Source of the DNA: Novosphingobium sp. SG919
GTDB taxonomy: Bacteria > Pseudomonadota > Alphaproteobacteria > Sphingomonadales > Sphingomonadaceae
Direction of reading: 5' to 3'
Assembly (NCBI RefSeq): GCF_012932495.1
Contig: NZ_JABCNG010000001.1
Span: 744,001 to 808,000 of the forward strand
Length of the DNA stretch: 64,000 nt
Shown here: positions 1 through 64,000 of the stretch, piece by piece
Position numbering within the stretch: position 1 is the stretch's first letter
Layout: every line of letters starts with the position of its first letter
Position numbers and translations under genes: made by a program
The notes under the pieces: generated by a model
Told to the model about the DNA's origin: nothing
Databases searched by the model: none
What the model saw: only the letters and a program-made list of their open reading frames with translations

Positions 1-42
1 CGTGGCGTGGCCCTTGGCAAAGGCGGATGAAAGGCGGGACAT
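1..42 (-). CDS. trpA: Tryptophan synthase alpha subunit, N-terminal fragment
   Basis: Reading the minus strand leftward from position 42 gives ATG and 14 codons, MSRLSSAFAKGHAT, before the window ends. This matches the usual start of TrpA, which converts indole-3-glycerol phosphate to indole for TrpB. The gene follows trpB on the same strand with a 223-base gap. A purine-rich GGGAGAGGG lies 7 bases before the ATG and is the 3' arm of a hairpin. Only the N-terminus is visible, so the call rests on this short stretch plus the trpB context. Confidence 0.75.
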   Translation of the reverse strand, partial: MSRLSSAFAKGHAT

Positions 43-49
43 GGTCAAG

Positions 50-73
50 CCCTCTCCCCTTCGGGGGAGAGGG
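50..73 (-). repeat. Hairpin repeat overlapping the trpA ribosome-binding site
   Basis: A perfect 10-bp inverted repeat (CCCTCTCCCC / GGGGAGAGGG) with a 4-base loop TTCG on the plus strand. In the trpA mRNA the 3' arm is the only good Shine-Dalgarno-like sequence and ends 7 bases before the trpA start codon. A degenerate partial repeat (GGGAGAGGGGC) follows at 76-86. Similar CCCTCTCCCC palindromes are common intergenic repeats in proteobacteria. Confidence 0.7.
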
Positions 74-207
74 TTGGGAGAGGGGCAAGCCGCGCATCTG
101 CCAACGCCTGCGAGAGCATTTTCAAAACACCTTCCATCGTCTTCGTCACTTTCGGGCAGCGCACTACGTTATTCCCTGCTGGATGCAAAGGGGCGCACCT
201 TTATCGT

Positions 208-236
208 CGTCACCCCGGATCAAGTCCGGGGTGACG
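208..236. repeat. Palindromic intergenic repeat with a CACCCCGGA core
   Basis: A perfect 12-bp stem (CGTCACCCCGGA / TCCGGGGTGACG) with a 5-base loop TCAAG, in the trpB-trpA gap. Palindromes of this kind are dispersed intergenic repeats in many alphaproteobacteria. There is no T-run on either side, so it is not a classical terminator. Confidence 0.65.
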
Positions 237-265
237 ATGCATGAGGAGGCTAGGGCGTTCCGCCC

Positions 266-1501
266 TTACAGCTCTACCCCCAGGTGCTTGGCGACGGAGA
301 AGATGTCCTTGTCGCCACGCCCGCAAAGGTTGGCCAGGATGATCTGGTCCTTGTCCAGCGTCCGCGCGAGCTTGGCGACAGCGGCGATGGCATGGCTGGG
401 TTCGAGCGCGGGAATGATCCCTTCGGTGCGGCAGAGCAGCTGGAAGCCGTCGAGCGCCTCGGTATCGGTCACCGAGGTGTATTCCACCCGGCCGATATCC
501 TTGAGCCAGGCGTGCTCGGGGCCGATGCCGGGATAGTCCAGGCCCGCGCTGATCGAATGGCCTTCGGTGATCTGGCCATCCTCGTCCTGCAACAGATAGG
601 TCTTGTTGCCGTGGAGCACGCCAGGGCGCCCCCCGGCAAGGCTGGCCGCGTGTTCCTTGTCCAGCCCGTGGCCGGCCGCTTCCACGCCCAGCATCTTGAC
701 CGAAGGATCATCCAGGAACGGATGGAACAGGCCGATGGCGTTGGAGCCGCCACCGATCGCGGCCACCAGCACATCGGGCAGGCGGCCGACGCGCGAGAGC
801 ATCTGCGCCCGCGCTTCGCGGCCGATCACGCTTTGGAAATCGCGCACCAGTTCGGGATAGGGGTGCGGGCCCGCGGCGGTGCCGATGATGTAGAACGTGT
901 CGTGCACGTTGGCGACCCAGTCGCGCAGCGCTTCGTTCATCGCATCCTTGAGCGTGCCCGCGCCCGAGGTGACCGGCACCACTTGCGCGCCCAGCAGCTT
1001 CATGCGGAACACGTTGGGCGCCTGGCGCGCCACGTCGGTGGCACCCATGTAGACCACGCAGGGCAGCCCGAAACGCGCGCAGACGGTGGCCGTGGCCACG
1101 CCGTGCTGCCCGGCGCCGGTTTCCGCGATGATCCGCGTCTTGCCCATGCGCATGGCCAGCAGGATCTGGCCGATGCAGTTGTTGATCTTGTGCGCGCCGG
1201 TGTGGTTCAACTCGTCGCGCTTGAACCAGACCTGGGCACCCTTGCCTTCCGGCGCGCTCTTGGCCAGTTCCTCGGTCAGCCGGGGCGCGAAATAGAGCGG
1301 GCTCGGCCGGCCGACATAGTGTTCGAGCAGATCGTCGAACTCGGCCTGGAAAGCCGCATCGGCCTTGGCCTTGCGGTATTCCGTCTCGAGATCGAGGATC
1401 AGCGGCATCAGCGTTTCGGCAACATAGCGGCCCCCGAACTGGCCGAAGTGGCCACGCTCGTCGGGCTGATTGCGGAAGCTGTTCGGGTTCTGGACAGTCA
1501 T
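266..1501 (-). CDS. trpB: Tryptophan synthase beta subunit
   Basis: The product is 411 residues, the normal TrpB length. It condenses indole with L-serine using PLP. The PLP lysine is K105 in the motif [11 protein letters not shown] and the phosphate-binding loop GGGSNAIG is present. The frame stays open upstream to 1570, but the start at 1501 ([14 protein letters not shown]) matches the family. The gene sits 223 bases upstream of trpA. It lies more than 1 kb downstream of trpF, the gap being occupied by an opposite-strand gene, so trpB probably has its own promoter in 1502-1935. Confidence 0.97.
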
Positions 1502-1935
1502 GGTCCAGCCGATTGGCAGAGGGCGCGGCGCTTGTCCAGATTCATGGCCCAACGGGCGGTTGCGGGCCATGGGCCCCCACGCGATGTGCCCGGTTCACGC
1601 TTCGGATTTATGCAATTCCATTTCCGCAATTTGCATCATTGCGCGTTCATCCTGGCGTAATGTGCCGGCGTTAGAGAGCGTTTTGCAACGTCGTGAAGGC
1701 GGTCCTGTAATGGGGCCGCCTTTTTGCGTTTTCAAATACTGCAACGATACTTTCTGTCTATTTGTTCAGAAAAGAAGAATCCTTTCACAAATGACAGAAA
1801 CTGTGGCAAAAATGCCATGTGTACTATGTTAGAGTCAGAAATGTCATTTTTCTGACTTGTTGAGGATTGAGGCGCGGACTACTTGCCCACTCGACCGCCG
1901 CGCAAAACGGCGGCTTGAATGCAAGGAGGTTTATT
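1502..1935. promoter_or_regulatory. Divergent promoter region between trpB and a small outer-membrane protein gene
   Basis: This 434-base gap holds no convincing gene. From about 1735 to 1860 it is much more AT-rich than its surroundings and probably carries the promoter of the gene at 1936. Two inverted repeats stand out there: TGGCA-AAAA-TGCCA at 1804-1817, and GTCAGAAA...TTTCTGAC at 1834-1856 with a 7-base spacer. They could be operators or leader hairpins. A plus-strand terminator-like hairpin lies at 1696-1725. Confidence 0.5.
1696..1725 (+). terminator. Terminator-like hairpin with T5 tail, no obvious gene upstream
   Basis: AAGGCGG (1696-1702) pairs with CCGCCTT (1716-1722), extended by a weaker inner stem, and is followed by a run of T. 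It reads as a rho-independent terminator on the plus strand, yet no plus-strand gene precedes it in the window. It may end a short transcript starting inside or upstream of trpB. Confidence 0.5.
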
Positions 1936-2397
1936 ATGCGTCTCGTTCTTCTCGCGCTCGCCGGTACCCTGGCTGCAGCTGCCCCGGCTATGGCCAACGA
2001 GGTCCGCGTCGAAGCGCACAGCGGCGTGCTGTGGAATCACGACAGCACCGATGCCACGGCTGGCGTTGCTGCCGGTTACGACTATGACCTTGGCCCTGCC
2101 GCATTCGGTGGCGTCGAAGTGTCGGCCGACAAGATCCTGAACAGCTATGCCAAGCGCGTTTCGGTTGGCGTTTCGGGTCGCCTGGGTGCCAACCTGGCCG
2201 GCACCAAGCTCTATGCCGTGGGCGGCTATGCCACCACGCCGTGCTCTGACTGCGGCGGCGCATGGAACTTCGGCGCCGGCGTGCAGAAGTCGTTCCTGCA
2301 GAAGTTCTACGGCAAGGTGGAATACCGCCACTACATCGCCGACGAAGGCCTGGGCAACCGCGACGCGGTGACCGCCGGCGTGGGCTTGAAGTTCTGA
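1936..2397 (+). CDS. Small outer-membrane beta-barrel-like protein
   Basis: The product is 153 residues. A clear Sec signal peptide (MRLVLLALAGTLAAAAPAMA) is followed by a small barrel-like domain that ends in GVGLKF, a terminal aromatic residue typical of outer-membrane barrels. The ATG at 1936 is chosen because AAGGAGG lies 6 bases upstream at 1923-1929. The frame opens earlier, at 1867, but without such support. It contains a CSDC motif near the middle. It stands alone on the plus strand between trpF and trpB and has a strong terminator at 2420. Specific function is unknown. Confidence 0.8.
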   Translation: MRLVLLALAGTLAAAAPAMANEVRVEAHSGVLWNHDSTDATAGVAAGYDYDLGPAAFGGVEVSADKILNSYAKRVSVGVSGRLGANLAGTKLYAVGGYATTPCSDCGGAWNFGAGVQKSFLQKFYGKVEYRHYIADEGLGNRDAVTAGVGLKF

Positions 2398-2419
2398 TCG
2401 CACCGATCCGAACAGCGGG

Positions 2420-2450
2420 AAAAGGGCGGCGCGCGAGCGTCGCCCTTTTT
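2420..2450 (+). terminator. Rho-independent terminator of the 1936-2397 gene
   Basis: AAAGGGCG (2421-2428) pairs with CGCCCTTT (2441-2448) and continues into a T-run, 23 bases after the stop codon. Confidence 0.85.
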
Positions 2451-2452
2451 CG

Positions 2453-2554
2453 TTGCGGCACCGGCCCGCTCTCCCACCCGACCTCCCAACGATAGTACCC
2501 TATGGGAGGTCGGGTGGGGGAGCGGGCCGGTGCCGCAAATCCGGCGAAGCCGGA
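2453..2554. repeat. Composite palindromic repeat, copy 1
   Basis: A 36-bp stem (2453-2488 with 2503-2538) that is complementary except for one wobble pair. Its 14-base loop begins ACGATAGTAC. It is followed by a short hairpin, TCCGGC-GAA-GCCGGA, at 2540-2554. The element ends 3 bases before the trpF stop codon. Copies 2 (17631-17733) and 3 (14741-14850) share this architecture; copy 2 is in the opposite orientation. Confidence 0.85.
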
Positions 2555-2557
2555 CCT

Positions 2558-3205
2558 TCAATTAGCCGAACGCGCGGCGCGGCAGAAGGCCTGGATGCGG
2601 CTTTCGTCCTTGACCCCGGGCGCGCTTTCCACGCCGGACGAGACATCGACCAGTTCGGCGCCGGTCTGGCGCACCGCATCGGCAACGTTATCGGGTGAAA
2701 GACCCCCGGCCAGGCCCCAGGCGGTGGCGCCGCGATAGGTTTTGAGCAAGGTCCAGTCGAACACCAGGCCCAGGCCACCGGGAATGGCAGCGCCCTTGGG
2801 CGCCTTGGCATCGAACAGCAGCAGATCGGCCGCGCCGGCATAGCGGGTGGCGGCGGCAACGTCGGCAGGGGCGGCGATGGACAGCGCCTTCCACACCGGC
2901 AAGCCAAACTGCGCCTTGAGCTGGGCGGCGCGTTCGGGCGTTTCCGCGCCGTGGAGTTGCAGCACGTCCAGCCGGGCGGCGCGCACGGCCTCGGCAATCG
3001 TGGCGTCATCGGCGTTCACGAACAGCCCGACCAGGCGCGCACGCCCGGCGTTGCGCGCGCCAAGCGTGGCGGCATCGCGCACCGATACGTGCCGGGGCGA
3101 AGGGGGGAAGAACACGAGGCCGGCGTATTCGGCGCGCGCGGCAAGCGTGGCGTCGAGCGCGGCACTCGTGTTGATTCCGCAGATCTTGATAGCAGGGGCT
3201 GGCAT
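2558..3205 (-). CDS. trpF: Phosphoribosylanthranilate isomerase
   Basis: The product is 215 residues, normal for TrpF, which performs the Amadori rearrangement of phosphoribosylanthranilate. The N-terminal KICGI motif supplies the general base C9, and D132 in LLFDAK is the expected general acid. It begins 23 bases after the SIMPL-domain gene on the same strand and ends beside palindromic repeat copy 1. In many sphingomonads trpF directly precedes trpB; here the two are separated by an opposite-strand gene and the repeat. Confidence 0.96.
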   Translation of the reverse strand: MPAPAIKICGINTSAALDATLAARAEYAGLVFFPPSPRHVSVRDAATLGARNAGRARLVGLFVNADDATIAEAVRAARLDVLQLHGAETPERAAQLKAQFGLPVWKALSIAAPADVAAATRYAGAADLLLFDAKAPKGAAIPGGLGLVFDWTLLKTYRGATAWGLAGGLSPDNVADAVRQTGAELVDVSSGVESAPGVKDESRIQAFCRAARSAN

Positions 3206-3228
3206 GACCAGCCCATGTGGCGGCTTGC

Positions 3229-3990
3229 TTACTGCGGTGCAAGCTCGAACGTGATGGTGACCGATGCGCTCACGTCCAGTTCGCCGGCGGCAACCGGGCT
3301 TGGTGCGGCGCTCATCATCATCTTGTCGGCGCGGGCATAGAGCATCGGCGGCTGGGGCGACCAGCCGCCGGTTTCGCTGATGGTCAGAATGCGTACCACC
3401 TTGAGGCCGGCAGCGCGGGCATAGAGTTCGGCGCGGGCGCGGGCCTTGCTCACCGCGTCGACTCGCGCTTCGTCCTGGGCCACGTCGGGCTTGTCGAGCT
3501 GGAAGCTCGGGCCGTTCACTTCGTTGGCGCCGGCTTTCACCAGCGTGTCGATCACCTGGCCATAGCGGGCAAGGTCGCGCTGCTTGACCTGCACCTGGTT
3601 GGTGGCGCGATAGCCCACGATCACCGGATCGCCTTCGGTGCTGCCATCGGGCAGGCGCTTTTGCTGGCCATAGACCGGGCTGACCGAAAGATTGCTGGTC
3701 TGAATGTCACGCGCGGCCACGCCGCTGGCCTTGAGCGCGGACAGCGTGGCATTCATCGCGCGGGCATTGGCGGCCAGCGCTTCGCTCGCCGTCTTGCCTT
3801 CGCTGGTGACGCCGGCGGAGAACACCGCCAGATCGGGCACGCGCGTGGTGCGGCCTTCGGCCTGGACGGTCAGGACGGTAGCGCCGGGGCTGACGACAGG
3901 GGCGGTCTGCACCGATTGGGCATGGGCGGGAACGGCAAGCGCGGCCAGCGGCAGGGCGGCAATGCTGGCGGCAAGGATCAGGCGCTTCAT
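3229..3990 (-). CDS. SIMPL domain (DUF541) periplasmic protein
   Basis: The product is 253 residues. A signal peptide ending in ALAVPAHAQS is followed by one SIMPL/DUF541 domain, recognisable from the pattern VLTVQAEGRTTRVPDLAVF, the central RYGQVIDTLVKAGANEVNGP and the C-terminal VSASVTITFEL. Relatives include E. coli YggE, an oxidative-stress-associated periplasmic protein whose molecular role is not settled. A GGAG 10 bases before the ATG supports the start. It lies between a GNAT gene and trpF on the same strand. Confidence 0.9.
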   Translation of the reverse strand: MKRLILAASIAALPLAALAVPAHAQSVQTAPVVSPGATVLTVQAEGRTTRVPDLAVFSAGVTSEGKTASEALAANARAMNATLSALKASGVAARDIQTSNLSVSPVYGQQKRLPDGSTEGDPVIVGYRATNQVQVKQRDLARYGQVIDTLVKAGANEVNGPSFQLDKPDVAQDEARVDAVSKARARAELYARAAGLKVVRILTISETGGWSPQPPMLYARADKMMMSAAPSPVAAGELDVSASVTITFELAPQ

Positions 3991-4071
3991 CGGGGACGGT
4001 CTCCGTTTGTTACGGTTCAGGCATGGCCGAAGCGAGCTTGCGGCGCGCTGAACCGTTGCAGGGGAAACCGT

Positions 4072-4593
4072 TCAGGTAAGCGGGCGTTCCAGCACGACCA
4101 TGGCAAAATCGACCGCCATGGTGCCGGGGAACGGGCGGGTTTCACCGGTGCGGACATAACCGCGGCGCTCGTACCAGGCGATCAGTTCAGGGCGGCGGTC
4201 GATTACGGTCATTTCGATGGCGCGGGCGCCCAGTTCTGTCTTGGCCATGGCATCGCACTGCGCCAGCAGCGCCCGCCCCAGGCCACCGGCCTGCACATCG
4301 GGATCAACGCAGAGCATGCCGAGATAGGCCCTGCTGCCGGGCAAGCCCACCAGTGTGACCGTGCCCACCAGTGCACCATCCCCGGCTTCGGCCACGATCA
4401 CGCGCTTGTCGGCGGCGGCAAGCGCGGCGGCGAGTTCTGCGTCCGACGTGCGTTCGTCATCGAGCAGATCGGCCTCGTGCGTCCAGCCCTGGCGCGCGGT
4501 ATCGCCGCGATAGGCACGTTCCACCAGGGTGCGCAGCGCGGGCAGGTCGGCCAAGGTGGCCAGCCTGAACTTTGGCTCCACAGCGGTCGGCAT
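4072..4593 (-). CDS. GNAT-family N-acetyltransferase
   Basis: The product is 173 residues. The acetyl-CoA-binding GNAT fold is visible: LRTLVERAYRGD near the N-terminus, the beta-4/alpha-3 region LGMLCVDPDVQAGGLGRALL with the Q/R-x-x-G-x-G/A pyrophosphate loop, and the late IAWYERRGYVRTGE motif. The substrate cannot be read from the sequence. The frame continues upstream through pyrF, but the ATG at 4593 (MPTAVEP) begins 5 bases after the pyrF stop, so it is translated as the next gene of the pyrF operon. Confidence 0.9.
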   Translation of the reverse strand: MPTAVEPKFRLATLADLPALRTLVERAYRGDTARQGWTHEADLLDDERTSDAELAAALAAADKRVIVAEAGDGALVGTVTLVGLPGSRAYLGMLCVDPDVQAGGLGRALLAQCDAMAKTELGARAIEMTVIDRRPELIAWYERRGYVRTGETRPFPGTMAVDFAMVVLERPLT

Positions 4594-4598
4594 GGTGC

Positions 4599-5282
4599 TT
4601 ACAGCGTGGCTTCGATGGCGCGAGCGGCGGCCACCGGGTCTTCGGCGCGGCTGATCGGGCGGCCGATCACCAGGCACGATGCGCCGGCATCGCGCGCGGC
4701 GCGCGGCGTCATGGCGCGCTTCTGGTCGCCCAGTGCGGCGCCCTTGCCTTCGGCCGGGCGCAGGCCGGGCACCACGAAATAGCCATTCTTCCAGCGGCGG
4801 TGGACTTCGCCCACTTCGTGGCCCGAACAGACGATGCCATCGAGGCCCGCTTCCTGGGCAAGGTCGGTCAGGCGCAGCACCTGGTCGTGCGGGGTGCCGG
4901 CAATGCCGGTGCGGGCCAAGTCGGCATCGTCCAGGCTGGTCAGCACGGTTACGGCCACCACCTTGCACGCTTCGCCGGCCGCCGCCTTGGCGTCTTCCAT
5001 CATCGCCCGCCCACCAGCGGCGTGGATGGTGACGATCGCGGGCTGCAGCACATGGATCGACTGCATCGCGGCCGCGACCGTGTTGGGAATGTCGTGCAGT
5101 TTCAGGTCGAGGAAGATCGGCAACCCGATCTTGGCCATTTCGAGAACGCCGTGGTGACCATGCGCGCAAAAGAATTCCAGACCCAGCTTCAACCCGCCGA
5201 CGTGCCCTTTCACCTTTTGCCCCAGCGCCACTGCGGCATCGAGGCGGGGAAGATCGACGGCAAGATAGATCGGGTTGCTCAC
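4599..5282 (-). CDS. pyrF: Orotidine-5'-phosphate decarboxylase
   Basis: The product is 227 residues and catalyses the last step of UMP synthesis. The catalytic signature DLKLHDIPNTV gives D59, K61 and D64. A phosphate-binding segment, VPGLRP, is near residue 172 and GRPIS lies near the C-terminus. Its start codon overlaps the stop of the LapA-like gene by 4 bases (5279-5282), which suggests translational coupling. Confidence 0.97.
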   Translation of the reverse strand: MSNPIYLAVDLPRLDAAVALGQKVKGHVGGLKLGLEFFCAHGHHGVLEMAKIGLPIFLDLKLHDIPNTVAAAMQSIHVLQPAIVTIHAAGGRAMMEDAKAAAGEACKVVAVTVLTSLDDADLARTGIAGTPHDQVLRLTDLAQEAGLDGIVCSGHEVGEVHRRWKNGYFVVPGLRPAEGKGAALGDQKRAMTPRAARDAGASCLVIGRPISRAEDPVAAARAIEATL

Positions 5283-5596
5283 GGGTGGATGTCCGGCTGG
5301 GCCGCATCAATGGCGGCATCGGTGGCGGGATAGGTGCCGGCCTGGCTCACCAGGCTCGACTCCAGAGTGGCGATGCGGCGCTTGAGGCGCCAGCGGCGCA
5401 GGCGGCCCGCCGCCCAGGGCGGCAGGAACCCGGCCAGGAAAAAGACCAGCGCGACAAATCCCACCGGCCAGTCGAAATGCAGATACCCGGCGCCATAGGG
5501 CCAGAAATTCACCCGCGCGGTTTCCGCGTTCATCACGATGAAAGCGGCAAAGGCCGCAACGAGGGCGAGCCACAAGACGATGCGGATCTGCTTCAT
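5279..5596 (-). CDS. LapA-domain (DUF1049) inner-membrane protein
   Basis: The product is 105 residues. Two hydrophobic segments occur near residues 4-24 and 42-65, separated by the short periplasmic motif NAETARVNFWP typical of the lipopolysaccharide assembly protein A domain, and followed by a basic cytosolic tail with helix WRLKRRIATLE. Starting at MKQIRI (5596) puts the first membrane segment at the N-terminus; an upstream ATG at 5635 would add unrelated residues. Sphingomonads often keep such a gene directly before pyrF. Confidence 0.87.
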   Translation of the reverse strand: MKQIRIVLWLALVAAFAAFIVMNAETARVNFWPYGAGYLHFDWPVGFVALVFFLAGFLPPWAAGRLRRWRLKRRIATLESSLVSQAGTYPATDAAIDAAQPDIHP

Positions 5597-5682
5597 GTGT
5601 GGCGCTTCACCTTCAACCTGCCGTGCCCCATGCACGGGTGGCGGACATTAGGCAGATTGTAAACGAAGCGCCAGCACTTGCA

Positions 5683-6996
5683 TTATTCGCCGAACACGCG
5701 GGCGAAGATCGTATCCACAGCCTTGAAGTGATAGTCCAGGTTGAACTTTTCCTCGATCTGCTGCGCGGTCAGGGCCTTGGTCACGTCCTCGTCGGCCTTG
5801 AGCAGTTCGAGCAGCGAAAGCTGGCCGTCGGATTCCCACACCTTCATGGCGTTGCGCTGCACCAGGCGATAGGCCTCGTCGCGCGTCACGCCGGCCTGGG
5901 TCAGGGCCAGCAGCACGCGCTGCGAGTGGACCAGGCCGCCCATGCGATCGAGGTTCTTCTGCATCCGCTCAGGATAAACCACCAGCTTGTCCACCACCGA
6001 AGTCAGGCGGGCGAGGGCGAAATCGAGCGTGATCGTGGCGTCGGGGCCGATGAAGCGTTCCACCGACGAGTGCGAGATATCGCGCTCGTGCCACAGCGCC
6101 ACGTTTTCCAGCGCCGGGGTCACGGCCGAACGCACCACGCGGGCAAGGCCGGTGAGGTTTTCGGTCAGCACCGGGTTGCGCTTGTGCGGCATGGCGGACG
6201 AACCCTTTTGCCCCGGCGAGAAGTATTCTTCCGCTTCGAGCACTTCGGTGCGCTGCAGGTGGCGCACTTCGGTGGCCAGGCGCTCGATCGAGCTGGCGAT
6301 CACGCCCAGCGTGGCAAAGAACATCGCGTGGCGATCGCGCGGGATCACCTGGGTGGACACCGGCTCGACGCTCAGGCCCAGCTTTTCGGCCACGTATTCT
6401 TCCACGGCCGGATCGATGTTGGCAAAGGTGCCCACTGCGCCGGAAATGGCGCACGTGGCGATTTCGGCCCGGGCATTGACCAGGCGCGCGCGGCAGCGCG
6501 AAAATTCGGCATAGGCCTCGGCCAGCTTCTTGCCGAAGGTGGTCGGTTCGGCATGGATGCCGTGGCTGCGGCCGATGGTCGGGGTATACTTGTGCTCTGT
6601 CGCCCGGCGCTTGATCGCGGCAAGCAGGGCGTCGATGTCATCCAGCAGGATATCGGCGGCGCGGGCCAGCTGCACCGCCAGCGTGGTGTCGAGCACGTCG
6701 GAGCTGGTCATGCCCTGGTGCATGAAGCGCGCCTCGGGGCCAACCTGCTGCGCCACCCAGTCGAGGAAGGCGATCACGTCGTGCTTGGTCACCGCTTCGA
6801 TCGCGTCGATCGCGGCCACGTCGATCGTGGGGTTGGTCGCCCACCAGTCCCACAGCGCCTTGGCGCCGCTTTGCGGCACCACGCCCAGGTCACCCAGCTT
6901 CTGCGTGGCATGGGCCTCGATCTCGAACCAGATGCGATAGCGCGCTTCGGGTTCCCAGATCGCGGTCATCGCGGGGCGGGCATAACGGGGGACCAT
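5683..6996 (-). CDS. purB: Adenylosuccinate lyase
   Basis: The product is 437 residues, of the fumarase/aspartase superfamily. It releases fumarate from adenylosuccinate and from SAICAR in purine synthesis. The superfamily signature is GSSAMPHKRNP at residues 265-275, where S266 is in the catalytic loop. H145 lies in RSHGIHAE and the conserved TSSD is at 97-100. GGAG 8 bases before the ATG supports the start. It is followed after 86 bases by the lapA-pyrF group on the same strand. Confidence 0.97.
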   Translation of the reverse strand: MVPRYARPAMTAIWEPEARYRIWFEIEAHATQKLGDLGVVPQSGAKALWDWWATNPTIDVAAIDAIEAVTKHDVIAFLDWVAQQVGPEARFMHQGMTSSDVLDTTLAVQLARAADILLDDIDALLAAIKRRATEHKYTPTIGRSHGIHAEPTTFGKKLAEAYAEFSRCRARLVNARAEIATCAISGAVGTFANIDPAVEEYVAEKLGLSVEPVSTQVIPRDRHAMFFATLGVIASSIERLATEVRHLQRTEVLEAEEYFSPGQKGSSAMPHKRNPVLTENLTGLARVVRSAVTPALENVALWHERDISHSSVERFIGPDATITLDFALARLTSVVDKLVVYPERMQKNLDRMGGLVHSQRVLLALTQAGVTRDEAYRLVQRNAMKVWESDGQLSLLELLKADEDVTKALTAQQIEEKFNLDYHFKAVDTIFARVFGE

Positions 6997-7094
6997 GGTT
7001 CGACTCCGGAGTTGACAGGTTTGCTGGTGCTCGCCCGCCCGCTACGGGCGTGCGGCCGTTAAGGCAAGGGGCAGGGGCGCCAGCGTGCCGGATC

Positions 7095-7144
7095 GGCCCG
7101 CCCTGCCACGCCGTTCCCCCCGGTTCGGCATGGCAAGGCGGGCC
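7095..7144. repeat. Imperfect inverted repeat downstream of the DUF2490 gene
   Basis: GGCCCGCCCTGCCACGCCG at the left is matched with a few mismatches by CGGCATGGCAAGGCGGGCC at the right. It lies in the 249-base gap between the DUF2490 gene and purB. There is no T-run, so a terminator role is uncertain. Confidence 0.5.
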
Positions 7145-7245
7145 GGCCCCGTGCGCGCCGCCGGCGGCTGCACGGGGATCGACGAACGATCGGGGCAGCC
7201 GGGGAAAGAGGCGCCAGCCGGTCGAAGCGTCGAATCGCGCGGAAA

Positions 7246-7932
7246 TTACAGCGCGAGAGTAAGCGCCACGGAGGCGACGTGGTCGCTGCTGTCGAGCTTG
7301 CCGGGGCGGATGCCGTGCTGGTTGAGATAGCCGGCTTCGACCGATAGCGTCTTGGTGATCGGCGCATTGACGCCGATGAAATTGCGCATGCGCTCCTCGC
7401 CGTTGACGGTCTGGAACGTGGTCTTGTTCAGGTCGATAAAGCTTTCGTGGCTGGCCACGATCATGACCTTGCTGTCTTTGGCCACCGGCAGGCTGGCCTT
7501 GATGAACGGGCGCAGGCGCCAGCCGGTGCCGGGCATGTTGTCGCGCCAGCGTTGTTCCAGACGCATGCGGCCGTTGAACCGCACCGGGCCCAGGTGGGCG
7601 AAATTGTCGAACGAGACCTGCTGGCGGAAACGACGCTCCATCACCGCGAAATCGCCGTGCAAGTAGTTGGGATCGTGGGTGTAGCCGAGCCACACGGTGA
7701 AGGTCTTGTCCAGCTTGTAGCCGACCATGAAATTGTCTTCGAGTTCGTAGAACCCGCGCGTGTTGCCGGTGCGCAAGATGGTTTCGTTGGACACGCGCCA
7801 GTGGGGCCCGGCCTTGGCGGTGACGGTCAATCCGCCCCAGCCCTGCGTGTCGGTGTCTGCGCGGGCGGCGCCGGGGGCAAGCATACAGGTAGCGGCCAGG
7901 GCGGCGCCGAAAAGGCAAGGCAGGATACGCAT
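7246..7932 (-). CDS. DUF2490-domain outer-membrane-like protein
   Basis: The product is 228 residues. A signal peptide (MRILPCLFGAALAATCMLAPGAARA) is followed by a beta-strand-rich domain with WLGYTHDP, RMRLEQRWRDN and RLRPFIKASLP, typical of DUF2490 proteins, which are predicted small outer-membrane barrels. It ends with SVALTLAL. The frame is open upstream to 8109 but only the start at 7932 gives a signal peptide. It is divergent from a TonB-dependent receptor, and the two may share a promoter region. Function unknown. Confidence 0.82.
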   Translation of the reverse strand: MRILPCLFGAALAATCMLAPGAARADTDTQGWGGLTVTAKAGPHWRVSNETILRTGNTRGFYELEDNFMVGYKLDKTFTVWLGYTHDPNYLHGDFAVMERRFRQQVSFDNFAHLGPVRFNGRMRLEQRWRDNMPGTGWRLRPFIKASLPVAKDSKVMIVASHESFIDLNKTTFQTVNGEERMRNFIGVNAPITKTLSVEAGYLNQHGIRPGKLDSSDHVASVALTLAL

Positions 7933-8160
7933 GAGGCGAAGTGTCCGTTCAGGGCTGTTGGCCGCCCCTATGACGTTTTGATGACACATTCGTGACAAAG
8001 GATTGACGCAAAATAGACGGAATTGATGGCGAGGGGCGCCGCATTTTCGGGGGTTTGGGATGATCCTTGCGCTATGCTGTGTTTCATGAAATATAGCCTG
8101 GGGTGACAAAATATGACACTGCGGCTTGGCCGCGGTGCAGTATCCAGGGGCAATAGATCC
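7933..8160. promoter_or_regulatory. Divergent promoter region between DUF2490 gene and TonB receptor
   Basis: The 228-base gap is AT-richer around 7970-8115 and contains the 10-bp palindrome TTTCATGAAA near 8083 and the near-symmetric GTGACAAAATATGACAC near 8103. No -35/-10 pair could be assigned with confidence. Confidence 0.4.
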
Positions 8161-10551
8161 ATGAATTCAGCGACGAAACGCCACTTGTGCAAAGTGGCGC
8201 CGGCCGGGCTCGCCCTGGCGGCACTCCTGGTCATGCCGGACGGGGCGCGGGCGGATTCGGCTGCCGATCCGCAACCTTTGCCAGGGCCGGCCAACGATAT
8301 CGTCGTGACGGCGCGCCAACGGCCCGAACCGGCGCAGCGCGTTCCCGCGGCGTTGAGCGTGGTGGGCGGCGCGTGGCTCGATCGGTCGCTGGCGGTCAAC
8401 ACCCAGGCGCTGACCACGCTGGTGCCTGCGCTTGCTTATTCCTCAGCCAATCCGCGCAACACGGCCTTTACCATTCGCGGCCTGGGATCGAGCGTCGTGG
8501 CGGTGAGCCAGGCCAACGACGGGCTGGAGCCGGGCGTGGGCTTTTATGTCGACGGCGTGTACCACGCCCGCCCGGCGACGGCGGCGTTCGACTTTTCCGA
8601 TATCGAGCGGGTGGAAGTGCTGCGCGGCCCGCAAGGCACCTTGTTCGGCAAGAACACCACGGCCGGGGCGATTTCCATCACGTCGCGCCTGCCGTCCTTC
8701 ACGCCGGCCGCCAGCGAGGAAGTCAGCCTGGGCGAGCGCCGTTATGTGCAGGCGCGGGCCATGGCCACCGGGCCGCTGGTGGACGATGTGCTGGCCTATC
8801 GTGTCTCGGGCCTGCTCACGCGGCGCGACGGGGTGATCCACAACGTACGCACCGGCGCAGACCAGAACAGCGTGGACAACCAGGCCCTGCGTGGCCAGCT
8901 GCTGTTCACGCCTTCGGCCAGCGTGCGGCTTCGGCTGGTGGCCGATTATGCCCGCTTTGGCGGCGAATGCTGCACCCAGGTTTACCTGCGCGTTGGCACC
9001 AGCCTGCGCAGCGCCTCGCGCCAATATGCCGCGCTCGCCGCCGCTGCCCACTATGCCCCGCCCAGCACCAATCCTTATGACCGGTTGACCGATATCGACG
9101 CGGCGTTGGGGGTGAACACCAACGAAGGGGGCGTTGCCGCAACGCTGGACTGGAACCTGGGCGCCGCCACGCTCACGTCGGTCAGTGCCTGGCGCTTCTG
9201 GAACTGGGACGCGGCCAACGATCGCGACTATACCGGCCTGCAGATCCAGACCACGCAGCACATCCCCTCGCGCCAGGATCAGATCAGCCAGGAACTGCGC
9301 CTGGCTTCCAACGGCGATCATCGCGTCAGCTATGTGGCCGGGCTATATTATTTCCGCCAGGTCATCACCGGGCACCCGATCTCGATCTATGGTTCCTATG
9401 GCGCGCCGTGGCTGCTGGGCACGACCACGAGCAACGGCACGGCGATCCCCGCCAACCTGCTCGACGGCTATGGCCAGACCGGCAACACGCGCTATGCCGT
9501 CAGCAGCTATGCCGCCTTTGCCGAGGCGAACTGGAAAGTACTGCCGCGCGTGACGCTGACCGGCGGCCTGCGCCAGACCTGGGAAGACAAGAACGGCCAA
9601 TATGCCACCACCGTGTTTGGCGGGCCGGCGACCAGCAACGCCGCGCTGATCGCCGCGCAGCTTTCGGTGCTGCGGCCCCAATCCTATACCGCGCGCAACA
9701 GCGATGCGAGCCTTTCGGGACGGGCCAACCTGGCCTGGCAGGTGACCCCCTCCATCATGGCCTATGCCGGCTATGCCCAGGGGTTCAAGTCGGGCGGGAT
9801 CAACATGTCGGGCCTGCCGCTCGACAGTGCCAACCAGCCGGTGCTGGCCACCGCGGTGATCCGCCCCGAACGCAACGTGACGTGGGAAGGCGGGATCAAG
9901 AGCCAGTGGTGGGACCACCGCCTGACGCTCAACCTGGCGGCCTATCGCACCACGGTGCGCGATTTCCAGGCGACGATCGTCGATTCCAGCCAGACCGTGG
10001 CCCTGCGCGGCTATCTTTCCAACATTCCACGCGTGCGCGTGCAGGGGGTGGAAGCCGATGCCGCGGTGCACTGGGGCGGGCTGACGCTGACCGGCGCCCT
10101 GGCCTATGCCGATGGCCGCTATACCGATTATCCCAAGGGGCCGTGCCCGCTGGAAGTGCAGACGGCGGCCACCACGGCGTGCGACCTCACCGGCAAGACG
10201 CTGACCGGTCTGTCGCGCTGGACCGAGACGCTGGGCCTGGACTATCGCCTGCCCATGGCGCGGGGCGAATGGGTGCTGCACAGCGACACCGCCTGGCGCA
10301 CCAGCTATAACGGCGATCCCTCGCTCTCGCGCTATACCATGATCGACGGCTATGCGCTGACCAACGCCAGCCTCGCGTGGCGCAGCCGCCGCGATGGCGG
10401 GCCCGGCGTGGAACTGGGGGTGTTTGCGCGCAACCTGTTCAATGCGGACTATATCCAGAACCTGACGATCCAGGCGGGCAATTCCGGCTTGATTCTGGGC
10501 ACGCCAAGCGATCCCCGCACCCTGGGCGTGACGTTCCGCGCCTGGCAGTGA
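8161..10551 (+). CDS. TonB-dependent receptor
   Basis: The product is 796 residues. A signal peptide precedes the TonB-box-like segment NDIVVTARQRPE. The plug domain follows, with IRGLGSS, GFYVDGVY and the signature RVEVLRGPQGTLFGKNT, then a 22-strand-type barrel ending in LGVTFRAWQ. The start at 8161 (MNSATKRH) has AGGGGC upstream; an in-frame ATG at 8113 is also possible. The plug resembles FyuA/iron-complex receptors, but the ligand cannot be decided. It stands alone with a repeat-rich gap downstream. Confidence 0.92.
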   Translation: MNSATKRHLCKVAPAGLALAALLVMPDGARADSAADPQPLPGPANDIVVTARQRPEPAQRVPAALSVVGGAWLDRSLAVNTQALTTLVPALAYSSANPRNTAFTIRGLGSSVVAVSQANDGLEPGVGFYVDGVYHARPATAAFDFSDIERVEVLRGPQGTLFGKNTTAGAISITSRLPSFTPAASEEVSLGERRYVQARAMATGPLVDDVLAYRVSGLLTRRDGVIHNVRTGADQNSVDNQALRGQLLFTPSASVRLRLVADYARFGGECCTQVYLRVGTSLRSASRQYAALAAAAHYAPPSTNPYDRLTDIDAALGVNTNEGGVAATLDWNLGAATLTSVSAWRFWNWDAANDRDYTGLQIQTTQHIPSRQDQISQELRLASNGDHRVSYVAGLYYFRQVITGHPISIYGSYGAPWLLGTTTSNGTAIPANLLDGYGQTGNTRYAVSSYAAFAEANWKVLPRVTLTGGLRQTWEDKNGQYATTVFGGPATSNAALIAAQLSVLRPQSYTARNSDASLSGRANLAWQVTPSIMAYAGYAQGFKSGGINMSGLPLDSANQPVLATAVIRPERNVTWEGGIKSQWWDHRLTLNLAAYRTTVRDFQATIVDSSQTVALRGYLSNIPRVRVQGVEADAAVHWGGLTLTGALAYADGRYTDYPKGPCPLEVQTAATTACDLTGKTLTGLSRWTETLGLDYRLPMARGEWVLHSDTAWRTSYNGDPSLSRYTMIDGYALTNASLAWRSRRDGGPGVELGVFARNLFNADYIQNLTIQAGNSGLILGTPSDPRTLGVTFRAWQ

Positions 10552-11259
10552 GGGGGCACGGCGGCGCGCCTTGCCCCTCCGTCAGGCTTGCGGCCTGCCA
10601 CCTCCCCATCAGGAATGGGGAGGAGTAGTTCCCCTGATCCTCCCTGCCGCACAGCGGTGGGGAGGGGGACCGCCGGCATTGCCGGGTGGTGGAGGGGCAC
10701 CTTCCCGTCGGCACCCCGCGTCCCGGCATCGGCGCACATTTCTCCCCGCAAGGCAGGGGGCAAAGAGCGTGAAACAGTGGCCGATGGATCGGGCAGGAAA
10801 AGCCGCGCCATGCCGCAAGGGCTGGGCGCGTGGGTGGGCGGGTCGGGCGGCGACACCGCCCGACGGATAGCAGATGCCACGACTTCCCCAGCCTGTGGCA
10901 ACCCTCCGGAGCTATGGCCAATCCGCCTGCTCCCGGCCTTGTTCCATCGATGCCAATGTCGCTTCCCTTACACCCCCTGCTAAGTGAAGACCTGTAGAGC
11001 AGGGCCAGAAGCGGGCGGCGAAGTCATCCCGCAATGCCTTGGGTTTCGACCGACATTGGGCGGTTTGGGCGGGCAGGCGCGTTTGTGTTGCCAAAAATTA
11101 CACTGCTTTTCGGTGGTTGCCGCGCTGCCGCAATCGCTCGGTTTCGGACCGATTGGCAACGCTCGGTTTTTCCGATTGCTGCATCTGTTTCGGTTTGCAG
11201 CGAGGCGTGGTCCATGGCACCCCATGGCCATCCGAAAAGCCTTGCAAGAGGATGCCCCC
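10552..11259. other. Gene-free gap with palindromic repeats and a promoter region
   Basis: This 708-base stretch has no convincing gene. Positions 10572-10699 are a multi-hairpin repeat element. From 10720 to 10985 nothing recognisable was found. From 11080 to 11200 the base composition is more mixed and probably contains the promoter of the S46 peptidase gene. Confidence 0.5.
10572..10699. repeat. Multi-hairpin intergenic repeat (CCCCTCCG family), copy 1
   Basis: Outer arms TGCCCCTCC (10572-10580) and GGAGGGGCA (10691-10699) enclose smaller hairpins, including CAGGC-TTGCG-GCCTG and CCTCCCC-N9-GGGGAGG. A related element lies at 55992-56133. Such CCTCCCC palindromes are dispersed repeats in sphingomonad genomes. 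Frames through it give proline/arginine-rich translations that are not genes. Confidence 0.65.
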
Positions 11260-13332
11260 ATGCTGCCTTATCCCGCGCTTTTGCGCCTGCGCCGTGCCAT
11301 GCTCGCCGGCGCCATGCTGGCCACACCCCTGGCACTTGCCGCCCCTGCACGGGCCGACGAAGGGATGTGGACGTTCGATGCCTTTCCCGCCGCGCGGATG
11401 AAGCAGGATTATGGCTGGGCGCCCGACCAGGCGTGGCTTGATCGCGTCCGCGCCTCGGCCGTGCGGCTGACGGGGGGCTGTTCGGCCAGCTTCGTTTCGG
11501 CCGAGGGGCTGATCCTCACCAACCACCACTGCGTGGTCGATTGCGCGCAGAACCTGTCGAGCGACAAGGAAGACCTGGTCGCGAACGGCTTCATTGCTGC
11601 CCGGCGCGAGGATGAGCGCAAGTGCCCGGGGCAGCAGGCCGAAGTGGTAACGGCCATCACCGACGTGACCGCCGCGGTGAAAGGCGCGATCGGCACGCTG
11701 GCGGGTGAAGCGCTGGTCAAGGCGCGCGACGCCAAGATTGCCGAGATCGAGAAGGCCGGGTGCAAGGACACGGCCACCACGCGTTGCCAGGTGGTAACGC
11801 TGTTCGGCGGCGGGCAATACAAGCTTTATACCTATCGCAAGTATTCCGACGTGCGGCTCGTGTGGGCGCCCGAATTCCAGGCGGCGTTCTTTGGCGGCGA
11901 TCCCGACAATTTCAACTATCCGCGCTATGCGCTCGATGCCGCGTTCCTGCGCGCCTATGAAAACGGCAAGCCGGTGAAAGTGGCCGCGCACCTGAAATGG
12001 AGCGCGCGGGCGCCCCAGCCGGGCGAGGCGACGTTCGTGGTGGGCAATCCCGGCTCTACCCAGCGGCTGTTCACGATGGACCAGATCGCGTTCCAGCGCG
12101 AGGTTTCGCTGCCGATCACCAACACGGTGCTGTCCGAATTGCGCGGCCGGCTGATCACCGCGATGGAGCAGAGCCCCGAGCGCAAGCGCGAGGGCGGAGA
12201 CAGCCTGTTCGGTTTTGAAAACGCGCTCAAGGTTTATATCGGGCGGCAGAAGGCGCTCAACGACCCCGCCTTCCTGAAGATGCTGGCCGATAACGAGGCG
12301 ACGCTGAAAGCCAAGGTGGCCGGCAATGCCGCGATCGGCGATCCCTGGACGCAAGTGGGGCAGGCGGTGGCCGCCTATCGCAACATCTACGCCGCCTATC
12401 GCTTTACCCAGCCGATGGGCGACCTTTACGGCTATGCTGAAACGCTGGTGAAAGCCGCGATCGAGCGGGGCAAGCCCAATGGCGAGCGCCTGCCCGGCTA
12501 CACCGACAGCGCGCTACCGCTGCTGGAAAAGCAAGTGCTCGACGCCAAGCCGACCTACCCCTGGCTCGAACAGCTTGAGCTGGAGTGGAGCCTGTCCAAG
12601 GCGCGCGAATACCTGGGCGCCGACGATCCCGACACGCGCCTGATGCTGGGCAAGGAAAGCCCCGAAGGCCTGGCGGAACGGCTGGTTTCGGGAACGAAGC
12701 TGGCCGATCCCGCCGTTCGCAAGGCACTGTGGGAAGGGGGCGCGGCCGCGATTGCCGCCAGCACCGATCCGCTGATCGTCTATGCCCGCAACCTGGAGCC
12801 GCGCCAGCGCGAACTGCAAAAGGCAGTGGACGCGCAATACCAAGGGCCGCTGGTGGCGGCCGGGGCCAAGCTCGCCGATGCGCGCTTTGCCGCCTATGGC
12901 GCGACGCTCTATCCCGATGCCACGTTCACGCTGCGCATCAGCTATGGCAAAGTGGCGGGATGGAAGGAACGCGGGGCCGACGTGGCGCCGGTGACGACCA
13001 TCGGCGGCGCGTTCGACCGCGCCACCGGCGCGCAGCCGTTCCTGCTTGCCAAGGGCTTTACCGCGCACGAGGCACAGATCGCCAAGGCCACGCCGTTCGA
13101 TTTCGTGACCACCAACGATATCATCGGTGGCAATTCCGGCTCACCGGTGGTCGACAAGGACGGCGCCGTGATCGGCGCCGCCTTTGACGGAAACATCCAT
13201 TCGCTGGGTGGGAACTATGGGTACCAGGGTGACGTAAACCGCACCGTGGTGGTCAGCACCGCCGCCGTGCAACAAGCGTTGGAAACGATCTATCCGGCGC
13301 CCGCGTTGGTGCGCGAACTGGCGTCGAAGTGA
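11260..13332 (+). CDS. S46-family dipeptidyl-peptidase (DPP7-like)
   Basis: The product is 690 residues. A signal peptide ends near AAPARADEG (residue 33), so the enzyme is periplasmic. The S46 catalytic histidine lies in TNHHCVVD (H90) and the nucleophile is S626 in GGNSGSPVVD. The following GAAFDGNIHSLGGNYGYQ resembles DPP7-type enzymes of Gram-negatives, which release N-terminal dipeptides, rather than the acidic-specific DPP11 type. AGAGGA upstream fixes the start at 11260. The last 43 bases overlap the tail of the convergent cyclopropane synthase gene. Confidence 0.93.
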   Translation: MLPYPALLRLRRAMLAGAMLATPLALAAPARADEGMWTFDAFPAARMKQDYGWAPDQAWLDRVRASAVRLTGGCSASFVSAEGLILTNHHCVVDCAQNLSSDKEDLVANGFIAARREDERKCPGQQAEVVTAITDVTAAVKGAIGTLAGEALVKARDAKIAEIEKAGCKDTATTRCQVVTLFGGGQYKLYTYRKYSDVRLVWAPEFQAAFFGGDPDNFNYPRYALDAAFLRAYENGKPVKVAAHLKWSARAPQPGEATFVVGNPGSTQRLFTMDQIAFQREVSLPITNTVLSELRGRLITAMEQSPERKREGGDSLFGFENALKVYIGRQKALNDPAFLKMLADNEATLKAKVAGNAAIGDPWTQVGQAVAAYRNIYAAYRFTQPMGDLYGYAETLVKAAIERGKPNGERLPGYTDSALPLLEKQVLDAKPTYPWLEQLELEWSLSKAREYLGADDPDTRLMLGKESPEGLAERLVSGTKLADPAVRKALWEGGAAAIAASTDPLIVYARNLEPRQRELQKAVDAQYQGPLVAAGAKLADARFAAYGATLYPDATFTLRISYGKVAGWKERGADVAPVTTIGGAFDRATGAQPFLLAKGFTAHEAQIAKATPFDFVTTNDIIGGNSGSPVVDKDGAVIGAAFDGNIHSLGGNYGYQGDVNRTVVVSTAAVQQALETIYPAPALVRELASK

Positions 13333-14615
13333 AACACCTTGGCCCCGTCGGCGCCAGCCTCGGCGCCGGCGGCGGCCAACCGCCGCGCGCGCAGCCCGTT
13401 CTCTTCCCGGCCGATATAGTCGCGGGTGAGGGGCAGCGTGTCGCGATGGCGCACCAGTTGGAACTGGAAATTCACCATATCGGCATGTTCAAACGCGGTG
13501 GCGGCACCGGCCAGGTAGAATAGCCACATGCGATAGAAGCGCGCATCGAACAGCGCCTCGATCTTGTCCTTGTTGGCCACGCAGCGATCGTACCAGGCGC
13601 GCAGCGTGGGCGCATAGTGGCGGCGCAGCACTTCCACGTCGGTGATCATCAGGCGGTTGGGTTCGACCGCCGCCACCGTCTCGCTCATTGCCGGGATATA
13701 GCCGCCCGGGAAGATATACTTGCGCGTGAAATCGTCGGTCACGCTGGGCGGGCCGACGCGGCCGATGGTGTGCATCAGCATCACCCCGTCGTCGCCCAGG
13801 ATATTGTGGCACTGACGGAAATAGGCGCTGAAGTTGGGCACGCCGACATGCTCGAACATGCCCACCGAGACGATGCGATCATACGTATCGGTCACGTCGC
13901 GATAGTCGGTCAGGCTGAAGGTAACGTCGCCGTCCACCCCTTCGCGCCGCGCCCAGTCCTGGGCATAGGCAAGCTGTTCCTTGGACAGGGTGATGCCGTG
14001 CACGCTCGCGCCGGTCAGCTTGTGCAACTGGATCGCCAGGCCACCCCAGCCGCACCCGATATCGAGCACGCGCAGGCCTGGGCGCAGTGCCAGCTTGGCG
14101 GCGATATGTTCCACCTTGGCGTGCTGGGCTTCTTCCAGCGTGGTCACCCCTTCGCCCCAATAGGCGCAGGAATACTGGCGCAGCGGATCGAGAAACAGAT
14201 CGTAGAGGCGATCATCCAGATCGTAATGATGGGCCACGTTGCGGCGCGAGGCGTTGCGCGCGTTCAACTGGTCGATCCGGCCGGCGATGTTGAGCCACAG
14301 CTTGCGCAAGGGGCCGGGATTGTCGATGTCTCCGGCGCGTTCCCACGGGTTGTTGGCGCGCACGAAGCTGATGAAATCCATGATGTCGCCGCCCTCGATG
14401 CGGACGCGATCATCCATGAAGGCCTCGCCCAGGCCCAGGCTGGGGTTGCGGGCCAGATAGCCCGGGACCTTCTTGTCCATCAGGCGCAGGGTAAGATCGG
14501 GCCAGCCTTCCTGGGCCACGCCAAACACCCGGCTGCGGCCATCTGCTTCGATTACTGTCAAGGTACCGTGGCGGATCAGGCGTTTGAGCACCGGACCCAG
14601 GATCAACATGGACAT
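13290..14615 (-). CDS. cfa: Cyclopropane-fatty-acyl-phospholipid synthase
   Basis: The product is 441 residues. It transfers a methyl group from S-adenosylmethionine to unsaturated acyl chains in membrane phospholipids. The N-terminal lipid-binding part contains ARNPSLGLGEAFMDD. The SAM site is VLDIGCGWGGLA, and the family motifs QYSCAYW, GITLSKEQ and MFEHVG are present. The start at 14615 (MSMLILGP) is preferred because GGAG lies 11 bases upstream. The 3' end overlaps the S46 peptidase gene by 43 bases in convergent orientation, so the last residues (SSRTNAGAG) are encoded antisense to that gene. Confidence 0.94.
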   Translation of the reverse strand: MSMLILGPVLKRLIRHGTLTVIEADGRSRVFGVAQEGWPDLTLRLMDKKVPGYLARNPSLGLGEAFMDDRVRIEGGDIMDFISFVRANNPWERAGDIDNPGPLRKLWLNIAGRIDQLNARNASRRNVAHHYDLDDRLYDLFLDPLRQYSCAYWGEGVTTLEEAQHAKVEHIAAKLALRPGLRVLDIGCGWGGLAIQLHKLTGASVHGITLSKEQLAYAQDWARREGVDGDVTFSLTDYRDVTDTYDRIVSVGMFEHVGVPNFSAYFRQCHNILGDDGVMLMHTIGRVGPPSVTDDFTRKYIFPGGYIPAMSETVAAVEPNRLMITDVEVLRRHYAPTLRAWYDRCVANKDKIEALFDARFYRMWLFYLAGAATAFEHADMVNFQFQLVRHRDTLPLTRDYIGREENGLRARRLAAAGAEAGADGAKVFHFDASSRTNAGAG

Positions 14616-14740
14616 CGTTAATAAAGCTCCGACGGACCCTCCCCGCATGTCCACTATGCACAAGCGCGGCCCGCCTGCAAGCGGGCCGCACCGATTATTC
14701 AATATCCTGATTTTTCAGGATGTGTGCGTTGGAGTCTGAT

Positions 14741-14850
14741 CCAAAATTCGCCGCTGGGCGAATTTTGGGTTCGGCGCCGGCCCGCTCCCCACCCGGCCTC
14801 CCAAACGGTACGCTTGCGTGGGAGGCCGGGTGGGGGAGTGAGCTGGTGCC
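14741..14850. repeat. Composite palindromic repeat, copy 3 (diverged)
   Basis: A perfect 12-bp hairpin (14741-14752 with 14757-14768, loop GCTG) is followed by a long imperfect stem (14773-14803 with 14819-14850) whose inner core CACCCGGCCTCCCA resembles the core of copies 1 and 2. The short hairpin has a different sequence from those copies. Confidence 0.75.
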
Positions 14851-14857
14851 AAACCAG

Positions 14858-14886
14858 CCGGGACTACATCATCGACGTAGTCCCGG
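14858..14886 (-). terminator. Hairpin after the glycine-zipper gene
   Basis: CCGGGACTAC (14858-14867) pairs perfectly with GTAGTCCCGG (14877-14886), 10 bp with a 9-base loop, 10 bases beyond the stop codon at 14896. There is no T-run, so it may protect the 3' end rather than terminate. Confidence 0.45.
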
Positions 14887-14895
14887 ATCAGAACC

Positions 14896-15261
14896 TTAAC
14901 GGCAGCGTGCGTTGCCGCGATCGATTTCGCGGCCAAGCAGACCGCCACCCACGGCGCCCAGCAGGGTGCCCATGGTGCGATCGCCACGCGTGTCGATCGC
15001 GCGGCCCACCAGGGCGCCACCGGCGGCGCCGATGATCAGGCCGGTCGTGCCGTTGCTGCGCTTGCAGTAGTAGCGGCCGTCGCGGCCACGCCAGATGCGC
15101 TCGTCGCGGCCGATCGGACGGGGCTCGCGATAGCGGCCGCGATCGTCGAAGCGGTCGTGACGGCCATAGCCATGGCCACGGCCGTGGCCCGGATCGGCCA
15201 TGGCCGGTGCGGCGGGAAGAACGATGGCGGCCATGACCGCGGCGAGAATGGTCTTCTTCAT
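14896..15261 (-). CDS. Glycine-zipper 2TM-domain protein
   Basis: The product is 121 residues. A signal peptide (MKKTILAAVMAAIVLPAAPAMA) is followed by a His/Gly/Arg-rich stretch (GHGRGHGYGRHDRFDDRGR) and the motif RIWRGRDGRYYCKRSNGTTG. Two glycine-zipper helices then follow, LIIGAAGGALVGRAID and MGTLLGAVGGGLLGREID. This is the common architecture of small envelope proteins with a 17 kDa-antigen-like domain. The ATG at 15261 is the only start that gives a signal peptide. Exact role unknown. Confidence 0.87.
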   Translation of the reverse strand: MKKTILAAVMAAIVLPAAPAMADPGHGRGHGYGRHDRFDDRGRYREPRPIGRDERIWRGRDGRYYCKRSNGTTGLIIGAAGGALVGRAIDTRGDRTMGTLLGAVGGGLLGREIDRGNARCR

Positions 15262-15436
15262 GGGGTATGCTCCCTGCTTGGTCCGAAAATTCGTGACGGT
15301 GAACCCGGTTTTGAGCGATGCGATCCACAACCGGCGATGAACGTCTCGTTGTCTTTCATGTTCCGGGGCAAAGCGAGCCGCTTGCGCGACGGGTTGTGCC
15401 TTGCCGGGCGCGGGGCTGGTCGATAGTCATGGTCGA

Positions 15437-16276
15437 ATGTTGCTCGATCTTGTCGATGTTTTCGTTTCGGGCCCGCTTTCGGGCAATCCCCTGGCCGTGG
15501 TGCGCGGGGGCGATGCCCTTGATGCCGATGCGATGCTGGCGTTGACGCGCTGGCTGGGCTTTTCGGAAACCACCTTTCTGCTGCCACCCACAGACCCTGC
15601 CGCCGACTATCGGGTGCGGATTTTCTACCCGGCCGGCGAATTGCCTTTTGCCGGCCACCCCACGCTGGGCACGGCCAAGGCCTGGCTGGCGGCGGGCGGC
15701 GTGCCGCGCACGCCTGGGCTGGTGATCCAGGAATGTGGCGTGGGGCTGGTGGACGTGCGCGTGGAAGACGATGTCCTGGCGTTTCGGGCCCCGGCGCTAA
15801 GGCGTGGGGGGCCGCTTTCGCCCGAAGATCGTGACGAGGCGATCCGCGTGGCCGGCGTGCCGGAAAGCGCGGTGGTCGATGGGGTGCATGCCGATAACGG
15901 TCCTGGCTGGCGCCTGTTGCGGCTGCGCAGCGCAGCCGATGTGCTGGCTGCCGTGCCGGTTGCGAGCGCGCCGGTGCCCACCGATGTGGGCCTGATTGGC
16001 CCCTGCGCGCCCGGCGCCGACAGCGATTTCGAACTGCGCGCGTTCTTTACCAACCCGCAGGGCAAGATCGTGGAAGATCCGGTGACCGGCAGTCTCAACG
16101 CCGCCGCGGCGCAAGTCGTGTTTGCCGCGGGCCTGGCCCAGCACCGCTATGTCGCCACGCAAGGGCGCCGCACTGGCGCCGACGGGCGCGTGGTGCTGAC
16201 CCAGGATGGGCAAGGCGCGGTCTGGGTGGCCGGCGGCGTGCGGATGGTGAGCCGGGGTGGGGTGGTGGAGGCCTAA
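15437..16276 (+). CDS. PhzF-family isomerase/epimerase-like protein
   Basis: The product is 279 residues and has the PhzF fold with two related halves. The N-terminal part has FVSGPLSGNPLAVV and ETTFLLPP, and the phosphate-binding-like motif AGHPTLGTA. The C-terminal half has the second motif, EDPVTGSLNAAAA. PhzF in phenazine synthesis isomerises a dihydro-hydroxyanthranilate, but most family members, including this one, have no phenazine neighbours and an unknown substrate. The start at 15437 (MLLDLVDVF) fits the family start. It converges with rlmN, leaving only 9 bases between stops. Confidence 0.88.
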   Translation: MLLDLVDVFVSGPLSGNPLAVVRGGDALDADAMLALTRWLGFSETTFLLPPTDPAADYRVRIFYPAGELPFAGHPTLGTAKAWLAAGGVPRTPGLVIQECGVGLVDVRVEDDVLAFRAPALRRGGPLSPEDRDEAIRVAGVPESAVVDGVHADNGPGWRLLRLRSAADVLAAVPVASAPVPTDVGLIGPCAPGADSDFELRAFFTNPQGKIVEDPVTGSLNAAAAQVVFAAGLAQHRYVATQGRRTGADGRVVLTQDGQGAVWVAGGVRMVSRGGVVEA

Positions 16277-16285
16277 GGCAGCCTC

Positions 16286-17557
16286 CTACCCCAATGCAGC
16301 CTGCTTTTCGGCGGCCAAGCGGTCCATCTCGGCGCGGCTGCGGCGTTCGGCAGCGGTCTTGAGTTGGCCGCAGGCGGCATCGATGTCGCGTCCGCGCGGG
16401 GTGCGCACCGGAGCGGAAATGCCCGCTTCGAACACGATTTCGGCAAAGCGCTTCACCCGTTCGGGGGTGGAGCATTCATAAGGCGCGCCCGGCCAGGGGT
16501 TGAACGGAATGAGGTTCACCTTGGCGGGCAGCTTGTACTGCTTGATCAGCCGCACCAGTTCGCGCGCGTCATCGTCGCTGTCGTTGCGATCCTTGAGCAT
16601 CACATATTCGAAGGTGATGCGCCGGGCGTTGCTGGCGCCGGGATAATCGGCGCAGGCCTGGAGCAGTTCTTCCAGTCCGAACTTGCGGTTGATCGGCACG
16701 ATTTCGTCGCGCACGTCCTTGGTCACGGCGTGGAGCGAAACCGCCAGGTTGACGCCGATTTCCTCGCCCGCGCGGGCCATCATCGGCACGACGCCGGCGG
16801 TGGACAGGGTGATGCGCCGCTTCGACAGGGCAAGGCCGTCGCCGTCCATCACCAGCTTGAGCGCATCGCGCACGTTGTCGAAGTTGTAGAGCGGCTCGCC
16901 CATGCCCATCATCACGATGTTGGTCAGCAGGCGACCATCGGCTGTATAGCTGCCTTCGTCCTCGTCCAGATCGAGGTCGTCCGCGGCGCTGGCCATCGAT
17001 CCCTTTGGCCATTCGCCCAGCGCATCGCGCGCCAGCATGACCTGGCCGACGATTTCGCCCGGCGTCAGGTTGCGCACCAGCTTCATCGTGCCGGTATGGC
17101 AGAACCGGCAATTGAGCGTGCAGCCCACCTGGCTCGACACGCAAAGCGTGCCGCGGTCGGCATCGGGAATGAATACCATTTCAAAGTCATGGCCATCGGC
17201 GGTGCGCAGCAGCCACTTGCGCGTGCCATCGGTGGACACTTGCGCTTCCACCACGTCTGGCCGGCCGATCACGAACCGTTCCGCCAGCCACGGGCGCATG
17301 GTCTTGGCAATGTCGGTCATCGCCTCGAATTCGGTCACGCCACGGTGATAGAGCCAGTGGAACACCTGCTTGGCGCGCAGCTTGGCCGCCTTGGCATCGA
17401 GCCCGGCGTCCTGGAACAGCGTGGCGATCTGCGGGCGGGGCAGGCCGATCAGATCGGTCCGGCCATCCTCGCGCGGGGTAACCGGGCGCGGCACGGGCAC
17501 GGGATCGATATGGCCGGGAATCGGCATGGACACGGGAAGCGAAGTAGGGGCGTTCAT
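16286..17557 (-). CDS. rlmN: Dual-specificity 23S rRNA/tRNA adenine-C2 methyltransferase
   Basis: The product is 423 residues, of the radical-SAM family. It methylates C2 of A2503 in 23S rRNA and of A37 in some tRNAs. The 4Fe-4S ligands are C146, C150 and C153 in [12 protein letters not shown]. The later cysteine that carries the methyl transfer intermediate is in DIDAACGQL near residue 396. An acidic insert ([10 protein letters not shown]) interrupts the barrel. The ATG at 17557 (MNAPTSLPV) suits the family; an in-frame ATG at 17575 is a minor alternative. Confidence 0.95.
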
Positions 17558-17630
17558 GCCCCGCCATATACGCATTTGTGGGAAAATCGCCAGAGGGCGT
17601 CGTTTCCCGCTGCACGCAGCGATTGTTTGG

Positions 17631-17733
17631 AAATCCGGCTTTGCCGGATTTGCGGCACCAGCCCGCTCCCCCACCCGACCTCCCAGCGATAGTACCCTAT
17701 GGGAGGTCGGGTGGGGGAGCGGGCTGGTGCCGC
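17631..17733. repeat. Composite palindromic repeat, copy 2
   Basis: A short hairpin (AAATCCGGC-TTT-GCCGGATTT, 17631-17651) is followed by a perfect 34-bp stem (17652-17685 with 17700-17733) around a 14-base loop that contains CGATAGTACCCTA, the same loop core as copy 1. The order of short and long hairpin is reversed relative to copy 1, so the element is inserted in the other orientation. Confidence 0.88.
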
Positions 17734-17737
17734 CCAT

Positions 17738-17760
17738 AAAATGCGCCATGGCGCATTTTT
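17738..17760 (-). terminator. Palindromic terminator of the 2OG oxygenase gene
   Basis: A perfect 22-bp palindrome centred on GCGCCATGGCGC with AAAA/TTTT ends lies 12 bases beyond the stop codon at 17772. On the minus strand it ends in TTTTA, as expected for a rho-independent terminator. Confidence 0.65.
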
Positions 17761-17771
17761 CAAACGGACTC

Positions 17772-18491
17772 TCAGCGGCGCAACCACCCGGTAATCGCCA
17801 GGCGCGGCGCCCCGGCAAAGGGCGTGACTTGCGAAACCGAATGGCGCTGCGGCACGCGGAACAGGTGCAGCGCGTTGTGACGCGGCGCCAGCGCGCGCTG
17901 CACATCGCCGGCATCATCGTGGAACATCAGCAACCCGCCCCATTCCACCCGCCACTGTGGCGTGAGATTGAGGACATAGGCCGCGACCCGGTTTTTTCCG
18001 GCGACATTGTCATCATGGCAGGTGAGAAAGTGGCCAGGCAGATAACGCGTGGCCTGGCCATCGACCAGCCGGATGGCCGGTTCGCCGGTCAGCGTGCGAA
18101 AGAGATCGAGCCATGGCGGCGTGTTGAACGCGCTCACCAGCCGGTCCACCGGCCAGTTGCGCGCGGCCCGCTCGGCCGGATCATCGGACACGCGCAGCGA
18201 ATCGAACAGGAACTGAAAGCCATCGCGGGCCTGGGCATGCACCGCATCGAGCAGGGCGGCCTGCCGCTGCGGATCGAGCGCGGCGCGGGCCTTGGCATCA
18301 AGATCCCAGACCTTGTCCCCCTGGTTGAGCACGCGGGAAAACGCTGCTTCTTCGCTCATCCAGCGATGCAGGGCATCGGCAGTTGCGGCGGGCAAGACCG
18401 GGGCCAGGCGCACATGGCCAGACGCGGCCAAAGTGGCCGTGGCGGCCTGGCACGCGGCAGGGGTGATGGCGGGCGAAAACGGGTTGGCCAT
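17772..18491 (-). CDS. 2-oxoglutarate/Fe(II)-dependent oxygenase (prolyl-4-hydroxylase-like)
   Basis: The product is 239 residues. The double-stranded beta-helix iron site is readable: H159 and D161 in LTCHDDN, H217 in PQRHSVSQV and the 2-oxoglutarate-binding R230 in [20 protein letters not shown] and [11 protein letters not shown] match the Tpa1/proline 4-hydroxylase group, whose eukaryotic members hydroxylate a ribosomal protein. The bacterial substrate is unknown. The ATG at 18491 is chosen because AGGAGG lies just upstream; an in-frame ATG at 18557 would add a cysteine-rich leader. Confidence 0.88.
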
Positions 18492-18610
18492 GTCGCCTCC
18501 TAGCGCGATGCACGCTGTGGCGCAAATGCCACAGTTTTCTTGTTGTGCTGTGTTCATGAAACCGGATCGCCTCTGAGGCCGTTCGTTGCAGGTCTGTCGG
18601 GTCGCAGCAA

Positions 18611-18649
18611 GGTTGCCAAATTGGAATGTTCCAAAAGGAACTGGCAACC
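18611..18649 (+). promoter_or_regulatory. Nested hairpin in the leader of the 18690 outer-membrane gene
   Basis: GGTTGCCA (18611-18618) pairs with TGGCAACC (18642-18649). Inside it TTGGAA-TG-TTCCAA forms a second hairpin (18621-18634). The structure ends 40 bases before the start codon and is in the AT-richer leader. It could stabilise the mRNA, bind a regulator as DNA, or control translation. Confidence 0.5.
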
Positions 18650-18689
18650 GGCCGACAGAAAAGAACAGTTCGCATGGAGTTGAACCGCT

Positions 18690-19370
18690 ATGAAGACCAT
18701 TCTCGCCAGCGTCGTCGCCGTTTCGGCGCTTGCCGTTGCCGCCCCCGCCTTTGCCCAGGACACTGCGGGAACGCCTGACGCACCGAACCGCACCTTTGTC
18801 GGCCCGCGTGTTGGCGCCGTTCTGGGCTATGACATCAGCCGTTCGGGCAGTTCGGTGGACAACGACAGCACCCGCGACCAGAAGCAGTCGATCGACGGCC
18901 TGCTCTATGGTGGTGAAATCGGCTTTGACGTGCCGGTTGGAACCAATCTGGTTGTCGGCGTGGAAGGTGAAGCGACCGGCAGCACCGCCAAGTGGACCAA
19001 TCGGTTCGAACCCAACACGTTCAACCTGGGCCGCGTGAGCGCCGGCCGTGACCTCTATGTCGGCGGTCGCGTTGGTTATGCCATGTCGCCCAAGGCCATG
19101 CTCTACGTGAAGGGCGGCTACACCAACATGCACTACAAGCTGCAGGGCACCGACGGCACCACCTCGGAAGACTACCGCATCACCACTGACGGCTATCGCG
19201 TCGGCGGCGGTCTGGAATATGCCTTCAGCCCCAAGACCTTCGGCAAGATCGAATACCGTTATTCGAACTACAGCCGCGCCAACTTCAACTTCAACGGCAA
19301 CACCAGCGACCGGTTCGACATCGATACCGATCGCCACCAGATCGTGGCCACCTACGGCCTGCGCTTCTGA
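18690..19370 (+). CDS. Outer-membrane beta-barrel protein (porin-like surface protein family)
   Basis: The product is 226 residues. The signal peptide MKTILASVVAVSALAVAAPAFA is followed by an eight-strand-type barrel: GPRVGAVLGYD, GGEIGFDVPVG, VGGRVGYAMSPKAMLYVKGG, then GKIEYRYSNYS and the terminal IVATYGLRF with C-terminal phenylalanine. This matches the OmpA-like/Omp25-type small barrels of alphaproteobacteria. The leader carries a nested hairpin and the gene ends in a strong terminator, features of an abundant single-gene transcript. Confidence 0.9.
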   Translation: MKTILASVVAVSALAVAAPAFAQDTAGTPDAPNRTFVGPRVGAVLGYDISRSGSSVDNDSTRDQKQSIDGLLYGGEIGFDVPVGTNLVVGVEGEATGSTAKWTNRFEPNTFNLGRVSAGRDLYVGGRVGYAMSPKAMLYVKGGYTNMHYKLQGTDGTTSEDYRITTDGYRVGGGLEYAFSPKTFGKIEYRYSNYSRANFNFNGNTSDRFDIDTDRHQIVATYGLRF

Positions 19371-19397
19371 TCACGGGTTGATCGTCTGTTGCAAGGG

Positions 19398-19426
19398 CGG
19401 GCCGGGGGAAACCCCGGCCCGTTTTG
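19398..19426 (+). terminator. Rho-independent terminator of the 18690 gene
   Basis: CGGGCCGGGG (19398-19407) pairs perfectly with CCCCGGCCCG (19412-19421) and is followed by TTTT, 28 bases after the stop codon. Confidence 0.88.
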
Positions 19427-19431
19427 CTGTG

Positions 19432-19935
19432 TCACGCGCCGATGCAGCCAAGCGTTGCCGCGTCCATGGCCGAAGCGGCGCCGGCCAGGCGATAGCTGTC
19501 GCGAAAGGTGCGCCCATCGCGGCCCTTGCCGCTGACGCTCAGCGTGGTGGCAGTGCGCAGCTTGGCCACCACCGCGGCATCCATCCGTCGGTCCTGTGCC
19601 CAGGCAGCCGCTTCGCCGGCGACAAGATCGAAGCGCGCGTCGCCCAGGCTCAGGGTTACTTTGCTGCCTGGCGCAATGCGGTGTGACAGGCGCCAGTGCA
19701 CTTGTCCTTGCAGGTTGCGGCGCGGCCAGGTGCCGATCGTCATGTAAGGGACCATGTCGCGCGGGCGGCTGCTGGGCGCGGGCATGGCAATGGCATAGCA
19801 GCGCGGCACCGCAGGATCGCGAAACGCCGCCCAATCGTCCCACACGCCCAGTGCATCGCGCGCGCCGGCCGGCCCAGGCAGCAGCACGCCGGCCATGACC
19901 AGCGCCAGGATCAGCCTTCGGCCAGGTCGAGCCAT
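19432..19935 (-). CDS. Secreted protein, weakly IalB-like
   Basis: The product is 167 residues with a signal peptide ending near AGARDA. The mature part has DDWAAFRDPAVPRCYAIAMP, a central RLSHRIAPGSKVTLSLG and the late LGCIGA. The placement of a Cys-Tyr-Ala segment after an aspartate/tryptophan-rich start recalls proteins related to invasion-associated locus B, but the match is weak and I do not assign a function. It is the last gene of a five-gene overlapping chain; its start overlaps the preceding small gene by 25 bases. Confidence 0.65.
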   Translation of the reverse strand: MARPGRRLILALVMAGVLLPGPAGARDALGVWDDWAAFRDPAVPRCYAIAMPAPSSRPRDMVPYMTIGTWPRRNLQGQVHWRLSHRIAPGSKVTLSLGDARFDLVAGEAAAWAQDRRMDAAVVAKLRTATTLSVSGKGRDGRTFRDSYRLAGAASAMDAATLGCIGA

Positions 19936-20114
19936 GCGATCACGTCGTTGTCGGTGGCGATGAACAAGTCGGCCTGGATCTCTTCGCTTTGCTGGGCGGC
20001 CAGGGCCATCGCCTCTTCGAGCGGGCCATAGAACAGGGTCTGCGCCGCGCCGCCCTCGGGCCCGTCGGCCAGGTGATAGAGCCGCACGGTCGCGCTTTCA
20101 TACGTGGTGCGCAT
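19911..20114 (-). CDS. Conserved small hypothetical protein
   Basis: The product is 67 residues, acidic and soluble, with no signal peptide or membrane segment. The pattern RLYHLADG, then YGPLEEAMALA and ADLFIATDNDVIAWLDL, looks like a small alpha/beta domain, and I do not recognise the family. Its start overlaps the stop of the DUF4169 gene by one base and its end overlaps the next gene by 25 bases, so it is probably expressed by coupled translation. Confidence 0.65.
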   Translation of the reverse strand: MRTTYESATVRLYHLADGPEGGAAQTLFYGPLEEAMALAAQQSEEIQADLFIATDNDVIAWLDLAEG

Positions 20115-20299
20115 CAGGCTTCGTCTCCATCGCGGCGGTGGCCATCGAGATGGCGCTTCGCCTGTTCCTCGCGCATTTGGTCGGCGGCCTTTTCGGCCTT
20201 GGTGCGGCCAAAACGGGCGCGATTGGTTGCTGCCTGGGCCTCAGCCGCCTGGCGGGCGCGGGCCTTGCGGGCTTGGCGCAAGTTGATCACTTGCGCCAT
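20114..20299 (-). CDS. DUF4169-family small basic protein
   Basis: The product is 61 residues, highly basic and rich in alanine and arginine, with the family start VINLRQARKARARQ and a long predicted helix to the end. DUF4169 proteins are small alphaproteobacterial proteins of unknown function. Start and stop both overlap neighbours by one base (TGATG type), placing it firmly in the chain that begins with the greB-like gene. Confidence 0.82.
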   Translation of the reverse strand: MAQVINLRQARKARARQAAEAQAATNRARFGRTKAEKAADQMREEQAKRHLDGHRRDGDEA

Positions 20300-20955
20300 C
20301 AGGCGTGCTCCGTCCCGCGCGAAGAGCCGAAGAACACCGTTTCTTCCCCGTTCTCGATCAGCGCGATGGAGCCTTGCACCAACGACGGCGCGATCGGTGC
20401 GCCATGATCGGGGTGGGGCGCCAAGCCGGCCAGCAACCCGCGCAGCACGCGGCTGGAAATGCCGTGCATCACGACGATATGGGTTTCGCCGGTGTGCCCC
20501 ACGGCATCGATCCAGCGTTGCAACCGGGCGGCGATCGCCGGATAATCCTCGCCATCGGGCGCCGGGCGCAGCAGGTGGTCGGCCAGCGTGATGGGGCCAT
20601 GTTCGGCTTCGACATCATCATACCCACGCCCGATCCACGAGCCCATGTCGATTTCGAACAAGTCGGGCGTGCGGTGCGCGGCAAACCAGTCGATCCCCAG
20701 TTCCTCGGCAATCAGCGAGGCGGTCTGCAGCGCACGGCCGGTATCGGAAATGTGCAGGCGCACGGCCGGTCGCTCGCCCAGTTCGCCGCGCAGCGCCTGG
20801 CCCATCATCACCGCCTGTTCAAAGCCCTGGCGGGTAAGCGGGGTGTGCATGGCGTTGGATTGCAGGCGGCGTGCGGCGTTGAACACGGTTTCGCCATGAC
20901 GCAGCACGAAAAAGCGGCCGGGCAGGGGCGTGTTCCGGTTTTCGGGGCCGTTCAT
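20299..20955 (-). CDS. Histidine phosphatase family protein
   Basis: The product is 218 residues. The phosphoglycerate-mutase-like signature VLRHGETVFN carries the catalytic H20, with the second half IVVMHGISSRVLRGLL supplying the other histidine and the middle motif DTGRALQTASLIAEEL. Substrates in this family range from sugar phosphates to protein phosphates and cannot be read here. The ATG at 20955 overlaps the stop of the GreB-like gene (ATGA). Confidence 0.9.
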   Translation of the reverse strand: MNGPENRNTPLPGRFFVLRHGETVFNAARRLQSNAMHTPLTRQGFEQAVMMGQALRGELGERPAVRLHISDTGRALQTASLIAEELGIDWFAAHRTPDLFEIDMGSWIGRGYDDVEAEHGPITLADHLLRPAPDGEDYPAIAARLQRWIDAVGHTGETHIVVMHGISSRVLRGLLAGLAPHPDHGAPIAPSLVQGSIALIENGEETVFFGSSRGTEHA

Positions 20956-21440
20956 GCCGGCACCGGATAACTGATGGCCATGATTTCCCATTCCTTTTCC
21001 CCGCCGGGCAGGCGCACCACGCGCAGATCGCCCACCCGCGCCCCGCGCAGCGCCCGCGCGATCGGCGCGCTCCACCCGATCAGGCCTTTGCTGGCGTCCT
21101 GCTCGTCATCGCCCACCAGGGTGAGCGTGCGGCGGTTGTCGTCCTCGTCGGCCAGTTCCACCGTGGCACCGAACAGCACACGGCTCTGGTCTTCCTGGCG
21201 CGCCGGATCGACCACGCGCGCCGCTTTCATCCGCCGTGCCAGCCAGGCCAGCTCGCGGTCGATCTCGCGCATGCGCTTGCGGCCATAGAGGTAATCGCCG
21301 TTTTCCGAACGATCGCCGTTGCCGGCAGCCCAACTGACGATCTCGACGATGGCCGGGCGTTCGGTGCCCAGCAGGTGGTCATAGCGCGCGCGCAGGGCAG
21401 CAAGGCCGGCGGGCGTGATCGGATTGCCATCGGGTTTCAT
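20952..21440 (-). CDS. greB: GreA/GreB-family transcription elongation factor
   Basis: The product is 162 residues. The N-terminal coiled coil contains ITPAGLAALRARYDHLLGTERPAI and the tip NGDRSENGDYLYGRKRMREI, whose acidic residues stimulate transcript cleavage by backtracked RNA polymerase. The C-terminal FKBP-like domain has VLFGATVELADEDD and GLIGWSAPIARALRGARVGD. YGRKRMREIDREL and the overall layout resemble GreB more than GreA. It heads the five-gene overlapping chain that continues to 19432. Confidence 0.9.
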   Translation of the reverse strand: MKPDGNPITPAGLAALRARYDHLLGTERPAIVEIVSWAAGNGDRSENGDYLYGRKRMREIDRELAWLARRMKAARVVDPARQEDQSRVLFGATVELADEDDNRRTLTLVGDDEQDASKGLIGWSAPIARALRGARVGDLRVVRLPGGEKEWEIMAISYPVPA

Positions 21441-21494
21441 TGTCGTGCGTCTTTAGCGTGCAGCGTTGGGTTCCACCACCCCCGACCCTTTCAC

Positions 21495-23552
21495 TCACCC
21501 CGGCGTGGGCTTGCCCAGGATGTGGCTCATCGGGTTGGGCCCGTGCCATTCCGCCTTGTCAGGGTTCATCGCGTCATAGACCACGGCGTTTTCCAGCACG
21601 CGCTGCACATAGTTGCGGGTTTCCGACAGCGGGATGCGCTCGATCCAGTCAACCCATTCGACCGACCCGGTGCGCGGATCGCCATTGGCGCGCAGCCACT
21701 TGTTCACGTTGCCCGGCCCGGCGTTGTAGGCAGCCACGGCCAACGGGGTGGAACCGCCATAGATGTCCATCAGCCGGCCGAAGAAGGCGCTGCCCAGCAT
21801 GATGTTGAAACCGGCATCGTCGGTCAGCGCCTGGGTGGAATAGGCCAGGCCCAGCTTGCCGGCCTGCTCGCCCGCCGTGGCCGGCATCAACTGCATCAGC
21901 CCGCGCGCGCCGGCGTGGCTCATCGCATTCTGGGCAAACTGGCTTTCCTGGCGGGTGATGGCGTGGATCATCGTCCAGGACTGCTCGGTGCCAGGGGGAA
22001 CCGGGATCAGCGGAAAGGCGATGTGCTGGAAATCGAGATAGCCACGCGCGCCGGCCGCCTGGCCCACGATCACGCCAAGGTCCCTTCGGCCGAGTTCGCG
22101 GGCCAGTTCGGCCACCAGCATGTGCTGGCCCTCGGTCTGCTGCTGTTCGGAAATTTCCTTGAAGAAGCGCACGGTGGTGCGCCACTGCCCGCTGCGTGCC
22201 ACTTCGCGCACCGCCAGGGTCAGCGGGCTGGCGTTGAAGCGGGCGCGTTCGTCCGGCGTCGGGATGGCGCGCGAATCATAGGCGAAATTGGGCACGCTCT
22301 GGCCCAGCCGTTCCAGCGCGAGCAGGCCATAGAACTGATCGGCATAGCGCGCGGCCATGGCGAAATAGCGCTGGGCATCGCCCGTCAGCCCGGCCTGCGC
22401 GGCGGCGCGGCCGGCCCAGTAAAACCCCTTGGCCCGCGTGCCCGGCGTGCGCGCGGCATTGCCATAGCGCCAGAACAGCGGCGCGGCGTTGGCCGCATCG
22501 CCGAGCTTCCACAGCGCCTGGGTTCCGCCCAGCCAGACCAGCGAGGTGTAATCGTCGCGCAAGTCATAGGGCAACTGGCTGATGTCTTCGCCCGCGTCGA
22601 AGGCATCGTCCACCCCGCGTGCGATCGCCACGGCGCTGCGCGCATCGCCGCCGTTGGCGGCGCCCTGCGCGTTGGCCAGCAGTTCCTCCACCCACTTGCC
22701 GCGCGCCAGCGGTTTGGCCCGCAGCGGCGGCCGGTTGGCCAGAAGCTGCTGCGCCAGCATGCCTTGGCCCTGCTTGCGCAGCTGGCGCGCCCGCAGATAG
22801 AGAAAGCCGGGATCGCCGTTGAGCATGTCTGCCGGCGTTCCGGCGGCGGCAGCATAGGGATCAAGTCCCTGCAAGGCCATCAGGCGCGCGCCATCGATTC
22901 CGCGCCGCAGGGGGGAAACCGCGCCGAACGCGCGGTTGGCCTGGTCGGTAGCGCCGGCCCACAGCAGCGCGTCCATTCGCGCGTCGGCATCGTCGGGCGT
23001 GAAGGTGGCGCCCCACATGGCCTGGATCGCGGCTTCGTCGGCATCGCTCATCGGCCCGCCGCGCCAGGCGGCTTTGGCCATGGCATCGGCATCGGGCCGG
23101 CCCAGGGTGCGCAAGGCCAGGGCATAGCGGGCGCGGCCGGGATTGGTGAGCGGTGGCTGGCGATCGAAATACGATACGATCGTGCGCACGTCTCCGCCGG
23201 CACCGGTGCCGGTTTCGCGGGTCAGCGCACCTTCGGCATAGCGACGCAGGCGTTCTTCGTCGGGGAAGCCGGGGTATGACAGCAGGAAGCCGGCATAGTC
23301 GGAAAAATTGAAGCGATTGGAAGACGTCAGCAGTTCCCAGCGCGAAATGGCCAGGGCCATCGGCCCCTGCTGCCCGGCGATCAACTGCGCGCGGGCACGG
23401 TCCCACGCGCTGCCATCGGTATCGGGCCCGGCATCGCTGGCGCGCGTGGGCATCGATAGGGCAACGAGCGCGGCGAGGCCGCACAGTCCATTGCGCAGGG
23501 CGTTGCGCAATGGGGGGGAAACCGGGGTTCGGGGCATGTCCATGCTGGACAT
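21495..23552 (-). CDS. slt: Soluble lytic murein transglycosylase
   Basis: The product is 685 residues. A signal-like N-terminus is followed by a long alpha-superhelical region of about 480 residues and a C-terminal SLT domain. The catalytic glutamate is E536 in ITRQESQF, followed by SHAGARGLMQLMPATA and AVAAYNAGPGNV. The enzyme cleaves peptidoglycan glycan strands with 1,6-anhydro product formation in the periplasm. AAGGAGG 11 bases before the ATG at 23552 supports that start over in-frame ATGs at 23543 and 23537. It is divergent from dapA. Confidence 0.93.
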   Translation of the reverse strand: MSSMDMPRTPVSPPLRNALRNGLCGLAALVALSMPTRASDAGPDTDGSAWDRARAQLIAGQQGPMALAISRWELLTSSNRFNFSDYAGFLLSYPGFPDEERLRRYAEGALTRETGTGAGGDVRTIVSYFDRQPPLTNPGRARYALALRTLGRPDADAMAKAAWRGGPMSDADEAAIQAMWGATFTPDDADARMDALLWAGATDQANRAFGAVSPLRRGIDGARLMALQGLDPYAAAAGTPADMLNGDPGFLYLRARQLRKQGQGMLAQQLLANRPPLRAKPLARGKWVEELLANAQGAANGGDARSAVAIARGVDDAFDAGEDISQLPYDLRDDYTSLVWLGGTQALWKLGDAANAAPLFWRYGNAARTPGTRAKGFYWAGRAAAQAGLTGDAQRYFAMAARYADQFYGLLALERLGQSVPNFAYDSRAIPTPDERARFNASPLTLAVREVARSGQWRTTVRFFKEISEQQQTEGQHMLVAELARELGRRDLGVIVGQAAGARGYLDFQHIAFPLIPVPPGTEQSWTMIHAITRQESQFAQNAMSHAGARGLMQLMPATAGEQAGKLGLAYSTQALTDDAGFNIMLGSAFFGRLMDIYGGSTPLAVAAYNAGPGNVNKWLRANGDPRTGSVEWVDWIERIPLSETRNYVQRVLENAVVYDAMNPDKAEWHGPNPMSHILGKPTPG

Positions 23553-23683
23553 CGTCTATGCCGCCTCCTTATCAGGCGCTGAATATGGCTTTGCAGTGGC
23601 AAACTGTGGTTTGACGCGGTATGCGCCGCGCGGCAAGCGTCCAGACCTGCCCAGACCCGCATTGTGCGACAAGACGAGGGATA

Positions 23684-24571
23684 ATGTCCATGTTTTCCGG
23701 CTCCATTCCGGCTTTGGTGACACCGTTTCGCGATGGAGCCCTTGACGAGAAAGCATTTCGTCGTCTGGTCGATTGGCAGATCGAGAACGGTTCGTCGGCG
23801 CTGGTGCCTTGCGGCACCACGGGCGAGGCATCGACCCTGTCCAACGCCGAACACCACCGCGTGATCGAGGTTTGCGTGGAGCAGGCCGCCGGCCGCGTGC
23901 CGGTGATTGCAGGCTGCGGCAGCAACGACACGATGAACGCGCTGCTGCACATGACCTTTTCCAAGAAGTGCGGCGCCCAGGCGGCGTTGTGCGTGGCGCC
24001 CTATTACAACCGCCCTAGCCAGGCTGGCCTGATCGCGCATTTCAGCTATCTGGCCGAAAACAACGACCTGCCGATCATTCTCTACAATGTGCCGGGCCGC
24101 ACGGTGACCGATATCCTGCCCGAAACGGTGTGCGAACTGGCCAAGCGCTATCCCGACAAGATCGTGGGCATCAAGGACGCGAGCGGCGATTTGTCGCGCG
24201 TGACCGATCACCGCATGGGCATCGGCAAGCATTTCTGCCAGCTTTCGGGTGACGATGAACTGGCGCTCCCGGCCAATGCCGCGGGCGCGGTGGGCTGCAT
24301 CTCGGTGACGGCCAACGTCGCGCCCAAGCTGTGCGCCGAATTCCAGGCGGCCTGCGCGGCCAACGACCTGGCCCTGGCGCGCGAGCTGAACGACAAGCTC
24401 TATCCGCTGCACTATGCCATGTTCGAAGACGCTTCGCCCGGCCCGGTCAAGTATGCGCTTTCGCGCGTGCACGACTGGATGGGCGAGGAACTGCGCCTGC
24501 CGCTGGTGCCCTGCAGCGACGCCGCGCGCCGCGCGGTTGATGCCGCCCTGGAGCATGCCGGGCTGGTGTAA
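23684..24571 (+). CDS. dapA: 4-hydroxy-tetrahydrodipicolinate synthase
   Basis: The product is 295 residues, standard for DapA, which condenses pyruvate with aspartate semialdehyde on the lysine/peptidoglycan route. The Schiff-base lysine is K164 in VGIKDASGD. GTTGEAS (44-50), the YYNRPSQAG loop (Y107/Y108) and Y134 in LYNVPGRT are all in place. GAGGG lies 5 bases before the ATG at 23684; an ATG 6 bases later is nearly equivalent. It is followed by a bidirectional terminator and convergent radC. Confidence 0.96.
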   Translation: MSMFSGSIPALVTPFRDGALDEKAFRRLVDWQIENGSSALVPCGTTGEASTLSNAEHHRVIEVCVEQAAGRVPVIAGCGSNDTMNALLHMTFSKKCGAQAALCVAPYYNRPSQAGLIAHFSYLAENNDLPIILYNVPGRTVTDILPETVCELAKRYPDKIVGIKDASGDLSRVTDHRMGIGKHFCQLSGDDELALPANAAGAVGCISVTANVAPKLCAEFQAACAANDLALARELNDKLYPLHYAMFEDASPGPVKYALSRVHDWMGEELRLPLVPCSDAARRAVDAALEHAGLV

Positions 24572-24594
24572 GTTTCGAGAAATATGTAAAATTC

Positions 24595-24618
24595 CCCCCT
24601 CCTCTAATGAGGAGGGGG
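24595..24618. terminator. Bidirectional terminator between dapA and radC
   Basis: CCCCCTCCTC (24595-24604) pairs perfectly with GAGGAGGGGG (24609-24618) around the loop TAAT. On the minus strand it is followed by AATTTTAC. It lies 23 bases after dapA and 5 bases after radC. Confidence 0.75.
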
Positions 24619-24622
24619 AGTA

Positions 24623-25372
24623 TCAAATCAAGCCCTTGGCCTTGAGCGAGGTGTGGCCTTCGCGGCCGATGATCACGTGATCGTGCACGGTCACGCCCAG
24701 CAGCCGTGCCGCTTCCATGATCTTGTGGGTGATCTGGATATCGGCGCGGCTGGGCTGGGTGCTGCCCGAAGGATGGTTATGCACCAGGATCAGCGCGGCC
24801 GCGCCGATGGCCAACGCCTTGGCAATGATCTCGCGCGTGTAGATCGCGCTTTCGTCCAGCGTGCCGTCGCTCACGATCTGGTCGAGCAGCAGGCGGTTCT
24901 GGGTGTTGAGATAGAGCACGCGCACGCGTTCGTGGTTGAGGTGCGCCATGTCGATGGTGAGATAATCGATCAGCGCCTGCCAACTGGATAGCACCGGCAT
25001 TTCCTGCACTTGGGCGCGGGCCAGGCGCCGTGCGGCGACCCCGGCGATGCGCAGCGCGGCGGCGGCGGCTTCCTTGATGCCGGGCACCGATTGCAGCGCG
25101 CGTGGATCGGCATTGAACACGCCGGGCAGCGAGCCGAAGCGCTGCAGCAGCATGCGCGCCAGCGGTTTCACGTCCATGCGCGGGATAACGGTCATCAACA
25201 GCGCCTCGATCACCTCGTGATCGGCCAGGGCATCGTCGCTGCCACCCAGCAGGCGCCGGCGCAGGCGGGCGCGGTGGCCGGAAGGATCGTGCGCCGCCTC
25301 GCGCACGCGGTCGGGCACCAGATCCGGATCGGGCGCGCTTCGTTCAGGAAAGAGTCCGGGTTCGTCCTGCAT
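24623..25372 (-). CDS. radC: DNA repair protein RadC-like (JAMM/UPF0758)
   Basis: The product is 249 residues. An N-terminal helix-hairpin-helix region (LPGVFNADPRALQSVPGIKEAAA) precedes the JAMM metalloprotease-like domain with LVHNHPSGSTQPSRAD, whose histidines and aspartate would bind zinc. The historical RadC name comes from a repair phenotype that has been questioned, so the role is uncertain. The start at 25372 (MQDEPGLF) is the best match; the frame is open to 25474, which would run into the promoter region of the divergent ydbH gene. Confidence 0.9.
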   Translation of the reverse strand: MQDEPGLFPERSAPDPDLVPDRVREAAHDPSGHRARLRRRLLGGSDDALADHEVIEALLMTVIPRMDVKPLARMLLQRFGSLPGVFNADPRALQSVPGIKEAAAAALRIAGVAARRLARAQVQEMPVLSSWQALIDYLTIDMAHLNHERVRVLYLNTQNRLLLDQIVSDGTLDESAIYTREIIAKALAIGAAALILVHNHPSGSTQPSRADIQITHKIMEAARLLGVTVHDHVIIGREGHTSLKAKGLI

Positions 25373-25485
25373 GACCTCGTGCGTGGGCAAGAAGGTGGGC
25401 ACCGGGCAGGCCGGCGCGCGTTGCGAAATGCATGTTACGGCGATTTGCATTGCCCAAGCGCGGGCCATGCGCAAGAAGGGGGCGA

Positions 25486-28400
25486 ATGGCGGATACGACC
25501 GATTTGGCGGAACCTGAAGGTCCGGCGCCCATGCGGCGGCGGCGTCGCTGGCGTGTGGCCCTGCTGGGCGCAGGCGCGGCGGCGTTGGTGGTGGGCGGTG
25601 GCCTGTGGCTGGCGCGCAATCGCATTGCCGACGGGGTGATCGCGGGTGAACTGGCGGCGCTTGGCCTGCCGGCGCGCTATACCATCGTTTCGATCGGGCC
25701 GGGGCGTGAAGTTCTGGCCAACGTGGTGGTGGGCGATGCCGCCCGGCCCGATCTGGTGATCAAACGCGTCGAACTCGGCCTGGCGTGGAGCCTGACCGGC
25801 CCGCGCATCGGCCAGGTCACCCTGGTCCGTCCGCGCCTCTATGGCACCGTGCACGCCGGCCATGCGAGCTTCGGCACGCTCGACAAGGTGATCTACGCCC
25901 CGTCCACCAGCAAGGAGCCGTTCCGGCTGCCCGACTGGCGGTTGACCATCGTCGACGGGCGCGGACTGGTCGATGCCGACCAGGGGCGCGTGGCGTTCAA
26001 GGCCGATGGCGCAGGCCCCTTGCGCGATGGCTTTGCCGGCACGCTGGCCGTGGTCGCGCCGCGCCTGGCGCTGGGCGCCTGCACCACAGGCCGCGCCACC
26101 GCGTTCGGCCAGGTGATGGTGAGCAACGAGCAACCGCGCTTTGCCGGCCCGGTGCGCGTTGCCAACCTGGCTTGTCCCGCCAATGGCCTGGCGGTGGGCG
26201 GGGCAGACCTGCAGCTTGAAGCGCAGTCCGATCGCGATCTGGCGGGACTGAGCGTCAAAGGGCGCGCGCGCTCCAGCGCGTTTCGCGCCGCTGCCGTTTC
26301 GGGCCAGACCCTGGGCCTGGATGCCGCGCTAGCCTGGCGTGGCGGCGCGCTGAGTGGCCGCGTGGCGGCAACGGCGGGTGGCGTGCGCACAGCACAAGGG
26401 TCGGTCGGCCTGTTGGAATTGGATGGGCTGGTCAAGGCCCGGCCGGCCGCGGCGCCGGGCCGGGTGCCTGTCGCTGGGGCCGATGCCGAGTTTCGCGGCA
26501 CAATTGACGCACGAGGGCTGCGGCGCGGGCCGGCCTTGGACCAGGCGCTGGCCTCGGCGCAGGCGGCCGTGGCCGGCACGCTTGCCGCGCCGATGATGGC
26601 GCAAGTGCGCCGCCGCCTGGGCGAGGAAGAGCGCGGCAGTCGCTTTGCGGCCGATCTCACCGTGCGCCACGGGCATGATGGCGCCTGGGACGTGGTGGTG
26701 CCGCAGGGCACCCTGCGCGGAGGCAGCGGGCAGGCGCTGTTGACGCTGGGCAAAGTGCAGGTGGCGGGCAAGGGCGCGATCACGCCGCGCTTTGCCGGCA
26801 ACTTTGTCACTGGCGGCAATGGCTTGCCGCGCATTTCCGGCACGATGGAGCGGCGCGGGCGCGCTGGCGCGCAGTTCCACCTCGCCATGGCCGATTATGC
26901 CGTGGGCGGCGGGCGCCTGGCCGTGCCCGAACTGGTCGTGGTGCAGATGCCCGATGGCGCGATGGGCTTTGCCGGCCAGACACGGCTTTCGGGCGCGATT
27001 CCCGGCGGACGCGTGGAAAACCTGCGCCTGCCGGTCAGCGGTGCTTATGGCCGGCACGGCGCGCTGGCGCTGTGGCGGCGCTGTATCGAGCCGCAATTCG
27101 ATTCGTTGCAGCTCGGGCAGATGACGCTCGATGGCCAGGCGTTGACGCTGTGCCCGGTGGGTGGACAGGCGATCGTTTCGGCCGGCGGGTCAGGTCCCTT
27201 GCGCGTGGCGATGGGCACATCGGCCCTGCACATGACGGGGCGGATGGGCGAAACGCCGCTCAGCCTGCAAACCGGCGCGGTGGGCCTGGCCTGGCCTGGC
27301 ACGCTGACCGCGCGCGGCGTCAATGTTGCGCTGGGGCCGGAAGCGACCGCCACGCGGCTGACCCTGGCCGACCTGACCGCCCAACTGGGCAAGGACTTTA
27401 CCGGCCGCTTTGCCGGGGTGGAGGCGCGCATGGCCGCGGTTCCGCTCGACATCACCGGCGCCACCGGCACCTGGCACTATGCCGCGGGCAAGTTGATGCT
27501 GGCCCAGACCGCGTTCGACGTGACCGACCGCGCCAGCCCGGCCCGGTTCGAAAAACTGACCGCGCAAGATGCCACGCTCACGCTGGCCGACGGGCGAATC
27601 ACCGCGCAGGCGCTGTTGCGCGAAGCGGAGAGCAAGCGCCCGGTCACCGTGGTGAGCGTGGAGCACGATCTTTCCCACGCCACCGGCCATGCCGATCTCG
27701 CGGTGGACAAACTTGTGTTCGACAAGGATTTCCAGCCTGCGCAGCTCACCCGCCTGGCACTGGGCCTGGTCGCCAATGCGAGCGGATCGATCAGCGGCAA
27801 GGGGCGGATCGACTGGCAGGGCGACCGTGTCACATCGTCTGGCCGGTTTGGCAGCCAGGGCCTTGATTTTGCGGCGGCGTTCGGCCCGGTGAAGGGGCTT
27901 TCGGGCACGCTGGACTTTACCGACCTCTTGGCCATGGAAACCGCTCCGCACCAGATCCTGAAAGTCGCCTCGATCAACCCGGGCGTGGAAGTGACCGACG
28001 GCACGGTGGACCTGCAACTCAAGCGCGACATGGTGGTCCAGGTCAACGGCGCGCAGTGGCCGTTCATGGGTGGGCGCCTCTCGCTCGATCCCACGACCTT
28101 GCGCTTTGCCCTGGCTGAAGAGCGCAAGTTCACCCTGGTGATCGACGGGCTTGATGCCGCGCAGTTCGTATCGCGCATGGAAATGGCCAATATCTCGGCC
28201 ACCGGGGTGTTCGACGGGCGCCTGCCGGTGGTGTTCGATGCCAATGGCGGGCACATCGTGGGCGGCACGCTGGCCTCGCGCGGGGGCGGCAATGTCTCCT
28301 ACGTCGGCGCGCTGACCTACAAGGACCTGTCGTTCATGGCCAACTATGCGTTCCAGGCGCTGCGCTCGCTGGACTACAAGCGCATGACCATCGCGCTGCG

Positions 28401-28737
28401 TGGCGACATTGCCGGCGATTTCGTCACCCAGGTGCAGTTCGGTGGGGTGAGCCAGGGGGCAGGGACCAAGCGCAACTTCTTCACCCGCCAGATCGAAGGG
28501 CTGCCGATCCAGTTCAACCTCAACGTGCGGGCGCCGTTCTACAGCCTGCTGGGTACCTACAAGTCGATGTACGATCCTTCGGTCGTGGCCGATCCGCGCA
28601 CGGTCGGGCTGCTCGATGCCAAGGGCCGCATCGTGCCGCGCGTGCCGGCCGGCGCCCAGCCCGCCGCTGCGCCGTCGGCCGGCGAGAAACCCGGCAAGCC
28701 CGCCATTCAGCCTTCAGCAAGTGGAACCATGCCATGA
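25486..28737 (+). CDS. ydbH: YdbH-family intermembrane (AsmA-like) protein
   Basis: The product is 1083 residues. A basic N-terminus (MRRRRRW) and one membrane helix at about residues 20-40 anchor it in the inner membrane; the rest is a long beta-rich periplasmic part of the AsmA-like type. In E. coli, YdbH acts with YnbE and YdbL in transporting phospholipids to the outer membrane, in parallel with TamB and YhdP. The C-terminal region (GVSQGAGTKRNFFTRQIEG, then NLNVRAPFYSLL) is characteristic. GAAGGGGG upstream fixes the start. It overlaps the ynbE region and is followed by ynbE and ydbL. Confidence 0.9.
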   Translation: MADTTDLAEPEGPAPMRRRRRWRVALLGAGAAALVVGGGLWLARNRIADGVIAGELAALGLPARYTIVSIGPGREVLANVVVGDAARPDLVIKRVELGLAWSLTGPRIGQVTLVRPRLYGTVHAGHASFGTLDKVIYAPSTSKEPFRLPDWRLTIVDGRGLVDADQGRVAFKADGAGPLRDGFAGTLAVVAPRLALGACTTGRATAFGQVMVSNEQPRFAGPVRVANLACPANGLAVGGADLQLEAQSDRDLAGLSVKGRARSSAFRAAAVSGQTLGLDAALAWRGGALSGRVAATAGGVRTAQGSVGLLELDGLVKARPAAAPGRVPVAGADAEFRGTIDARGLRRGPALDQALASAQAAVAGTLAAPMMAQVRRRLGEEERGSRFAADLTVRHGHDGAWDVVVPQGTLRGGSGQALLTLGKVQVAGKGAITPRFAGNFVTGGNGLPRISGTMERRGRAGAQFHLAMADYAVGGGRLAVPELVVVQMPDGAMGFAGQTRLSGAIPGGRVENLRLPVSGAYGRHGALALWRRCIEPQFDSLQLGQMTLDGQALTLCPVGGQAIVSAGGSGPLRVAMGTSALHMTGRMGETPLSLQTGAVGLAWPGTLTARGVNVALGPEATATRLTLADLTAQLGKDFTGRFAGVEARMAAVPLDITGATGTWHYAAGKLMLAQTAFDVTDRASPARFEKLTAQDATLTLADGRITAQALLREAESKRPVTVVSVEHDLSHATGHADLAVDKLVFDKDFQPAQLTRLALGLVANASGSISGKGRIDWQGDRVTSSGRFGSQGLDFAAAFGPVKGLSGTLDFTDLLAMETAPHQILKVASINPGVEVTDGTVDLQLKRDMVVQVNGAQWPFMGGRLSLDPTTLRFALAEERKFTLVIDGLDAAQFVSRMEMANISATGVFDGRLPVVFDANGGHIVGGTLASRGGGNVSYVGALTYKDLSFMANYAFQALRSLDYKRMTIALRGDIAGDFVTQVQFGGVSQGAGTKRNFFTRQIEGLPIQFNLNVRAPFYSLLGTYKSMYDPSVVADPRTVGLLDAKGRIVPRVPAGAQPAAAPSAGEKPGKPAIQPSASGTMP

Positions 28738-28838
28738 ACGCTTTCGTGCAATGCCTTCTCTTGCCAAGCCGTGGCTTGACCGTGCATCGCGGCGCTGCAA
28801 CGATTGCCGGCTGTGACGGCCAAAAGAGGGGGGCAGAC

Positions 28839-29027
28839 GTGAAGCGCAAGGTTGTGGCCGTGGGATTGCTGGCGGGCGCTGCCGCCGCGCTGTCCGGGTG
28901 TATTTCGGTCAAGGCGCCTGACAAGCCGATCGTCATCGAATTGAACATCAATATCAAGCAGGAAGTGGTCTATCGCCTGGCCGGAGACGCCAGCCAGACG
29001 ATCGACAAGAACAAGGACATCTTCTGA
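28839..29027 (+). CDS. ynbE: YnbE-family lipoprotein
   Basis: The product is 62 residues. A GTG start at 28839 gives a lipoprotein signal, MKRKVVAVGLLAGAAAALSG, with the lipidated cysteine at position 21. The mature part, ISVKAPDKPIVIELNINIKQ, is the YnbE core. The frame also has an ATG at 28734 overlapping the ydbH stop, but that would place 35 extra residues ahead of the signal. AGAGGGGG before the GTG supports the shorter form. YnbE is the outer-membrane partner of YdbH. Confidence 0.88.
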   Translation: MKRKVVAVGLLAGAAAALSGCISVKAPDKPIVIELNINIKQEVVYRLAGDASQTIDKNKDIF

Positions 29028-29028
29028 G

Positions 29029-29433
29029 ATGGCACGCAACGCTGCTTTTTCCGCCCCTGTCGCCTTCGCGCTCGCCGCTGCCGTGGCCTTGCCGCTGGTG
29101 GCCGCGCCGGTCGCCGCGCTGGCGCAACGCGATCCAGCCTATGCCTCGGCGCGCGCGGCCGGCCAGGTGGGCGAGAAGATGGATGGCTATCTGGGCTATG
29201 TCACGCCGCCCAGCCCGGCGCTGAAGTCTGTCGTGGACGATATCAACCTCAAGCGGCGCGCGGTCTATTCCGAAAAGGCCCAGGCGCAGAAGGCGACTGT
29301 GGAGGAATACGCCTTCACGTCCGGCTGCCTGTTGATCGCCCAGACCCAGCCGGGCGAGATGTACCAGGCGCCCAATGGCACCTGGACCAAGCGCACCAGC
29401 GCCCCGCCGCAGCGCGATTCGCGCTGCCTGTAA
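29029..29433 (+). CDS. ydbL: YdbL-family DUF1318 periplasmic protein
   Basis: The product is 134 residues. A signal peptide ends near APVAALAQRD, and the DUF1318 motifs DPAYASARAAGQVGEKMDGYLGYV and INLKRRAVYSEKAQ follow. In E. coli YdbL modulates the YdbH-YnbE interaction. It starts one base after the ynbE stop codon, completing the ydbH-ynbE-ydbL operon. Confidence 0.9.
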   Translation: MARNAAFSAPVAFALAAAVALPLVAAPVAALAQRDPAYASARAAGQVGEKMDGYLGYVTPPSPALKSVVDDINLKRRAVYSEKAQAQKATVEEYAFTSGCLLIAQTQPGEMYQAPNGTWTKRTSAPPQRDSRCL

Positions 29434-29641
29434 AAGCCCTGGAATTCCGGGCGCTCAGGGCCGCGCTGTCGCAGGATTGACGCAAACGTATGCGCGCAAC
29501 TGGCGCAAGTTCGGCGCACGGCGGTTGACTCGGGAAAACCCCCCGCCTAAGGGGCAGGCGCCCTCGGCGGGATGCCGTTGCGCATGACCTGCCCCGATGG
29601 GGGAGCGAGCACCCGTGTTCGATCCAGCGACGGAGCATGCC

Positions 29642-29959
29642 ATGAGTGACGAACAGACCGACGCAGAGCCCATCGGTGAGGATGCACGTCTTTCCCGTCT
29701 GAACGCGCGGCTCGATGCCGCCCGCCAGAAGGAGCAAGCGCGCAAACCTGCGCCAGACCGGGAAAAGTCCGATGCGAACTATCGCTTGGGCAACCGGGTT
29801 CTGGCCGAACTGATCGGCGGGCTTGCGGGCGGCGCGTTCATCGGCTGGGTCATCGACCAGTTTGCCGGTACGCGACCATGGGGGCTTCTGGTGATGCTGT
29901 TTGTGGGGATGGGCGTAGCCTTCCGCAATGTCATCAGGATCTCGAACGGGCGCTCCTGA
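29642..29959 (+). CDS. atpI: ATP synthase assembly protein AtpI-like
   Basis: The product is 105 residues. A charged N-terminal half (RLNARLDAARQKEQARK) precedes two membrane helices, ELIGGLAGGAFIGWVIDQF and GLLVMLFVGMGVAFRNV. This is the AtpI/AtpZ type found at the head of F0 operons, implicated in c-ring assembly or magnesium uptake. The start at 29642 is preferred over an upstream ATG at 29597. It leads the F0 operon, 90 bases before atpB. Confidence 0.88.
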   Translation: MSDEQTDAEPIGEDARLSRLNARLDAARQKEQARKPAPDREKSDANYRLGNRVLAELIGGLAGGAFIGWVIDQFAGTRPWGLLVMLFVGMGVAFRNVIRISNGRS

Positions 29960-30049
29960 TCGGGTCTTTGCATCCGATGGGTTTCCGGCCAAAAGAATGG
30001 CCGGGGCAGGGGTGCCTTGGTGTTTTTGCGCGTAACGGGGACAAGCACT

Positions 30050-30832
30050 GTGGCCGAAGGTAAGGTCGATCCGGTACACCAATTCACGATCGAGCCGCTG
30101 TTTGGCACCGATCATTGGTCCATCGCCGGGCACAACATTGCTTTCACCAATTCGGCCCTGTGGATGGTCATCACCACGCTGGTGCTGATCGTGTTCGTGG
30201 GCGGTGGTGCCAAGAAAGCGCAAGTGCCGGGCCGCTGGCAGATGGCTGTCGAAGGGCTGACCGGCTTTGTCGACACCCTGCTGCAATCCAACATCGGCGA
30301 TGCGGGTCGCAAGTACCTGCCTTACGTGTTCTCGCTGTTCACGTTCATCCTGTTTGCCAACCTGCTCGGCCTGCTGCCGCTGGCGCTGGTGGGCATCCAT
30401 CCTTTCACGGCCACCAGCCACTTCACGGTGACGGGCGTGCTGGCGATCATGAGCTTTGCGATCGTGCTGATCGTGGGCTTTGCCAAGCATGGCTTCCACT
30501 TCTTCTCGCTGTTCGTGCCGCATGGCACGCCGGCGGTGATGGTGCCGGTGATTTTCCCGATCGAGCTGATCTCGTTCCTGGTGCGTCCCTTCTCGCTTGG
30601 CCTGCGTCTGTTCGTGGCCATGATGGCAGGGCACGTGCTGCTCGAAGTGCTCTCGGGCTTCGTGATCTCGGGCACCAACGCGGGCGTTGGCACCTTCTTC
30701 CTGGCGGGCGTGCCCAGCTTCCTGCTGATGATCGGCATCTGCGCTCTGGAACTGCTGGTTGCCGGCATCCAGGCCTATGTCTTTGCCCTGCTTACCTGCG
30801 TCTATCTCAACGACGCGGAAAACCTTCACTGA
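30050..30832 (+). CDS. atpB: F0F1 ATP synthase subunit a
   Basis: The product is 260 residues and forms the proton half-channels of F0. The essential arginine is in FSLGLRLFVAMMAGH. Membrane segments are visible throughout and the C-terminus is the usual AYVFALLTCVYLNDA. The start is a GTG at 30050, giving MAEGKVDPVHQFTIEPLFG as in related sphingomonads, with GGGGA upstream. An ATG at 30017 would add 11 residues not expected in the family. Confidence 0.95.
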   Translation: MAEGKVDPVHQFTIEPLFGTDHWSIAGHNIAFTNSALWMVITTLVLIVFVGGGAKKAQVPGRWQMAVEGLTGFVDTLLQSNIGDAGRKYLPYVFSLFTFILFANLLGLLPLALVGIHPFTATSHFTVTGVLAIMSFAIVLIVGFAKHGFHFFSLFVPHGTPAVMVPVIFPIELISFLVRPFSLGLRLFVAMMAGHVLLEVLSGFVISGTNAGVGTFFLAGVPSFLLMIGICALELLVAGIQAYVFALLTCVYLNDAENLH

Positions 30833-30891
30833 CCGTCACCACCACCTGATACCGCTTCACACCGGTTTACGACAAAGAGGGAGTTTTTATC

Positions 30892-31119
30892 ATGGACGCA
30901 CAGAGCGCAAAGCTTCTCGGCGCTGGTCTCGCTGCCATCGGCGCCGGTCTGGCCTCGCTGGGCGTGGGCAATGTCTTCGCCAAGTTCCTCGAAGGCGCGC
31001 TGCGCAACCCCGGCGCCGCTGACGGCCAGCAGGGCCGCCTGTTCATCGGCTTCGCCGCCGCCGAACTTCTGGGCCTGCTCTCGTTCGTCGTCGCGATGAT
31101 CCTGATCTTCGTTGCCTGA
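30892..31119 (+). CDS. atpE: F0F1 ATP synthase subunit c
   Basis: The product is 75 residues with two membrane helices joined by the polar loop ALRNPGAADGQQGR. The proton-carrying carboxylate is E58 in FAAAELLGLL. Several copies form the rotor ring, so this gene needs higher output than its neighbours. AGAGGGAG upstream is a good ribosome-binding site, and a strong hairpin follows at 31148-31171. Confidence 0.97.
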   Translation: MDAQSAKLLGAGLAAIGAGLASLGVGNVFAKFLEGALRNPGAADGQQGRLFIGFAAAELLGLLSFVVAMILIFVA

Positions 31120-31147
31120 GGCAGCGAAGCGGACCATTGATTGACAT

Positions 31148-31171
31148 CCGGCCGGGGTGATCCCCGGCCGG
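31148..31171 (+). promoter_or_regulatory. Intercistronic hairpin between atpE and atpF'
   Basis: CCGGCCGGGG (31148-31157) pairs perfectly with CCCCGGCCGG (31162-31171) around the loop TGAT. With no T-run it is unlikely to be a full terminator. Its place just after atpE fits a role in stabilising the upstream mRNA or partial attenuation, which would favour subunit c. Confidence 0.6.
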
Positions 31172-31205
31172 CCAGAACGATAGACAGGAAGCGCGGACCA
31201 ACGCG

Positions 31206-31700
31206 ATGCCCCAGATAGCCCAACTCGCCGATACCTATGCCAGCCAGGTGTTCTGGCTGCTGGTGTGCTTTGGCCTGGTCTTCTTCGTCATCGGCCGGGG
31301 CTTGCTCCCGGGCGTGGTGTCGACCATCGACCAGCGCAACAAGCAGATCGCCGACGACCTTGGTGCGGCTGAAGCTGCCCGGGCCGCCGCCGACGCCGAA
31401 GAACAGGCCTGGCGCATTGCCGAAGGCAAGCAACGCGCCCAGGCCCATGCCCTGATCGCCGCCGCCAAGGCCGACGCTGCCCGCAACACGCAGGCCGCAC
31501 TCGAAGCCGCCGCCGCGCGGATCGAGGAAACCACTGCCGCCGCCGAGGCGCGCATTGCCGCCGCCCGCGCTGCCGCGCAGGGGGAAGTGCAAGACGTGGC
31601 CGCGCAGGCTGCGCAGGATATCGTCAGCCGCCTCGCGGGGCTTTCGGTTTCGGCCGAAGACGCGCGCGGCGCCGTGCAGGGAGTGCTCGCCCATGGCTAA
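31206..31700 (+). CDS. atpF': F0F1 ATP synthase subunit b'
   Basis: The product is 164 residues. One N-terminal membrane helix (VFWLLVCFGLVFFVIGRGLL) is followed by a long alanine-rich charged coiled coil, the peripheral stalk. It contains the b-type motif STIDQRNKQIADDLGAAE. Having two different b subunits is usual in alphaproteobacteria, where a b/b' heterodimer forms. It overlaps the next gene by 8 bases. Confidence 0.94.
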   Translation: MPQIAQLADTYASQVFWLLVCFGLVFFVIGRGLLPGVVSTIDQRNKQIADDLGAAEAARAAADAEEQAWRIAEGKQRAQAHALIAAAKADAARNTQAALEAAAARIEETTAAAEARIAAARAAAQGEVQDVAAQAAQDIVSRLAGLSVSAEDARGAVQGVLAHG

Positions 31701-32244
31701 TGTCAGCGCAACGACGGCAACGGTCGAACAGCACGCTGCTGGCCATGAAGCGGCCGAACCCACCATCAACGGCATCGGCGCCGGCGCGATCGTCGCCGCT
31801 GCCATGTTTGTCTTCCTGCTGATCCTGGTGTGGAAGAAGGTGCCCGGCACGATCACCAAGGGCCTTGACGGGCAGATCGCCGCGATCCGCCGCGAGTTGG
31901 CCGATGCCAAGGCGCTGCGCGCCGAAGCTGAAGCCCTTCGCGCCGAATACCTTTCCCGCATTGCCAATGCGGAAAAGGATGCGGCCGCCATGCTCGATCA
32001 CGCTCGCACCGAATCCAGCGCGATCGTGGCCAAGGCCGAAGCCGACACGCGCGATATCATCGCCCGTCGCGAAAAGATGGCGTCGGACAAGATCGCCGCG
32101 GCCGAGCGCGCCGCGGTTGACGATCTGCGCGCCACGGCCGCTGCGGCCGCTGCCGCTGCCGCCGGCCAGATTATCGCCGCCCGTCACGGCGCCGATGCCG
32201 ACAAGGTGCTGGTTGACAGCGCGATTGCCGGGCTCACCCACTAA
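31693..32244 (+). CDS. atpF: F0F1 ATP synthase subunit b
   Basis: The product is 183 residues. An N-terminal extension (about 30 residues, HAAGHEAAEPT) precedes the membrane helix IVAAAMFVFLLILVWKKVPG and then a coiled coil of about 130 residues ending in DKVLVDSAIAGLTH. The ATG at 31693 overlaps the end of atpF', indicating coupled translation. It is the last F0 gene; the F1 subunits are not in the window, as expected where F0 and F1 are separate operons. Confidence 0.95.
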   Translation: MANVSATTATVEQHAAGHEAAEPTINGIGAGAIVAAAMFVFLLILVWKKVPGTITKGLDGQIAAIRRELADAKALRAEAEALRAEYLSRIANAEKDAAAMLDHARTESSAIVAKAEADTRDIIARREKMASDKIAAAERAAVDDLRATAAAAAAAAAGQIIAARHGADADKVLVDSAIAGLTH

Positions 32245-32269
32245 GCAAGCTTTCCGCAAGGATTGCCAG

Positions 32270-32304
32270 AAGGCCCCACCGGGAAACCGGTTGGGGCCTT
32301 TTTC
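32270..32304 (+). terminator. Rho-independent terminator of the F0 operon
   Basis: AAGGCCCCA (32270-32278) pairs with TTGGGGCCTT (32291-32300), with inner CCGG pairs, and runs into TTTTTC, 26 bases after the atpF stop. Confidence 0.9.
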
Positions 32305-32337
32305 TTGTGCCCGGCAGGTCTTGTTTCCAGGGCACAG

Positions 32338-32372
32338 CAAAAGGCCCGGAAACCCTGTTGGGCTTCCGGGCC
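32338..32372 (-). terminator. Rho-independent terminator of the 32400-36396 operon
   Basis: GGCCCGGAA (32343-32351) pairs with TTCCGGGCC (32364-32372). On the minus strand the stem is followed by TTTTGC. It lies 28 bases beyond the stop codon of the GH3 gene. Confidence 0.82.
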
Positions 32373-32399
32373 ATGCGCCACGCTGCTGGCTACGATGTC

Positions 32400-34733
32400 C
32401 TAGCGGGGCAGGGTCAGCGCAAAGGCTGCGTCCTGCGCATCGCGGCCCACCACCAGCGACACGGGCTCGCTACCGGGCACCGCACGCAGGATGTAGGGGC
32501 TGGGGGTGATCGTCGCCGTGGCCGTTTCACCCGGTTCGAGGTGCAGCTTGGCAAAGCCGACCAGCGCGAACGGGCTGTGCGCGAGATAGGCCTGGATCAC
32601 TTCGCTGCCGGGGCGGCTGCCGGTGTTGGTTACCTTGACCAGCACCTGGCCATCCACGATGCGGGCGTCATCCAGCGTGAAGCGGGTGTAGCCCTGGCCG
32701 GCACCCAGCGGGAACAGGGCCGCCTTGCCCTGTGCCTTGAGGCCGCGATAGCCCACGAGGACGCCATCATCGTATGCCAGGTTGCCATCGGCATCGGGGG
32801 TGAGGTTCAGCGCGGGATAATCCGCCTCTGCCGCGGCCAACGTCATCGGCAGGCGGCCGCCTGGTTCGCGCGTACCGGCCAAGACATCGGCCAGGGCCTT
32901 GCCAAAGTTCTGGCCCGGATACCACGCCACCAGCAGCGCGGCGTCATCGGCGGCAAAGCTGGCATCGAAGGCGTGGCCAACGTTGACCACCACTGCCGTG
33001 CGCGGATTGGCAGCGCGCACGGCTTCGGCGAGGCGCAACTGCGCAGGATCGAGCCGGGTATCGGCGCGGTCCTTGCTTTCCACGCTGGCATCGGCGGTTT
33101 CACCCAGCATCAGCACCACGGCATCGGCCTGGCGCGCGGCGTCAACCGCCCGGGCGAGCATGGCGTCGGGCGTATCGGGTGCGCGCACGCCATACCACAG
33201 GCCTTGCACGCGGGCCGGCGCATAGCGGAGTTCCAATTCCACCAGCACGCGCTGCCCGGCGGCCAGGGTCACCACGCCGTCATCGGCATCGCCAGCCTTG
33301 AGCACACCCATGATGTCGGAAGCGGGGGGCTGGATCGCGCGGTCCACCACGTCAACTCCGTCCACCTTGAGCACGACAGGCCCCGTGGCCCCGGCATAGA
33401 AGCGATGCGGTCCATCGGCCTGGGCCGTGAACCAGCCGCTGGCGCGCACTGCGCCGGCTTCGTTGAAGCGGCCCTGATCGTGCACGCCGTGGAACCATAC
33501 CAGCGAATTGGTCGCCCGCGTCTCGCGCGAGAGGGGCGTGGCTGTCAGGTCGTGCCCGGCGAAATATTCCACCGTCAGGCCGGTGGTATAGCCATCGCCC
33601 AGGTCCATCGCCGGGGTGACCGGCATGGATGGCAGGCGCGGCTGCGGATCGACGCCAGGTTCATGGACGATCGCCATGGACTGGCCCAGCGTTGCCTCGA
33701 TCGCCTGGAGCGGGGTGAGCGCATCAGGCGTGACGGCGATGCGGGCAAACGTGCCGCCCTGATAGCAGGGCGCCGTGGCATTGGGGCCGATCACTGCCAG
33801 GGTGCGAATCGTGGGGGCAAGCGGGAGCAGCCCATCGTTGCGCAGCAGCACGAAGCCTGCGGCGGCTCCTGCCGTGAGCAGTTCCTCTGCGTCGAGCGTC
33901 GCCGGGGTCTTGGCCCCGCCAAAGCGCTGATTGAAGCGCACGACACGCTCGGCTGCATCCTGCACCCGCTCGGCGCTGACGGCACCTTGCGCCACGGCGT
34001 CTTCTGCCTTGGCGCCCAGGAACCGTGCCGGCCCGGGCATTTCCAGGTCGAGCCCGGCATTGAGCGTGGGCGCGGTGGAGTGGGTGGCGAAGAAATCGCT
34101 CATCAGCACGCCGCCATAGGCCCATTCGTTGCGCACGATGGCCAGCGGCCCTGGGCCTTGCGCGCACCAATCGCCGTTGACGCGGTTGTAGGCGGTCATG
34201 ATCCCGCCGCAGCCGGCGGCGCAGGCCATTTCGAACGGCAGCAGGTAGACCTGGCGCAGCGTGGCATCGTCCACCACGGCGTTAATGGTGTCGCGCTGGG
34301 TTTCACTGTCGTTGCACACGAAATGCTTGGCGACTGCCCCCGTGCCGGTGGACTGGATGCCGCGCACCCAGGCCGCACCGCACAGCCCGGTCAGCAGCGG
34401 GTCTTCGGAATAGTATTCGAAGGCGCGGCCGGCCAGCGGGCTGCGCGCCAGGTTGACATTGGGTGCCAGCAAGGCATCCACGCCCATGGCAATCGCGTCA
34501 TTGCCCACCAGCGCGCCCATTTGCGCGACGAGATCGAGATCCCAGCTCGCCCCTTGCGCCACTGGGGCGGGCGTAAGCACCGAAACGTCGCGTTCGTCCA
34601 CGCGCCCGCTGGCCACGCCCATCGGGCCATCGGCCATCATCACGCTGCGCGCGCCACGTTCGGGAACGGCGCCCGTGGTCCACATCGTGGCTCCGGCGGT
34701 GAGGCGGGCAGCGTCGGTCAGGGACAGGGTCAT
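32400..34733 (-). CDS. GH3 beta-glycosidase with PA14-like insert
   Basis: The product is 777 residues. The N-terminal GH3 barrel contains AVAKHFVCNDSETQR and the nucleophile D213 in GGVLMSDFFATHS. The alpha/beta sandwich follows, with LLRNDGLLPL and VIGPNA. A PA14-like insert (about residues 375-500, with YFAGHDL and GWFTAQADGPHRFYAG) and a C-terminal fibronectin-like domain are present. No signal peptide is visible, so it should act in the cytoplasm on imported glycosides. Its start overlaps the FMN reductase stop by 4 bases, making it the third gene of the LLM operon. Confidence 0.93.
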   Translation of the reverse strand: MTLSLTDAARLTAGATMWTTGAVPERGARSVMMADGPMGVASGRVDERDVSVLTPAPVAQGASWDLDLVAQMGALVGNDAIAMGVDALLAPNVNLARSPLAGRAFEYYSEDPLLTGLCGAAWVRGIQSTGTGAVAKHFVCNDSETQRDTINAVVDDATLRQVYLLPFEMACAAGCGGIMTAYNRVNGDWCAQGPGPLAIVRNEWAYGGVLMSDFFATHSTAPTLNAGLDLEMPGPARFLGAKAEDAVAQGAVSAERVQDAAERVVRFNQRFGGAKTPATLDAEELLTAGAAAGFVLLRNDGLLPLAPTIRTLAVIGPNATAPCYQGGTFARIAVTPDALTPLQAIEATLGQSMAIVHEPGVDPQPRLPSMPVTPAMDLGDGYTTGLTVEYFAGHDLTATPLSRETRATNSLVWFHGVHDQGRFNEAGAVRASGWFTAQADGPHRFYAGATGPVVLKVDGVDVVDRAIQPPASDIMGVLKAGDADDGVVTLAAGQRVLVELELRYAPARVQGLWYGVRAPDTPDAMLARAVDAARQADAVVLMLGETADASVESKDRADTRLDPAQLRLAEAVRAANPRTAVVVNVGHAFDASFAADDAALLVAWYPGQNFGKALADVLAGTREPGGRLPMTLAAAEADYPALNLTPDADGNLAYDDGVLVGYRGLKAQGKAALFPLGAGQGYTRFTLDDARIVDGQVLVKVTNTGSRPGSEVIQAYLAHSPFALVGFAKLHLEPGETATATITPSPYILRAVPGSEPVSLVVGRDAQDAAFALTLPR

Positions 34734-35287
34734 GCCGCCACTCCTGCAAATTGCATGATCTGGCGCGCCTGGGCGGCCACCGCGCCGGCAATCTCGGCAT
34801 CGGCGATCGTGCCGTCGGGGCCGAACGGCTTTTGCGCCACGGTGTTGACGGCAATGCCCAGCGGCGTTGGCCAGCCGCGCATGGCATGGGTGATGCCGCG
34901 CAGCGCCGCCAGGGTGACCCCGGTGGCCTGCCAGCCGGCCGCGCTCACGACCAGGCCCACCGGGCGCCCGTCGAAATAGGGGCGCGCGTCCTTGGCCAGG
35001 TCTTCCAGCAGGTCGATCGCGTTCTTGACCAGGCCCGAAACCCCGCCATGGTAGCCGGGCGAACCGATCACCACGGCGTCGGCCTGGCGCACGGCTTCGA
35101 CCAGGGCGCGTTCGCCGTCGGTCCGTTCCGGGCTTTCCGGGTTGAAATGGGGCAAGGCCTTCAAGGCGCTGCCGCCGAACATCTGCGTCTGGGCGCCCAT
35201 GCTTTCGCAACTGGCCAGCACCGCCGCCACCAGGCGTTCGGTGCTGGAACCATCGCGCAGGGTTCCGCCGATCCCCACGATCTTCAT
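34730..35287 (-). CDS. NAD(P)H-dependent FMN reductase
   Basis: The product is 185 residues with a flavodoxin-like fold of the SsuE/ArsH type. The phosphate-binding start is VGIGGTLRDGSSTERL and the flavin loop is IGSPGYHGGVSGLVKNAID. Such enzymes supply reduced FMN to a partner monooxygenase. The partner is very likely the luciferase-like protein encoded 5 bases upstream on the same strand. The ATG at 35287 (MKIVGIGG) is clear. Confidence 0.92.
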   Translation of the reverse strand: MKIVGIGGTLRDGSSTERLVAAVLASCESMGAQTQMFGGSALKALPHFNPESPERTDGERALVEAVRQADAVVIGSPGYHGGVSGLVKNAIDLLEDLAKDARPYFDGRPVGLVVSAAGWQATGVTLAALRGITHAMRGWPTPLGIAVNTVAQKPFGPDGTIADAEIAGAVAAQARQIMQFAGVAA

Positions 35288-35292
35288 GGTGT

Positions 35293-36396
35293 TCAAGCCC
35301 CCTTCAGCGCGGGCAAGACCTTGCGACCCATGAGGTCCAGCGTCTGGTTGCCCAGGCGCAGCCGTTCCTCGGTCAGCGGGCCGGTAGTGGTGCCGCACAG
35401 GACGTTGCCGATGCCGAGTTCGGCGTAGGGCTTGAGATGCTCGATCACCGTTTCGGGCGAGCCGTAAAGGCACCAGGTGCCGATCCAGTCTTCGGTGAGC
35501 GCGTTGGGGGTGCGATCGGTCTTGGTGTTGGCTTCGTCGCTTTCGGCGCGCGCGTTGAATTCGGCCTCGCGCTCGATCGCATCCTGATAGGCGCGCAGGA
35601 TCGTCATCATTTCATCGCGCGCCTGCTCGTCGGTTTCGGCCACGTGCACCAACTGGTAGGTGTGCGTGGTCCACGACAGCGCATCGCGCACGGTCGCCTC
35701 GCTGTGCCCGGCTTCGAGCAGCAGGCCCTTGTAGATGTCGAAGTACTTTTTCACATGGGTGAACGGTTCGGTGCCGCCGATCTTGGGCGGGGTGAAGGCC
35801 GGGATGAACGCGGGCCAGCCATGCTGTGCGGCGCGGCGCGCGCTGGCTTCCTTCATCGCCACCGGCATGAGGCGGGCATGCTTTTCGCCATAGGGCGCGG
35901 GCGTGATGCGCTGGAGCACGCGGCCCTGGTAGGGCCCGTTGTCGATCGTCACGGCCGGATCGTCCATGCGCTTGGCCCACAGCTCTTCGGCAAGGGCCAG
36001 GTTGCGCTCTGCCAGGGAGCCGGCTTCTTTGTAGTTGACGTTGAAGCCGATCATTTCCTCGGGCGTGGTGCCCGAACCCACGCCCACCAGCAGCTTGCCC
36101 TTGGTCAGGTGATCCAGCACGTTGACGCGCTCGGTAAAACGCACGGGGTGGTGCAGCGGCACCGACACCACCGAAAAGCCGATGTGCATCTGCGGCAGCC
36201 GCGCGGCAAGATAGCCGGCCAGGATGAAGCTGTCGCTGGCCACGGGCATGTAGCCGTTGAAGTGGTGGTCGGGCATGAACACCGCTTCAAAACCTTGCGC
36301 GGCGGCGTTCTCGGCATGACCGATGAGGTCTGTGATCAGTTGGCCATCTTCGGCCGGGCTCATCGAGCGAGCGTTCAGGAACACGGAAAAGCGCAT
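35293..36396 (-). CDS. LLM-class flavin-dependent monooxygenase
   Basis: The product is 367 residues with the bacterial luciferase-like TIM barrel: GFEAVFMPDHHFNGY at the start, SVPLHHPVRFTERVNVLDHLTKGKLLVGVGSG and the late WIGTWCLYGSPETVIEHL. It would use reduced flavin from the adjacent reductase. Substrates in the family include alkanals, sulfonates and aromatic or heterocyclic compounds; none can be read here. It heads an operon with FMN reductase and a GH3 glycosidase and is divergent from a TetR gene. Confidence 0.91.
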   Translation of the reverse strand: MRFSVFLNARSMSPAEDGQLITDLIGHAENAAAQGFEAVFMPDHHFNGYMPVASDSFILAGYLAARLPQMHIGFSVVSVPLHHPVRFTERVNVLDHLTKGKLLVGVGSGTTPEEMIGFNVNYKEAGSLAERNLALAEELWAKRMDDPAVTIDNGPYQGRVLQRITPAPYGEKHARLMPVAMKEASARRAAQHGWPAFIPAFTPPKIGGTEPFTHVKKYFDIYKGLLLEAGHSEATVRDALSWTTHTYQLVHVAETDEQARDEMMTILRAYQDAIEREAEFNARAESDEANTKTDRTPNALTEDWIGTWCLYGSPETVIEHLKPYAELGIGNVLCGTTTGPLTEERLRLGNQTLDLMGRKVLPALKGA

Positions 36397-36607
36397 TTTC
36401 TCTCCCCTAAAGGTCCGGGCAGGCGCGTTGATTGTCGGGAAACCAGCTTGCTCCCCGGATCGCGCTGCGGTACTATTTCGAATTAGAACTGCAATTATAT
36501 TTTGTCCAGCCGGATTCTCGCTTTGCCCCCTGCTGCACTGCGTTTCCCGGCTGTGGGGATGGGCGGGTTGGCGGCGCTGTGCGCTTGGCCAGCAAGAGGA
36601 TCGGCAC
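36397..36607. promoter_or_regulatory. Divergent promoter with candidate TetR operator
   Basis: On the minus strand a perfect -10 box TATAAT lies at 36499-36494, without a clear -35. Seven bases downstream is the near-perfect palindrome CTATTTCGAATTAG (36473-36486, 12 of 14 positions symmetric), which would overlap the start of transcription of the LLM operon. This is where a TetR-type repressor encoded divergently would be expected to bind. Confidence 0.6.
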
Positions 36608-37258
36608 TTGGAAGAAGCACATTTGGCACCATCGGTGCGGGTACCCCGGCAGGGCCGCAGCAAGGCGTCCTACGAACGCATGCTGGTTGCGGCCGAGGAA
36701 CTCCTGGTGACCAAGGGCGGGGAGGCTTTCACCCTGAGCGAGGTGAGCCGTCTGGGCCAGGTTTCGATCGGTTCGATCTATTGCCGGTTCGAAAGCAAGG
36801 ACGCGCTGGTGCAATCGGTGCAGTTGCGCGTGCTCGACCGCGTGGACACGCGAATGCTCACCCAAGTGGTTGCCGCGCGCGAAGCGGCAGGAAGCCTGGT
36901 GGCGATCGTGCCCCTGCTGGTCGAAGCGGTGGCCGAAACGCTGCGCGAACACGCCCCCCTGCTGCGCCCGCTGATGCAGCGGGCAACCCACGATCCGATC
37001 GTGGCGCAAACCGGCAAGGCATCCTATGCCAGCACGGCGGCGGCGGTGCGCAGCGCGTTGCTCGCCCATCGGGCCGAAATCCGCCAGGACGATCCCGAGC
37101 GCGCGGTCGATTCCTGCTTTCGCGTGCTCTACGCCGCGATCGCGCGCTACCTTGGTTTTGGCTCAGCCAAGGAAGCGGCGTGGGAAGGCCGCTGGGACGT
37201 GCTCAAGCAGGACCTGGGCCGCATGCTCGCCGCGTTCCTGATGATGCCATCGGCCTGA
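36608..37258 (+). CDS. TetR-family transcriptional regulator
   Basis: The product is 216 residues. The DNA-binding domain is at about residues 15-65, with SYERMLVAAEELLVTKGGEAF and the recognition region VSRLGQVSIGSIYCRFESKDAL. The C-terminal ligand domain is helical. A TTG start at 36608 with AAGAGGA upstream gives a full N-terminus; the first in-frame ATG inside (36680) would remove part of the helix-turn-helix domain, and the next upstream one lies inside the divergent gene. It probably controls the divergent LLM operon. Its stop codon abuts that of the convergent GH3 gene. Confidence 0.88.
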   Translation: MEEAHLAPSVRVPRQGRSKASYERMLVAAEELLVTKGGEAFTLSEVSRLGQVSIGSIYCRFESKDALVQSVQLRVLDRVDTRMLTQVVAAREAAGSLVAIVPLLVEAVAETLREHAPLLRPLMQRATHDPIVAQTGKASYASTAAAVRSALLAHRAEIRQDDPERAVDSCFRVLYAAIARYLGFGSAKEAAWEGRWDVLKQDLGRMLAAFLMMPSA

Positions 37259-39574
37259 TCAGGCCGGCCGCCTCACGTCGATGCGCGCCGGGGTGCCGGT
37301 GCGGGCCGCCGGCGCGATCCAGAAATCGAACGCGCCGCTGCCCGCCACCACGCGGCAGGCCTGGTCGAGATGGGCGAGCATGGCCGGCGTGATGGCAAAC
37401 CGCACCGTGCGGGTTTCCCCCGGGGCCAGCGCCAACTTTTCGAACGCGACCAGCTTCTGCACCGGTTGCACCACTTCGCTGGCCACGTCGTGGAGATAGC
37501 ACTGCGCGACTTCTTCCACCGCGCGGCTGCCGGCGTTGGTCACGCTTGCTGACACCACCACGCCTTCGCCAGCGCGCGCTGCCTGCACCGGGCCATAGCG
37601 CACATCACCATACGTCAGCCCGTGGCCGAACGGGTAGAGCGGCGCATCGGACAGCCCGATGAAGTGCGATTTGAACAGTTCATCAGGCGCGCCCGAGGCC
37701 GGGCGTCCCGAACGTTCGCGCGCATAGTAATAGGGCTCCTGCCCGGTGGCCTGGGGAAACGTGACCGGCAAGCGCCCCGATGGGCTGACTTTGCCCAGCA
37801 GCACCGCCGCCAGGGCATGGCCGGTTTCCGTGCCCAGGAACCATCCCGCCAGCAAAGCGGGCGCCTCTCGCACGGCACCCTTGAGCGCGAGGGCCCGGCC
37901 ATGGCGCAGCACGACGACGAGCGGCTTGCCCGTGGCGGCCATCGCTTCGGCCAGCGTCTGCTGCGCGGGCGGAATGACGATATCCACGCGCGAGGAACTT
38001 TCGCCCGACATGCGCTGGCTTTCGCCCAGGGCGAGGATGACCACGTCGGCATTCTGCGCGGCGGCGCGTGCCGCTTCGATCCCGCCGGGCAGGGCGGCGT
38101 CGATCGCGCAACCGGGCACCACGGTCAGCAGGGCGGGATCGGGCAGGGCCGCGCGCAGGCCTTGTTCGAGCGAAACCGGCGGGGCGTCGGGCGTGAACGT
38201 GGACCATGGGCCGTGGCAATTGTCCACATCAGGTCCGAACGGGCCGACCAGGGCAATGCGCTGGCCGGCACGGAGCGGCAGGAGACCGCCTTCGTTGCGC
38301 AACAGGACGATGGACTTGATCGCCGCCTCGCGCGCCAGTTCGCGGTGCGCCGGCGGGGCCGGGCGCCGGCTGCGCGCAGGATCCAGCCGGCGGAACGGAT
38401 CGGCAAACAGGCCGGCCACCTGCTTGACCCGCAGCACGCGGCCCACCGCGCGATCGAGCGTGGCCAGGGAAATCGCGCCTTGTGCCACCAGGGCGGGAAT
38501 GTGCAGCGGAAACAGGCCGCTGACCATGCCCACGTCGCACCCGGCATTGAGCGCCAGGCGCACCGCGTCCGCGCCGTCTTCGGCCTGGCCGTGGGCGATC
38601 AGTTCCTCTTCGCTGCGGAAATCGGAAATGACCGCGCCGCCAAAGCCCATCTGGTCGCGCAGGATTTCGGTCAACAGGTGGCGGTTGCCCGTGGCCGGGA
38701 CGCCATCGACAGTGTTGAACGCGGCCATGACGAGCAGCGCGCCGGCGTCGAATGCGGCCTGGAAAGGCGGCAGGTACACTTCGTGCAGCACCCGTTCCGA
38801 CAGGGCGTTGCCCTGGTAATCCAGCCCGCTTTCCCCCGCGCCATAGGCGGCAAAGTGCTTGACGCAGGCAAGCAGGCTGTCCGCCGCGCCCAGCTTGCCC
38901 TGGAAACCGGCCACGCGCGCCGCAGCAAACAGGCGCGCCAACAGCACATCTTCGCCCGCGCCTTCGACCACGCGGCCCCAGCGCTGGTCGCGGCCCACGT
39001 CCACCATCGGGGCAAAGGCCGCATCCAGCCCGCGCGCCGATGCTTCCACCGCGCAGGCCCGCGCAGTGCGGCGCGCCAGTTCGGGGTCGAAACTCGCCGC
39101 TTCGGCCAGGGGCACCGGGAACACGGTGCGATCGGAATGGATGATGTCGGCTGCAAACAGCACGGGGATTTTCAGCCGCGATTGCTGCACGGCCGCCTTC
39201 TGCCCCAGGATCATGGATTCAACGTCCATCGGCGTCATGATCCAGCCCACGCCGCCTGCGCGGATGCGCGCCAGTTGCTCGGCAAATTGCGCACGTGCCT
39301 GTTGCGGCGTAACGGGCGGCACAAAGGGGTTGAACTGCGCCACCGCCGGCTCGGCCTGGCGATAGGACAGCGCGGCTTCCATGTGCAGCTGCCCGGCCTT
39401 TTCGGCCACCGTCATGCTCGCCACCAGGGCATCGAGCGCGGCATCGGGGGCCGGCGCGGCTTCAAGCGGACCGGCAAGGGCGGAAACGGCCCCGGTCACC
39501 AGCGCTGCGGCCAGGAACTGGCGGCGATCGATGACGGCCGACGCCGGCAGGAGCGAGGTGGCTTGGCTGGACAT
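37259..39574 (-). CDS. bglX: Exported GH3 beta-glucosidase
   Basis: The product is 771 residues. The N-terminus has a twin-arginine motif (DRRQFLAAALVTG, R17-R18), so it is likely exported folded to the periplasm. The GH3 barrel follows, with MDVESMILGQKAAV, ADIIHSDRTVFPVPL, KHFAAYGAGESG and the nucleophile D318 in GAVISDFRSEEE. The C-terminal domains are intact. This matches BglX-type beta-glucosidases. It is the last gene of the operon that begins with the predicted C-glycoside deglycosidase; the symbol is by resemblance. Confidence 0.92.
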   Translation of the reverse strand: MSSQATSLLPASAVIDRRQFLAAALVTGAVSALAGPLEAAPAPDAALDALVASMTVAEKAGQLHMEAALSYRQAEPAVAQFNPFVPPVTPQQARAQFAEQLARIRAGGVGWIMTPMDVESMILGQKAAVQQSRLKIPVLFAADIIHSDRTVFPVPLAEAASFDPELARRTARACAVEASARGLDAAFAPMVDVGRDQRWGRVVEGAGEDVLLARLFAAARVAGFQGKLGAADSLLACVKHFAAYGAGESGLDYQGNALSERVLHEVYLPPFQAAFDAGALLVMAAFNTVDGVPATGNRHLLTEILRDQMGFGGAVISDFRSEEELIAHGQAEDGADAVRLALNAGCDVGMVSGLFPLHIPALVAQGAISLATLDRAVGRVLRVKQVAGLFADPFRRLDPARSRRPAPPAHRELAREAAIKSIVLLRNEGGLLPLRAGQRIALVGPFGPDVDNCHGPWSTFTPDAPPVSLEQGLRAALPDPALLTVVPGCAIDAALPGGIEAARAAAQNADVVILALGESQRMSGESSSRVDIVIPPAQQTLAEAMAATGKPLVVVLRHGRALALKGAVREAPALLAGWFLGTETGHALAAVLLGKVSPSGRLPVTFPQATGQEPYYYARERSGRPASGAPDELFKSHFIGLSDAPLYPFGHGLTYGDVRYGPVQAARAGEGVVVSASVTNAGSRAVEEVAQCYLHDVASEVVQPVQKLVAFEKLALAPGETRTVRFAITPAMLAHLDQACRVVAGSGAFDFWIAPAARTGTPARIDVRRPA

Positions 39575-39594
39575 GGCGCGGGCTTTCGATCGGG

Positions 39595-40092
39595 TCAGAA
39601 CATCGGGTGCGTGTTGGCGGACTGCTCGGGAATCGGCTGTATCACGTCCCAATGCTCCACGATCTTGCCGTCTTTGAGGCGATAGAAATCGGCCACGGCC
39701 GCGCCGCGCGCTGCCGGATCTGGTTTGACGAAGATGTGCACCGCGGCCAGATCGCCGTCCACCACAATGTGCCGAATGGCAAAGCTGTGGCCGCGATCGG
39801 CAAACATCGGGGCCAGCATGGTGATCGCTGCATCTCGTCCATCGGCAAGGCCGGGATTGTGCTGGATGTAATCGGGCGCGACATAAGTTTCGAACGCCGA
39901 TCGCACCTGGCGCAGGGTGTAGAAGCGGTGGGCGAAATCGGTGATGATCGCGCGGTTGCGCGCGGTTTCGCGCGCGTGCTGGCCGCTGTCGTGGTGCGGG
40001 TTGGGCGCGGGCCGCCCCCAAGCGATGATCGGCCCGGCGGCACCAGACACCGCCAGCGCCAAGGCCAGCGCCGGCTTGAGAATATGGCTCAC
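39595..40092 (-). CDS. Secreted NTF2-like (SnoaL-type) protein
   Basis: The product is 165 residues. A GTG start at 40092 with GGGAGA upstream gives a signal peptide (MSHILKPALALALAVSGAAG). The mature domain has the NTF2/SnoaL-like pattern: ARNRAIITDFAHRFYTLRQV, YVAPDYIQHNPGLADGRDA, and FYRLKDGKIVEHWDVIQPIPE. Proteins of this fold are often small isomerases, hydrolases or binding proteins. Its position between the deglycosidase subunits and the exported GH3 suggests a periplasmic step on a glycoside or aglycone, but no activity can be assigned. Confidence 0.82.
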   Translation of the reverse strand: MSHILKPALALALAVSGAAGPIIAWGRPAPNPHHDSGQHARETARNRAIITDFAHRFYTLRQVRSAFETYVAPDYIQHNPGLADGRDAAITMLAPMFADRGHSFAIRHIVVDGDLAAVHIFVKPDPAARGAAVADFYRLKDGKIVEHWDVIQPIPEQSANTHPMF

Positions 40093-40171
40093 GCTTGCTC
40101 TCCCGTTCGCGGTCTCGTCGTTCGGGCAATGCCGGCGCGCCGGGGTGCCGCAGGCCCCGGCGCGCGCATGG

Positions 40172-40561
40172 TCAGGCGGCGCTGACGGTCTTTTCGTCGG
40201 TGTTGAACGCGGGGAAGGGCAGGTACGAAACCCGCAGCTTCTGGCGCAGGCCCAGCTTGTGCTCGCCCGTGCCCAGTCCGCCGGGGTGGCTGACCAGGAT
40301 CGTGGCAGGCGTGCCGAACGCCCAGCGCCGGTCATAGGCGGTTTCCATGGCATCGAGCGCGATCGGCCCCGCGCCTTCATCGAACTGCAAGGCATCGCGC
40401 GGCAGTTCGGTACCGTCGAGCGTGACGGCGAGTTCTTCGATCATCGAAAGGGTCAGGCCACGGTAATAACCCAGCTTGGCTTCAAAGGCGAAGCCGGTGG
40501 GGGCATCGGCCGGGCCGGTGTTGCGCACGGTGGCCGGGTCGATCAGGTACTTGTCGAACAT
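40172..40561 (-). CDS. C-glycoside deglycosidase beta subunit-like (DUF6379)
   Basis: The product is 129 residues with a compact beta-rich domain: VMFDKYLIDPATVRN, FAFEAKLGYYRGLTLSMIEE, VTLDGTELPRDALQF and LRVSYLPFPAFN. This pattern fits the small subunit of bacterial C-glycoside deglycosidases, which pairs with an isomerase-like alpha subunit. Its start overlaps the stop of the alpha-subunit-like gene by one base, and such pairs are always encoded together. The call depends on recall of the family and the adjacency. Confidence 0.75.
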   Translation of the reverse strand: MFDKYLIDPATVRNTGPADAPTGFAFEAKLGYYRGLTLSMIEELAVTLDGTELPRDALQFDEGAGPIALDAMETAYDRRWAFGTPATILVSHPGGLGTGEHKLGLRQKLRVSYLPFPAFNTDEKTVSAA

Positions 40562-41583
40562 CACACGGTCTCCTTGGCGCCATACTTGGCTTCGGCCTGG
40601 CTGATCAGCCGTTCGAACATCACATGCTGGCGCCGGACCTGCTCGCGGCTGTCCACTTCGTGCACGTCCTGGATCCAGCGATTGCCTTCGTATTCGCTCG
40701 AAAGCGTACCTTCCCAACCGCACTTGACCAGTTCGGGAATCACTTCGTCATAGGCGATGGCAGGATCGGTGCAGTCCTCGTTCATTTCATAGAACTTGGC
40801 CTGGATGTGGCGGAAATAGGGGGCATAGTCGCCGATGCGCTTGGGATTGGCGAACGGCGCATGGCGCAGGGTTTCGGCCATGGCCACTTCGGCCTTGTTG
40901 CCGCCCATCTTCACCGCCACTTCATAGATCGTGTATTCGCACATGATCTTGGCTTCGTGCTGGTCGACGATGAACTGCGCCACTTCGGGCCGGGCGCCCT
41001 GGCGTTCGAACCGCGCGCGGAAGGCGGGCGGGTAGTGCTTCATGAAGATGCCCATGTCGGGCAGGATGCCGAGATGGCGCGTGCCCAGGCGATCGGCCTC
41101 TTCGATCGTGCGCAGGATCCAGGCATGTTCGAGGTGCCAGGGCGCGTGGACTTCCACGCCCAGGTGCACGTCGTACTGTTCGGCAAACGGCACGCAGCGG
41201 GCCAGGATATCGGGGCGCACGAAGACCAGCACGCGCATGTTGCGAATGCCCAGCCGGCTGGCCAGCTTGATATCTCGCACGATGCTGTCCACCTGCTCGT
41301 CATCGCTCAGCAGGCTGTCCTTGCGCAGCTTGGTGTCGAGGAACATGTCATAGCAGGTGAAATGCGCGCCGTGCCGGGCAAGCATGTCCTGCCAGCGCGC
41401 CACATCGGCGTCGGTCACGTTGGGGAATTCGGGCATGTTCTGCTCAGGCAGAATCTCGATGCCGTTGGCCCCGATGGAACTGGCAAAGGCAACGCAGTCT
41501 TCAACCGACATGCGACCCAGGAAGAGCTCTTCCTGGAAGGAATAGAGGCTTACGCCCCGCTGGATTTTGGACATGGCTTTCAT
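40561..41583 (-). CDS. C-glycoside deglycosidase alpha subunit-like (sugar phosphate isomerase/epimerase fold)
   Basis: The product is 340 residues with the AP-endonuclease-2/xylose-isomerase TIM barrel. The start QRGVSLYSFQEEL and the expected metal ligands are present: E144 in GVEVHAPWH, D176 in GILPDMGIF, H259 in YFRHIQAKF and E297 in LSSEYEGN. In characterised relatives a divalent metal at this site cleaves the C-C bond of 3-oxo-C-glycosides. General sugar isomerase activity is the alternative. ATGs at 41583 and 41574 are both plausible starts. It leads an operon with beta subunit, NTF2-like and GH3 genes. Confidence 0.8.
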   Translation of the reverse strand: MKAMSKIQRGVSLYSFQEELFLGRMSVEDCVAFASSIGANGIEILPEQNMPEFPNVTDADVARWQDMLARHGAHFTCYDMFLDTKLRKDSLLSDDEQVDSIVRDIKLASRLGIRNMRVLVFVRPDILARCVPFAEQYDVHLGVEVHAPWHLEHAWILRTIEEADRLGTRHLGILPDMGIFMKHYPPAFRARFERQGARPEVAQFIVDQHEAKIMCEYTIYEVAVKMGGNKAEVAMAETLRHAPFANPKRIGDYAPYFRHIQAKFYEMNEDCTDPAIAYDEVIPELVKCGWEGTLSSEYEGNRWIQDVHEVDSREQVRRQHVMFERLISQAEAKYGAKETV

Positions 41584-42037
41584 GGCTCCGTCAGGAGAGG
41601 CGGCCGGCGCGGGGTGCACGCCGGGGATGCGAAAGGAATGGGAAGAGCGGCAAGGCCCGCGGCGCCATGAAAGCGCCGACGCTCACGCGCGCAGAGCCCG
41701 CAGCGCGGCTGCCGGCCCTTGGTGCGCCCGATGTGGCGATGGCTGCGATCATGGCTCTCCCCCCAAGCGCGGCAGGTTGAATATCCTGCTGCAGATGGTT
41801 TGCTAAAAATAGAATTATGGTTCGTATTGTTTGCGGTATTGCCGCAAGGCGCGGCGCTGTCAAGCGGCCGCGTTCGGCAGGCCGCAAAGGCCCCTCGGCC
41901 TGGGCACAAGTGTCAGTTTGTAGTGAGCATTCCAAATAGGCTTGACCAGCCCGGTTCGCCGCGATAATCAGAACGAGCATTTTGATTCAAAAGCAGCGAG
42001 TCGTGTTCTCGCTGCAACGATTGGGGAGGAAAATCGG
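41584..42037. promoter_or_regulatory. Divergent control region between the deglycosidase operon and TonB receptor
   Basis: This 454-base gap has no gene. On the plus strand TTGACC (41942) and GATAAT (41963) form a candidate promoter with a 15-base spacer. On the minus strand a -10-like CATAAT lies at 41819-41814. TTGCGG-TATTG-CCGCAA (41831-41847) is an inverted repeat placed just upstream of that -10. A second inverted repeat lies at 41993-42015. Confidence 0.5.
41993..42015 (+). promoter_or_regulatory. Inverted repeat in the leader of the TonB receptor gene
   Basis: GCAGCGAG (41993-42000) is repeated inverted as CTCGCTGC (42008-42015) with a 7-base spacer. It lies downstream of the candidate promoter and ends 10 bases before the ribosome-binding site GGGGAGGA. 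It could be an operator or an RNA hairpin affecting translation. Confidence 0.5.
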
Positions 42038-44284
42038 ATGAACCGCTTCATCGCGGCGCTGTTGATCGGCGCGAGCATGCCCGCCATCGCCACCGTTGCC
42101 CATGCCCAGGACGGCGCCACGCCGCAGCCCGCCGCTGCGCAGGGCGCGCAGGCCGAACCCAATGCGGGTGGCCTTGCCGAAATCGTGGTGACCGCCAACC
42201 GCGCGGAAAGTTCTGCCCAGAAGACCGCCGTTGCGCTGACCGTCTACACCGGCGCCGATCTGGCGCAGAAGGGCATCAGCAACGTCCAGTCGCTGGCCAC
42301 CATGGACCCCAGCGTCAACGTCACCAGCAGCACCGGCGCAGCCTATGTGGCCGTGCGCGGCATTGCATCGACCGACGTGACCGAAATTGGCGATCCTTCG
42401 GTGCCGATCGCCCGCGACGGGTTCTACACCAACCGCTCGTTCTCCATCGGCACGTCGATGTACGACATCGCCCGCGTCGAAGTGCTCAAGGGCCCGCAAG
42501 GCACGCTCAACGGGCGCAATTCCACCGGCGGCCTGATCTCGCTGATCACCAACCGGCCCAGCGACACGGCCGGCGCCTATGGTTCGTTCGAAGTGGGCAA
42601 CTACCGCGCGCTCAACGTGGAAGCGGGTGGCAACGTGCCGCTGACCGATACCCTGGCCGTGCGCTTCTCGGGCATCCATCGCCAGCACGACGGCTATCGC
42701 CACCTCACCGGCATCAACATCGACGGCGACGATGAAAACACCTCGTCGGGCCGTGTGCAGGTGCAGTGGAAGCCCACCACCAACGTCAAGCTCTGGGCTT
42801 CCTACCAGCATGACGATATCAACAACGTGGGTGACGTCGCGCTGGTCTCCGCGCCGCTCGGCACGCGGCCCAGCTTTGGCGATGCCAAGAGCTTCCCCAA
42901 CCAGGCCGCCACGTCCAACCGCGTGAAGGGTGACCGGGTGCGCTGGGAAGGCACCGTGTCCGATATCCTGGGTGACCTGTCGCTGACCTACGCCGGTGGC
43001 TGGGACAAGCAGACCTGGAACCACAAGCTTGATGCGACGGGCCCGGCCTATCCGGCGATCCGCAACTTCCTGCAGAACGAATCGCCCACGACGTGGAACC
43101 ACGAAGTGCGTCTGTCGAACGGGCAGAACAATCCGCTGTTCTTCCAGGTTGGCCTGTTCCACTTCCAGGAAACCAACACGATCGATTCGGGTATCTACAA
43201 CCTAGCGATGACCGGTGACTACGCAACCGGCGGCCCGCTCTCGTTCCTCGATTTCTCGAACACGTACGGCATCCACTTCAACTACCACGTCAAGACCAAG
43301 TCCGACGCTGTGTTCGGCCAGGTGGCCTACAAGCTGAACGACCAGTGGAAGCTGACGGTGGGCGGCCGCTATACCCGCGACGAAAAGGTGCGCACTGGCG
43401 GAGCGGCGCTCAACTATCCGGCGCTGGCGTTCCCCGAATGGGGCTTCGTGTTCCCCTTCACCACCGGGTACACCGATGGCGCGGGCCGCATGACCAAGTC
43501 GCAGCCGACCTGGCACGTGGGCCTGGACTACACCCCGGCCACCAACTCGCTGGTCTATGCCAAATACGATCGCGGCTACAAGTCGGGCGGGTTCAACTCC
43601 AACGGTTCGGCCGCATCGATCCCCTATGGCCCCGAAACGCTCGACGCGTTCGAAGTGGGCACCAAGAACCGCTTCATGGGCAACCGCCTGCAACTCAACG
43701 CGGCCGCGTTCTACTTCAACTATCGCGGCTACCAGGCCTCGCAGACCGCGGACTCGCTCAACGGCGCGGCCGGGACGTTCAACGTCGGTTCGGCCAAGAT
43801 CTATGGCGCCGAATTGCAGGCCGTGGCCCTGTTCGGTGCAGGCGGGCGGATCGATTTCAACGCGGCCTGGCTGCACACCCGCTTTGGCGACAACATCACC
43901 GTCAACGATGGTGGCGGCACGGCGCAGAACATCGGTGGCAACCAGCTCCCCAACGCGCCCAAGCTTTCCGCATCGGGCGGCATCGAATATGCGATCCCGG
44001 CCTTTGGCGGCACGCTGACCCCGCGCGCGGATGCCAAGTACAGCTCGTCGTTCTACTATTCGGTGTTCAACACCTACGACACCCAGTCGCGCCCCTACGT
44101 CACGGGCAACCTTTCGCTGCAATATGCGCCCGACGGCGGCGCCTGGAACATCCAGGCCTTCGTGCGCAACGTGGGCGACAAGGTGGTGCTGGCCAACGGT
44201 GTGCAGAACTTCAACTCGCGCACCAACACCTATCAGTTCCAGCCGCCGCGCACCTATGGCGTGCGCTTTGGCTTCAAGATCTGA
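42038..44284 (+). CDS. TonB-dependent receptor
   Basis: The product is 748 residues. A signal peptide (MNRFIAALLIGASMPAIATVAHA) is followed by a TonB-box-like EIVVTANRAE, a plug with VRGIAST and the signature RVEVLKGPQGTLNGRNSTGG, and a barrel that ends in TYGVRFGFKI. GGGGAGGA before the ATG at 42038 fixes the start. It is divergent from the C-glycoside deglycosidase operon, which suggests that it imports the substrate of that locus, perhaps a plant glycoside. This link is inferred from position only. Confidence 0.92.
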   Translation: MNRFIAALLIGASMPAIATVAHAQDGATPQPAAAQGAQAEPNAGGLAEIVVTANRAESSAQKTAVALTVYTGADLAQKGISNVQSLATMDPSVNVTSSTGAAYVAVRGIASTDVTEIGDPSVPIARDGFYTNRSFSIGTSMYDIARVEVLKGPQGTLNGRNSTGGLISLITNRPSDTAGAYGSFEVGNYRALNVEAGGNVPLTDTLAVRFSGIHRQHDGYRHLTGINIDGDDENTSSGRVQVQWKPTTNVKLWASYQHDDINNVGDVALVSAPLGTRPSFGDAKSFPNQAATSNRVKGDRVRWEGTVSDILGDLSLTYAGGWDKQTWNHKLDATGPAYPAIRNFLQNESPTTWNHEVRLSNGQNNPLFFQVGLFHFQETNTIDSGIYNLAMTGDYATGGPLSFLDFSNTYGIHFNYHVKTKSDAVFGQVAYKLNDQWKLTVGGRYTRDEKVRTGGAALNYPALAFPEWGFVFPFTTGYTDGAGRMTKSQPTWHVGLDYTPATNSLVYAKYDRGYKSGGFNSNGSAASIPYGPETLDAFEVGTKNRFMGNRLQLNAAAFYFNYRGYQASQTADSLNGAAGTFNVGSAKIYGAELQAVALFGAGGRIDFNAAWLHTRFGDNITVNDGGGTAQNIGGNQLPNAPKLSASGGIEYAIPAFGGTLTPRADAKYSSSFYYSVFNTYDTQSRPYVTGNLSLQYAPDGGAWNIQAFVRNVGDKVVLANGVQNFNSRTNTYQFQPPRTYGVRFGFKI

Positions 44285-44294
44285 TCGGCTGACA

Positions 44295-44330
44295 CGAAAA
44301 GGCCAGTCCGGGGCAAGCCGGACTGGCCTT
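44295..44330 (-). terminator. Terminator between the convergent TonB receptor genes
   Basis: AAGGCCAGTCCGG and CCGGACTGGCCTT (44299-44330) form a 13-bp stem. On the minus strand it is followed by TTTTCG, so it best serves the gene ending at 44416, though it can also act for the plus-strand receptor gene. Confidence 0.75.
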
Positions 44331-44415
44331 GGAGTGCGGCATGGGGCCGGGACAGCGGCCCCATGCCAGCGTGAGAGAGTTGGCGACGCCGGGAGGAACG
44401 GCGCCGCCGGAGGGA

Positions 44416-47235
44416 TCAATCGAACTTGAAGCGCGCGCCCAGGGCAAACGTGCGCGGACGCAAGGTGGAGCCCAGGTTGAACTGGTCCTGGTTCCCGGCG
44501 TTGCCGTACTTGTAGTAGTTCTGCTGCATCTCGCTGGTCAGGTTGACGGCATCGAACGTGATGCCGATGCGGTTGTTGACGTTGAGTGTCAGCTGGAAAT
44601 CCAGGCTCTTTTCCGGGCGGAACCACACACCGATGGGGTTGGCGAACAGCCGCGCTTCGTTGTTGTGCAGGAAGGCCTGGCGCCAGATGTAAGACAGGCG
44701 GGCCGAGATCGGACCCTTGTCGTAAGCCAGCGTGGCATTGTACGAGAACTTCGAGACGTTGAAGAACTGCGACTGCGTTTGCGTGATATTGCCGGCCGCG
44801 TCGCTTTCGGGAATGTTCTGCTTGGAATCGAGCACGGTGGCGCTGCCGGTCAGGCCCAGGCCGTTGAGCGGACCCGGCAGGAAATGCGGGAACCAGGTCA
44901 GGCCCACTTCCACGCCCTTGAGCACGCCGTCCGAGGCATTGACCGGGCGGCTGATCACGAAATGGTCGGTCGCGCCGGCGGTGATGCCGTTGTTGGGAAT
45001 GTATTCCAGCGCCGAAAGCGGCACGACGAGGCCATCGATTTCGCGGCGGAAACCGGTGACGTAGATCGCGCTGTCGCGGTCGAAGTACCATTCGACCGCC
45101 GCGTCGAAATTGCGCGAATGGGTCGGGCGCAGGGCCGCATTGCCGGCAACGCCGCTGCCATAGCCCACGTTGGTGAGATCGCCGGTGAGGGTGGGGTTGG
45201 GGTTGAGATCGGAAAAGTTCGGGCGGCGCAGCGTTTCGCCATAGTTGAAGCGCAGGCGCAGCTTGTCGGTCACGTCAAAGCGCGCAGTGAACGAGGGCAG
45301 GAAGCGTTCCGCCCCCACCGAACCACGCACCGGCAGGCCCTTGTTGGCGCCGAACGTGGCCATGAACACCGTGTCCGTGTCCACCGTGACAAAGCGTACG
45401 CCCGCTTCCAGGCGCAGCGGCCGGCCGAACAAGTCGATCTGGCCGTCGGCCTGGACATAGGCCGCCATGGTGCGCTCGTCGATGTCGAACACATGGTCGA
45501 GCGAGAGCTTGTCTGACGTGGGCATGCCATAGAGACCGCGCACGGTATCGGCGTTGTCGTTCAGCCACCAGCCGCTGGGCAGAGTCCAGCTGGTCGGCAC
45601 GCTGGCGCGGCCATCGAAGAAGTTGCTGTTGGTAAACAGCGCTTCGCTGGGCAGGGTGGACAGGTTCCGGCCCAGGCCGTTGGCGCTGGCGGTGCGGCTG
45701 TAGCTGGAGGCCTTGCGATCGTCATAGCGCATCCCCACTTTGATCTGGCGCAGGAAGCCGCTGTCCCAGGTGTAATGCCCATCAAGCGTCAGCGTGATCG
45801 CATTGCCGCTGGTCTTGCCGGCATTGTCGTAAAGCTGCGCGACGTTCCACTGCGTGGGGTCGGTCAGCAGCGCGTCGTCGTTGAAGTGATAGGACGCGAC
45901 GCCGCCGCCGGCATTGAAATCGGCCGTGATCTGCTTGGCCACGCGATCGGTGCGCATGGCGATGAACGTGGTTTCATTCGTGCTGGTCTGATAGGCGACA
46001 TCGGCAACGATGCCCCCGCGATTGCCCAGGTCCCACTTGCCGTTCAACGCATAGACATAGCTGTCGGTGCGGTTGGTGGTGAAATCGGCGCTGTTGAAGC
46101 CATAGACATCGTCCACCGTGCGCGACTTGACGATGTTGGTGCCGTCATAGAGCGAGACCGGCCCGGGATTGCCCCACCAATCGACGAAGCTGAACATCAG
46201 GCTGTTGAACGTCTCGCCCCGGAAGCCGGCGTAGAACGCTTCGGCGGTATAGGTCGAGCTGGGGTTGGGCGACCACTGCAGCGCGATATTGGCCGAGGGC
46301 CGCTCCCGCTTGCCATAGAGGTCGGAGCTGAACACCGCGTCGCGGCTCAGGTAATAGGGCGTGGCCACGCCGTTGATATTGAGCGTGGAGCCGGGCGCCG
46401 TTGGCAGGCCGGCATTGAGGCCCGGCGTCCAGTTCACGTTGTCGTCGCCCGGGAAAATGCGTTCGAGCGGCGATAGGCCCGAGCCGGCGGGCGGCGTTTC
46501 GGTGGCAAAGGGCACCAGCGCGCCGGCAGTGACCGACATGGTGCGGTACTTGCTGCGGCTCCAGCTCCCGTTGACCAGGATGCCCACGTCGCCGATCCCG
46601 GTTTCCCAGCGATCCGACACCAGCAGCGCCACGTTGGGGTTATAGCTGTTGGCCTGCTCGTCATAGATCCCGCGCACCAGGCCCGAGATGGTGAAGCCCT
46701 TGAAATCGAACGGGCGCCGGGTCTTCACGTCGATCTGGCCAGCCAGGCCCGTCTCGATCTGGTCGGCCGAGCGGGTCTTGTAGACATCGACCTGGCGGAT
46801 GAGGTTGGCCGAAATATCCTGGAGCGCGAACGATTGGCCCGCGGCGGTAAAGATGTTGCGGCCGTTGAGCGTGGTGAGCGGATCGGCCAGGCCGCGGATG
46901 GTCACGGTGCCGGCTTCGCCGCTGGCGCGGTCGGTCACCTGGATGCCGGTCACGCGCTGCAGGGCTTCGATCACGTTGTTGTCGGGCAGCTTGCCCACGT
47001 CTTCGGCGACGATGGAATCGATGATCTGCGTAGCCTGCTTGCGCACGTTGACCGCACCCACGATCGAGGCACGCACGCCGCTGACCACGATGGCACCGGC
47101 GACATCGCTGTCCGCCTGTGCATCGCTGGGCGTGGTCGGTGCTGCGGCGGGGGCGGCGTCTTGCGCGTGCGCAACGCTGCCCAAGGTGAGGGCCAGCACC
47201 GAAGCGGACGCGCATACAAATGTTCTGATTGCCAT
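44416..47235 (-). CDS. Large TonB-dependent receptor (Caulobacter/Xanthomonas type)
   Basis: The product is 939 residues. A signal peptide (to VAHAQ) is followed by GAIVVSGVRASIVGAVNVRKQA, a TonB-box region typical of this subfamily, and by the plug motifs DNNVIEALQRVTGIQVTD and IRGLADPLTTLNGRN. The barrel ends in RTFALGARFKFD. This subfamily usually imports oligosaccharides. It sits at the end of the arabinan gene set with a 25-base perfect-arm inverted repeat upstream that matches the proposed GntR operator, so its likely substrates are arabino-oligosaccharides. Confidence 0.92.
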   Translation of the reverse strand: MAIRTFVCASASVLALTLGSVAHAQDAAPAAAPTTPSDAQADSDVAGAIVVSGVRASIVGAVNVRKQATQIIDSIVAEDVGKLPDNNVIEALQRVTGIQVTDRASGEAGTVTIRGLADPLTTLNGRNIFTAAGQSFALQDISANLIRQVDVYKTRSADQIETGLAGQIDVKTRRPFDFKGFTISGLVRGIYDEQANSYNPNVALLVSDRWETGIGDVGILVNGSWSRSKYRTMSVTAGALVPFATETPPAGSGLSPLERIFPGDDNVNWTPGLNAGLPTAPGSTLNINGVATPYYLSRDAVFSSDLYGKRERPSANIALQWSPNPSSTYTAEAFYAGFRGETFNSLMFSFVDWWGNPGPVSLYDGTNIVKSRTVDDVYGFNSADFTTNRTDSYVYALNGKWDLGNRGGIVADVAYQTSTNETTFIAMRTDRVAKQITADFNAGGGVASYHFNDDALLTDPTQWNVAQLYDNAGKTSGNAITLTLDGHYTWDSGFLRQIKVGMRYDDRKASSYSRTASANGLGRNLSTLPSEALFTNSNFFDGRASVPTSWTLPSGWWLNDNADTVRGLYGMPTSDKLSLDHVFDIDERTMAAYVQADGQIDLFGRPLRLEAGVRFVTVDTDTVFMATFGANKGLPVRGSVGAERFLPSFTARFDVTDKLRLRFNYGETLRRPNFSDLNPNPTLTGDLTNVGYGSGVAGNAALRPTHSRNFDAAVEWYFDRDSAIYVTGFRREIDGLVVPLSALEYIPNNGITAGATDHFVISRPVNASDGVLKGVEVGLTWFPHFLPGPLNGLGLTGSATVLDSKQNIPESDAAGNITQTQSQFFNVSKFSYNATLAYDKGPISARLSYIWRQAFLHNNEARLFANPIGVWFRPEKSLDFQLTLNVNNRIGITFDAVNLTSEMQQNYYKYGNAGNQDQFNLGSTLRPRTFALGARFKFD

Positions 47236-47279
47236 GAAACACCCTCCCTGGTGGGCGGGCTGGTTGCCTCGCCCGATTT

Positions 47280-47304
47280 AGTCGGAGTATTTATTACTCC
47301 GACT
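47280..47304. promoter_or_regulatory. Double operator-like inverted repeat upstream of the large TonB receptor
   Basis: AGTCGGAGTA (47280-47289) and its exact reverse complement TACTCCGACT (47295-47304) are separated by TTTAT. Each arm carries the motif GTCGGAGTA also found upstream of the aldehyde dehydrogenase and between the permease and mutarotase genes. It lies 45 bases before the receptor start codon. Confidence 0.7.
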
Positions 47305-47415
47305 AATTCATGGCAAGAGATATTTTGTCAGCCGTGGCAACATTCAGAATAGGCTCTAGCACCAAGGCGGCGGCGCAAACCGGCCGCGACCTTGGCGATA
47401 TTCTGGTCTGACAAA

Positions 47416-48915
47416 TCAGTTGAGCGTCCACAGGCAGATGCGCGCATGGCGCGGCGCCAGGCGCAATGCCTGCCCTTGCGCCGCAAGGGCCTGGCCCGGC
47501 ACGGCCAGCGAGTCGAAGCGCCACTTGCCCTGCGGCAGTGCCACTGCGTGAAACAGCGCGGTGGGCGGAACTGCCTGGCCCGGCGCCAGCTCTACCAGTG
47601 TGGCGCTGCCGTCGCGTGCCACGGCCAATGCGGCATGGGGGCGCAGGATCGGCATTAGGCACACCGCGCCGGCCTGGCCGGGCAGGGGCGCCGTGCCCGG
47701 CGCCAGTTCGTTGAGCAGCGCGGGCAGGGGCACCTGGCGGAACTGGGTTTGCGCAAGGGGCGCGGTGCCCACCGCCACGCCGCCATCGCCGTGCAACAGG
47801 AAGCGGCCCGGCGCGCCGGCCGGCACCAGCCGATCGGGCAGGGCGCCGTTGCCCACCGGCACGCCGAAATCGGGCGTGCCATCGGCGTGGTAGTAAAGGC
47901 GTTGCACGCGGGTGTGGCGGTTGGGATCGAACAGCGGATCGCCCGTGATCGCGGCATAGTCGCGGCCGTGGTAGACCAGCATGTCGTGGCCGTGCTCGTC
48001 CACGGTGAAGCTGTTGTGCCCTGGCCCATAGACGCTGGTTTGCGGGCACGAGGTGAACACCGGGTGCTGGCTCTTGGCCCAGGCGCGCGGATCCATCAGG
48101 TCGGCATCGGTGTCGGCCGTCAACATGCCCAGGCAATAGCGCGCATCGGTGGCCGCCGCCGAATACGTGAGGAACAGGCGCCCGTTGCGGGCCAGCACCG
48201 CCGGCGCCTCGTTCACCTTGAAGCCGGGAATTTCCCAATCGAGCGTCGGCACCGACAGCCGCACCGGCGCACGGGCCGGCGTCAGTGCATCGGCCAGGGG
48301 CGCGAGGTAGAGATTGGAGTTGGTCTCGATCCCCGGTTCGCGCTGCGCCCAGCAGACATAGCGCACGCCCTTGTGCACGAACAGCGTGGAATCGAGCGTG
48401 AAGCTGTCCCACGGCCCCTTGAACTGGCCCAGCAGATGCCAGGTTCCCGTCAGCGGATCGGCATCGCGGCTGGTGAGCACATAAGTGCGGATGTGGAACG
48501 GATCGTCGCTGTCACCGGCGGCGAAATAGATATGCCAGGCGCCATCGAACCAATGCAGTTCGGGCGCCCAGATATAGCCGCCCAGCTTGCCGTTCGCGGG
48601 CCGGCGCCACACCACGTGCTCGCTGGCCGGATCGGCCAGTCCTGCCAGCGTCGGCGCGCGGCGAATGGCCAGCCGATCGTATTCCGGCACCGATCCCATC
48701 ATGTAATAGTGGCCATCGCCGTGGCGGAACACCTGGGCGTCGGCGCGCTGGCGCACCAGCGGGTTGCGTGGCGCAGGCAGGGCGCTGGCGTTGCCCCGCC
48801 CGGTGCCACGCCCGATGCCCCTTATCGCCGCGTGCGCCGCCATCGGGCTGGCCATCGAAAGGCCGGCCGCGCCCAGGGCAAAGGCGCGGCGGCTCAACAC
48901 GGGGGTGCGGCCCAT
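47416..48915 (-). CDS. GH43-family glycosidase with C-terminal extension
   Basis: The product is 499 residues. A twin-arginine-type leader (LSRRAFALGAAGL) targets it out of the cytoplasm. The five-bladed GH43 propeller shows its catalytic residues: D59 in RADAQVF, D175 in TLDSTLF and E236 in KVNEAPAV. These enzymes act on arabinosides or xylosides, and the context argues for arabinofuranosides. About 130 residues at the C-terminus form an extra beta-rich domain that I do not recognise and which may bind carbohydrate. It begins 3 bases after the preceding GH43 gene. Confidence 0.88.
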   Translation of the reverse strand: MGRTPVLSRRAFALGAAGLSMASPMAAHAAIRGIGRGTGRGNASALPAPRNPLVRQRADAQVFRHGDGHYYMMGSVPEYDRLAIRRAPTLAGLADPASEHVVWRRPANGKLGGYIWAPELHWFDGAWHIYFAAGDSDDPFHIRTYVLTSRDADPLTGTWHLLGQFKGPWDSFTLDSTLFVHKGVRYVCWAQREPGIETNSNLYLAPLADALTPARAPVRLSVPTLDWEIPGFKVNEAPAVLARNGRLFLTYSAAATDARYCLGMLTADTDADLMDPRAWAKSQHPVFTSCPQTSVYGPGHNSFTVDEHGHDMLVYHGRDYAAITGDPLFDPNRHTRVQRLYYHADGTPDFGVPVGNGALPDRLVPAGAPGRFLLHGDGGVAVGTAPLAQTQFRQVPLPALLNELAPGTAPLPGQAGAVCLMPILRPHAALAVARDGSATLVELAPGQAVPPTALFHAVALPQGKWRFDSLAVPGQALAAQGQALRLAPRHARICLWTLN

Positions 48916-48918
48916 GGC

Positions 48919-49971
48919 TCAATAATCCGCCACGGGCCAGCCATCGGCATCCCAGCGCACCGGCGCCAGGCGCATGGTGGATGCGCCGTTGTTGGCCTTG
49001 TCATAGGCGTGATAGACCACGTAGGTCTGCCCGTCCTTGTCGGTGAACGCGCCGGCATGGCCAGGGCCGCGGAAGCGCTGCTGCTCCTGAAGATCGGCGC
49101 GCAGGAACACGGTGCCGCCGCCCTGCATCATGTCGCTGCCGTCCTTGCCCAGATAGGGCCCGGTGATCTGCTTGGCGCGGCCGGCCACGGTGTAATACGT
49201 GCTTTGCGTGCCCTTGCAGCAATAGTCGTAGCTGGCGAGCAGGAAGTAATACCCGCCGTGCTGGAGGATGAACGGCGCCTCGATCGGGCCGGGTGCGCCG
49301 GCCGGGGCTGGGCGGCGGGCAATGCTGTAGGGCAGGGTGCCGGGCGCCGGCTTGCCGGTCTTGGGATCGAGCGGGAACAGCTTGATCCCGGTCCAGAAGC
49401 TGCCCAGCGCCAGCCAGTGCCGCCCCTGCGCATCGATCACGAAATTGGGATCGATGGCGTTGAAATCATCCGCCTGGGTCGACATCACGACCAGGCCCTG
49501 GTCTTTCCAGCCATAGTCCCTGGCCTTGGGATCGAGCGTCTTGCCGGTGAACAGCCCGATGGCCGAACGGTTCGATCCGAACGTCGAGACCGCATAATAC
49601 AGCCGGTATTCTCCGTTCACGAACGAGATGTCGGGCGCCCACATCTCGTGCGTGCCCGGCACCGCCTGCTTGGCCCATTCGGGAATGGCCGTGAACAGCG
49701 GGCCGGTGGCCGTCCAGTGCCTGAGATCGGTGGACGTGCGCGAGAGGATATAGTGCCCATCGTCACCCGGCACGCCGGTGCCATAGACGTGATAGGTATC
49801 GCCTTCGCGGATGATCACCGGATCGTGGGTGGGAACAAGGTCGCCGGTCAACTGGCTGTTGAGCGTTCCGGCAGCCTTTTCGCCCACTTGCTGTGCCACG
49901 GCCGGCGCGGCGAGCATCTGGGCGGGAAGGGCCAGGGCGGCGGCTGCCGCCAGCAGGGTTTTCGCGTTCAT
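48919..49971 (-). CDS. abnA: Arabinan endo-1,5-alpha-L-arabinosidase (GH43)
   Basis: The product is 350 residues with a Sec signal peptide ending near APAVAQQ. The GH43 residues are D50 in PTHDPVII, D174 in NAIDPNFV and E231 in GPIEAPFI, with the calcium-site-associated GPGHAGAF later. HEMWAPDISFVNGEYRLYYAVSTFG is the endo-arabinanase pattern. The enzyme would cut the arabinan backbone in the periplasm or at the surface. It lies 24 bases after the GH51 gene and 3 bases before the second GH43 gene. Confidence 0.9.
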   Translation of the reverse strand: MNAKTLLAAAAALALPAQMLAAPAVAQQVGEKAAGTLNSQLTGDLVPTHDPVIIREGDTYHVYGTGVPGDDGHYILSRTSTDLRHWTATGPLFTAIPEWAKQAVPGTHEMWAPDISFVNGEYRLYYAVSTFGSNRSAIGLFTGKTLDPKARDYGWKDQGLVVMSTQADDFNAIDPNFVIDAQGRHWLALGSFWTGIKLFPLDPKTGKPAPGTLPYSIARRPAPAGAPGPIEAPFILQHGGYYFLLASYDYCCKGTQSTYYTVAGRAKQITGPYLGKDGSDMMQGGGTVFLRADLQEQQRFRGPGHAGAFTDKDGQTYVVYHAYDKANNGASTMRLAPVRWDADGWPVADY

Positions 49972-49995
49972 GCAATCCTCTCCTCTTGCCCGCGC

Positions 49996-51558
49996 TCAGC
50001 GCAGGTCGAGCACCACGACCGACTTGGCCGGCAACGTGACGGTGAGCGTGCCGCCCTGGATGGTCGCGCCGGTGAACGGCGCGGGCTTGACCGCATCGGG
50101 TGTGCCAAAGGTGTTGTGCGCGTCCATGGTGGCGGCGGTCACCACCTGCCCGGCGGCGCTGCTGGCGGTCACCCCGTCCAGCTTGACCGTCACCGTGTTG
50201 GCCTGGCCCGGATCGCGGTTCGACAAGGCGACGTGGACCACGCCGGCCTTATCGCGCACGGCCGAGCCGCTGACGGCCGGCATGGTGAATTCGTCCTTGG
50301 CATACCATGGGCTGGCAATGTCGATCGGCAGCACCGTGGCATCCTGCCACGGCCGATACATCATGAAGACATGATAGGTGGGGGTGAGCACCATCTTCTT
50401 GCCTTCGGTCAGGATCATCGCCTGCAGCACGTTGACCATCTGGGCGATCGCCGAAAGCCGCACGCGATCGGCATGGCGGGCAAAGATATCCAGCGTGGTG
50501 GAGGCAACCAGCGCATCACGCAACGTATTCTGCTGCAACAGGAAGCCCGGGTGGCTGCCCGGTTCCTGGGCGTACCAGGTGCCCCATTCGTCCACCGCCA
50601 GGAACACGCGCTTTTGCGGGTCATACTTGTCCATGATCGCGCTGTGCCGCGTGACCAGTTCGTCCATGCGGCGCGCACCGGCCAGCGTCTCGGCCCAGCC
50701 GTGCTCGTCAAAGCCGGTGGCCGTGGCGCGCGGCGGCCAGCCGCCGGGAATGGTGTAATAGTGCAGCGATAGCCCGTCGATTTGGTCGCCAGCCAGGCGC
50801 ATGACCGTTTCGGTCCAGTTGTAGTCGTCCATGTTCGGGCCCGAGGCGATCTTGAGCACGCGGGTGCCCGCTGGCGCCTTGATGAACGTGGCAAAGCGGC
50901 GGGTCTCGTCGGCGGCATATTCGGGGCGCATGCTGCCGCCGCAACCCCACAGCTCGTTGCCGATGCCGAACAGGGGCAGTGCCCAGGCGCCCTTGTGCCC
51001 GTTGCGGGCGCGTTCTTCGGCCAGGCTACCGGCCGGTGACGTGATGTATTCCACCCATTCGGCCATTTCGCGCGCCGTGCCATTGCCCACGTTGCCCGAG
51101 ATATAGGCTTGGGAACCCACTTGGCGCAGCAACTCGAAATATTCGTGCGTGCCTACGGCGTTGGGTTCGGTCACGCCGCCCCAGTTGGTGTTGATCTTGA
51201 CCGGGCGCTTGGCCTGCGGGCCGATGCCTTCGCGCCAATGATATTCATCGGCAAAGCAACCGCCCGGCCAGCGGATCACCGGCACTTTCAGTTCGCGCAG
51301 CGCGCCGATCACGTCGTTGCGGAAGCCGTTGGTGTTGGGGATCGACTTGTCGTTGCCCACCCACAGGCCGCCATAGATGCCGTTACCCAGATGCTCGGCA
51401 AACTGCGTAAAGATACGCGCGTCATACGTCGGCCCCGGCTTGTCGGCGTGGAGCGTCGCCGTGGTCGGCTGGCCGGCGGTATCGGCCAGCGCGGGCACAG
51501 CAAGGGCGCTCGCTGCCAGCAGTGCAGCGGCAGCGGTGTGGCGAATTGTCTTGATCAT
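49996..51558 (-). CDS. abfA: Alpha-N-arabinofuranosidase (GH51)
   Basis: The product is 520 residues. It releases L-arabinose from arabino-oligosaccharides. A signal peptide (AALLAASALAVPALA) precedes the GH51 domain with IRWPGGCFADEYHW. The acid/base is E202 in GIGNELWG and the nucleophile is E324 in AVDEWGTWY. A C-terminal beta-sandwich follows. The start at 51558 is chosen because GAGAGGAC precedes it; the ATG at 51579 lies before this ribosome-binding site. An exported GH51 is less common than a cytoplasmic one and fits digestion before uptake. Confidence 0.93.
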   Translation of the reverse strand: MIKTIRHTAAAALLAASALAVPALADTAGQPTTATLHADKPGPTYDARIFTQFAEHLGNGIYGGLWVGNDKSIPNTNGFRNDVIGALRELKVPVIRWPGGCFADEYHWREGIGPQAKRPVKINTNWGGVTEPNAVGTHEYFELLRQVGSQAYISGNVGNGTAREMAEWVEYITSPAGSLAEERARNGHKGAWALPLFGIGNELWGCGGSMRPEYAADETRRFATFIKAPAGTRVLKIASGPNMDDYNWTETVMRLAGDQIDGLSLHYYTIPGGWPPRATATGFDEHGWAETLAGARRMDELVTRHSAIMDKYDPQKRVFLAVDEWGTWYAQEPGSHPGFLLQQNTLRDALVASTTLDIFARHADRVRLSAIAQMVNVLQAMILTEGKKMVLTPTYHVFMMYRPWQDATVLPIDIASPWYAKDEFTMPAVSGSAVRDKAGVVHVALSNRDPGQANTVTVKLDGVTASSAAGQVVTAATMDAHNTFGTPDAVKPAPFTGATIQGGTLTVTLPAKSVVVLDLR

Positions 51559-51590
51559 CGTGTTCTTGTCCTCTCCCAAAAAGGGGTGGG

Positions 51591-52517
51591 TCAGTCGAAG
51601 AAAGCGTCTGTCACCAGCCGTTTGCCGCGCAAGAATGCGTCAGCTACCAAGGTCAGCGGCGCCAGGTCGACATCGCTGCGGCCGCTGCGGATCAGGGTGG
51701 CAAAGCGGGCATAGAGGCCAGGGTATTCGTGGTCCTCGTTGTGTAGCGTCTCGCTCGGCAAGGTCAGCACGGCGCCGCCCTGGGCCAGGCGCAGCGTGCC
51801 GGCGTCGGTTTCCACCACGATGTCCCAGCTTTGCGGGCCGGTCTGCCGCCAATCCAGGTCCATGTGGATGGCCGCCCCGGCCGTATCGCGGAAATGCAGG
51901 TCTGCAGCGATCGGTGCCGCGCGGTTTTCGGGAATTTCCAGCGTCGCTTCGGACAGGAAGAACGGGCGCGGCAGGATATGGGTGATGATCGAAAGGGCGT
52001 TGATGCCCGGATCGAACACGCCCAGCCCGCCTGGCTGCCAGATCCAGGCCTGGCCGGGGTGCCACACGCGCACGTCTTCGCGCCAGATCACTTTCACGCT
52101 ATCGATGCGCCGCTCCGCCAGCCACGCGCGCGCCGGGGCAACCCCGGCGGCAAAGCGCGAATGCCACGAGGCAAACAGCGTTGCGCCCACGCGATCGGCC
52201 TGGTTGGCCAGGGTATGGACTTCCGCCAGCGTCGCGCCCGGCGGCTTTTCCAGGAACACGTGCACGCCCTTGGCCAGGGCTTGCGCCGCCAGGTCATAGC
52301 GCACCTGGGGCGGGGTGCAGAGCGCCACGGCATCGACCGCCGGCCCTTGCGCCAGGAGATCGTCCAGGCTGCGATGGTGCGAGATGCCCTCCACGCCGGA
52401 ATCGCGCGGGCTGACCGTGGCGGCCAGGCTGAACGCCGGGTTTCCGGCAATGGCCGGCAGGTGCTGGTCACGGGCGATCTTGCCCATGCCCACCACGGCA
52501 ATGCGGATCGGGTCCAT
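51591..52517 (-). CDS. araA: L-arabinose 1-dehydrogenase (Gfo/Idh/MocA family)
   Basis: The product is 308 residues. The Rossmann start is IAVVGMGKIARDQH and the family lysine is K91 in FLEKPPG. The segment REDVRVWHPGQAWIWQPGG and the D169/N173 pair in FDPGINALS closely resemble the NAD(P)-dependent L-arabinose 1-dehydrogenase of Azospirillum and the related D-galactose 1-dehydrogenase. Either sugar could be a substrate, since they differ only at C6, and the arabinan context favours L-arabinose. It ends the sugar oxidation block in the operon, 4 bases after araD1. AraA here means the dehydrogenase, not the E. coli isomerase. Confidence 0.87.
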   Translation of the reverse strand: MDPIRIAVVGMGKIARDQHLPAIAGNPAFSLAATVSPRDSGVEGISHHRSLDDLLAQGPAVDAVALCTPPQVRYDLAAQALAKGVHVFLEKPPGATLAEVHTLANQADRVGATLFASWHSRFAAGVAPARAWLAERRIDSVKVIWREDVRVWHPGQAWIWQPGGLGVFDPGINALSIITHILPRPFFLSEATLEIPENRAAPIAADLHFRDTAGAAIHMDLDWRQTGPQSWDIVVETDAGTLRLAQGGAVLTLPSETLHNEDHEYPGLYARFATLIRSGRSDVDLAPLTLVADAFLRGKRLVTDAFFD

Positions 52518-52521
52518 CGGC

Positions 52522-53520
52522 TTAGAGCGCCTTTACCGCAAAGGGCACCGGGCCGGCCGCGGCGCGGGCCAGCGGATTGTGCAGCGGCAGGGCAAAGGGC
52601 GCGGCGCTGATTTCAAAGGCATCGCCTTCGCGCGTTGCGATCCCGTCGCTGAACGACAGCGTGGCCGTGCCGAAGAAGTGCACGTGGATGTCGCCCGGGC
52701 GGCGGAACAGGCCGTACTTGAAGTGGTGATGCTCCAGGTTGGCCAGGCTGTGCGACATGTTGTCCTCGCCCGAAAGGAACGGCTTTTCCCACAGCGTGGC
52801 GCCGTCGCGCAGCACGCGGCTGGTGCCGCGCACGTCGGCCGGCGGGGTGCCCAGCAGCAGTTCGGCGCCAAGGGCTGCCTGGCGCAGCTTGGAATGGGCC
52901 AGCCACAGGTAGTTGTGGCGCTCGGTCACGTGGTCGGAAAACTCGTTGGCCAGGGCCAGGCCCAGGCGCCAGGGCGTGCCGTCCTCGCCGATCAGGTAGA
53001 TGCCGGCCAGTTCCGGTTCCTCGCCGCCATCCTTGGCAAAGGCGGGCATGGTCAGCGGCTGGCCGGGGCCGACGAGCTGCGTGCCATCCCCCTTGTAGAA
53101 CCATTCCGGTTGCTGCCCTTCGGCGCCCGGCGCGGGCTTGCCGCCTTCCAGCCCTTCCAGGAACATGCGCATGGAATCGGTCTGCTTTTCCGCCTGGGCG
53201 GCATCGCGGTGCATCTTGTCGCGCCCTTCGGCCGAACCAAGATGGGTCAGGCCCGTGCCGGTCAGCCAGACACGCGCCGTGTCGCTGTGGTCGATCGCGG
53301 GCAGCAGGGTGCCGGCGGCAAGCTCGGCCGCGATGTCCACGCTCTGGCTGCTGGCGCGGGCTGCGGCAGCTTCGGCCAGGCTCTGCCCGGCGGCGATGGC
53401 GGCCTGCGCCAGTTCGCGCACGGTGGCGGGCTGTTCCAGGAACACGGCGGTGTCATCGGTGGCCAGGATCACGCGGCGCACGCCATCGGCGCTGCGGTGT
53501 TGAAGAAGGCGGGTTGCCAT
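52522..53520 (-). CDS. araD1: AraD1/GguC-type FAH-family protein, probable 2-keto-3-deoxy-L-arabinonate dehydratase
   Basis: The product is 332 residues with the fumarylacetoacetate-hydrolase fold in its C-terminal two thirds: GGEEPELAGIYLIGEDG, LALANEFSDHVTERHNYLWLAHSK (the metal site), and KPFLSGEDN. The family is called AraD1 or GguC. In oxidative pentose pathways FAH-fold proteins can act as the second dehydratase that makes 2-oxoglutarate semialdehyde. No DHDPS-type araD is present beside the cluster, so this gene most likely fills the step. It lies 32 bases after the ALDH gene. Confidence 0.78.
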   Translation of the reverse strand: MATRLLQHRSADGVRRVILATDDTAVFLEQPATVRELAQAAIAAGQSLAEAAAARASSQSVDIAAELAAGTLLPAIDHSDTARVWLTGTGLTHLGSAEGRDKMHRDAAQAEKQTDSMRMFLEGLEGGKPAPGAEGQQPEWFYKGDGTQLVGPGQPLTMPAFAKDGGEEPELAGIYLIGEDGTPWRLGLALANEFSDHVTERHNYLWLAHSKLRQAALGAELLLGTPPADVRGTSRVLRDGATLWEKPFLSGEDNMSHSLANLEHHHFKYGLFRRPGDIHVHFFGTATLSFSDGIATREGDAFEISAAPFALPLHNPLARAAAGPVPFAVKAL

Positions 53521-53552
53521 GGATCGGATGCTTTCTGCGAAAAGGGAAGGGA

Positions 53553-55079
53553 TCAGAGCGTGAGCGTGCCGTCGATCAGGCGCGGCGCGCCATCGCCGCG
53601 CGCAGCGTCGGTCAATTCTGCCGGCAGCACCGCCGCGCTCAGGTTCTGGTAGCTGACCGGACGGAGGAAGCGATCGATCGCCAGGCTGCCGACCGACGTG
53701 GTGCGCGGGTCCGACGTGGCCGGGAACGGACCGCCGTGGACCATGGCGTGGCACACTTCCACCCCGGTGGGCCAGCCATTGGCCAGGATGCGGCCAGCCT
53801 TGCGCTCCAGGATCGGCAGCAGCCGGGCGGCGAGCGGTTCGTCGGCCGCGTCCATGTGCAGCGTGGCGGTCAGCTGGCCTTCCAGGCCCTTGAGCAGGCT
53901 GGCCAGTTCGGCTTCATCGGCGCATTTCACCACGATGGAACTGGCGCCGAACACTTCGTGGCCCAGTGCCTTGTCGGCCAGGAAGGCCTGCGCGGTGGTG
54001 ACGAACAGCGCGGCGTTGCCGCAGGGCCCGTCGCCCGCCGGGCCGGTTGCCACGGTTTCCACGCCGGGCGCGGTGGCCAGGGCCTTGACCCCCGCTTCAT
54101 AGGCGGCGTGGATGCCGGTGGTCAGCATGGTCTGCGGCGCGGCTGCGCCCACGCCTTCGCGCGCGGCCGCCAGGAACGCGTCGAGCCCGTCGCTGTCGAT
54201 TGCCAGCACCAGGCCGGGATTGGTGCAGAACTGCCCGGCGCCCATGGTGAGCGAGCCGACGAAGGCCTGGCCCAGGGCCGCACCACGCGCGGCAAGCGCC
54301 TCGGGCAGCAGCAGCACGGGATTGATGCTCGACATTTCAGCATAGACCGGGATCGGCACGTCGCGCGCCTGCGCGATGCGGGCCAGCGCCAGGCCGCCCC
54401 CGCGCGAGCCGGTGAAGCCCACCGCCGCAATGCGCGGATCGGCCACCAGCGCGGCGCCCAGATCGTTGCCGGGGCCGACCAGGTGGCCGAACACGCCTTC
54501 GGGCAGGCCACGGGCCGCCACCGCGCGGGCAATCGCCGCGGCCACCAGCGCCCCGGTTTCGGGATGGGCGGGGTGGCCCTTGACCACCACCGGGCAGCCG
54601 GCCGCGAGGGCCGAGGCGGTGTCACCCCCGGCCGTGGAAAACGCCAGCGGGAAATTCGATGCGCCGAACACCGCCACCGGGCCCAGCGGGATCATGCGCA
54701 GGCGGATATCGGGGCGGGGCAGAGGCTGGCGATCGGGCAATGCGGGATCGATGCGCAGCTGCTGCCAGCCGCCCGCGCGCACGACGCCGGCAAACATGCG
54801 CAACTGGCCCACGGTGCGGCCGCGTTCACCTTCCAGGCGCGCGCGCGGCAGGCCGCTTTCGCGCATCGCCGCCTCGATCAGCGGATCGCCGATGTCCAGG
54901 ATTTCCTGGGCGATGGCTTCCAGGAACAAGGCGCGCTCCTCGCGCCCGGTGGCGCGATAGCTGTCGAACGCCGCTTCGGCCGCGGCACAAAGCCGCGCCA
55001 CGTCTTCCAATCCGTGCACGGCCAGGGCGGGGCCGTGGGGCAGCCCGGTGCGGGCGTCGATCGAGCGGAATTCGGTCAT
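53553..55079 (-). CDS. 2-oxoglutarate semialdehyde dehydrogenase (NADP+-type ALDH)
   Basis: The product is 508 residues, of the NADP-aldehyde dehydrogenase group, and would make 2-oxoglutarate, the end product of the pathway. The oxyanion asparagine is in [11 protein letters not shown], the general base is E248 in PVYAEMSS and the nucleophile is C285 in [10 protein letters not shown]. The ATG at 55079 is chosen because GGAG lies 6 bases upstream; the frame is open to 55139. The operator-like motif at 55093-55108 lies just before the start. It heads the operon that runs to 47416. Confidence 0.9.
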
Positions 55080-55092
55080 CGGATTCTCCATA

Positions 55093-55108
55093 TTTACTCC
55101 GACATATT
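55093..55108. promoter_or_regulatory. GntR operator-like site in the ALDH/GntR divergent gap
   Basis: Read on the minus strand the site is ATGTCGGAGTAAA, sharing GTCGGAGTA with the double site at 47280-47304 and GTCGGA-TA with the site at 57516. It starts 13 bases before the ALDH start codon and lies 85 bases before the GntR start, so it could serve both genes. Confidence 0.65.
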
Positions 55109-55192
55109 CCGGCTTGGCGGCAAACGCAATAATAGTCATTTCGCCCTTGCGCGCTCCCTGCTAACCACATTGGCCAGGAGGCGGCACAAACA

Positions 55193-55987
55193 GTGACGGA
55201 ACGGCATATTCCCGGCAATTCGGCAGACGGCAGCGCTGCCCCGGCCGATCGTGAAGAGGCTCTGCGGGGGCTTGGGCGCGGCCCCGGACGGCGGCTGCAC
55301 GGTGCCATTGCGCACAAGTTGGGCACGGCGATCTTGTCTGGCCAATACCAGCCCGGTGACATCCTTTCGGGTGAAGTCGCCTTTGCCGAGGAACTCAAGG
55401 TTTCGCGTAGCGCCTATCGCGAGGCGATCCAGGTCCTGACGGCCAAGGGCCTGGTGGCGAGCCGCCCCAAGGCGGGCACGCGCGTGCTGCCGCGCGAGCG
55501 CTGGAACCTGCTCGATCCCGAAGTGCTGGCCTGGGCCTTTGCCGGCGAGCCCGACCTGCAATTCGTGCGCGACTTGTTCGAATTGCGCGCCGTGGTCGAG
55601 CCGGCCGCCGCGCGCCTGGCCGCACAGCGCCGCGACAAGGCCGATCTCAAGGCCATGCGCGATGCCCTTGCCGCCATGCGCCGCCACACCCTGACCAACG
55701 ATGCCGGCCGCGCCGCCGATCGCGATTTCCACGATGCCATCCTGCGCGCCAGCCACAATGCGGCGCTGCTGGTGCTGTCGGCCAGCATCGGCGCGGCCGT
55801 GCACTGGACCACGCAGTTCAAGCAACGCGCCCGCGAACTGCCGCGCAATCCCATCCCCGATCACGCGCGGGTCTATGACGCGATTGCCGATGGCGATGGC
55901 GATGCTGCCGCCCAGGCAATGGGCGTGCTGGTGCAACTCGCGCTCGAAGACACCGCCAGCGCGATCGAAGCGGCAGTGCAAGGCTGA
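55193..55987 (+). CDS. FadR-subfamily GntR transcriptional regulator
   Basis: The product is 264 residues, from a GTG start with AGGAGG upstream. The winged helix-turn-helix covers about residues 35-105, with AILSGQYQPGDILSGEVAFAE, VSRSAYREAIQVLTAKGLV and SRPKAGTRVLPR. The C-terminal FCD domain has the metal-binding residues in FELRAVVEPAAARLA, RDFHDAILRASHN and HARVYDAIADGD. Members of this subfamily sense sugar acids or their breakdown products. It is divergent from the L-arabinose oxidation operon and is its probable repressor. Confidence 0.92.
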   Translation: MTERHIPGNSADGSAAPADREEALRGLGRGPGRRLHGAIAHKLGTAILSGQYQPGDILSGEVAFAEELKVSRSAYREAIQVLTAKGLVASRPKAGTRVLPRERWNLLDPEVLAWAFAGEPDLQFVRDLFELRAVVEPAAARLAAQRRDKADLKAMRDALAAMRRHTLTNDAGRAADRDFHDAILRASHNAALLVLSASIGAAVHWTTQFKQRARELPRNPIPDHARVYDAIADGDGDAAAQAMGVLVQLALEDTASAIEAAVQG

Positions 55988-55991
55988 TTGT

Positions 55992-56133
55992 TCCTCCCCG
56001 GCACGGGGAGGGGGCCGCGCTAAGCGTGGTGGAGGGGATTGGCCGCCTGCAGCGGCGCTCAAGGCTCACAATCCCCTCCGCCAGCCTGCGGCTGGTTCCC
56101 CTCCCCACGAGTGGGGAGGGAGCAATCAGTCCG
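55992..56133. repeat. Multi-hairpin intergenic repeat (CCCCTCCG family), copy 2
   Basis: CCTCCCCGGCACGGGGAGG starts the element. GGTGGAGGGGATTG is matched by CAATCCCCTCCGCC, and the right part has CCTCCCC-ACGAG-TGGGGAGG. Order and sequence resemble the element at 10572-10699. Its right end reaches the stop codon of the permease gene, which it may help terminate. Confidence 0.65.
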
Positions 56134-57427
56134 CTGTCTTGGTTTTCGCGCCCCACAGCGCATAGAACACGATGTAAAGCTCGCAAGCCGCGGTCAGCAG
56201 GAACGAGGTCTGCAGGCCAAAGGCATCGGCCAGCTTGCCCTGCACCACCACCAGCGCGCCGCCGGCAATGGCCATGATCAGCAGGCCCGAGGCTTCCTCG
56301 GTCAGCGGGCCCAGGCCCTTGATCCCCAGCGTGAAGATCGTGGGGAACATGATCGAGTGGAACAGGCCCACCAGGATCAGCGCCCACATCGCCACCGGGC
56401 CATGGGTGAGCACGGTGATCATCATCACCACGAAAGCGCCGACGGCGGCTAGCGCCAGCACGGTTTCGGCGCGCACCTTCTGCATGATCGCGCCGCCGGC
56501 AAAGCGGCCCACCATCATCCCGCCCCACAGGAACGTGAGGTAACGCCCGGCTTCCTCGTGCGTGAGGTTGGCGATGTCACCCTGGCTGACGAAATTGACG
56601 AAGAGGTTGGCCACGCCGATTTCGGCGATCAGGTAGATGAAGATTGCCGGAATGCCGAACACCAGGTTGCGGTGCGACCACAGCGAGTGATGCTTGCGTT
56701 CCTCGCGCGCCATGCGGCTGGTGGCGCTGCCCATGGCGGGCAGGGGATAGCGTGCGATCACCACGGCCAGGACCACCAGCACAACCGCGACCAGGCCATA
56801 GGGCAGGATCACCGAATGCGCGTCGGCCAGGCGTTCCGCCGGGGTCAGCACCGTGCCGGCCACGGCTGTCCCGCTCTTGGACCTGCCCAGGATGAGATAG
56901 GCGCCGAACAGCGGCGCCAGCATCGTTCCGGCCGAATTGAGCGCCTGCACGAGGGTGAGCCGCGACGAAGCGGTTTCCGCCGGGCCGACCACCGCGACAT
57001 AGGGATTGGCCGCCACCTGCAGCAGCGTGATGCCGCTGGCGATCACGAACAGCATGACCAGCGTGACGCCGTAGGACGGGATCGATGCCGCCACCATCAT
57101 GCCCAGTGCGCCCGCCGCCATGATCAGCAGCCCGGTGACCATCGACAGCTTGTACCCGATCTTCTCGATCAGCTTGGCCGAAGGAATCGACGCCACGAAA
57201 TAGGCGATGAACCACACGGATTCGATCAGTGTTGTCTGGGTATAGTTCAGATCGAACACGGCGCGCAGATGCGGCAGCAGCGTGTTGTTGATGACGGTGA
57301 TGAAGCCCCACATGAAGAACAGTGTGGCCAGCAGCGCCAGTGCGCGACCATAGCTGGCGCCAGCAGGCAAGCCTTCGCCAGGGGTCGCGGATAGCGCGGC
57401 CGATGAAGCAACAGGGGGCATGTCCAT
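56126..57427 (-). CDS. MFS sugar permease (FucP-like)
   Basis: The product is 433 residues with about 12 membrane segments. LATLFFMWGFITVINNTLLPHL is the FucP-family first helix and QVAANPYVAVVGP the conserved motif of the fucose/glucose proton symporters. NYTQTTLIESVWFIAYFVASIPSA completes the pattern. By context it should carry L-arabinose. The start at 57427 has GGAAG upstream. It is divergent from the mutarotase gene with an operator-like site between them. Confidence 0.92.
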   Translation of the reverse strand: MDMPPVASSAALSATPGEGLPAGASYGRALALLATLFFMWGFITVINNTLLPHLRAVFDLNYTQTTLIESVWFIAYFVASIPSAKLIEKIGYKLSMVTGLLIMAAGALGMMVAASIPSYGVTLVMLFVIASGITLLQVAANPYVAVVGPAETASSRLTLVQALNSAGTMLAPLFGAYLILGRSKSGTAVAGTVLTPAERLADAHSVILPYGLVAVVLVVLAVVIARYPLPAMGSATSRMAREERKHHSLWSHRNLVFGIPAIFIYLIAEIGVANLFVNFVSQGDIANLTHEEAGRYLTFLWGGMMVGRFAGGAIMQKVRAETVLALAAVGAFVVMMITVLTHGPVAMWALILVGLFHSIMFPTIFTLGIKGLGPLTEEASGLLIMAIAGGALVVVQGKLADAFGLQTSFLLTAACELYIVFYALWGAKTKTAD

Positions 57428-57515
57428 CCTCTCTTCCAAGGTTTGTGCAAGAAGAGAACAATGAACGGGCGTATGCCAGTGGACAGGCGCCACGCGAACC
57501 GGCTTGCACTCTTTC

Positions 57516-57532
57516 TATTTGTCGGACTATAT
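57516..57532. promoter_or_regulatory. GntR operator-like site between permease and mutarotase
   Basis: The site reads ATTTGTCGGACTATATG. TTGTCGGACTA fits the general FadR-subfamily pattern TNGTNNNACNA exactly and shares GTCGGA-TA with the sites at 47280 and 55093. It lies 88 bases before the permease start and 83 bases before the mutarotase start. Confidence 0.68.
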
Positions 57533-57615
57533 GCGATGCCACGGCCGCGTCAATGGCTGCACACGTGTTTTCACGTGGCTCCCCAGGGCAGAACGGGTCG
57601 ATCATGGAGAACAGG

Positions 57616-58755
57616 ATGAACACGAAGGCCGCTTCCCTTGCCGCGCTTCTCGCGCTTGCGCCCTTTTCGGGTGCCCACGCCGCGCAGGCGAGCCAGGAGG
57701 CCGCCGGCACGCTGGCCGATGGGCAGAAGGTTGTCGCGGTCACGCTCAAGGCCGCCAATGGCGTTTCGGCCCGCATCCTGAGCTATGGCGCCACGCTCCA
57801 GGCGCTGGTCGCGCCCGATCGCCAGGGCAAGCCGGCCGACGTGCTGCTCGGCTACGACGATCTGGCCGGCTATGTCGATCATCCCAACTATTTCGGCGTC
57901 ACTGTCGGCCGCTATGCCAACCGCATTGCCAGCGGCAAGTTCGCGCTTGATGGCAAGACCTATCAACTCCCGCTCAACGACAACAAGATCAACAGCCTGC
58001 ACGGCGGCGGCAAGGGCTTCGACAAGCAGGTCTGGCAGGTTGTCTCGGTCAAATCCGGGCCGGTGGCGAGCGTCGTACTCAGCCACGTCAGCCCCGATGG
58101 CGATGCCGGCTATCCCGGCACGGTCAAGGCCACGGTCACCTATTCGCTGGACGAGGCGGGCAACCTGACCATCGCGTTCGAAGCGGCCACCGACAAGCCC
58201 ACGATCATCAACATGACCAACCACGCCATTTTCAACCTGGCCGGCGAAGGCGCGTCGCAAGGGGCGATGGACCATGTGCTGACCATTCCGGCCAAGGCCT
58301 ATACCCCGGTCGATGCCGGTCTCATCCCCACCGGCGAACTGCGCCCGGTGGCCGGCACGGTGTTCGATTTCACGCAAGGGCGCCGCGTGGCCGATGGCCT
58401 GCGCGACGGGCGCGACCAGCAGATCGTCTATGGGCGCGGCTATGACCACAACTTTGCCCTCGACAAGGGCGTGACCGCCCAGCCCGAACTGGCCGCGCGC
58501 CTGGAAGACCCTGCCTCGGGCCGCGTGCTCGAAGTCTTGACCACCGAGCCCGGCGTGCAGTTCTATGCCGGCAATTTCCTCGATGGCACGCTGGTGGGCA
58601 AGCAGGGCCACCTCTATCGCATGGGCGATGGCATCGCGCTGGAACCGCAGAAGTTCCCCGATGCACCCAATCACCCGTCGTTCGTTTCCGCGCGCGTCGA
58701 TCCCGGCAAGCCCTATCGGCATGTCATGATCTATCGCGTTTCCACCTCGCGCTGA
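57616..58755 (+). CDS. galM: Exported aldose 1-epimerase (mutarotase)
   Basis: The product is 379 residues. A signal peptide (MNTKAASLAALLALAPFSGAHA) precedes the GalM domain: GATLQALVAPDRQGKPADVLLGYD, GVTVGRYANRIASGKF, INSLHGGGKGFDKQVW, the catalytic histidine in MTNHAIFNL and the catalytic glutamate in LTTEPGVQFYAGN. The start at 57616 has GGAG 6 bases upstream; an ATG at 57604 is possible. It would interconvert anomers of L-arabinose before the dehydrogenase step and is the first gene of the plus-strand arabinose operon. Confidence 0.93.
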   Translation: MNTKAASLAALLALAPFSGAHAAQASQEAAGTLADGQKVVAVTLKAANGVSARILSYGATLQALVAPDRQGKPADVLLGYDDLAGYVDHPNYFGVTVGRYANRIASGKFALDGKTYQLPLNDNKINSLHGGGKGFDKQVWQVVSVKSGPVASVVLSHVSPDGDAGYPGTVKATVTYSLDEAGNLTIAFEAATDKPTIINMTNHAIFNLAGEGASQGAMDHVLTIPAKAYTPVDAGLIPTGELRPVAGTVFDFTQGRRVADGLRDGRDQQIVYGRGYDHNFALDKGVTAQPELAARLEDPASGRVLEVLTTEPGVQFYAGNFLDGTLVGKQGHLYRMGDGIALEPQKFPDAPNHPSFVSARVDPGKPYRHVMIYRVSTSR

Positions 58756-58764
58756 CAGGCAGAC

Positions 58765-60561
58765 ATGACCGACCACCAGACCCCCAAGCTGCGCAGCCGC
58801 GCCTGGTTTGATAACCCCGACAATATCGACATGACCTCGCTCTATCTGGAGCGGTACCTCAATTTCGGGATCAGCCTGGAAGAGCTGCGCAGCGGCAAGC
58901 CGATCATCGGCATCGCGCAGACCGGCAGCGACCTTTCCCCGTGCAACCGCCACCACCTGGTGCTGGCCGAGCGTATCCGCGAAGGCGTGCGCGAGGCAGG
59001 CGGCATCGTCTTGGAATTTCCGGTCCATCCGATCCAGGAAACCGGCAAGCGGCCCACTGCCGGGCTCGATCGCAACCTCGCCTATCTCGGCCTGGTCGAA
59101 GCGCTCTATGGCTATCCGATCGATGGCGTGGTGCTGACCACCGGGTGTGACAAGACCACCCCCGCGCTGCTGATGGCGGCGGCCACGGTCAACATTCCCG
59201 CCATTGCCCTCTCGGTCGGCCCCATGCTCAACGGCTGGCACAAGGGCGAGCGCACCGGTTCGGGCACCATCGTGTGGAAAGGCCGCCAGTTGATGGCCGC
59301 CGGCGAACTCGATGCCGAAGGGTTCATCAAGCTGGTCGCGTCTTCGGCGCCATCCACCGGCTATTGTAACACCATGGGCACGGCCACCACGATGAACAGC
59401 CTGGCCGAAGCGCTGGGCATGATGCTGCCCGGTTCGGCCGCGATTCCCGCGCCCTATCGCGATCGCCAGGAATGCGCCTATCACACCGGCAAGCGCATCG
59501 TTGACATGGTGCGCGAAGACCTCAAGCCTTCCGACATCCTCACGCTCGATGCGTTCCACAACGCCATCGTGGTCAATTCCGCGATCGGCGGATCGACCAA
59601 CGCGCCGATCCACCTGGCCGCGATTGCCCGCCACGTGGGCGTGGACCTGCCGCTCGACGACTGGCAGCGCCTGGGCCACAAGGTGCCCTTGCTGGTCAAC
59701 CTGCAGCCAGCGGGCGAATACCTGGGCGAGGATTACTATCGCGCCGGCGGCGTGCCGGCCGTGGTCGGCCAGTTGATCGACCAAGGCCTGATCCGTGAGC
59801 AGGCGATGACCGTCAACGGCCGCACCATGGGCGAAAACTGCCGTGGCGTGGAAATCGAGGACGAGCGCGTGATCCGCCCGTTCGCCCAGCCACTGGTCGA
59901 AGAAGCCGGCTTCCTGGTGCTCAAGGGCAACCTGTTCGACGCCGCGATCATGAAAACCAGCGTGATCAGCGAGGAATTCCGCGCGCGCTATCTTTCGAAC
60001 CCGGCCGATCCCGACGCGTTCGAAGGCCCCTGCGTGGTGTTCGACGGGCCGGAAGACTATCACCACCGCATCGACGATCCGGCGGTGGGGATCACGCCCG
60101 AAACCTTGCTGTTCATGCGCGGCGCCGGGCCGATCGGCTATCCGGGCGCGGCCGAAGTGGTCAACATGCGCCCGCCGGCCTACCTCATCACCGAAGGCGT
60201 CAGCGCGCTGCCGTGCATCGGCGACGGGCGTCAATCGGGCACCAGCGGCAGCCCCTCGATCCTCAATGCCAGCCCGGAAGCGGCGGCGATGGGCGGCCTG
60301 GCGCTGCTCGAAACCGGGGACCGGGTGCGCATCGATCTCAACGCCGGCACGGTGAACGTGCTGGTTGCCGACGATGTGCTGGAAGCGCGCCGCGCTGCGC
60401 TGGTGGCCAAGGGCGGCTATCCCTATCCCGCCAGCCAGACGCCGTGGCAGGAAATCCAGCGCGCGCTGGTGGGCCAGATGAACACCGGTGCCATCCTGGA
60501 AGGCGCGGAAAAGTACCAGCGCATTGCCCAGACCCGTGGGCTGCCGCGCGACAACCATTGA
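58765..60561 (+). CDS. araC: L-arabinonate dehydratase (IlvD/Edd family)
   Basis: The product is 598 residues. The three iron-sulfur ligands of sugar-acid dehydratases are C60 (DLSPCNRHH), C128 (TTGCDKTTP) and C201 (TGYCNTMG); K129 in the CDK motif is the magnesium-binding lysine. Cysteine positions match the 2Fe-2S arabinonate/xylonate dehydratase group rather than IlvD. It converts L-arabinonate to 2-keto-3-deoxy-L-arabinonate. The gene starts 9 bases after galM and precedes the lactonase. The name araC here is the dehydratase of the oxidative route, not the E. coli regulator. Confidence 0.92.
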
Positions 60562-60617
60562 GCGATGATGGGAAGCGTGGGCCTGGCCCCGCGCTTCCCC
60601 CTGAACGAAGCGAAAGG

Positions 60618-61484
60618 ATGACGGCCGCGATGGCACCCTGGCGCAAGATCGAACGCGACGTGGCCGATACCCTGGGCGAGGGCACGCTGTGGTGCCCGCG
60701 CGACGGCGCGCTCTACTGGACCGATATTCTTGCCCCGGCGCTCAACCGGCTGGATCTGGCCAGCGGGGCGATCCACCGCTGGGCCATGCCGGAACCTCTG
60801 GGCTGGGTGGCCGCAAGCCGCGCGGGCGGCCTGGTCGGCGGCTTTCGCAGCGGCGTTGCGCGCATCACGCTGGATCCGCTGCACATTGCCGAACGCAGCG
60901 ATCCCGAGCCGCACTTGCCAGGCAACCGCATGAACGATGGCAAGGCCGATGCCCATGGCGCGATCTGGTGCGGCACGATGGACATGGCCGAAACGCAGGA
61001 CAGCGGCACGCTCTATCGCCTCGCTCCCGATGGCACGTTCCAGGCGATCGACACCGGCTATGGCGTGCCCAATGGTCCGGCGTTTTCGCCTTGCGGCCAG
61101 TGGCTCTATCACGCCGACAGCGCGCGGCGCGTGATCTATCGCTTCCCGCTCACGGCCGACGGCGTGGGGCAGCGCGACGTTTTCGTGCGCTTCGAGGAAG
61201 CCGACGGCTATCCCGACGGGATGACGTGCGACGCACAAGGGTTCCTGTGGCAGGCGCACTGGGATGGCGGGCGGATCAGCCGCTTTGCCCCCGATGGCCG
61301 GCTCGATCGCACGATCAGCCTGCCTGCCCGCCGCATCACCAATATCGCCTTTGCCGGTAAAAGGCTCGATCGCATGTTCGTGACCAGCGCGCGCGTGGGG
61401 CTGGATGATGCAAACGAATTCGACGGCGCCCTGTTCGAAGTGGATGCTGGCGTCACCGGCTGCGCACCGGGTACATACGCCTAG
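60618..61484 (+). CDS. araB: SMP-30/gluconolactonase-family L-arabinolactonase
   Basis: The product is 288 residues with a six-bladed propeller. Metal-site motifs are LGEGTLWCPRDGALYWTDI (glutamate), GNRMNDGKADAHGAIWCGTMD (asparagine/aspartate), GVPNGPAFSPCGQWLYHAD and ADGYPDGMTCDAQGFLWQA. It would open L-arabino-lactone to L-arabinonate in the cytoplasm. It is the third gene of the plus-strand arabinose operon, 56 bases after the dehydratase. ATGs at 60618 and 60630 are both possible starts. Confidence 0.9.
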   Translation: MTAAMAPWRKIERDVADTLGEGTLWCPRDGALYWTDILAPALNRLDLASGAIHRWAMPEPLGWVAASRAGGLVGGFRSGVARITLDPLHIAERSDPEPHLPGNRMNDGKADAHGAIWCGTMDMAETQDSGTLYRLAPDGTFQAIDTGYGVPNGPAFSPCGQWLYHADSARRVIYRFPLTADGVGQRDVFVRFEEADGYPDGMTCDAQGFLWQAHWDGGRISRFAPDGRLDRTISLPARRITNIAFAGKRLDRMFVTSARVGLDDANEFDGALFEVDAGVTGCAPGTYA

Positions 61485-61508
61485 ATTTGCCCCACCGTGC
61501 CGATGGTG

Positions 61509-61526
61509 GAGGGGCTGCAGCCCCTC
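61509..61526. terminator. Palindrome between the lactonase and ParB-like genes
   Basis: An 18-bp perfect palindrome (GAGGGGCTGCAGCCCCTC) lies 24 bases after the lactonase stop and 9 bases beyond the stop of the convergent ParB-like gene. It has no T-run, so it is only a candidate shared 3' structure. Confidence 0.45.
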
Positions 61527-61535
61527 TCAATCCGG

Positions 61536-62165
61536 TCAATCGCTTTCCACCCCGGCATAGCCGGGCAGGTGCCGCGCCGCGCGGCTGCGGGCCAGTTCTA
61601 TTCCCACCCGCAGCGCCTCGTCGAACTTGTTGGCCAGCTTGCGCGGGCCGATATGGTCGCGCAGGAAATCGGCCCACAGGAATTCGGCATAGGGCCGCGT
61701 GGTCTTGGCATAGCCACCGGCCCGCCGCACATCGCTTGCCAGCGATCGCCAGGGATCGTCTTCCAGCTTGCCGACATGGTGGGGCAGGGCTTTCCATTCG
61801 CGCCGCCGCCCGCGCGCGTCATAGGGATGCAGCCAGTTGTTGGCGTCCATGAACGCCAGGAAGCGCTTGCGCGGCAAATGCGCCAGCCGCGCGACCACCG
61901 AAACCAGCACCTGCTCCACCCCTTCGAGATGCAGCGCCAGGGCCAGGTGGTGATGGTCGAGCATCCACAGCTGATCGTCCGGGCCGATCACCGCCGGAAT
62001 CATGTGCGCGCCCAGGAATTCGCCTGCGGCGCTGGCCTCCTGGCGGCGCGTCCAGTCGCGGCGCTTGCGCTCCACTTCGCGCAGGCCGATCGTCATCTGC
62101 GTGGGGCGCAAGTCGGCAATGGCCACGGTCTTGAGAATCGGTTGGATCGGTCCGGCCAGTCCCAT
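61536..62165 (-). CDS. ParB-like nuclease-domain protein (ParBc_2 type)
   Basis: The product is 209 residues. It starts with PILKTVAIADLRPTQMTIGLREVERKRRDW and has the pattern PAVIGPDDQLWMLDHHHLALAL, characteristic of the stand-alone ParB-like family rather than of the chromosome partition protein. It then contains RFLAFMDANNWLHPYDARGRR and PYAEFLWADFLR. Family members are uncharacterised and have no DNA-binding helix-turn-helix visible. It is in the same direction as the SulP gene upstream, with a 32-base gap. Confidence 0.87.
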   Translation of the reverse strand: MGLAGPIQPILKTVAIADLRPTQMTIGLREVERKRRDWTRRQEASAAGEFLGAHMIPAVIGPDDQLWMLDHHHLALALHLEGVEQVLVSVVARLAHLPRKRFLAFMDANNWLHPYDARGRRREWKALPHHVGKLEDDPWRSLASDVRRAGGYAKTTRPYAEFLWADFLRDHIGPRKLANKFDEALRVGIELARSRAARHLPGYAGVESD

Positions 62166-62197
62166 GATCTATTTCCCACCGTCTTTGCCCAATGGAC

Positions 62198-63817
62198 TCA
62201 GTGCCCGGCAGGCGCAGTCTGCGCCAAAGCCACCGCATCAGCAACGCTGAAGGTGGCATTGCGTGCCAGGTCATCGAGACCGGCTGCCGCCAGCACCGCC
62301 CGCGCGCGATCATGCGTGCGCGCCAGGATCAGACGGCCTTGGCGCGCGGCCAGGGTCTTGTGCAGCTCGCCGATCACTTCGGCCGCCGTGCTGTCCAGGT
62401 CGTCGCTTTCCTCCAGGCTGAGCACCACCACGACCGGTGCGCCCGGCCGCTGGGCACGGCGTGCCACCAGGGCCAGCACCGTTTCGGCATTGGCAAAGAA
62501 CAGCGGCGCATTGGGGCGATAGATGGCCACGCCCGGCACGGCGGCAGCTTCCGGATGGGCGGCGCGATCGACGAAATCGTGGCCCTGGCTGATCTGGCCC
62601 AGTTCGCTGAGCGAGGGATGCGCCAGGCGATAGAGCAATTGCGCCAGGCTTAGCCCCACGGCCAAGAGCAATCCGTCGAGCACGCCCAGCGCCAGCACGC
62701 CCAGCGCGGCCGCTGGTGCCGTCCAGCGATCGCGGCCCAGCTTCCACGGGCGCAGCAAGGGCTCGGGCGACAGGGCATGGGCCAGCGCGGCCATCACCAC
62801 GGCGGCAAGCACCGGCTGAGGCAGGCGCGCGGTCAACGGCCCGGCCCACAGCGCCAGGGCAAGCAGGGCGAGCGCCGCCATCACCCCGGCCGCCCGGCTG
62901 GTGGCGCCACTCGCCGCGTTGGCCGATCCGGCGGAAAAACCCGCGCCCACCGGCATCCCCTGGGCCAGGGCTGCGGCGGTGTTGGCCAGGCCCAGCGCGG
63001 CCAGTTCGCGATTGGCGTTCAGCGCATCGCCGCGTGCCAGCGCCAGGCTGCGGATCGTGCCCCAGCTTTCGGCAAACAGGATCAGCACCAGTGGCACAGC
63101 CAGCGGCACCAGGCGCAGCCACTGTGCGGGATCGGCCGGCAATACCGGCACCGATAGCACCAGCGGCGTTGGGCCGGCCTGGGCAATCCCCAGCCGGGCA
63201 AAACCGGGCAGGCTGGCCCCGGCAATGCCCAGCACCAGCACGATCAGCGCGCCGGGCACCCCCGGCCAGCGCCGCAGCAGCAACAGCAGCACGAGCGCAC
63301 CCAATCCGCAGGCGAGCGTCGCCACATGCCAGTGCGGCATCTGTTTCAGCACGGCCCAGGCCACGACACCCACCGTGCCGGGCGGGGCAGGCACGCCGGT
63401 CATCGCGGGCAGTTGGCGGATGATGATCGTCAGCGCCAGGCCAAGGGCAAAGCCGCGCAAAACCGGCCGCGCGATAAAGCCGGCAAGGCTGCCCAGCCGT
63501 GCCGCTGCCAGGGCGATGAACAGTCCCCCGGCCAAGAGCGTGAGGGCTGTGGCATTGGCGGCCGTTGCAGCAGCACCGCCTGGCCCCGCCACCAGGCTGC
63601 CAAGGCTGGCCGCCAGGATCGCGGCCGAGGACGAAGTTGGCGAGACGACGGCGAACCGGCTGCGCCCCACCAGAGCATAGGCAAGGCCGCCCGCCACGGC
63701 AGCAATCAGCGCGCGCCCTGGTGCCAGCCCGGCAATCCCGGCATAGGCAACGGCCTCGGGCAGCATCAGGCCGGCCATGGCCAGCCCTGCCAATGCGTTG
63801 CGCACAGTGAAAGCCAT
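62198..63817 (-). CDS. SulP-family anion transporter with STAS domain
   Basis: The product is 539 residues. About 14 membrane segments begin with LAGLAMAGLMLPEAVAYAGIAGL, the conserved SulP start, and PTSSSAAILAASLGSLVAG. The C-terminal STAS domain (about residues 425-535) has VAIYRPNAPLFFANAE and SLEESDDLDSTAAEVIGELH. SulP proteins carry sulfate, bicarbonate or dicarboxylates; the substrate is not evident. The ATG at 63817 (MAFTVRNAL) begins the membrane part directly; the open frame further upstream belongs to the dapF region. Confidence 0.92.
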   Translation of the reverse strand: MAFTVRNALAGLAMAGLMLPEAVAYAGIAGLAPGRALIAAVAGGLAYALVGRSRFAVVSPTSSSAAILAASLGSLVAGPGGAAATAANATALTLLAGGLFIALAAARLGSLAGFIARPVLRGFALGLALTIIIRQLPAMTGVPAPPGTVGVVAWAVLKQMPHWHVATLACGLGALVLLLLLRRWPGVPGALIVLVLGIAGASLPGFARLGIAQAGPTPLVLSVPVLPADPAQWLRLVPLAVPLVLILFAESWGTIRSLALARGDALNANRELAALGLANTAAALAQGMPVGAGFSAGSANAASGATSRAAGVMAALALLALALWAGPLTARLPQPVLAAVVMAALAHALSPEPLLRPWKLGRDRWTAPAAALGVLALGVLDGLLLAVGLSLAQLLYRLAHPSLSELGQISQGHDFVDRAAHPEAAAVPGVAIYRPNAPLFFANAETVLALVARRAQRPGAPVVVVLSLEESDDLDSTAAEVIGELHKTLAARQGRLILARTHDRARAVLAAAGLDDLARNATFSVADAVALAQTAPAGH

Positions 63818-63902
63818 CGTCACCCTCCCGCGCCTCTCGCTGCGCCTGGCCTCGATCACGAACCGGCCGGGCGTGGTTCGTCGGCGCGGCGCCAGGGCGA
63901 TT

Positions 63903-64000
63903 TCACAGCGCCCTATCCAGCATTGGGCGGTCGATCTCACCGCTGTAGATATGTTCAACCGGGCCGGCGAGGCGAACGCCACCCGTGCCGTCCCATTCCA
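63903..64000 (-). CDS. dapF: Diaminopimelate epimerase, C-terminal fragment
   Basis: The minus strand from the window edge reads EWDGTGGVRLAGPVEHIYSG and ends EIDRPMLDRAL before a TGA at 63905-63903. The pattern V-x-L/M-x-G-P-V-x-H-I/V-Y/F-x-G-E is the usual C-terminus of DapF, which makes meso-diaminopimelate. Only 31 residues are visible, so a related racemase of the same fold is possible. Confidence 0.6.
   Translation of the reverse strand, partial: EWDGTGGVRLAGPVEHIYSGEIDRPMLDRAL

Follow-up and report, generated by a model that had tools for sequence, protein, structure and literature searches.

A conserved operator motif and a neighbouring FadR-type GntR protein point to a probable L-arabinose regulon in Novosphingobium

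The motif GTCGGASTA of Novosphingobium sp. SG919 most probably (we put the chance at roughly 0.83) acts as operator for a dedicated repressor encoded nearby, the FadR-type GntR protein of 55193-55987, which an acid intermediate would release to switch on the arabinose route. What can be read directly is where the sites lie, how well they are conserved, that they overlap a predicted promoter, that they co-occur with the regulator, and which families the genes belong to. What we infer is that the protein binds them, that it represses and does not activate, which effector it responds to and where the units end. Without sugar, repressor dimers would occupy 11-bp near-palindromes that overlap or abut promoters, blocking RNA polymerase at the TonB receptor gene, at the ALDH-AraD1-dehydrogenase-GH51-GH43-GH43 unit and the divergent regulator gene, at the permease gene and the divergent mutarotase-dehydratase-lactonase unit, and at an unlinked GH127 arabinofuranosidase gene. 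Entering L-arabinose would be oxidised, and one of the acids formed on the way (L-arabinonate or 2-keto-3-deoxy-L-arabinonate being the likeliest), held by the metal of the FCD domain, would release the repressor and turn on the route from outer-membrane uptake to 2-oxoglutarate. The window, that is the whole 64 kb stretch of DNA analysed, holds these genes of the cluster:

44416..47235, minus strand: TonB-dependent receptor, TIGR01782 type, double operator upstream (domain/model search)
47416..48915, minus strand: GH43 glycoside hydrolase (domain search)
48919..49971, minus strand: GH43 glycoside hydrolase (domain search)
49996..51579, minus strand: alpha-L-arabinofuranosidase, Alpha-L-AF_C, GH51 type (true start possibly slightly downstream)
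51591..52517, minus strand: L-arabinose/D-galactose 1-dehydrogenase, Gfo/Idh/MocA (domains, solved relatives)
52522..53520, minus strand: AraD1 family protein, likely 2-keto-3-deoxy-L-arabinonate dehydratase (GguC model above cut-off)
53553..55079, minus strand: aldehyde dehydrogenase (ALDH), likely 2-oxoglutarate semialdehyde dehydrogenase (domains; substrate from context)
55193..55987, plus strand: FadR-type GntR regulator (GntR + FCD), proposed operator reader (domains, DgoR alignment)
56126..57427, minus strand: MFS sugar permease, gluP/FucP type (domain/model search)
57616..58755, plus strand: aldose 1-epimerase (mutarotase; domain search)
58765..60561, plus strand: IlvD/Edd sugar-acid dehydratase (model, solved relatives, Pfam)
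60618..61484, plus strand: SMP-30/gluconolactonase-like lactonase (Pfam)

Judged by family, the oxidative L-arabinose set appears complete (dehydrogenase, lactonase, dehydratase, keto-deoxy-acid dehydratase and semialdehyde dehydrogenase), and it is split over two units with a common operator. The AraD1 family protein gave no Pfam match and no solved relative, and the ALDH scored below every NCBIfam equivalog cut-off, its likely substrate, 2-oxoglutarate semialdehyde, being taken from context. By eye, the N-terminus of the mutarotase resembles a signal peptide. A regulon for D-galactose, or for D-galactose plus L-arabinose, instead of L-arabinose alone seems unlikely to us, but three enzyme or transporter assignments speak for it: the first dehydrogenase is closest to D-galactose 1-dehydrogenase (4EW6, 1.6e-120), followed by L-arabinose 1-dehydrogenase (6JNJ, 3.5e-103), the dehydratase is closest to galactonate dehydratase 7M3K, and the permease passes the glucose/galactose transporter model. 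The best model for the dehydratase is the dihydroxy-acid dehydratase subfamily NF009560 (1024 bits), and its 517 bits against the curated L-arabinonate dehydratase model NF009559 do not reach the cut-off of 882. Against D-galactose, AraD1 passes its model, AraD1 and the ALDH fit the pentose branch leading to 2-oxoglutarate, and GH51, GH43 and GH127, families that include arabinose-releasing members, are present. D-galactose may also be a substrate, because the first dehydrogenase and the dehydratase have a likeness to enzymes of the galactose pathway as well.

The original prediction, made by eye, had placed the motif as a double inverted site before the receptor, once in the ALDH/GntR gap, once between permease and mutarotase, and nowhere else in the window. 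An exact search for GTCGGASTA returned precisely these four matches, at 47281-47289 (+), 47295-47303 (-), 55095-55103 (-) and 57521-57529 (+), whereas 300 first-order Markov simulations of the window gave a mean of 0.16 and a maximum of 2, with four or more in 0/300. The operators, and the promoter predicted beside one of them, are:

47278..47306, no strand: double operator before the receptor, two 11-bp sites (47279-47289, plus; 47295-47305, minus)
55095..55105, minus strand: operator in the ALDH/GntR gap (exact search, conservation in held-out loci)
57519..57529, plus strand: operator in the permease/mutarotase gap, overlapping the predicted permease -10 (exact search, conservation)
57526..57553, minus strand: predicted permease promoter, TTGACG - 16 nt - TATAGT (promoter scan, shuffles mean 0.0)

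The double operator (47278-47306) forms a perfect inverted repeat whose arms are 12 bp long, with site centres 16 bp apart, a spacing also present in L295, L287 and L289. We attribute a short terminator-like hairpin overlapping it (1 found against 0.3 expected) to the inverted repeat itself and disregard it. That the sites are chance occurrences, or a repeat family devoid of regulatory role, we consider hardly credible: with one mismatch allowed the excess in the window is gone (11 found versus 9.8 expected) and a degenerate 13-mer core does not outnumber its reversed control in the own genome (3 versus 4), as chance would predict, but the simulation, the genome scan and the conservation in held-out genomes all contradict this explanation. 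The one-mismatch search was rejected, its signal not being separable from chance, and so was the degenerate 13-mer as a test over 298 genomes, as it occurs in 240 of them versus a regulator relative in only 86. Specificity is a matter of the full site and its position.

PMC4494728 gives the FadR-subfamily operator consensus as a short palindrome, GT-N(2-3)-AC. As had been claimed for the permease/mutarotase site, 57519-57529 fits TNGTNNNACNA exactly, and it is the only one of the four window sites to do so; the other three read GTCGGAG and carry AG in the second half-site where the FadR pattern has AC. Across the 42 different training sites (see below) this half-site is AC in 19 and AG in 23. 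The site is better written T-N-GTC(G/C)GA(C/G)-T-A, with a variable second half-site.

When gene starts are picked according to their ribosome-binding sites, the centres of the operators are 49 and 65 bp upstream of the receptor gene, 20 bp upstream of ALDH, 94 bp upstream of GntR, 97 bp upstream of the permease and 92 bp upstream of the mutarotase. The ALDH/GntR-gap site is much nearer to ALDH, which makes autoregulation of the regulator gene, though likely, less direct. At the permease, the operator covers part of the predicted -10 and keeps a constant spacing to the -35: in relatives a TTGAC element begins 23 nt (52 cases) or 24 nt (4 cases) before the operator in 56/56 permease promoters, so that the predicted architecture is best read as repression through occlusion of the promoter. 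In the receptor and ALDH gaps the promoter scan gave no match to a consensus promoter. The sign of regulation is not readable from sequence, and the double site at the receptor could serve activation; nevertheless, we think it quite unlikely that the protein is an activator or dual regulator rather than a pure repressor, as protein bound over the predicted permease -10 would block transcription and the operator 20 bp before the ALDH start is likewise in a blocking position.

Conservation of a fixed core was followed in a training set of 34 loci with regulators at least 66% identical and in 76 held-out loci of relatives. In the training loci the core precedes the permease in 21/24, the mutarotase in 21/25, ALDH in 14/16, the receptor in 6/7 and the regulator in 21/34 (the other 13 lack it within 200 bp of that gene), and it is missing before the internal genes (Gfo 0/23, GH51 0/21, GH43 0/13 and 0/12); permuted patterns average at most 0.3 matches. 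Among held-out loci it stands before ALDH in 39/40, the permease in 56/63 (absent in 7/63) and the mutarotase in 57/63, and before the internal gene Gfo in 0/63. A few of 200 permuted patterns also match many held-out loci (up to 16/76 for the regulator gap and 26/68 for AraD1), because related promoters have other letters in common too. Absence from orthologous regions, which would have spoken against the original prediction, is thus not what was found: the site is conserved in these gaps.

These loci also bear on who reads the site. A GntR paralogue or an unlinked factor could do so, leaving the neighbouring GntR to control something else, given that GntR operators are alike and that the own genome has two more GntR relatives at 36-37% identity. 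Yet the core lies within 200 bp of the regulator gene in 75/76 held-out loci, and the operator centre shifts together with the regulator clade (see below). Moreover, in 80 genomes where no regulator was found, the dehydratase is present in 9, and the core is upstream of it in 0/10 loci. We regard another reader as very unlikely and retain the 55193 product.

The whole-genome scan used a 17-bp operator model and scored only 150 of the 979 candidates from the first look. An iterated weight matrix was dropped after its sites had drifted into the coding sequence that lies upstream of the dehydratase; 69 of its 127 sites were retained by score, gene and lack of TGCC/GCCGG, yielding 55 different 17-mers, of which 42, picked by eye, were used, the 13 left out having A/T at the centre, GTA or GGG. 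The window's two receptor sites are also omitted from model R2; two of its 17-mers nevertheless match the other two window sites letter for letter, since relatives have the same sequence there. At E<=10, the own genome yielded five matches, all in promoters of arabinose-type genes: the four window sites and one about 620 kb away, absent from the training rows, before a GH127 beta-L-arabinofuranosidase gene. The E-values are individually weak (0.35 to 4.7), and the argument rests on the identity of the top matches. The full site is therefore not a common feature of unrelated promoters in this genome, and the putative coordination of receptor, catabolic operon, permease and regulator gene by one GntR, as originally proposed, gains support from both the scan and the orthologous gaps. 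The regulon probably also includes the unlinked GH127 gene, as the core stands upstream of GH127 genes in 6 of 13 genomes with a regulator at least 70% identical (it is missing in the other 7) versus 0/17 other genomes. In 12 relatives, 24 of 29 matches lay between genes of arabinose clusters, 3 preceded a GH27 or GH43 gene, one (L178) was inside a gene and one (L169) stayed unassigned. Two exact own-genome matches outside the window (L005, L006) lie inside open reading frames and were taken as chance; on reading the translations, these frames look GMC-oxidoreductase-like and integrase-like.

The 55193 product, earlier called a FadR-type GntR, indeed has a GntR domain (PF00392, 4.5e-13) followed by an FCD domain (PF07729, 1.8e-25). 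Its best solved relative by sequence is Escherichia coli DgoR (PDB 7C7E, 3.9e-32), described in PMC7674646 as a FadR-type GntR repressor of D-galactonate use with D-galactonate as reported inducer and two inverted repeats over the promoter. The domain plan is identical, and the DgoR metal ligands D146/H150/H195 and R102 correspond by alignment to D176/H180/H224 and R132, which are kept in 61/61 aligned regulators. By contrast, the galactonate contacts R179, W181, D184 and T191 become T206, Q208, Q211 and P220 in the gapped part of one pairwise alignment, a comparison that covers these four contacts, as Q173 sits within an insertion and the alignment stops short of S221 and R224; the present system also differs in its sugar, its several promoters and the outer-membrane receptor among its targets. 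We infer L-arabinonate or its keto-deoxy derivative as the inducer.

Compared by description, AraR2 of Halomonas is likewise a GntR-family protein predicted for oxidative L-arabinose/L-arabinonate genes, but its setting includes a TRAP transporter and, as second regulator, a LysR-family protein (PMC5507952). AraR of Bacillus subtilis governs an arabinose regulon through a GntR-type DNA-binding region but has a GalR/LacI-type effector domain (PMC4494728) where the 55193 protein has FCD, and BtAraR of Bacteroides, also with an arabinose regulon, belongs to another protein family, NrtR (PMC4666351). An arabinose regulon here is a well-supported, ordinary kind of sugar regulon. Among the matches listed by our literature searches, none dealt with a GntR regulator of arabinose genes in Sphingomonadales, though a prediction may exist in RegPrecise or supplements. 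For a sugar pathway of Novosphingobium, Sphingobium, Sphingomonas and kin, the analysis supplies a likely regulator, an operator and a nearly complete regulon; it also predicts members away from the cluster, GH127 among them, and marks promoters expected to respond to arabinose.

Finally, a sister regulator clade has operators mostly with A/T at the centre, versus mostly G/C in the first clade. We tentatively suggest, as a possibility somewhat short of even odds, that the two clades run equivalent Sphingomonadaceae arabinose clusters and that the central base pair tracks a Gln80 to Arg change, located at the end of the recognition-helix motif, as a natural specificity switch. G262, with both paralogues and mixed sites, argues against a strict rule. 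If true, such a switch could let both regulator paralogues function in one cell; G057 carries one locus of each kind. The A/T-centre clade offers a natural test of DNA choice by FadR-type proteins.

An exact search of the window for GTCGGASTA returned four matches, all where the original prediction had placed them and with no fifth elsewhere, while first-order Markov simulations of the window gave a mean of 0.16 and a maximum of 2 (four in 0/300). With one mismatch allowed the excess in the window was gone (11 versus 9.8 expected), and a degenerate 13-mer was not enriched in the whole genome (3 versus 4 for the reversed control). The two 11-bp sites of the receptor operator (47278-47306) lie 16 bp (~1.5 helical turns) apart from centre to centre, within a perfect inverted repeat whose arms are 12 bp long. 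The site between permease and mutarotase matches the FadR pattern exactly, as had been claimed, and the other three window sites read GTCGGAG, making one half-site weaker. A weaker site-like element, ATTTGTCAGACCAGAAT (47400-47416; 16.4 bits by weight matrix), was also observed; it lies ~110 bp upstream of the nearer of the two receptor sites and may act as an auxiliary or looping site. A second element lies likewise ~100 bp upstream in two relatives' loci (L061 and L294).

Judged by family, the window genes compose a putative oxidative L-arabinose route (genome size, 5.45 Mb):

Minus strand: run of ALDH, AraD1 protein, dehydrogenase (Gfo), GH51-type enzyme and two GH43 enzymes
After the minus-strand run: receptor gene
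Permease, opposite a run of mutarotase, IlvD/Edd dehydratase and lactonase

By sequence comparison the dehydrogenase is close to D-galactose and L-arabinose 1-dehydrogenases alike, and the dehydratase is nearest to a galactonate dehydratase and falls below the cut-off of the curated L-arabinonate dehydratase model, so that D-galactose use by this gene set is possible.

A relative of the regulator (E ≤ 1e-25) is present in 86/298 family genomes. Its nearest named relatives come from Novosphingobium pokkalii (89% identical) and from N. capsulatum (86%). We mapped the genes of 60 loci around the best matches (training set; two of the first 62 omitted) and sought a fixed core, [AT]GTC[CG]GA[CG][AT][AT], at most 200 bp upstream of each gene. 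In the 34 training loci with a regulator at least 66% identical, to which the count was restricted, the core preceded permease (21/24), mutarotase (21/25), ALDH (14/16), receptor (6/7) and regulator (21/34), rarely dehydratase (5/25) or AraD1 (2/22), and never Gfo (0/23), GH51 (0/21), the GH43 genes (0/13 and 0/12) or lactonase (0/10); 200 permuted patterns averaged at most 0.3 per gene, single ones reaching 4 (Gfo up to 15). Because model and core were derived from training loci, we used a second, named set of 80 loci as a check, 76 after removal of four identical to training loci. In these held-out loci, whose counts are not independent since the loci are close kin, the core preceded ALDH in 39/40, regulator in 75/76, permease in 56/63, mutarotase in 57/63, AraD1 in 29/68 and GH51 in 6/67, and was absent upstream of Gfo (0/63), dehydratase (0/37), lactonase (0/21) and GH43 genes (0/4 and 0/6). 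Permuted patterns averaged 0.02 to 0.90, with maxima of 8 (ALDH), 16 (regulator), 15 (permease), 14 (mutarotase) and 26 (AraD1), high single values that arise because related promoters have letters in common. Among 80 genomes without a detected regulator, nine carry the dehydratase (E ≤ 1e-150), and the core preceded it in 0/10 loci, one of which has a core ~860 bp beyond the gene.

The original prediction had proposed scanning related genomes and the strain's own genome: the core is present in orthologous gaps of training and held-out loci, and the own-genome scan led to arabinose-type genes. Exact TNGTCGGASTA occurs six times, three times in the window, twice in open reading frames and once (C1:1426788; element G000:C1:1426786-1426799, L004:1499-1512) ~620 kb outside the window, 30 to 40 bp upstream of an open reading frame whose product contains a GH127 beta-L-arabinofuranosidase domain (6.3e-107). 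A GTCTGACCA element lies ~80 bp further upstream of this operator. A 17-bp sequence model, trained on rows from relatives and the window, gave five own-genome matches at E ≤ 10 (150 of 979 first-look candidates scored), namely all four sites of the window plus the GH127 site, and the same five without the window's receptor rows. Their E-values (0.35 to 4.7) are not significant singly; the weight of the scan is that all five precede arabinose-type genes. In 12 related genomes (E ≤ 3), 24 of 29 matches fall in arabinose-cluster gaps, three precede a GH27 gene and two GH43 genes, all in one genome (G057), one is intragenic and one has no assignment. The matches before the two GH43 genes of G057 are at C1:1540933 and 1545375 (L180 and L183), and one of these genes is adjoined by a LacI-type regulator gene.

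The permease operator of the window overlaps the -10 of a predicted promoter (TTGACG, 16 nt, TATAGT), and in held-out relatives the distance from the start of TTGAC to the operator is 23 nt (52/56) or 24 nt (4/56). A TTGCG- or TTGMC-type element likewise starts 25 nt upstream before ALDH in 36/39; the promoter scan gave no consensus promoter in the window's receptor and ALDH gaps. Since the operator is placed at fixed spacing over the promoter, this arrangement points to the regulator being a repressor. The receptor's double operator with 16-bp spacing recurs in L295, L287 and L289 (4/12 receptor promoters, including the window's), and the others have a single site close to the gene, some with an extra element upstream; no receptor gene was found in L296.

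The 55193 product contains GntR and FCD domains, in agreement with its proposed FadR-type identity, and its best solved relative, 7C7E, is E. coli DgoR (PMC7674646). It shares DgoR's metal ligands and R102, conserved in 61/61 aligned relatives; unlike DgoR, all four galactonate contacts covered by the comparison (of seven) are changed. For these reasons the effector is likely a sugar acid from the L-arabinose route, held by the metal, and we favour L-arabinonate, with 2-keto-3-deoxy-L-arabinonate second. FadR-type operators and sugar-acid regulators are a well-known kind (PMC4494728), and the nearest published prediction found is AraR2 of Halomonas (PMC5507952); the matches listed in our literature searches included no Sphingomonadales case of such a regulon.

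A midpoint-rooted tree of 61 regulators has two fully supported sides. When loci are classed by the majority of their sites, operator centres on the window's side (40 loci) are G/C in 27, A/T in 2, tied in 6 and lacking in 5, and on the other side (21 loci) A/T in 13, G/C in 1, tied in 1 and lacking in 6. Sister-clade loci L095-L119 and L274-L293 mostly have A/T-centred operators and Arg rather than Gln at residue 80. Gln80 accompanies 27/28 G/C loci and Arg80 13/15 A/T loci, and other residues, including residue 99, tell the two classes apart equally well or better. Among 20 extra test loci, Arg80 went with A/T in 9, G/C in 1 and no site in 6, and Gln80 with G/C in 3 and a tie in 1; all 76 held-out loci have Gln80. 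The association could largely be due to shared ancestry. Among genomes that carry both paralogues, the two loci are of different classes in G057; in G217 one is A/T and the other lacks a site, and in G262 both have mixed sites.

For 30 of 43 GH127 matches we compared loci, and the core preceded GH127 in 6/13 of the genomes whose regulator has 70% identity or more, versus 0/17 others (one-sided probability 0.003). Five GH127 genes (L128, L135, L139, L140, L149) have a CGTATAC-type element upstream in place of the operator, which suggests that they may be under another regulator. Two of the 17, from sister-clade genomes (L133 and L141), have an A/T-centred operator upstream, as if the target had been retained through the operator change.
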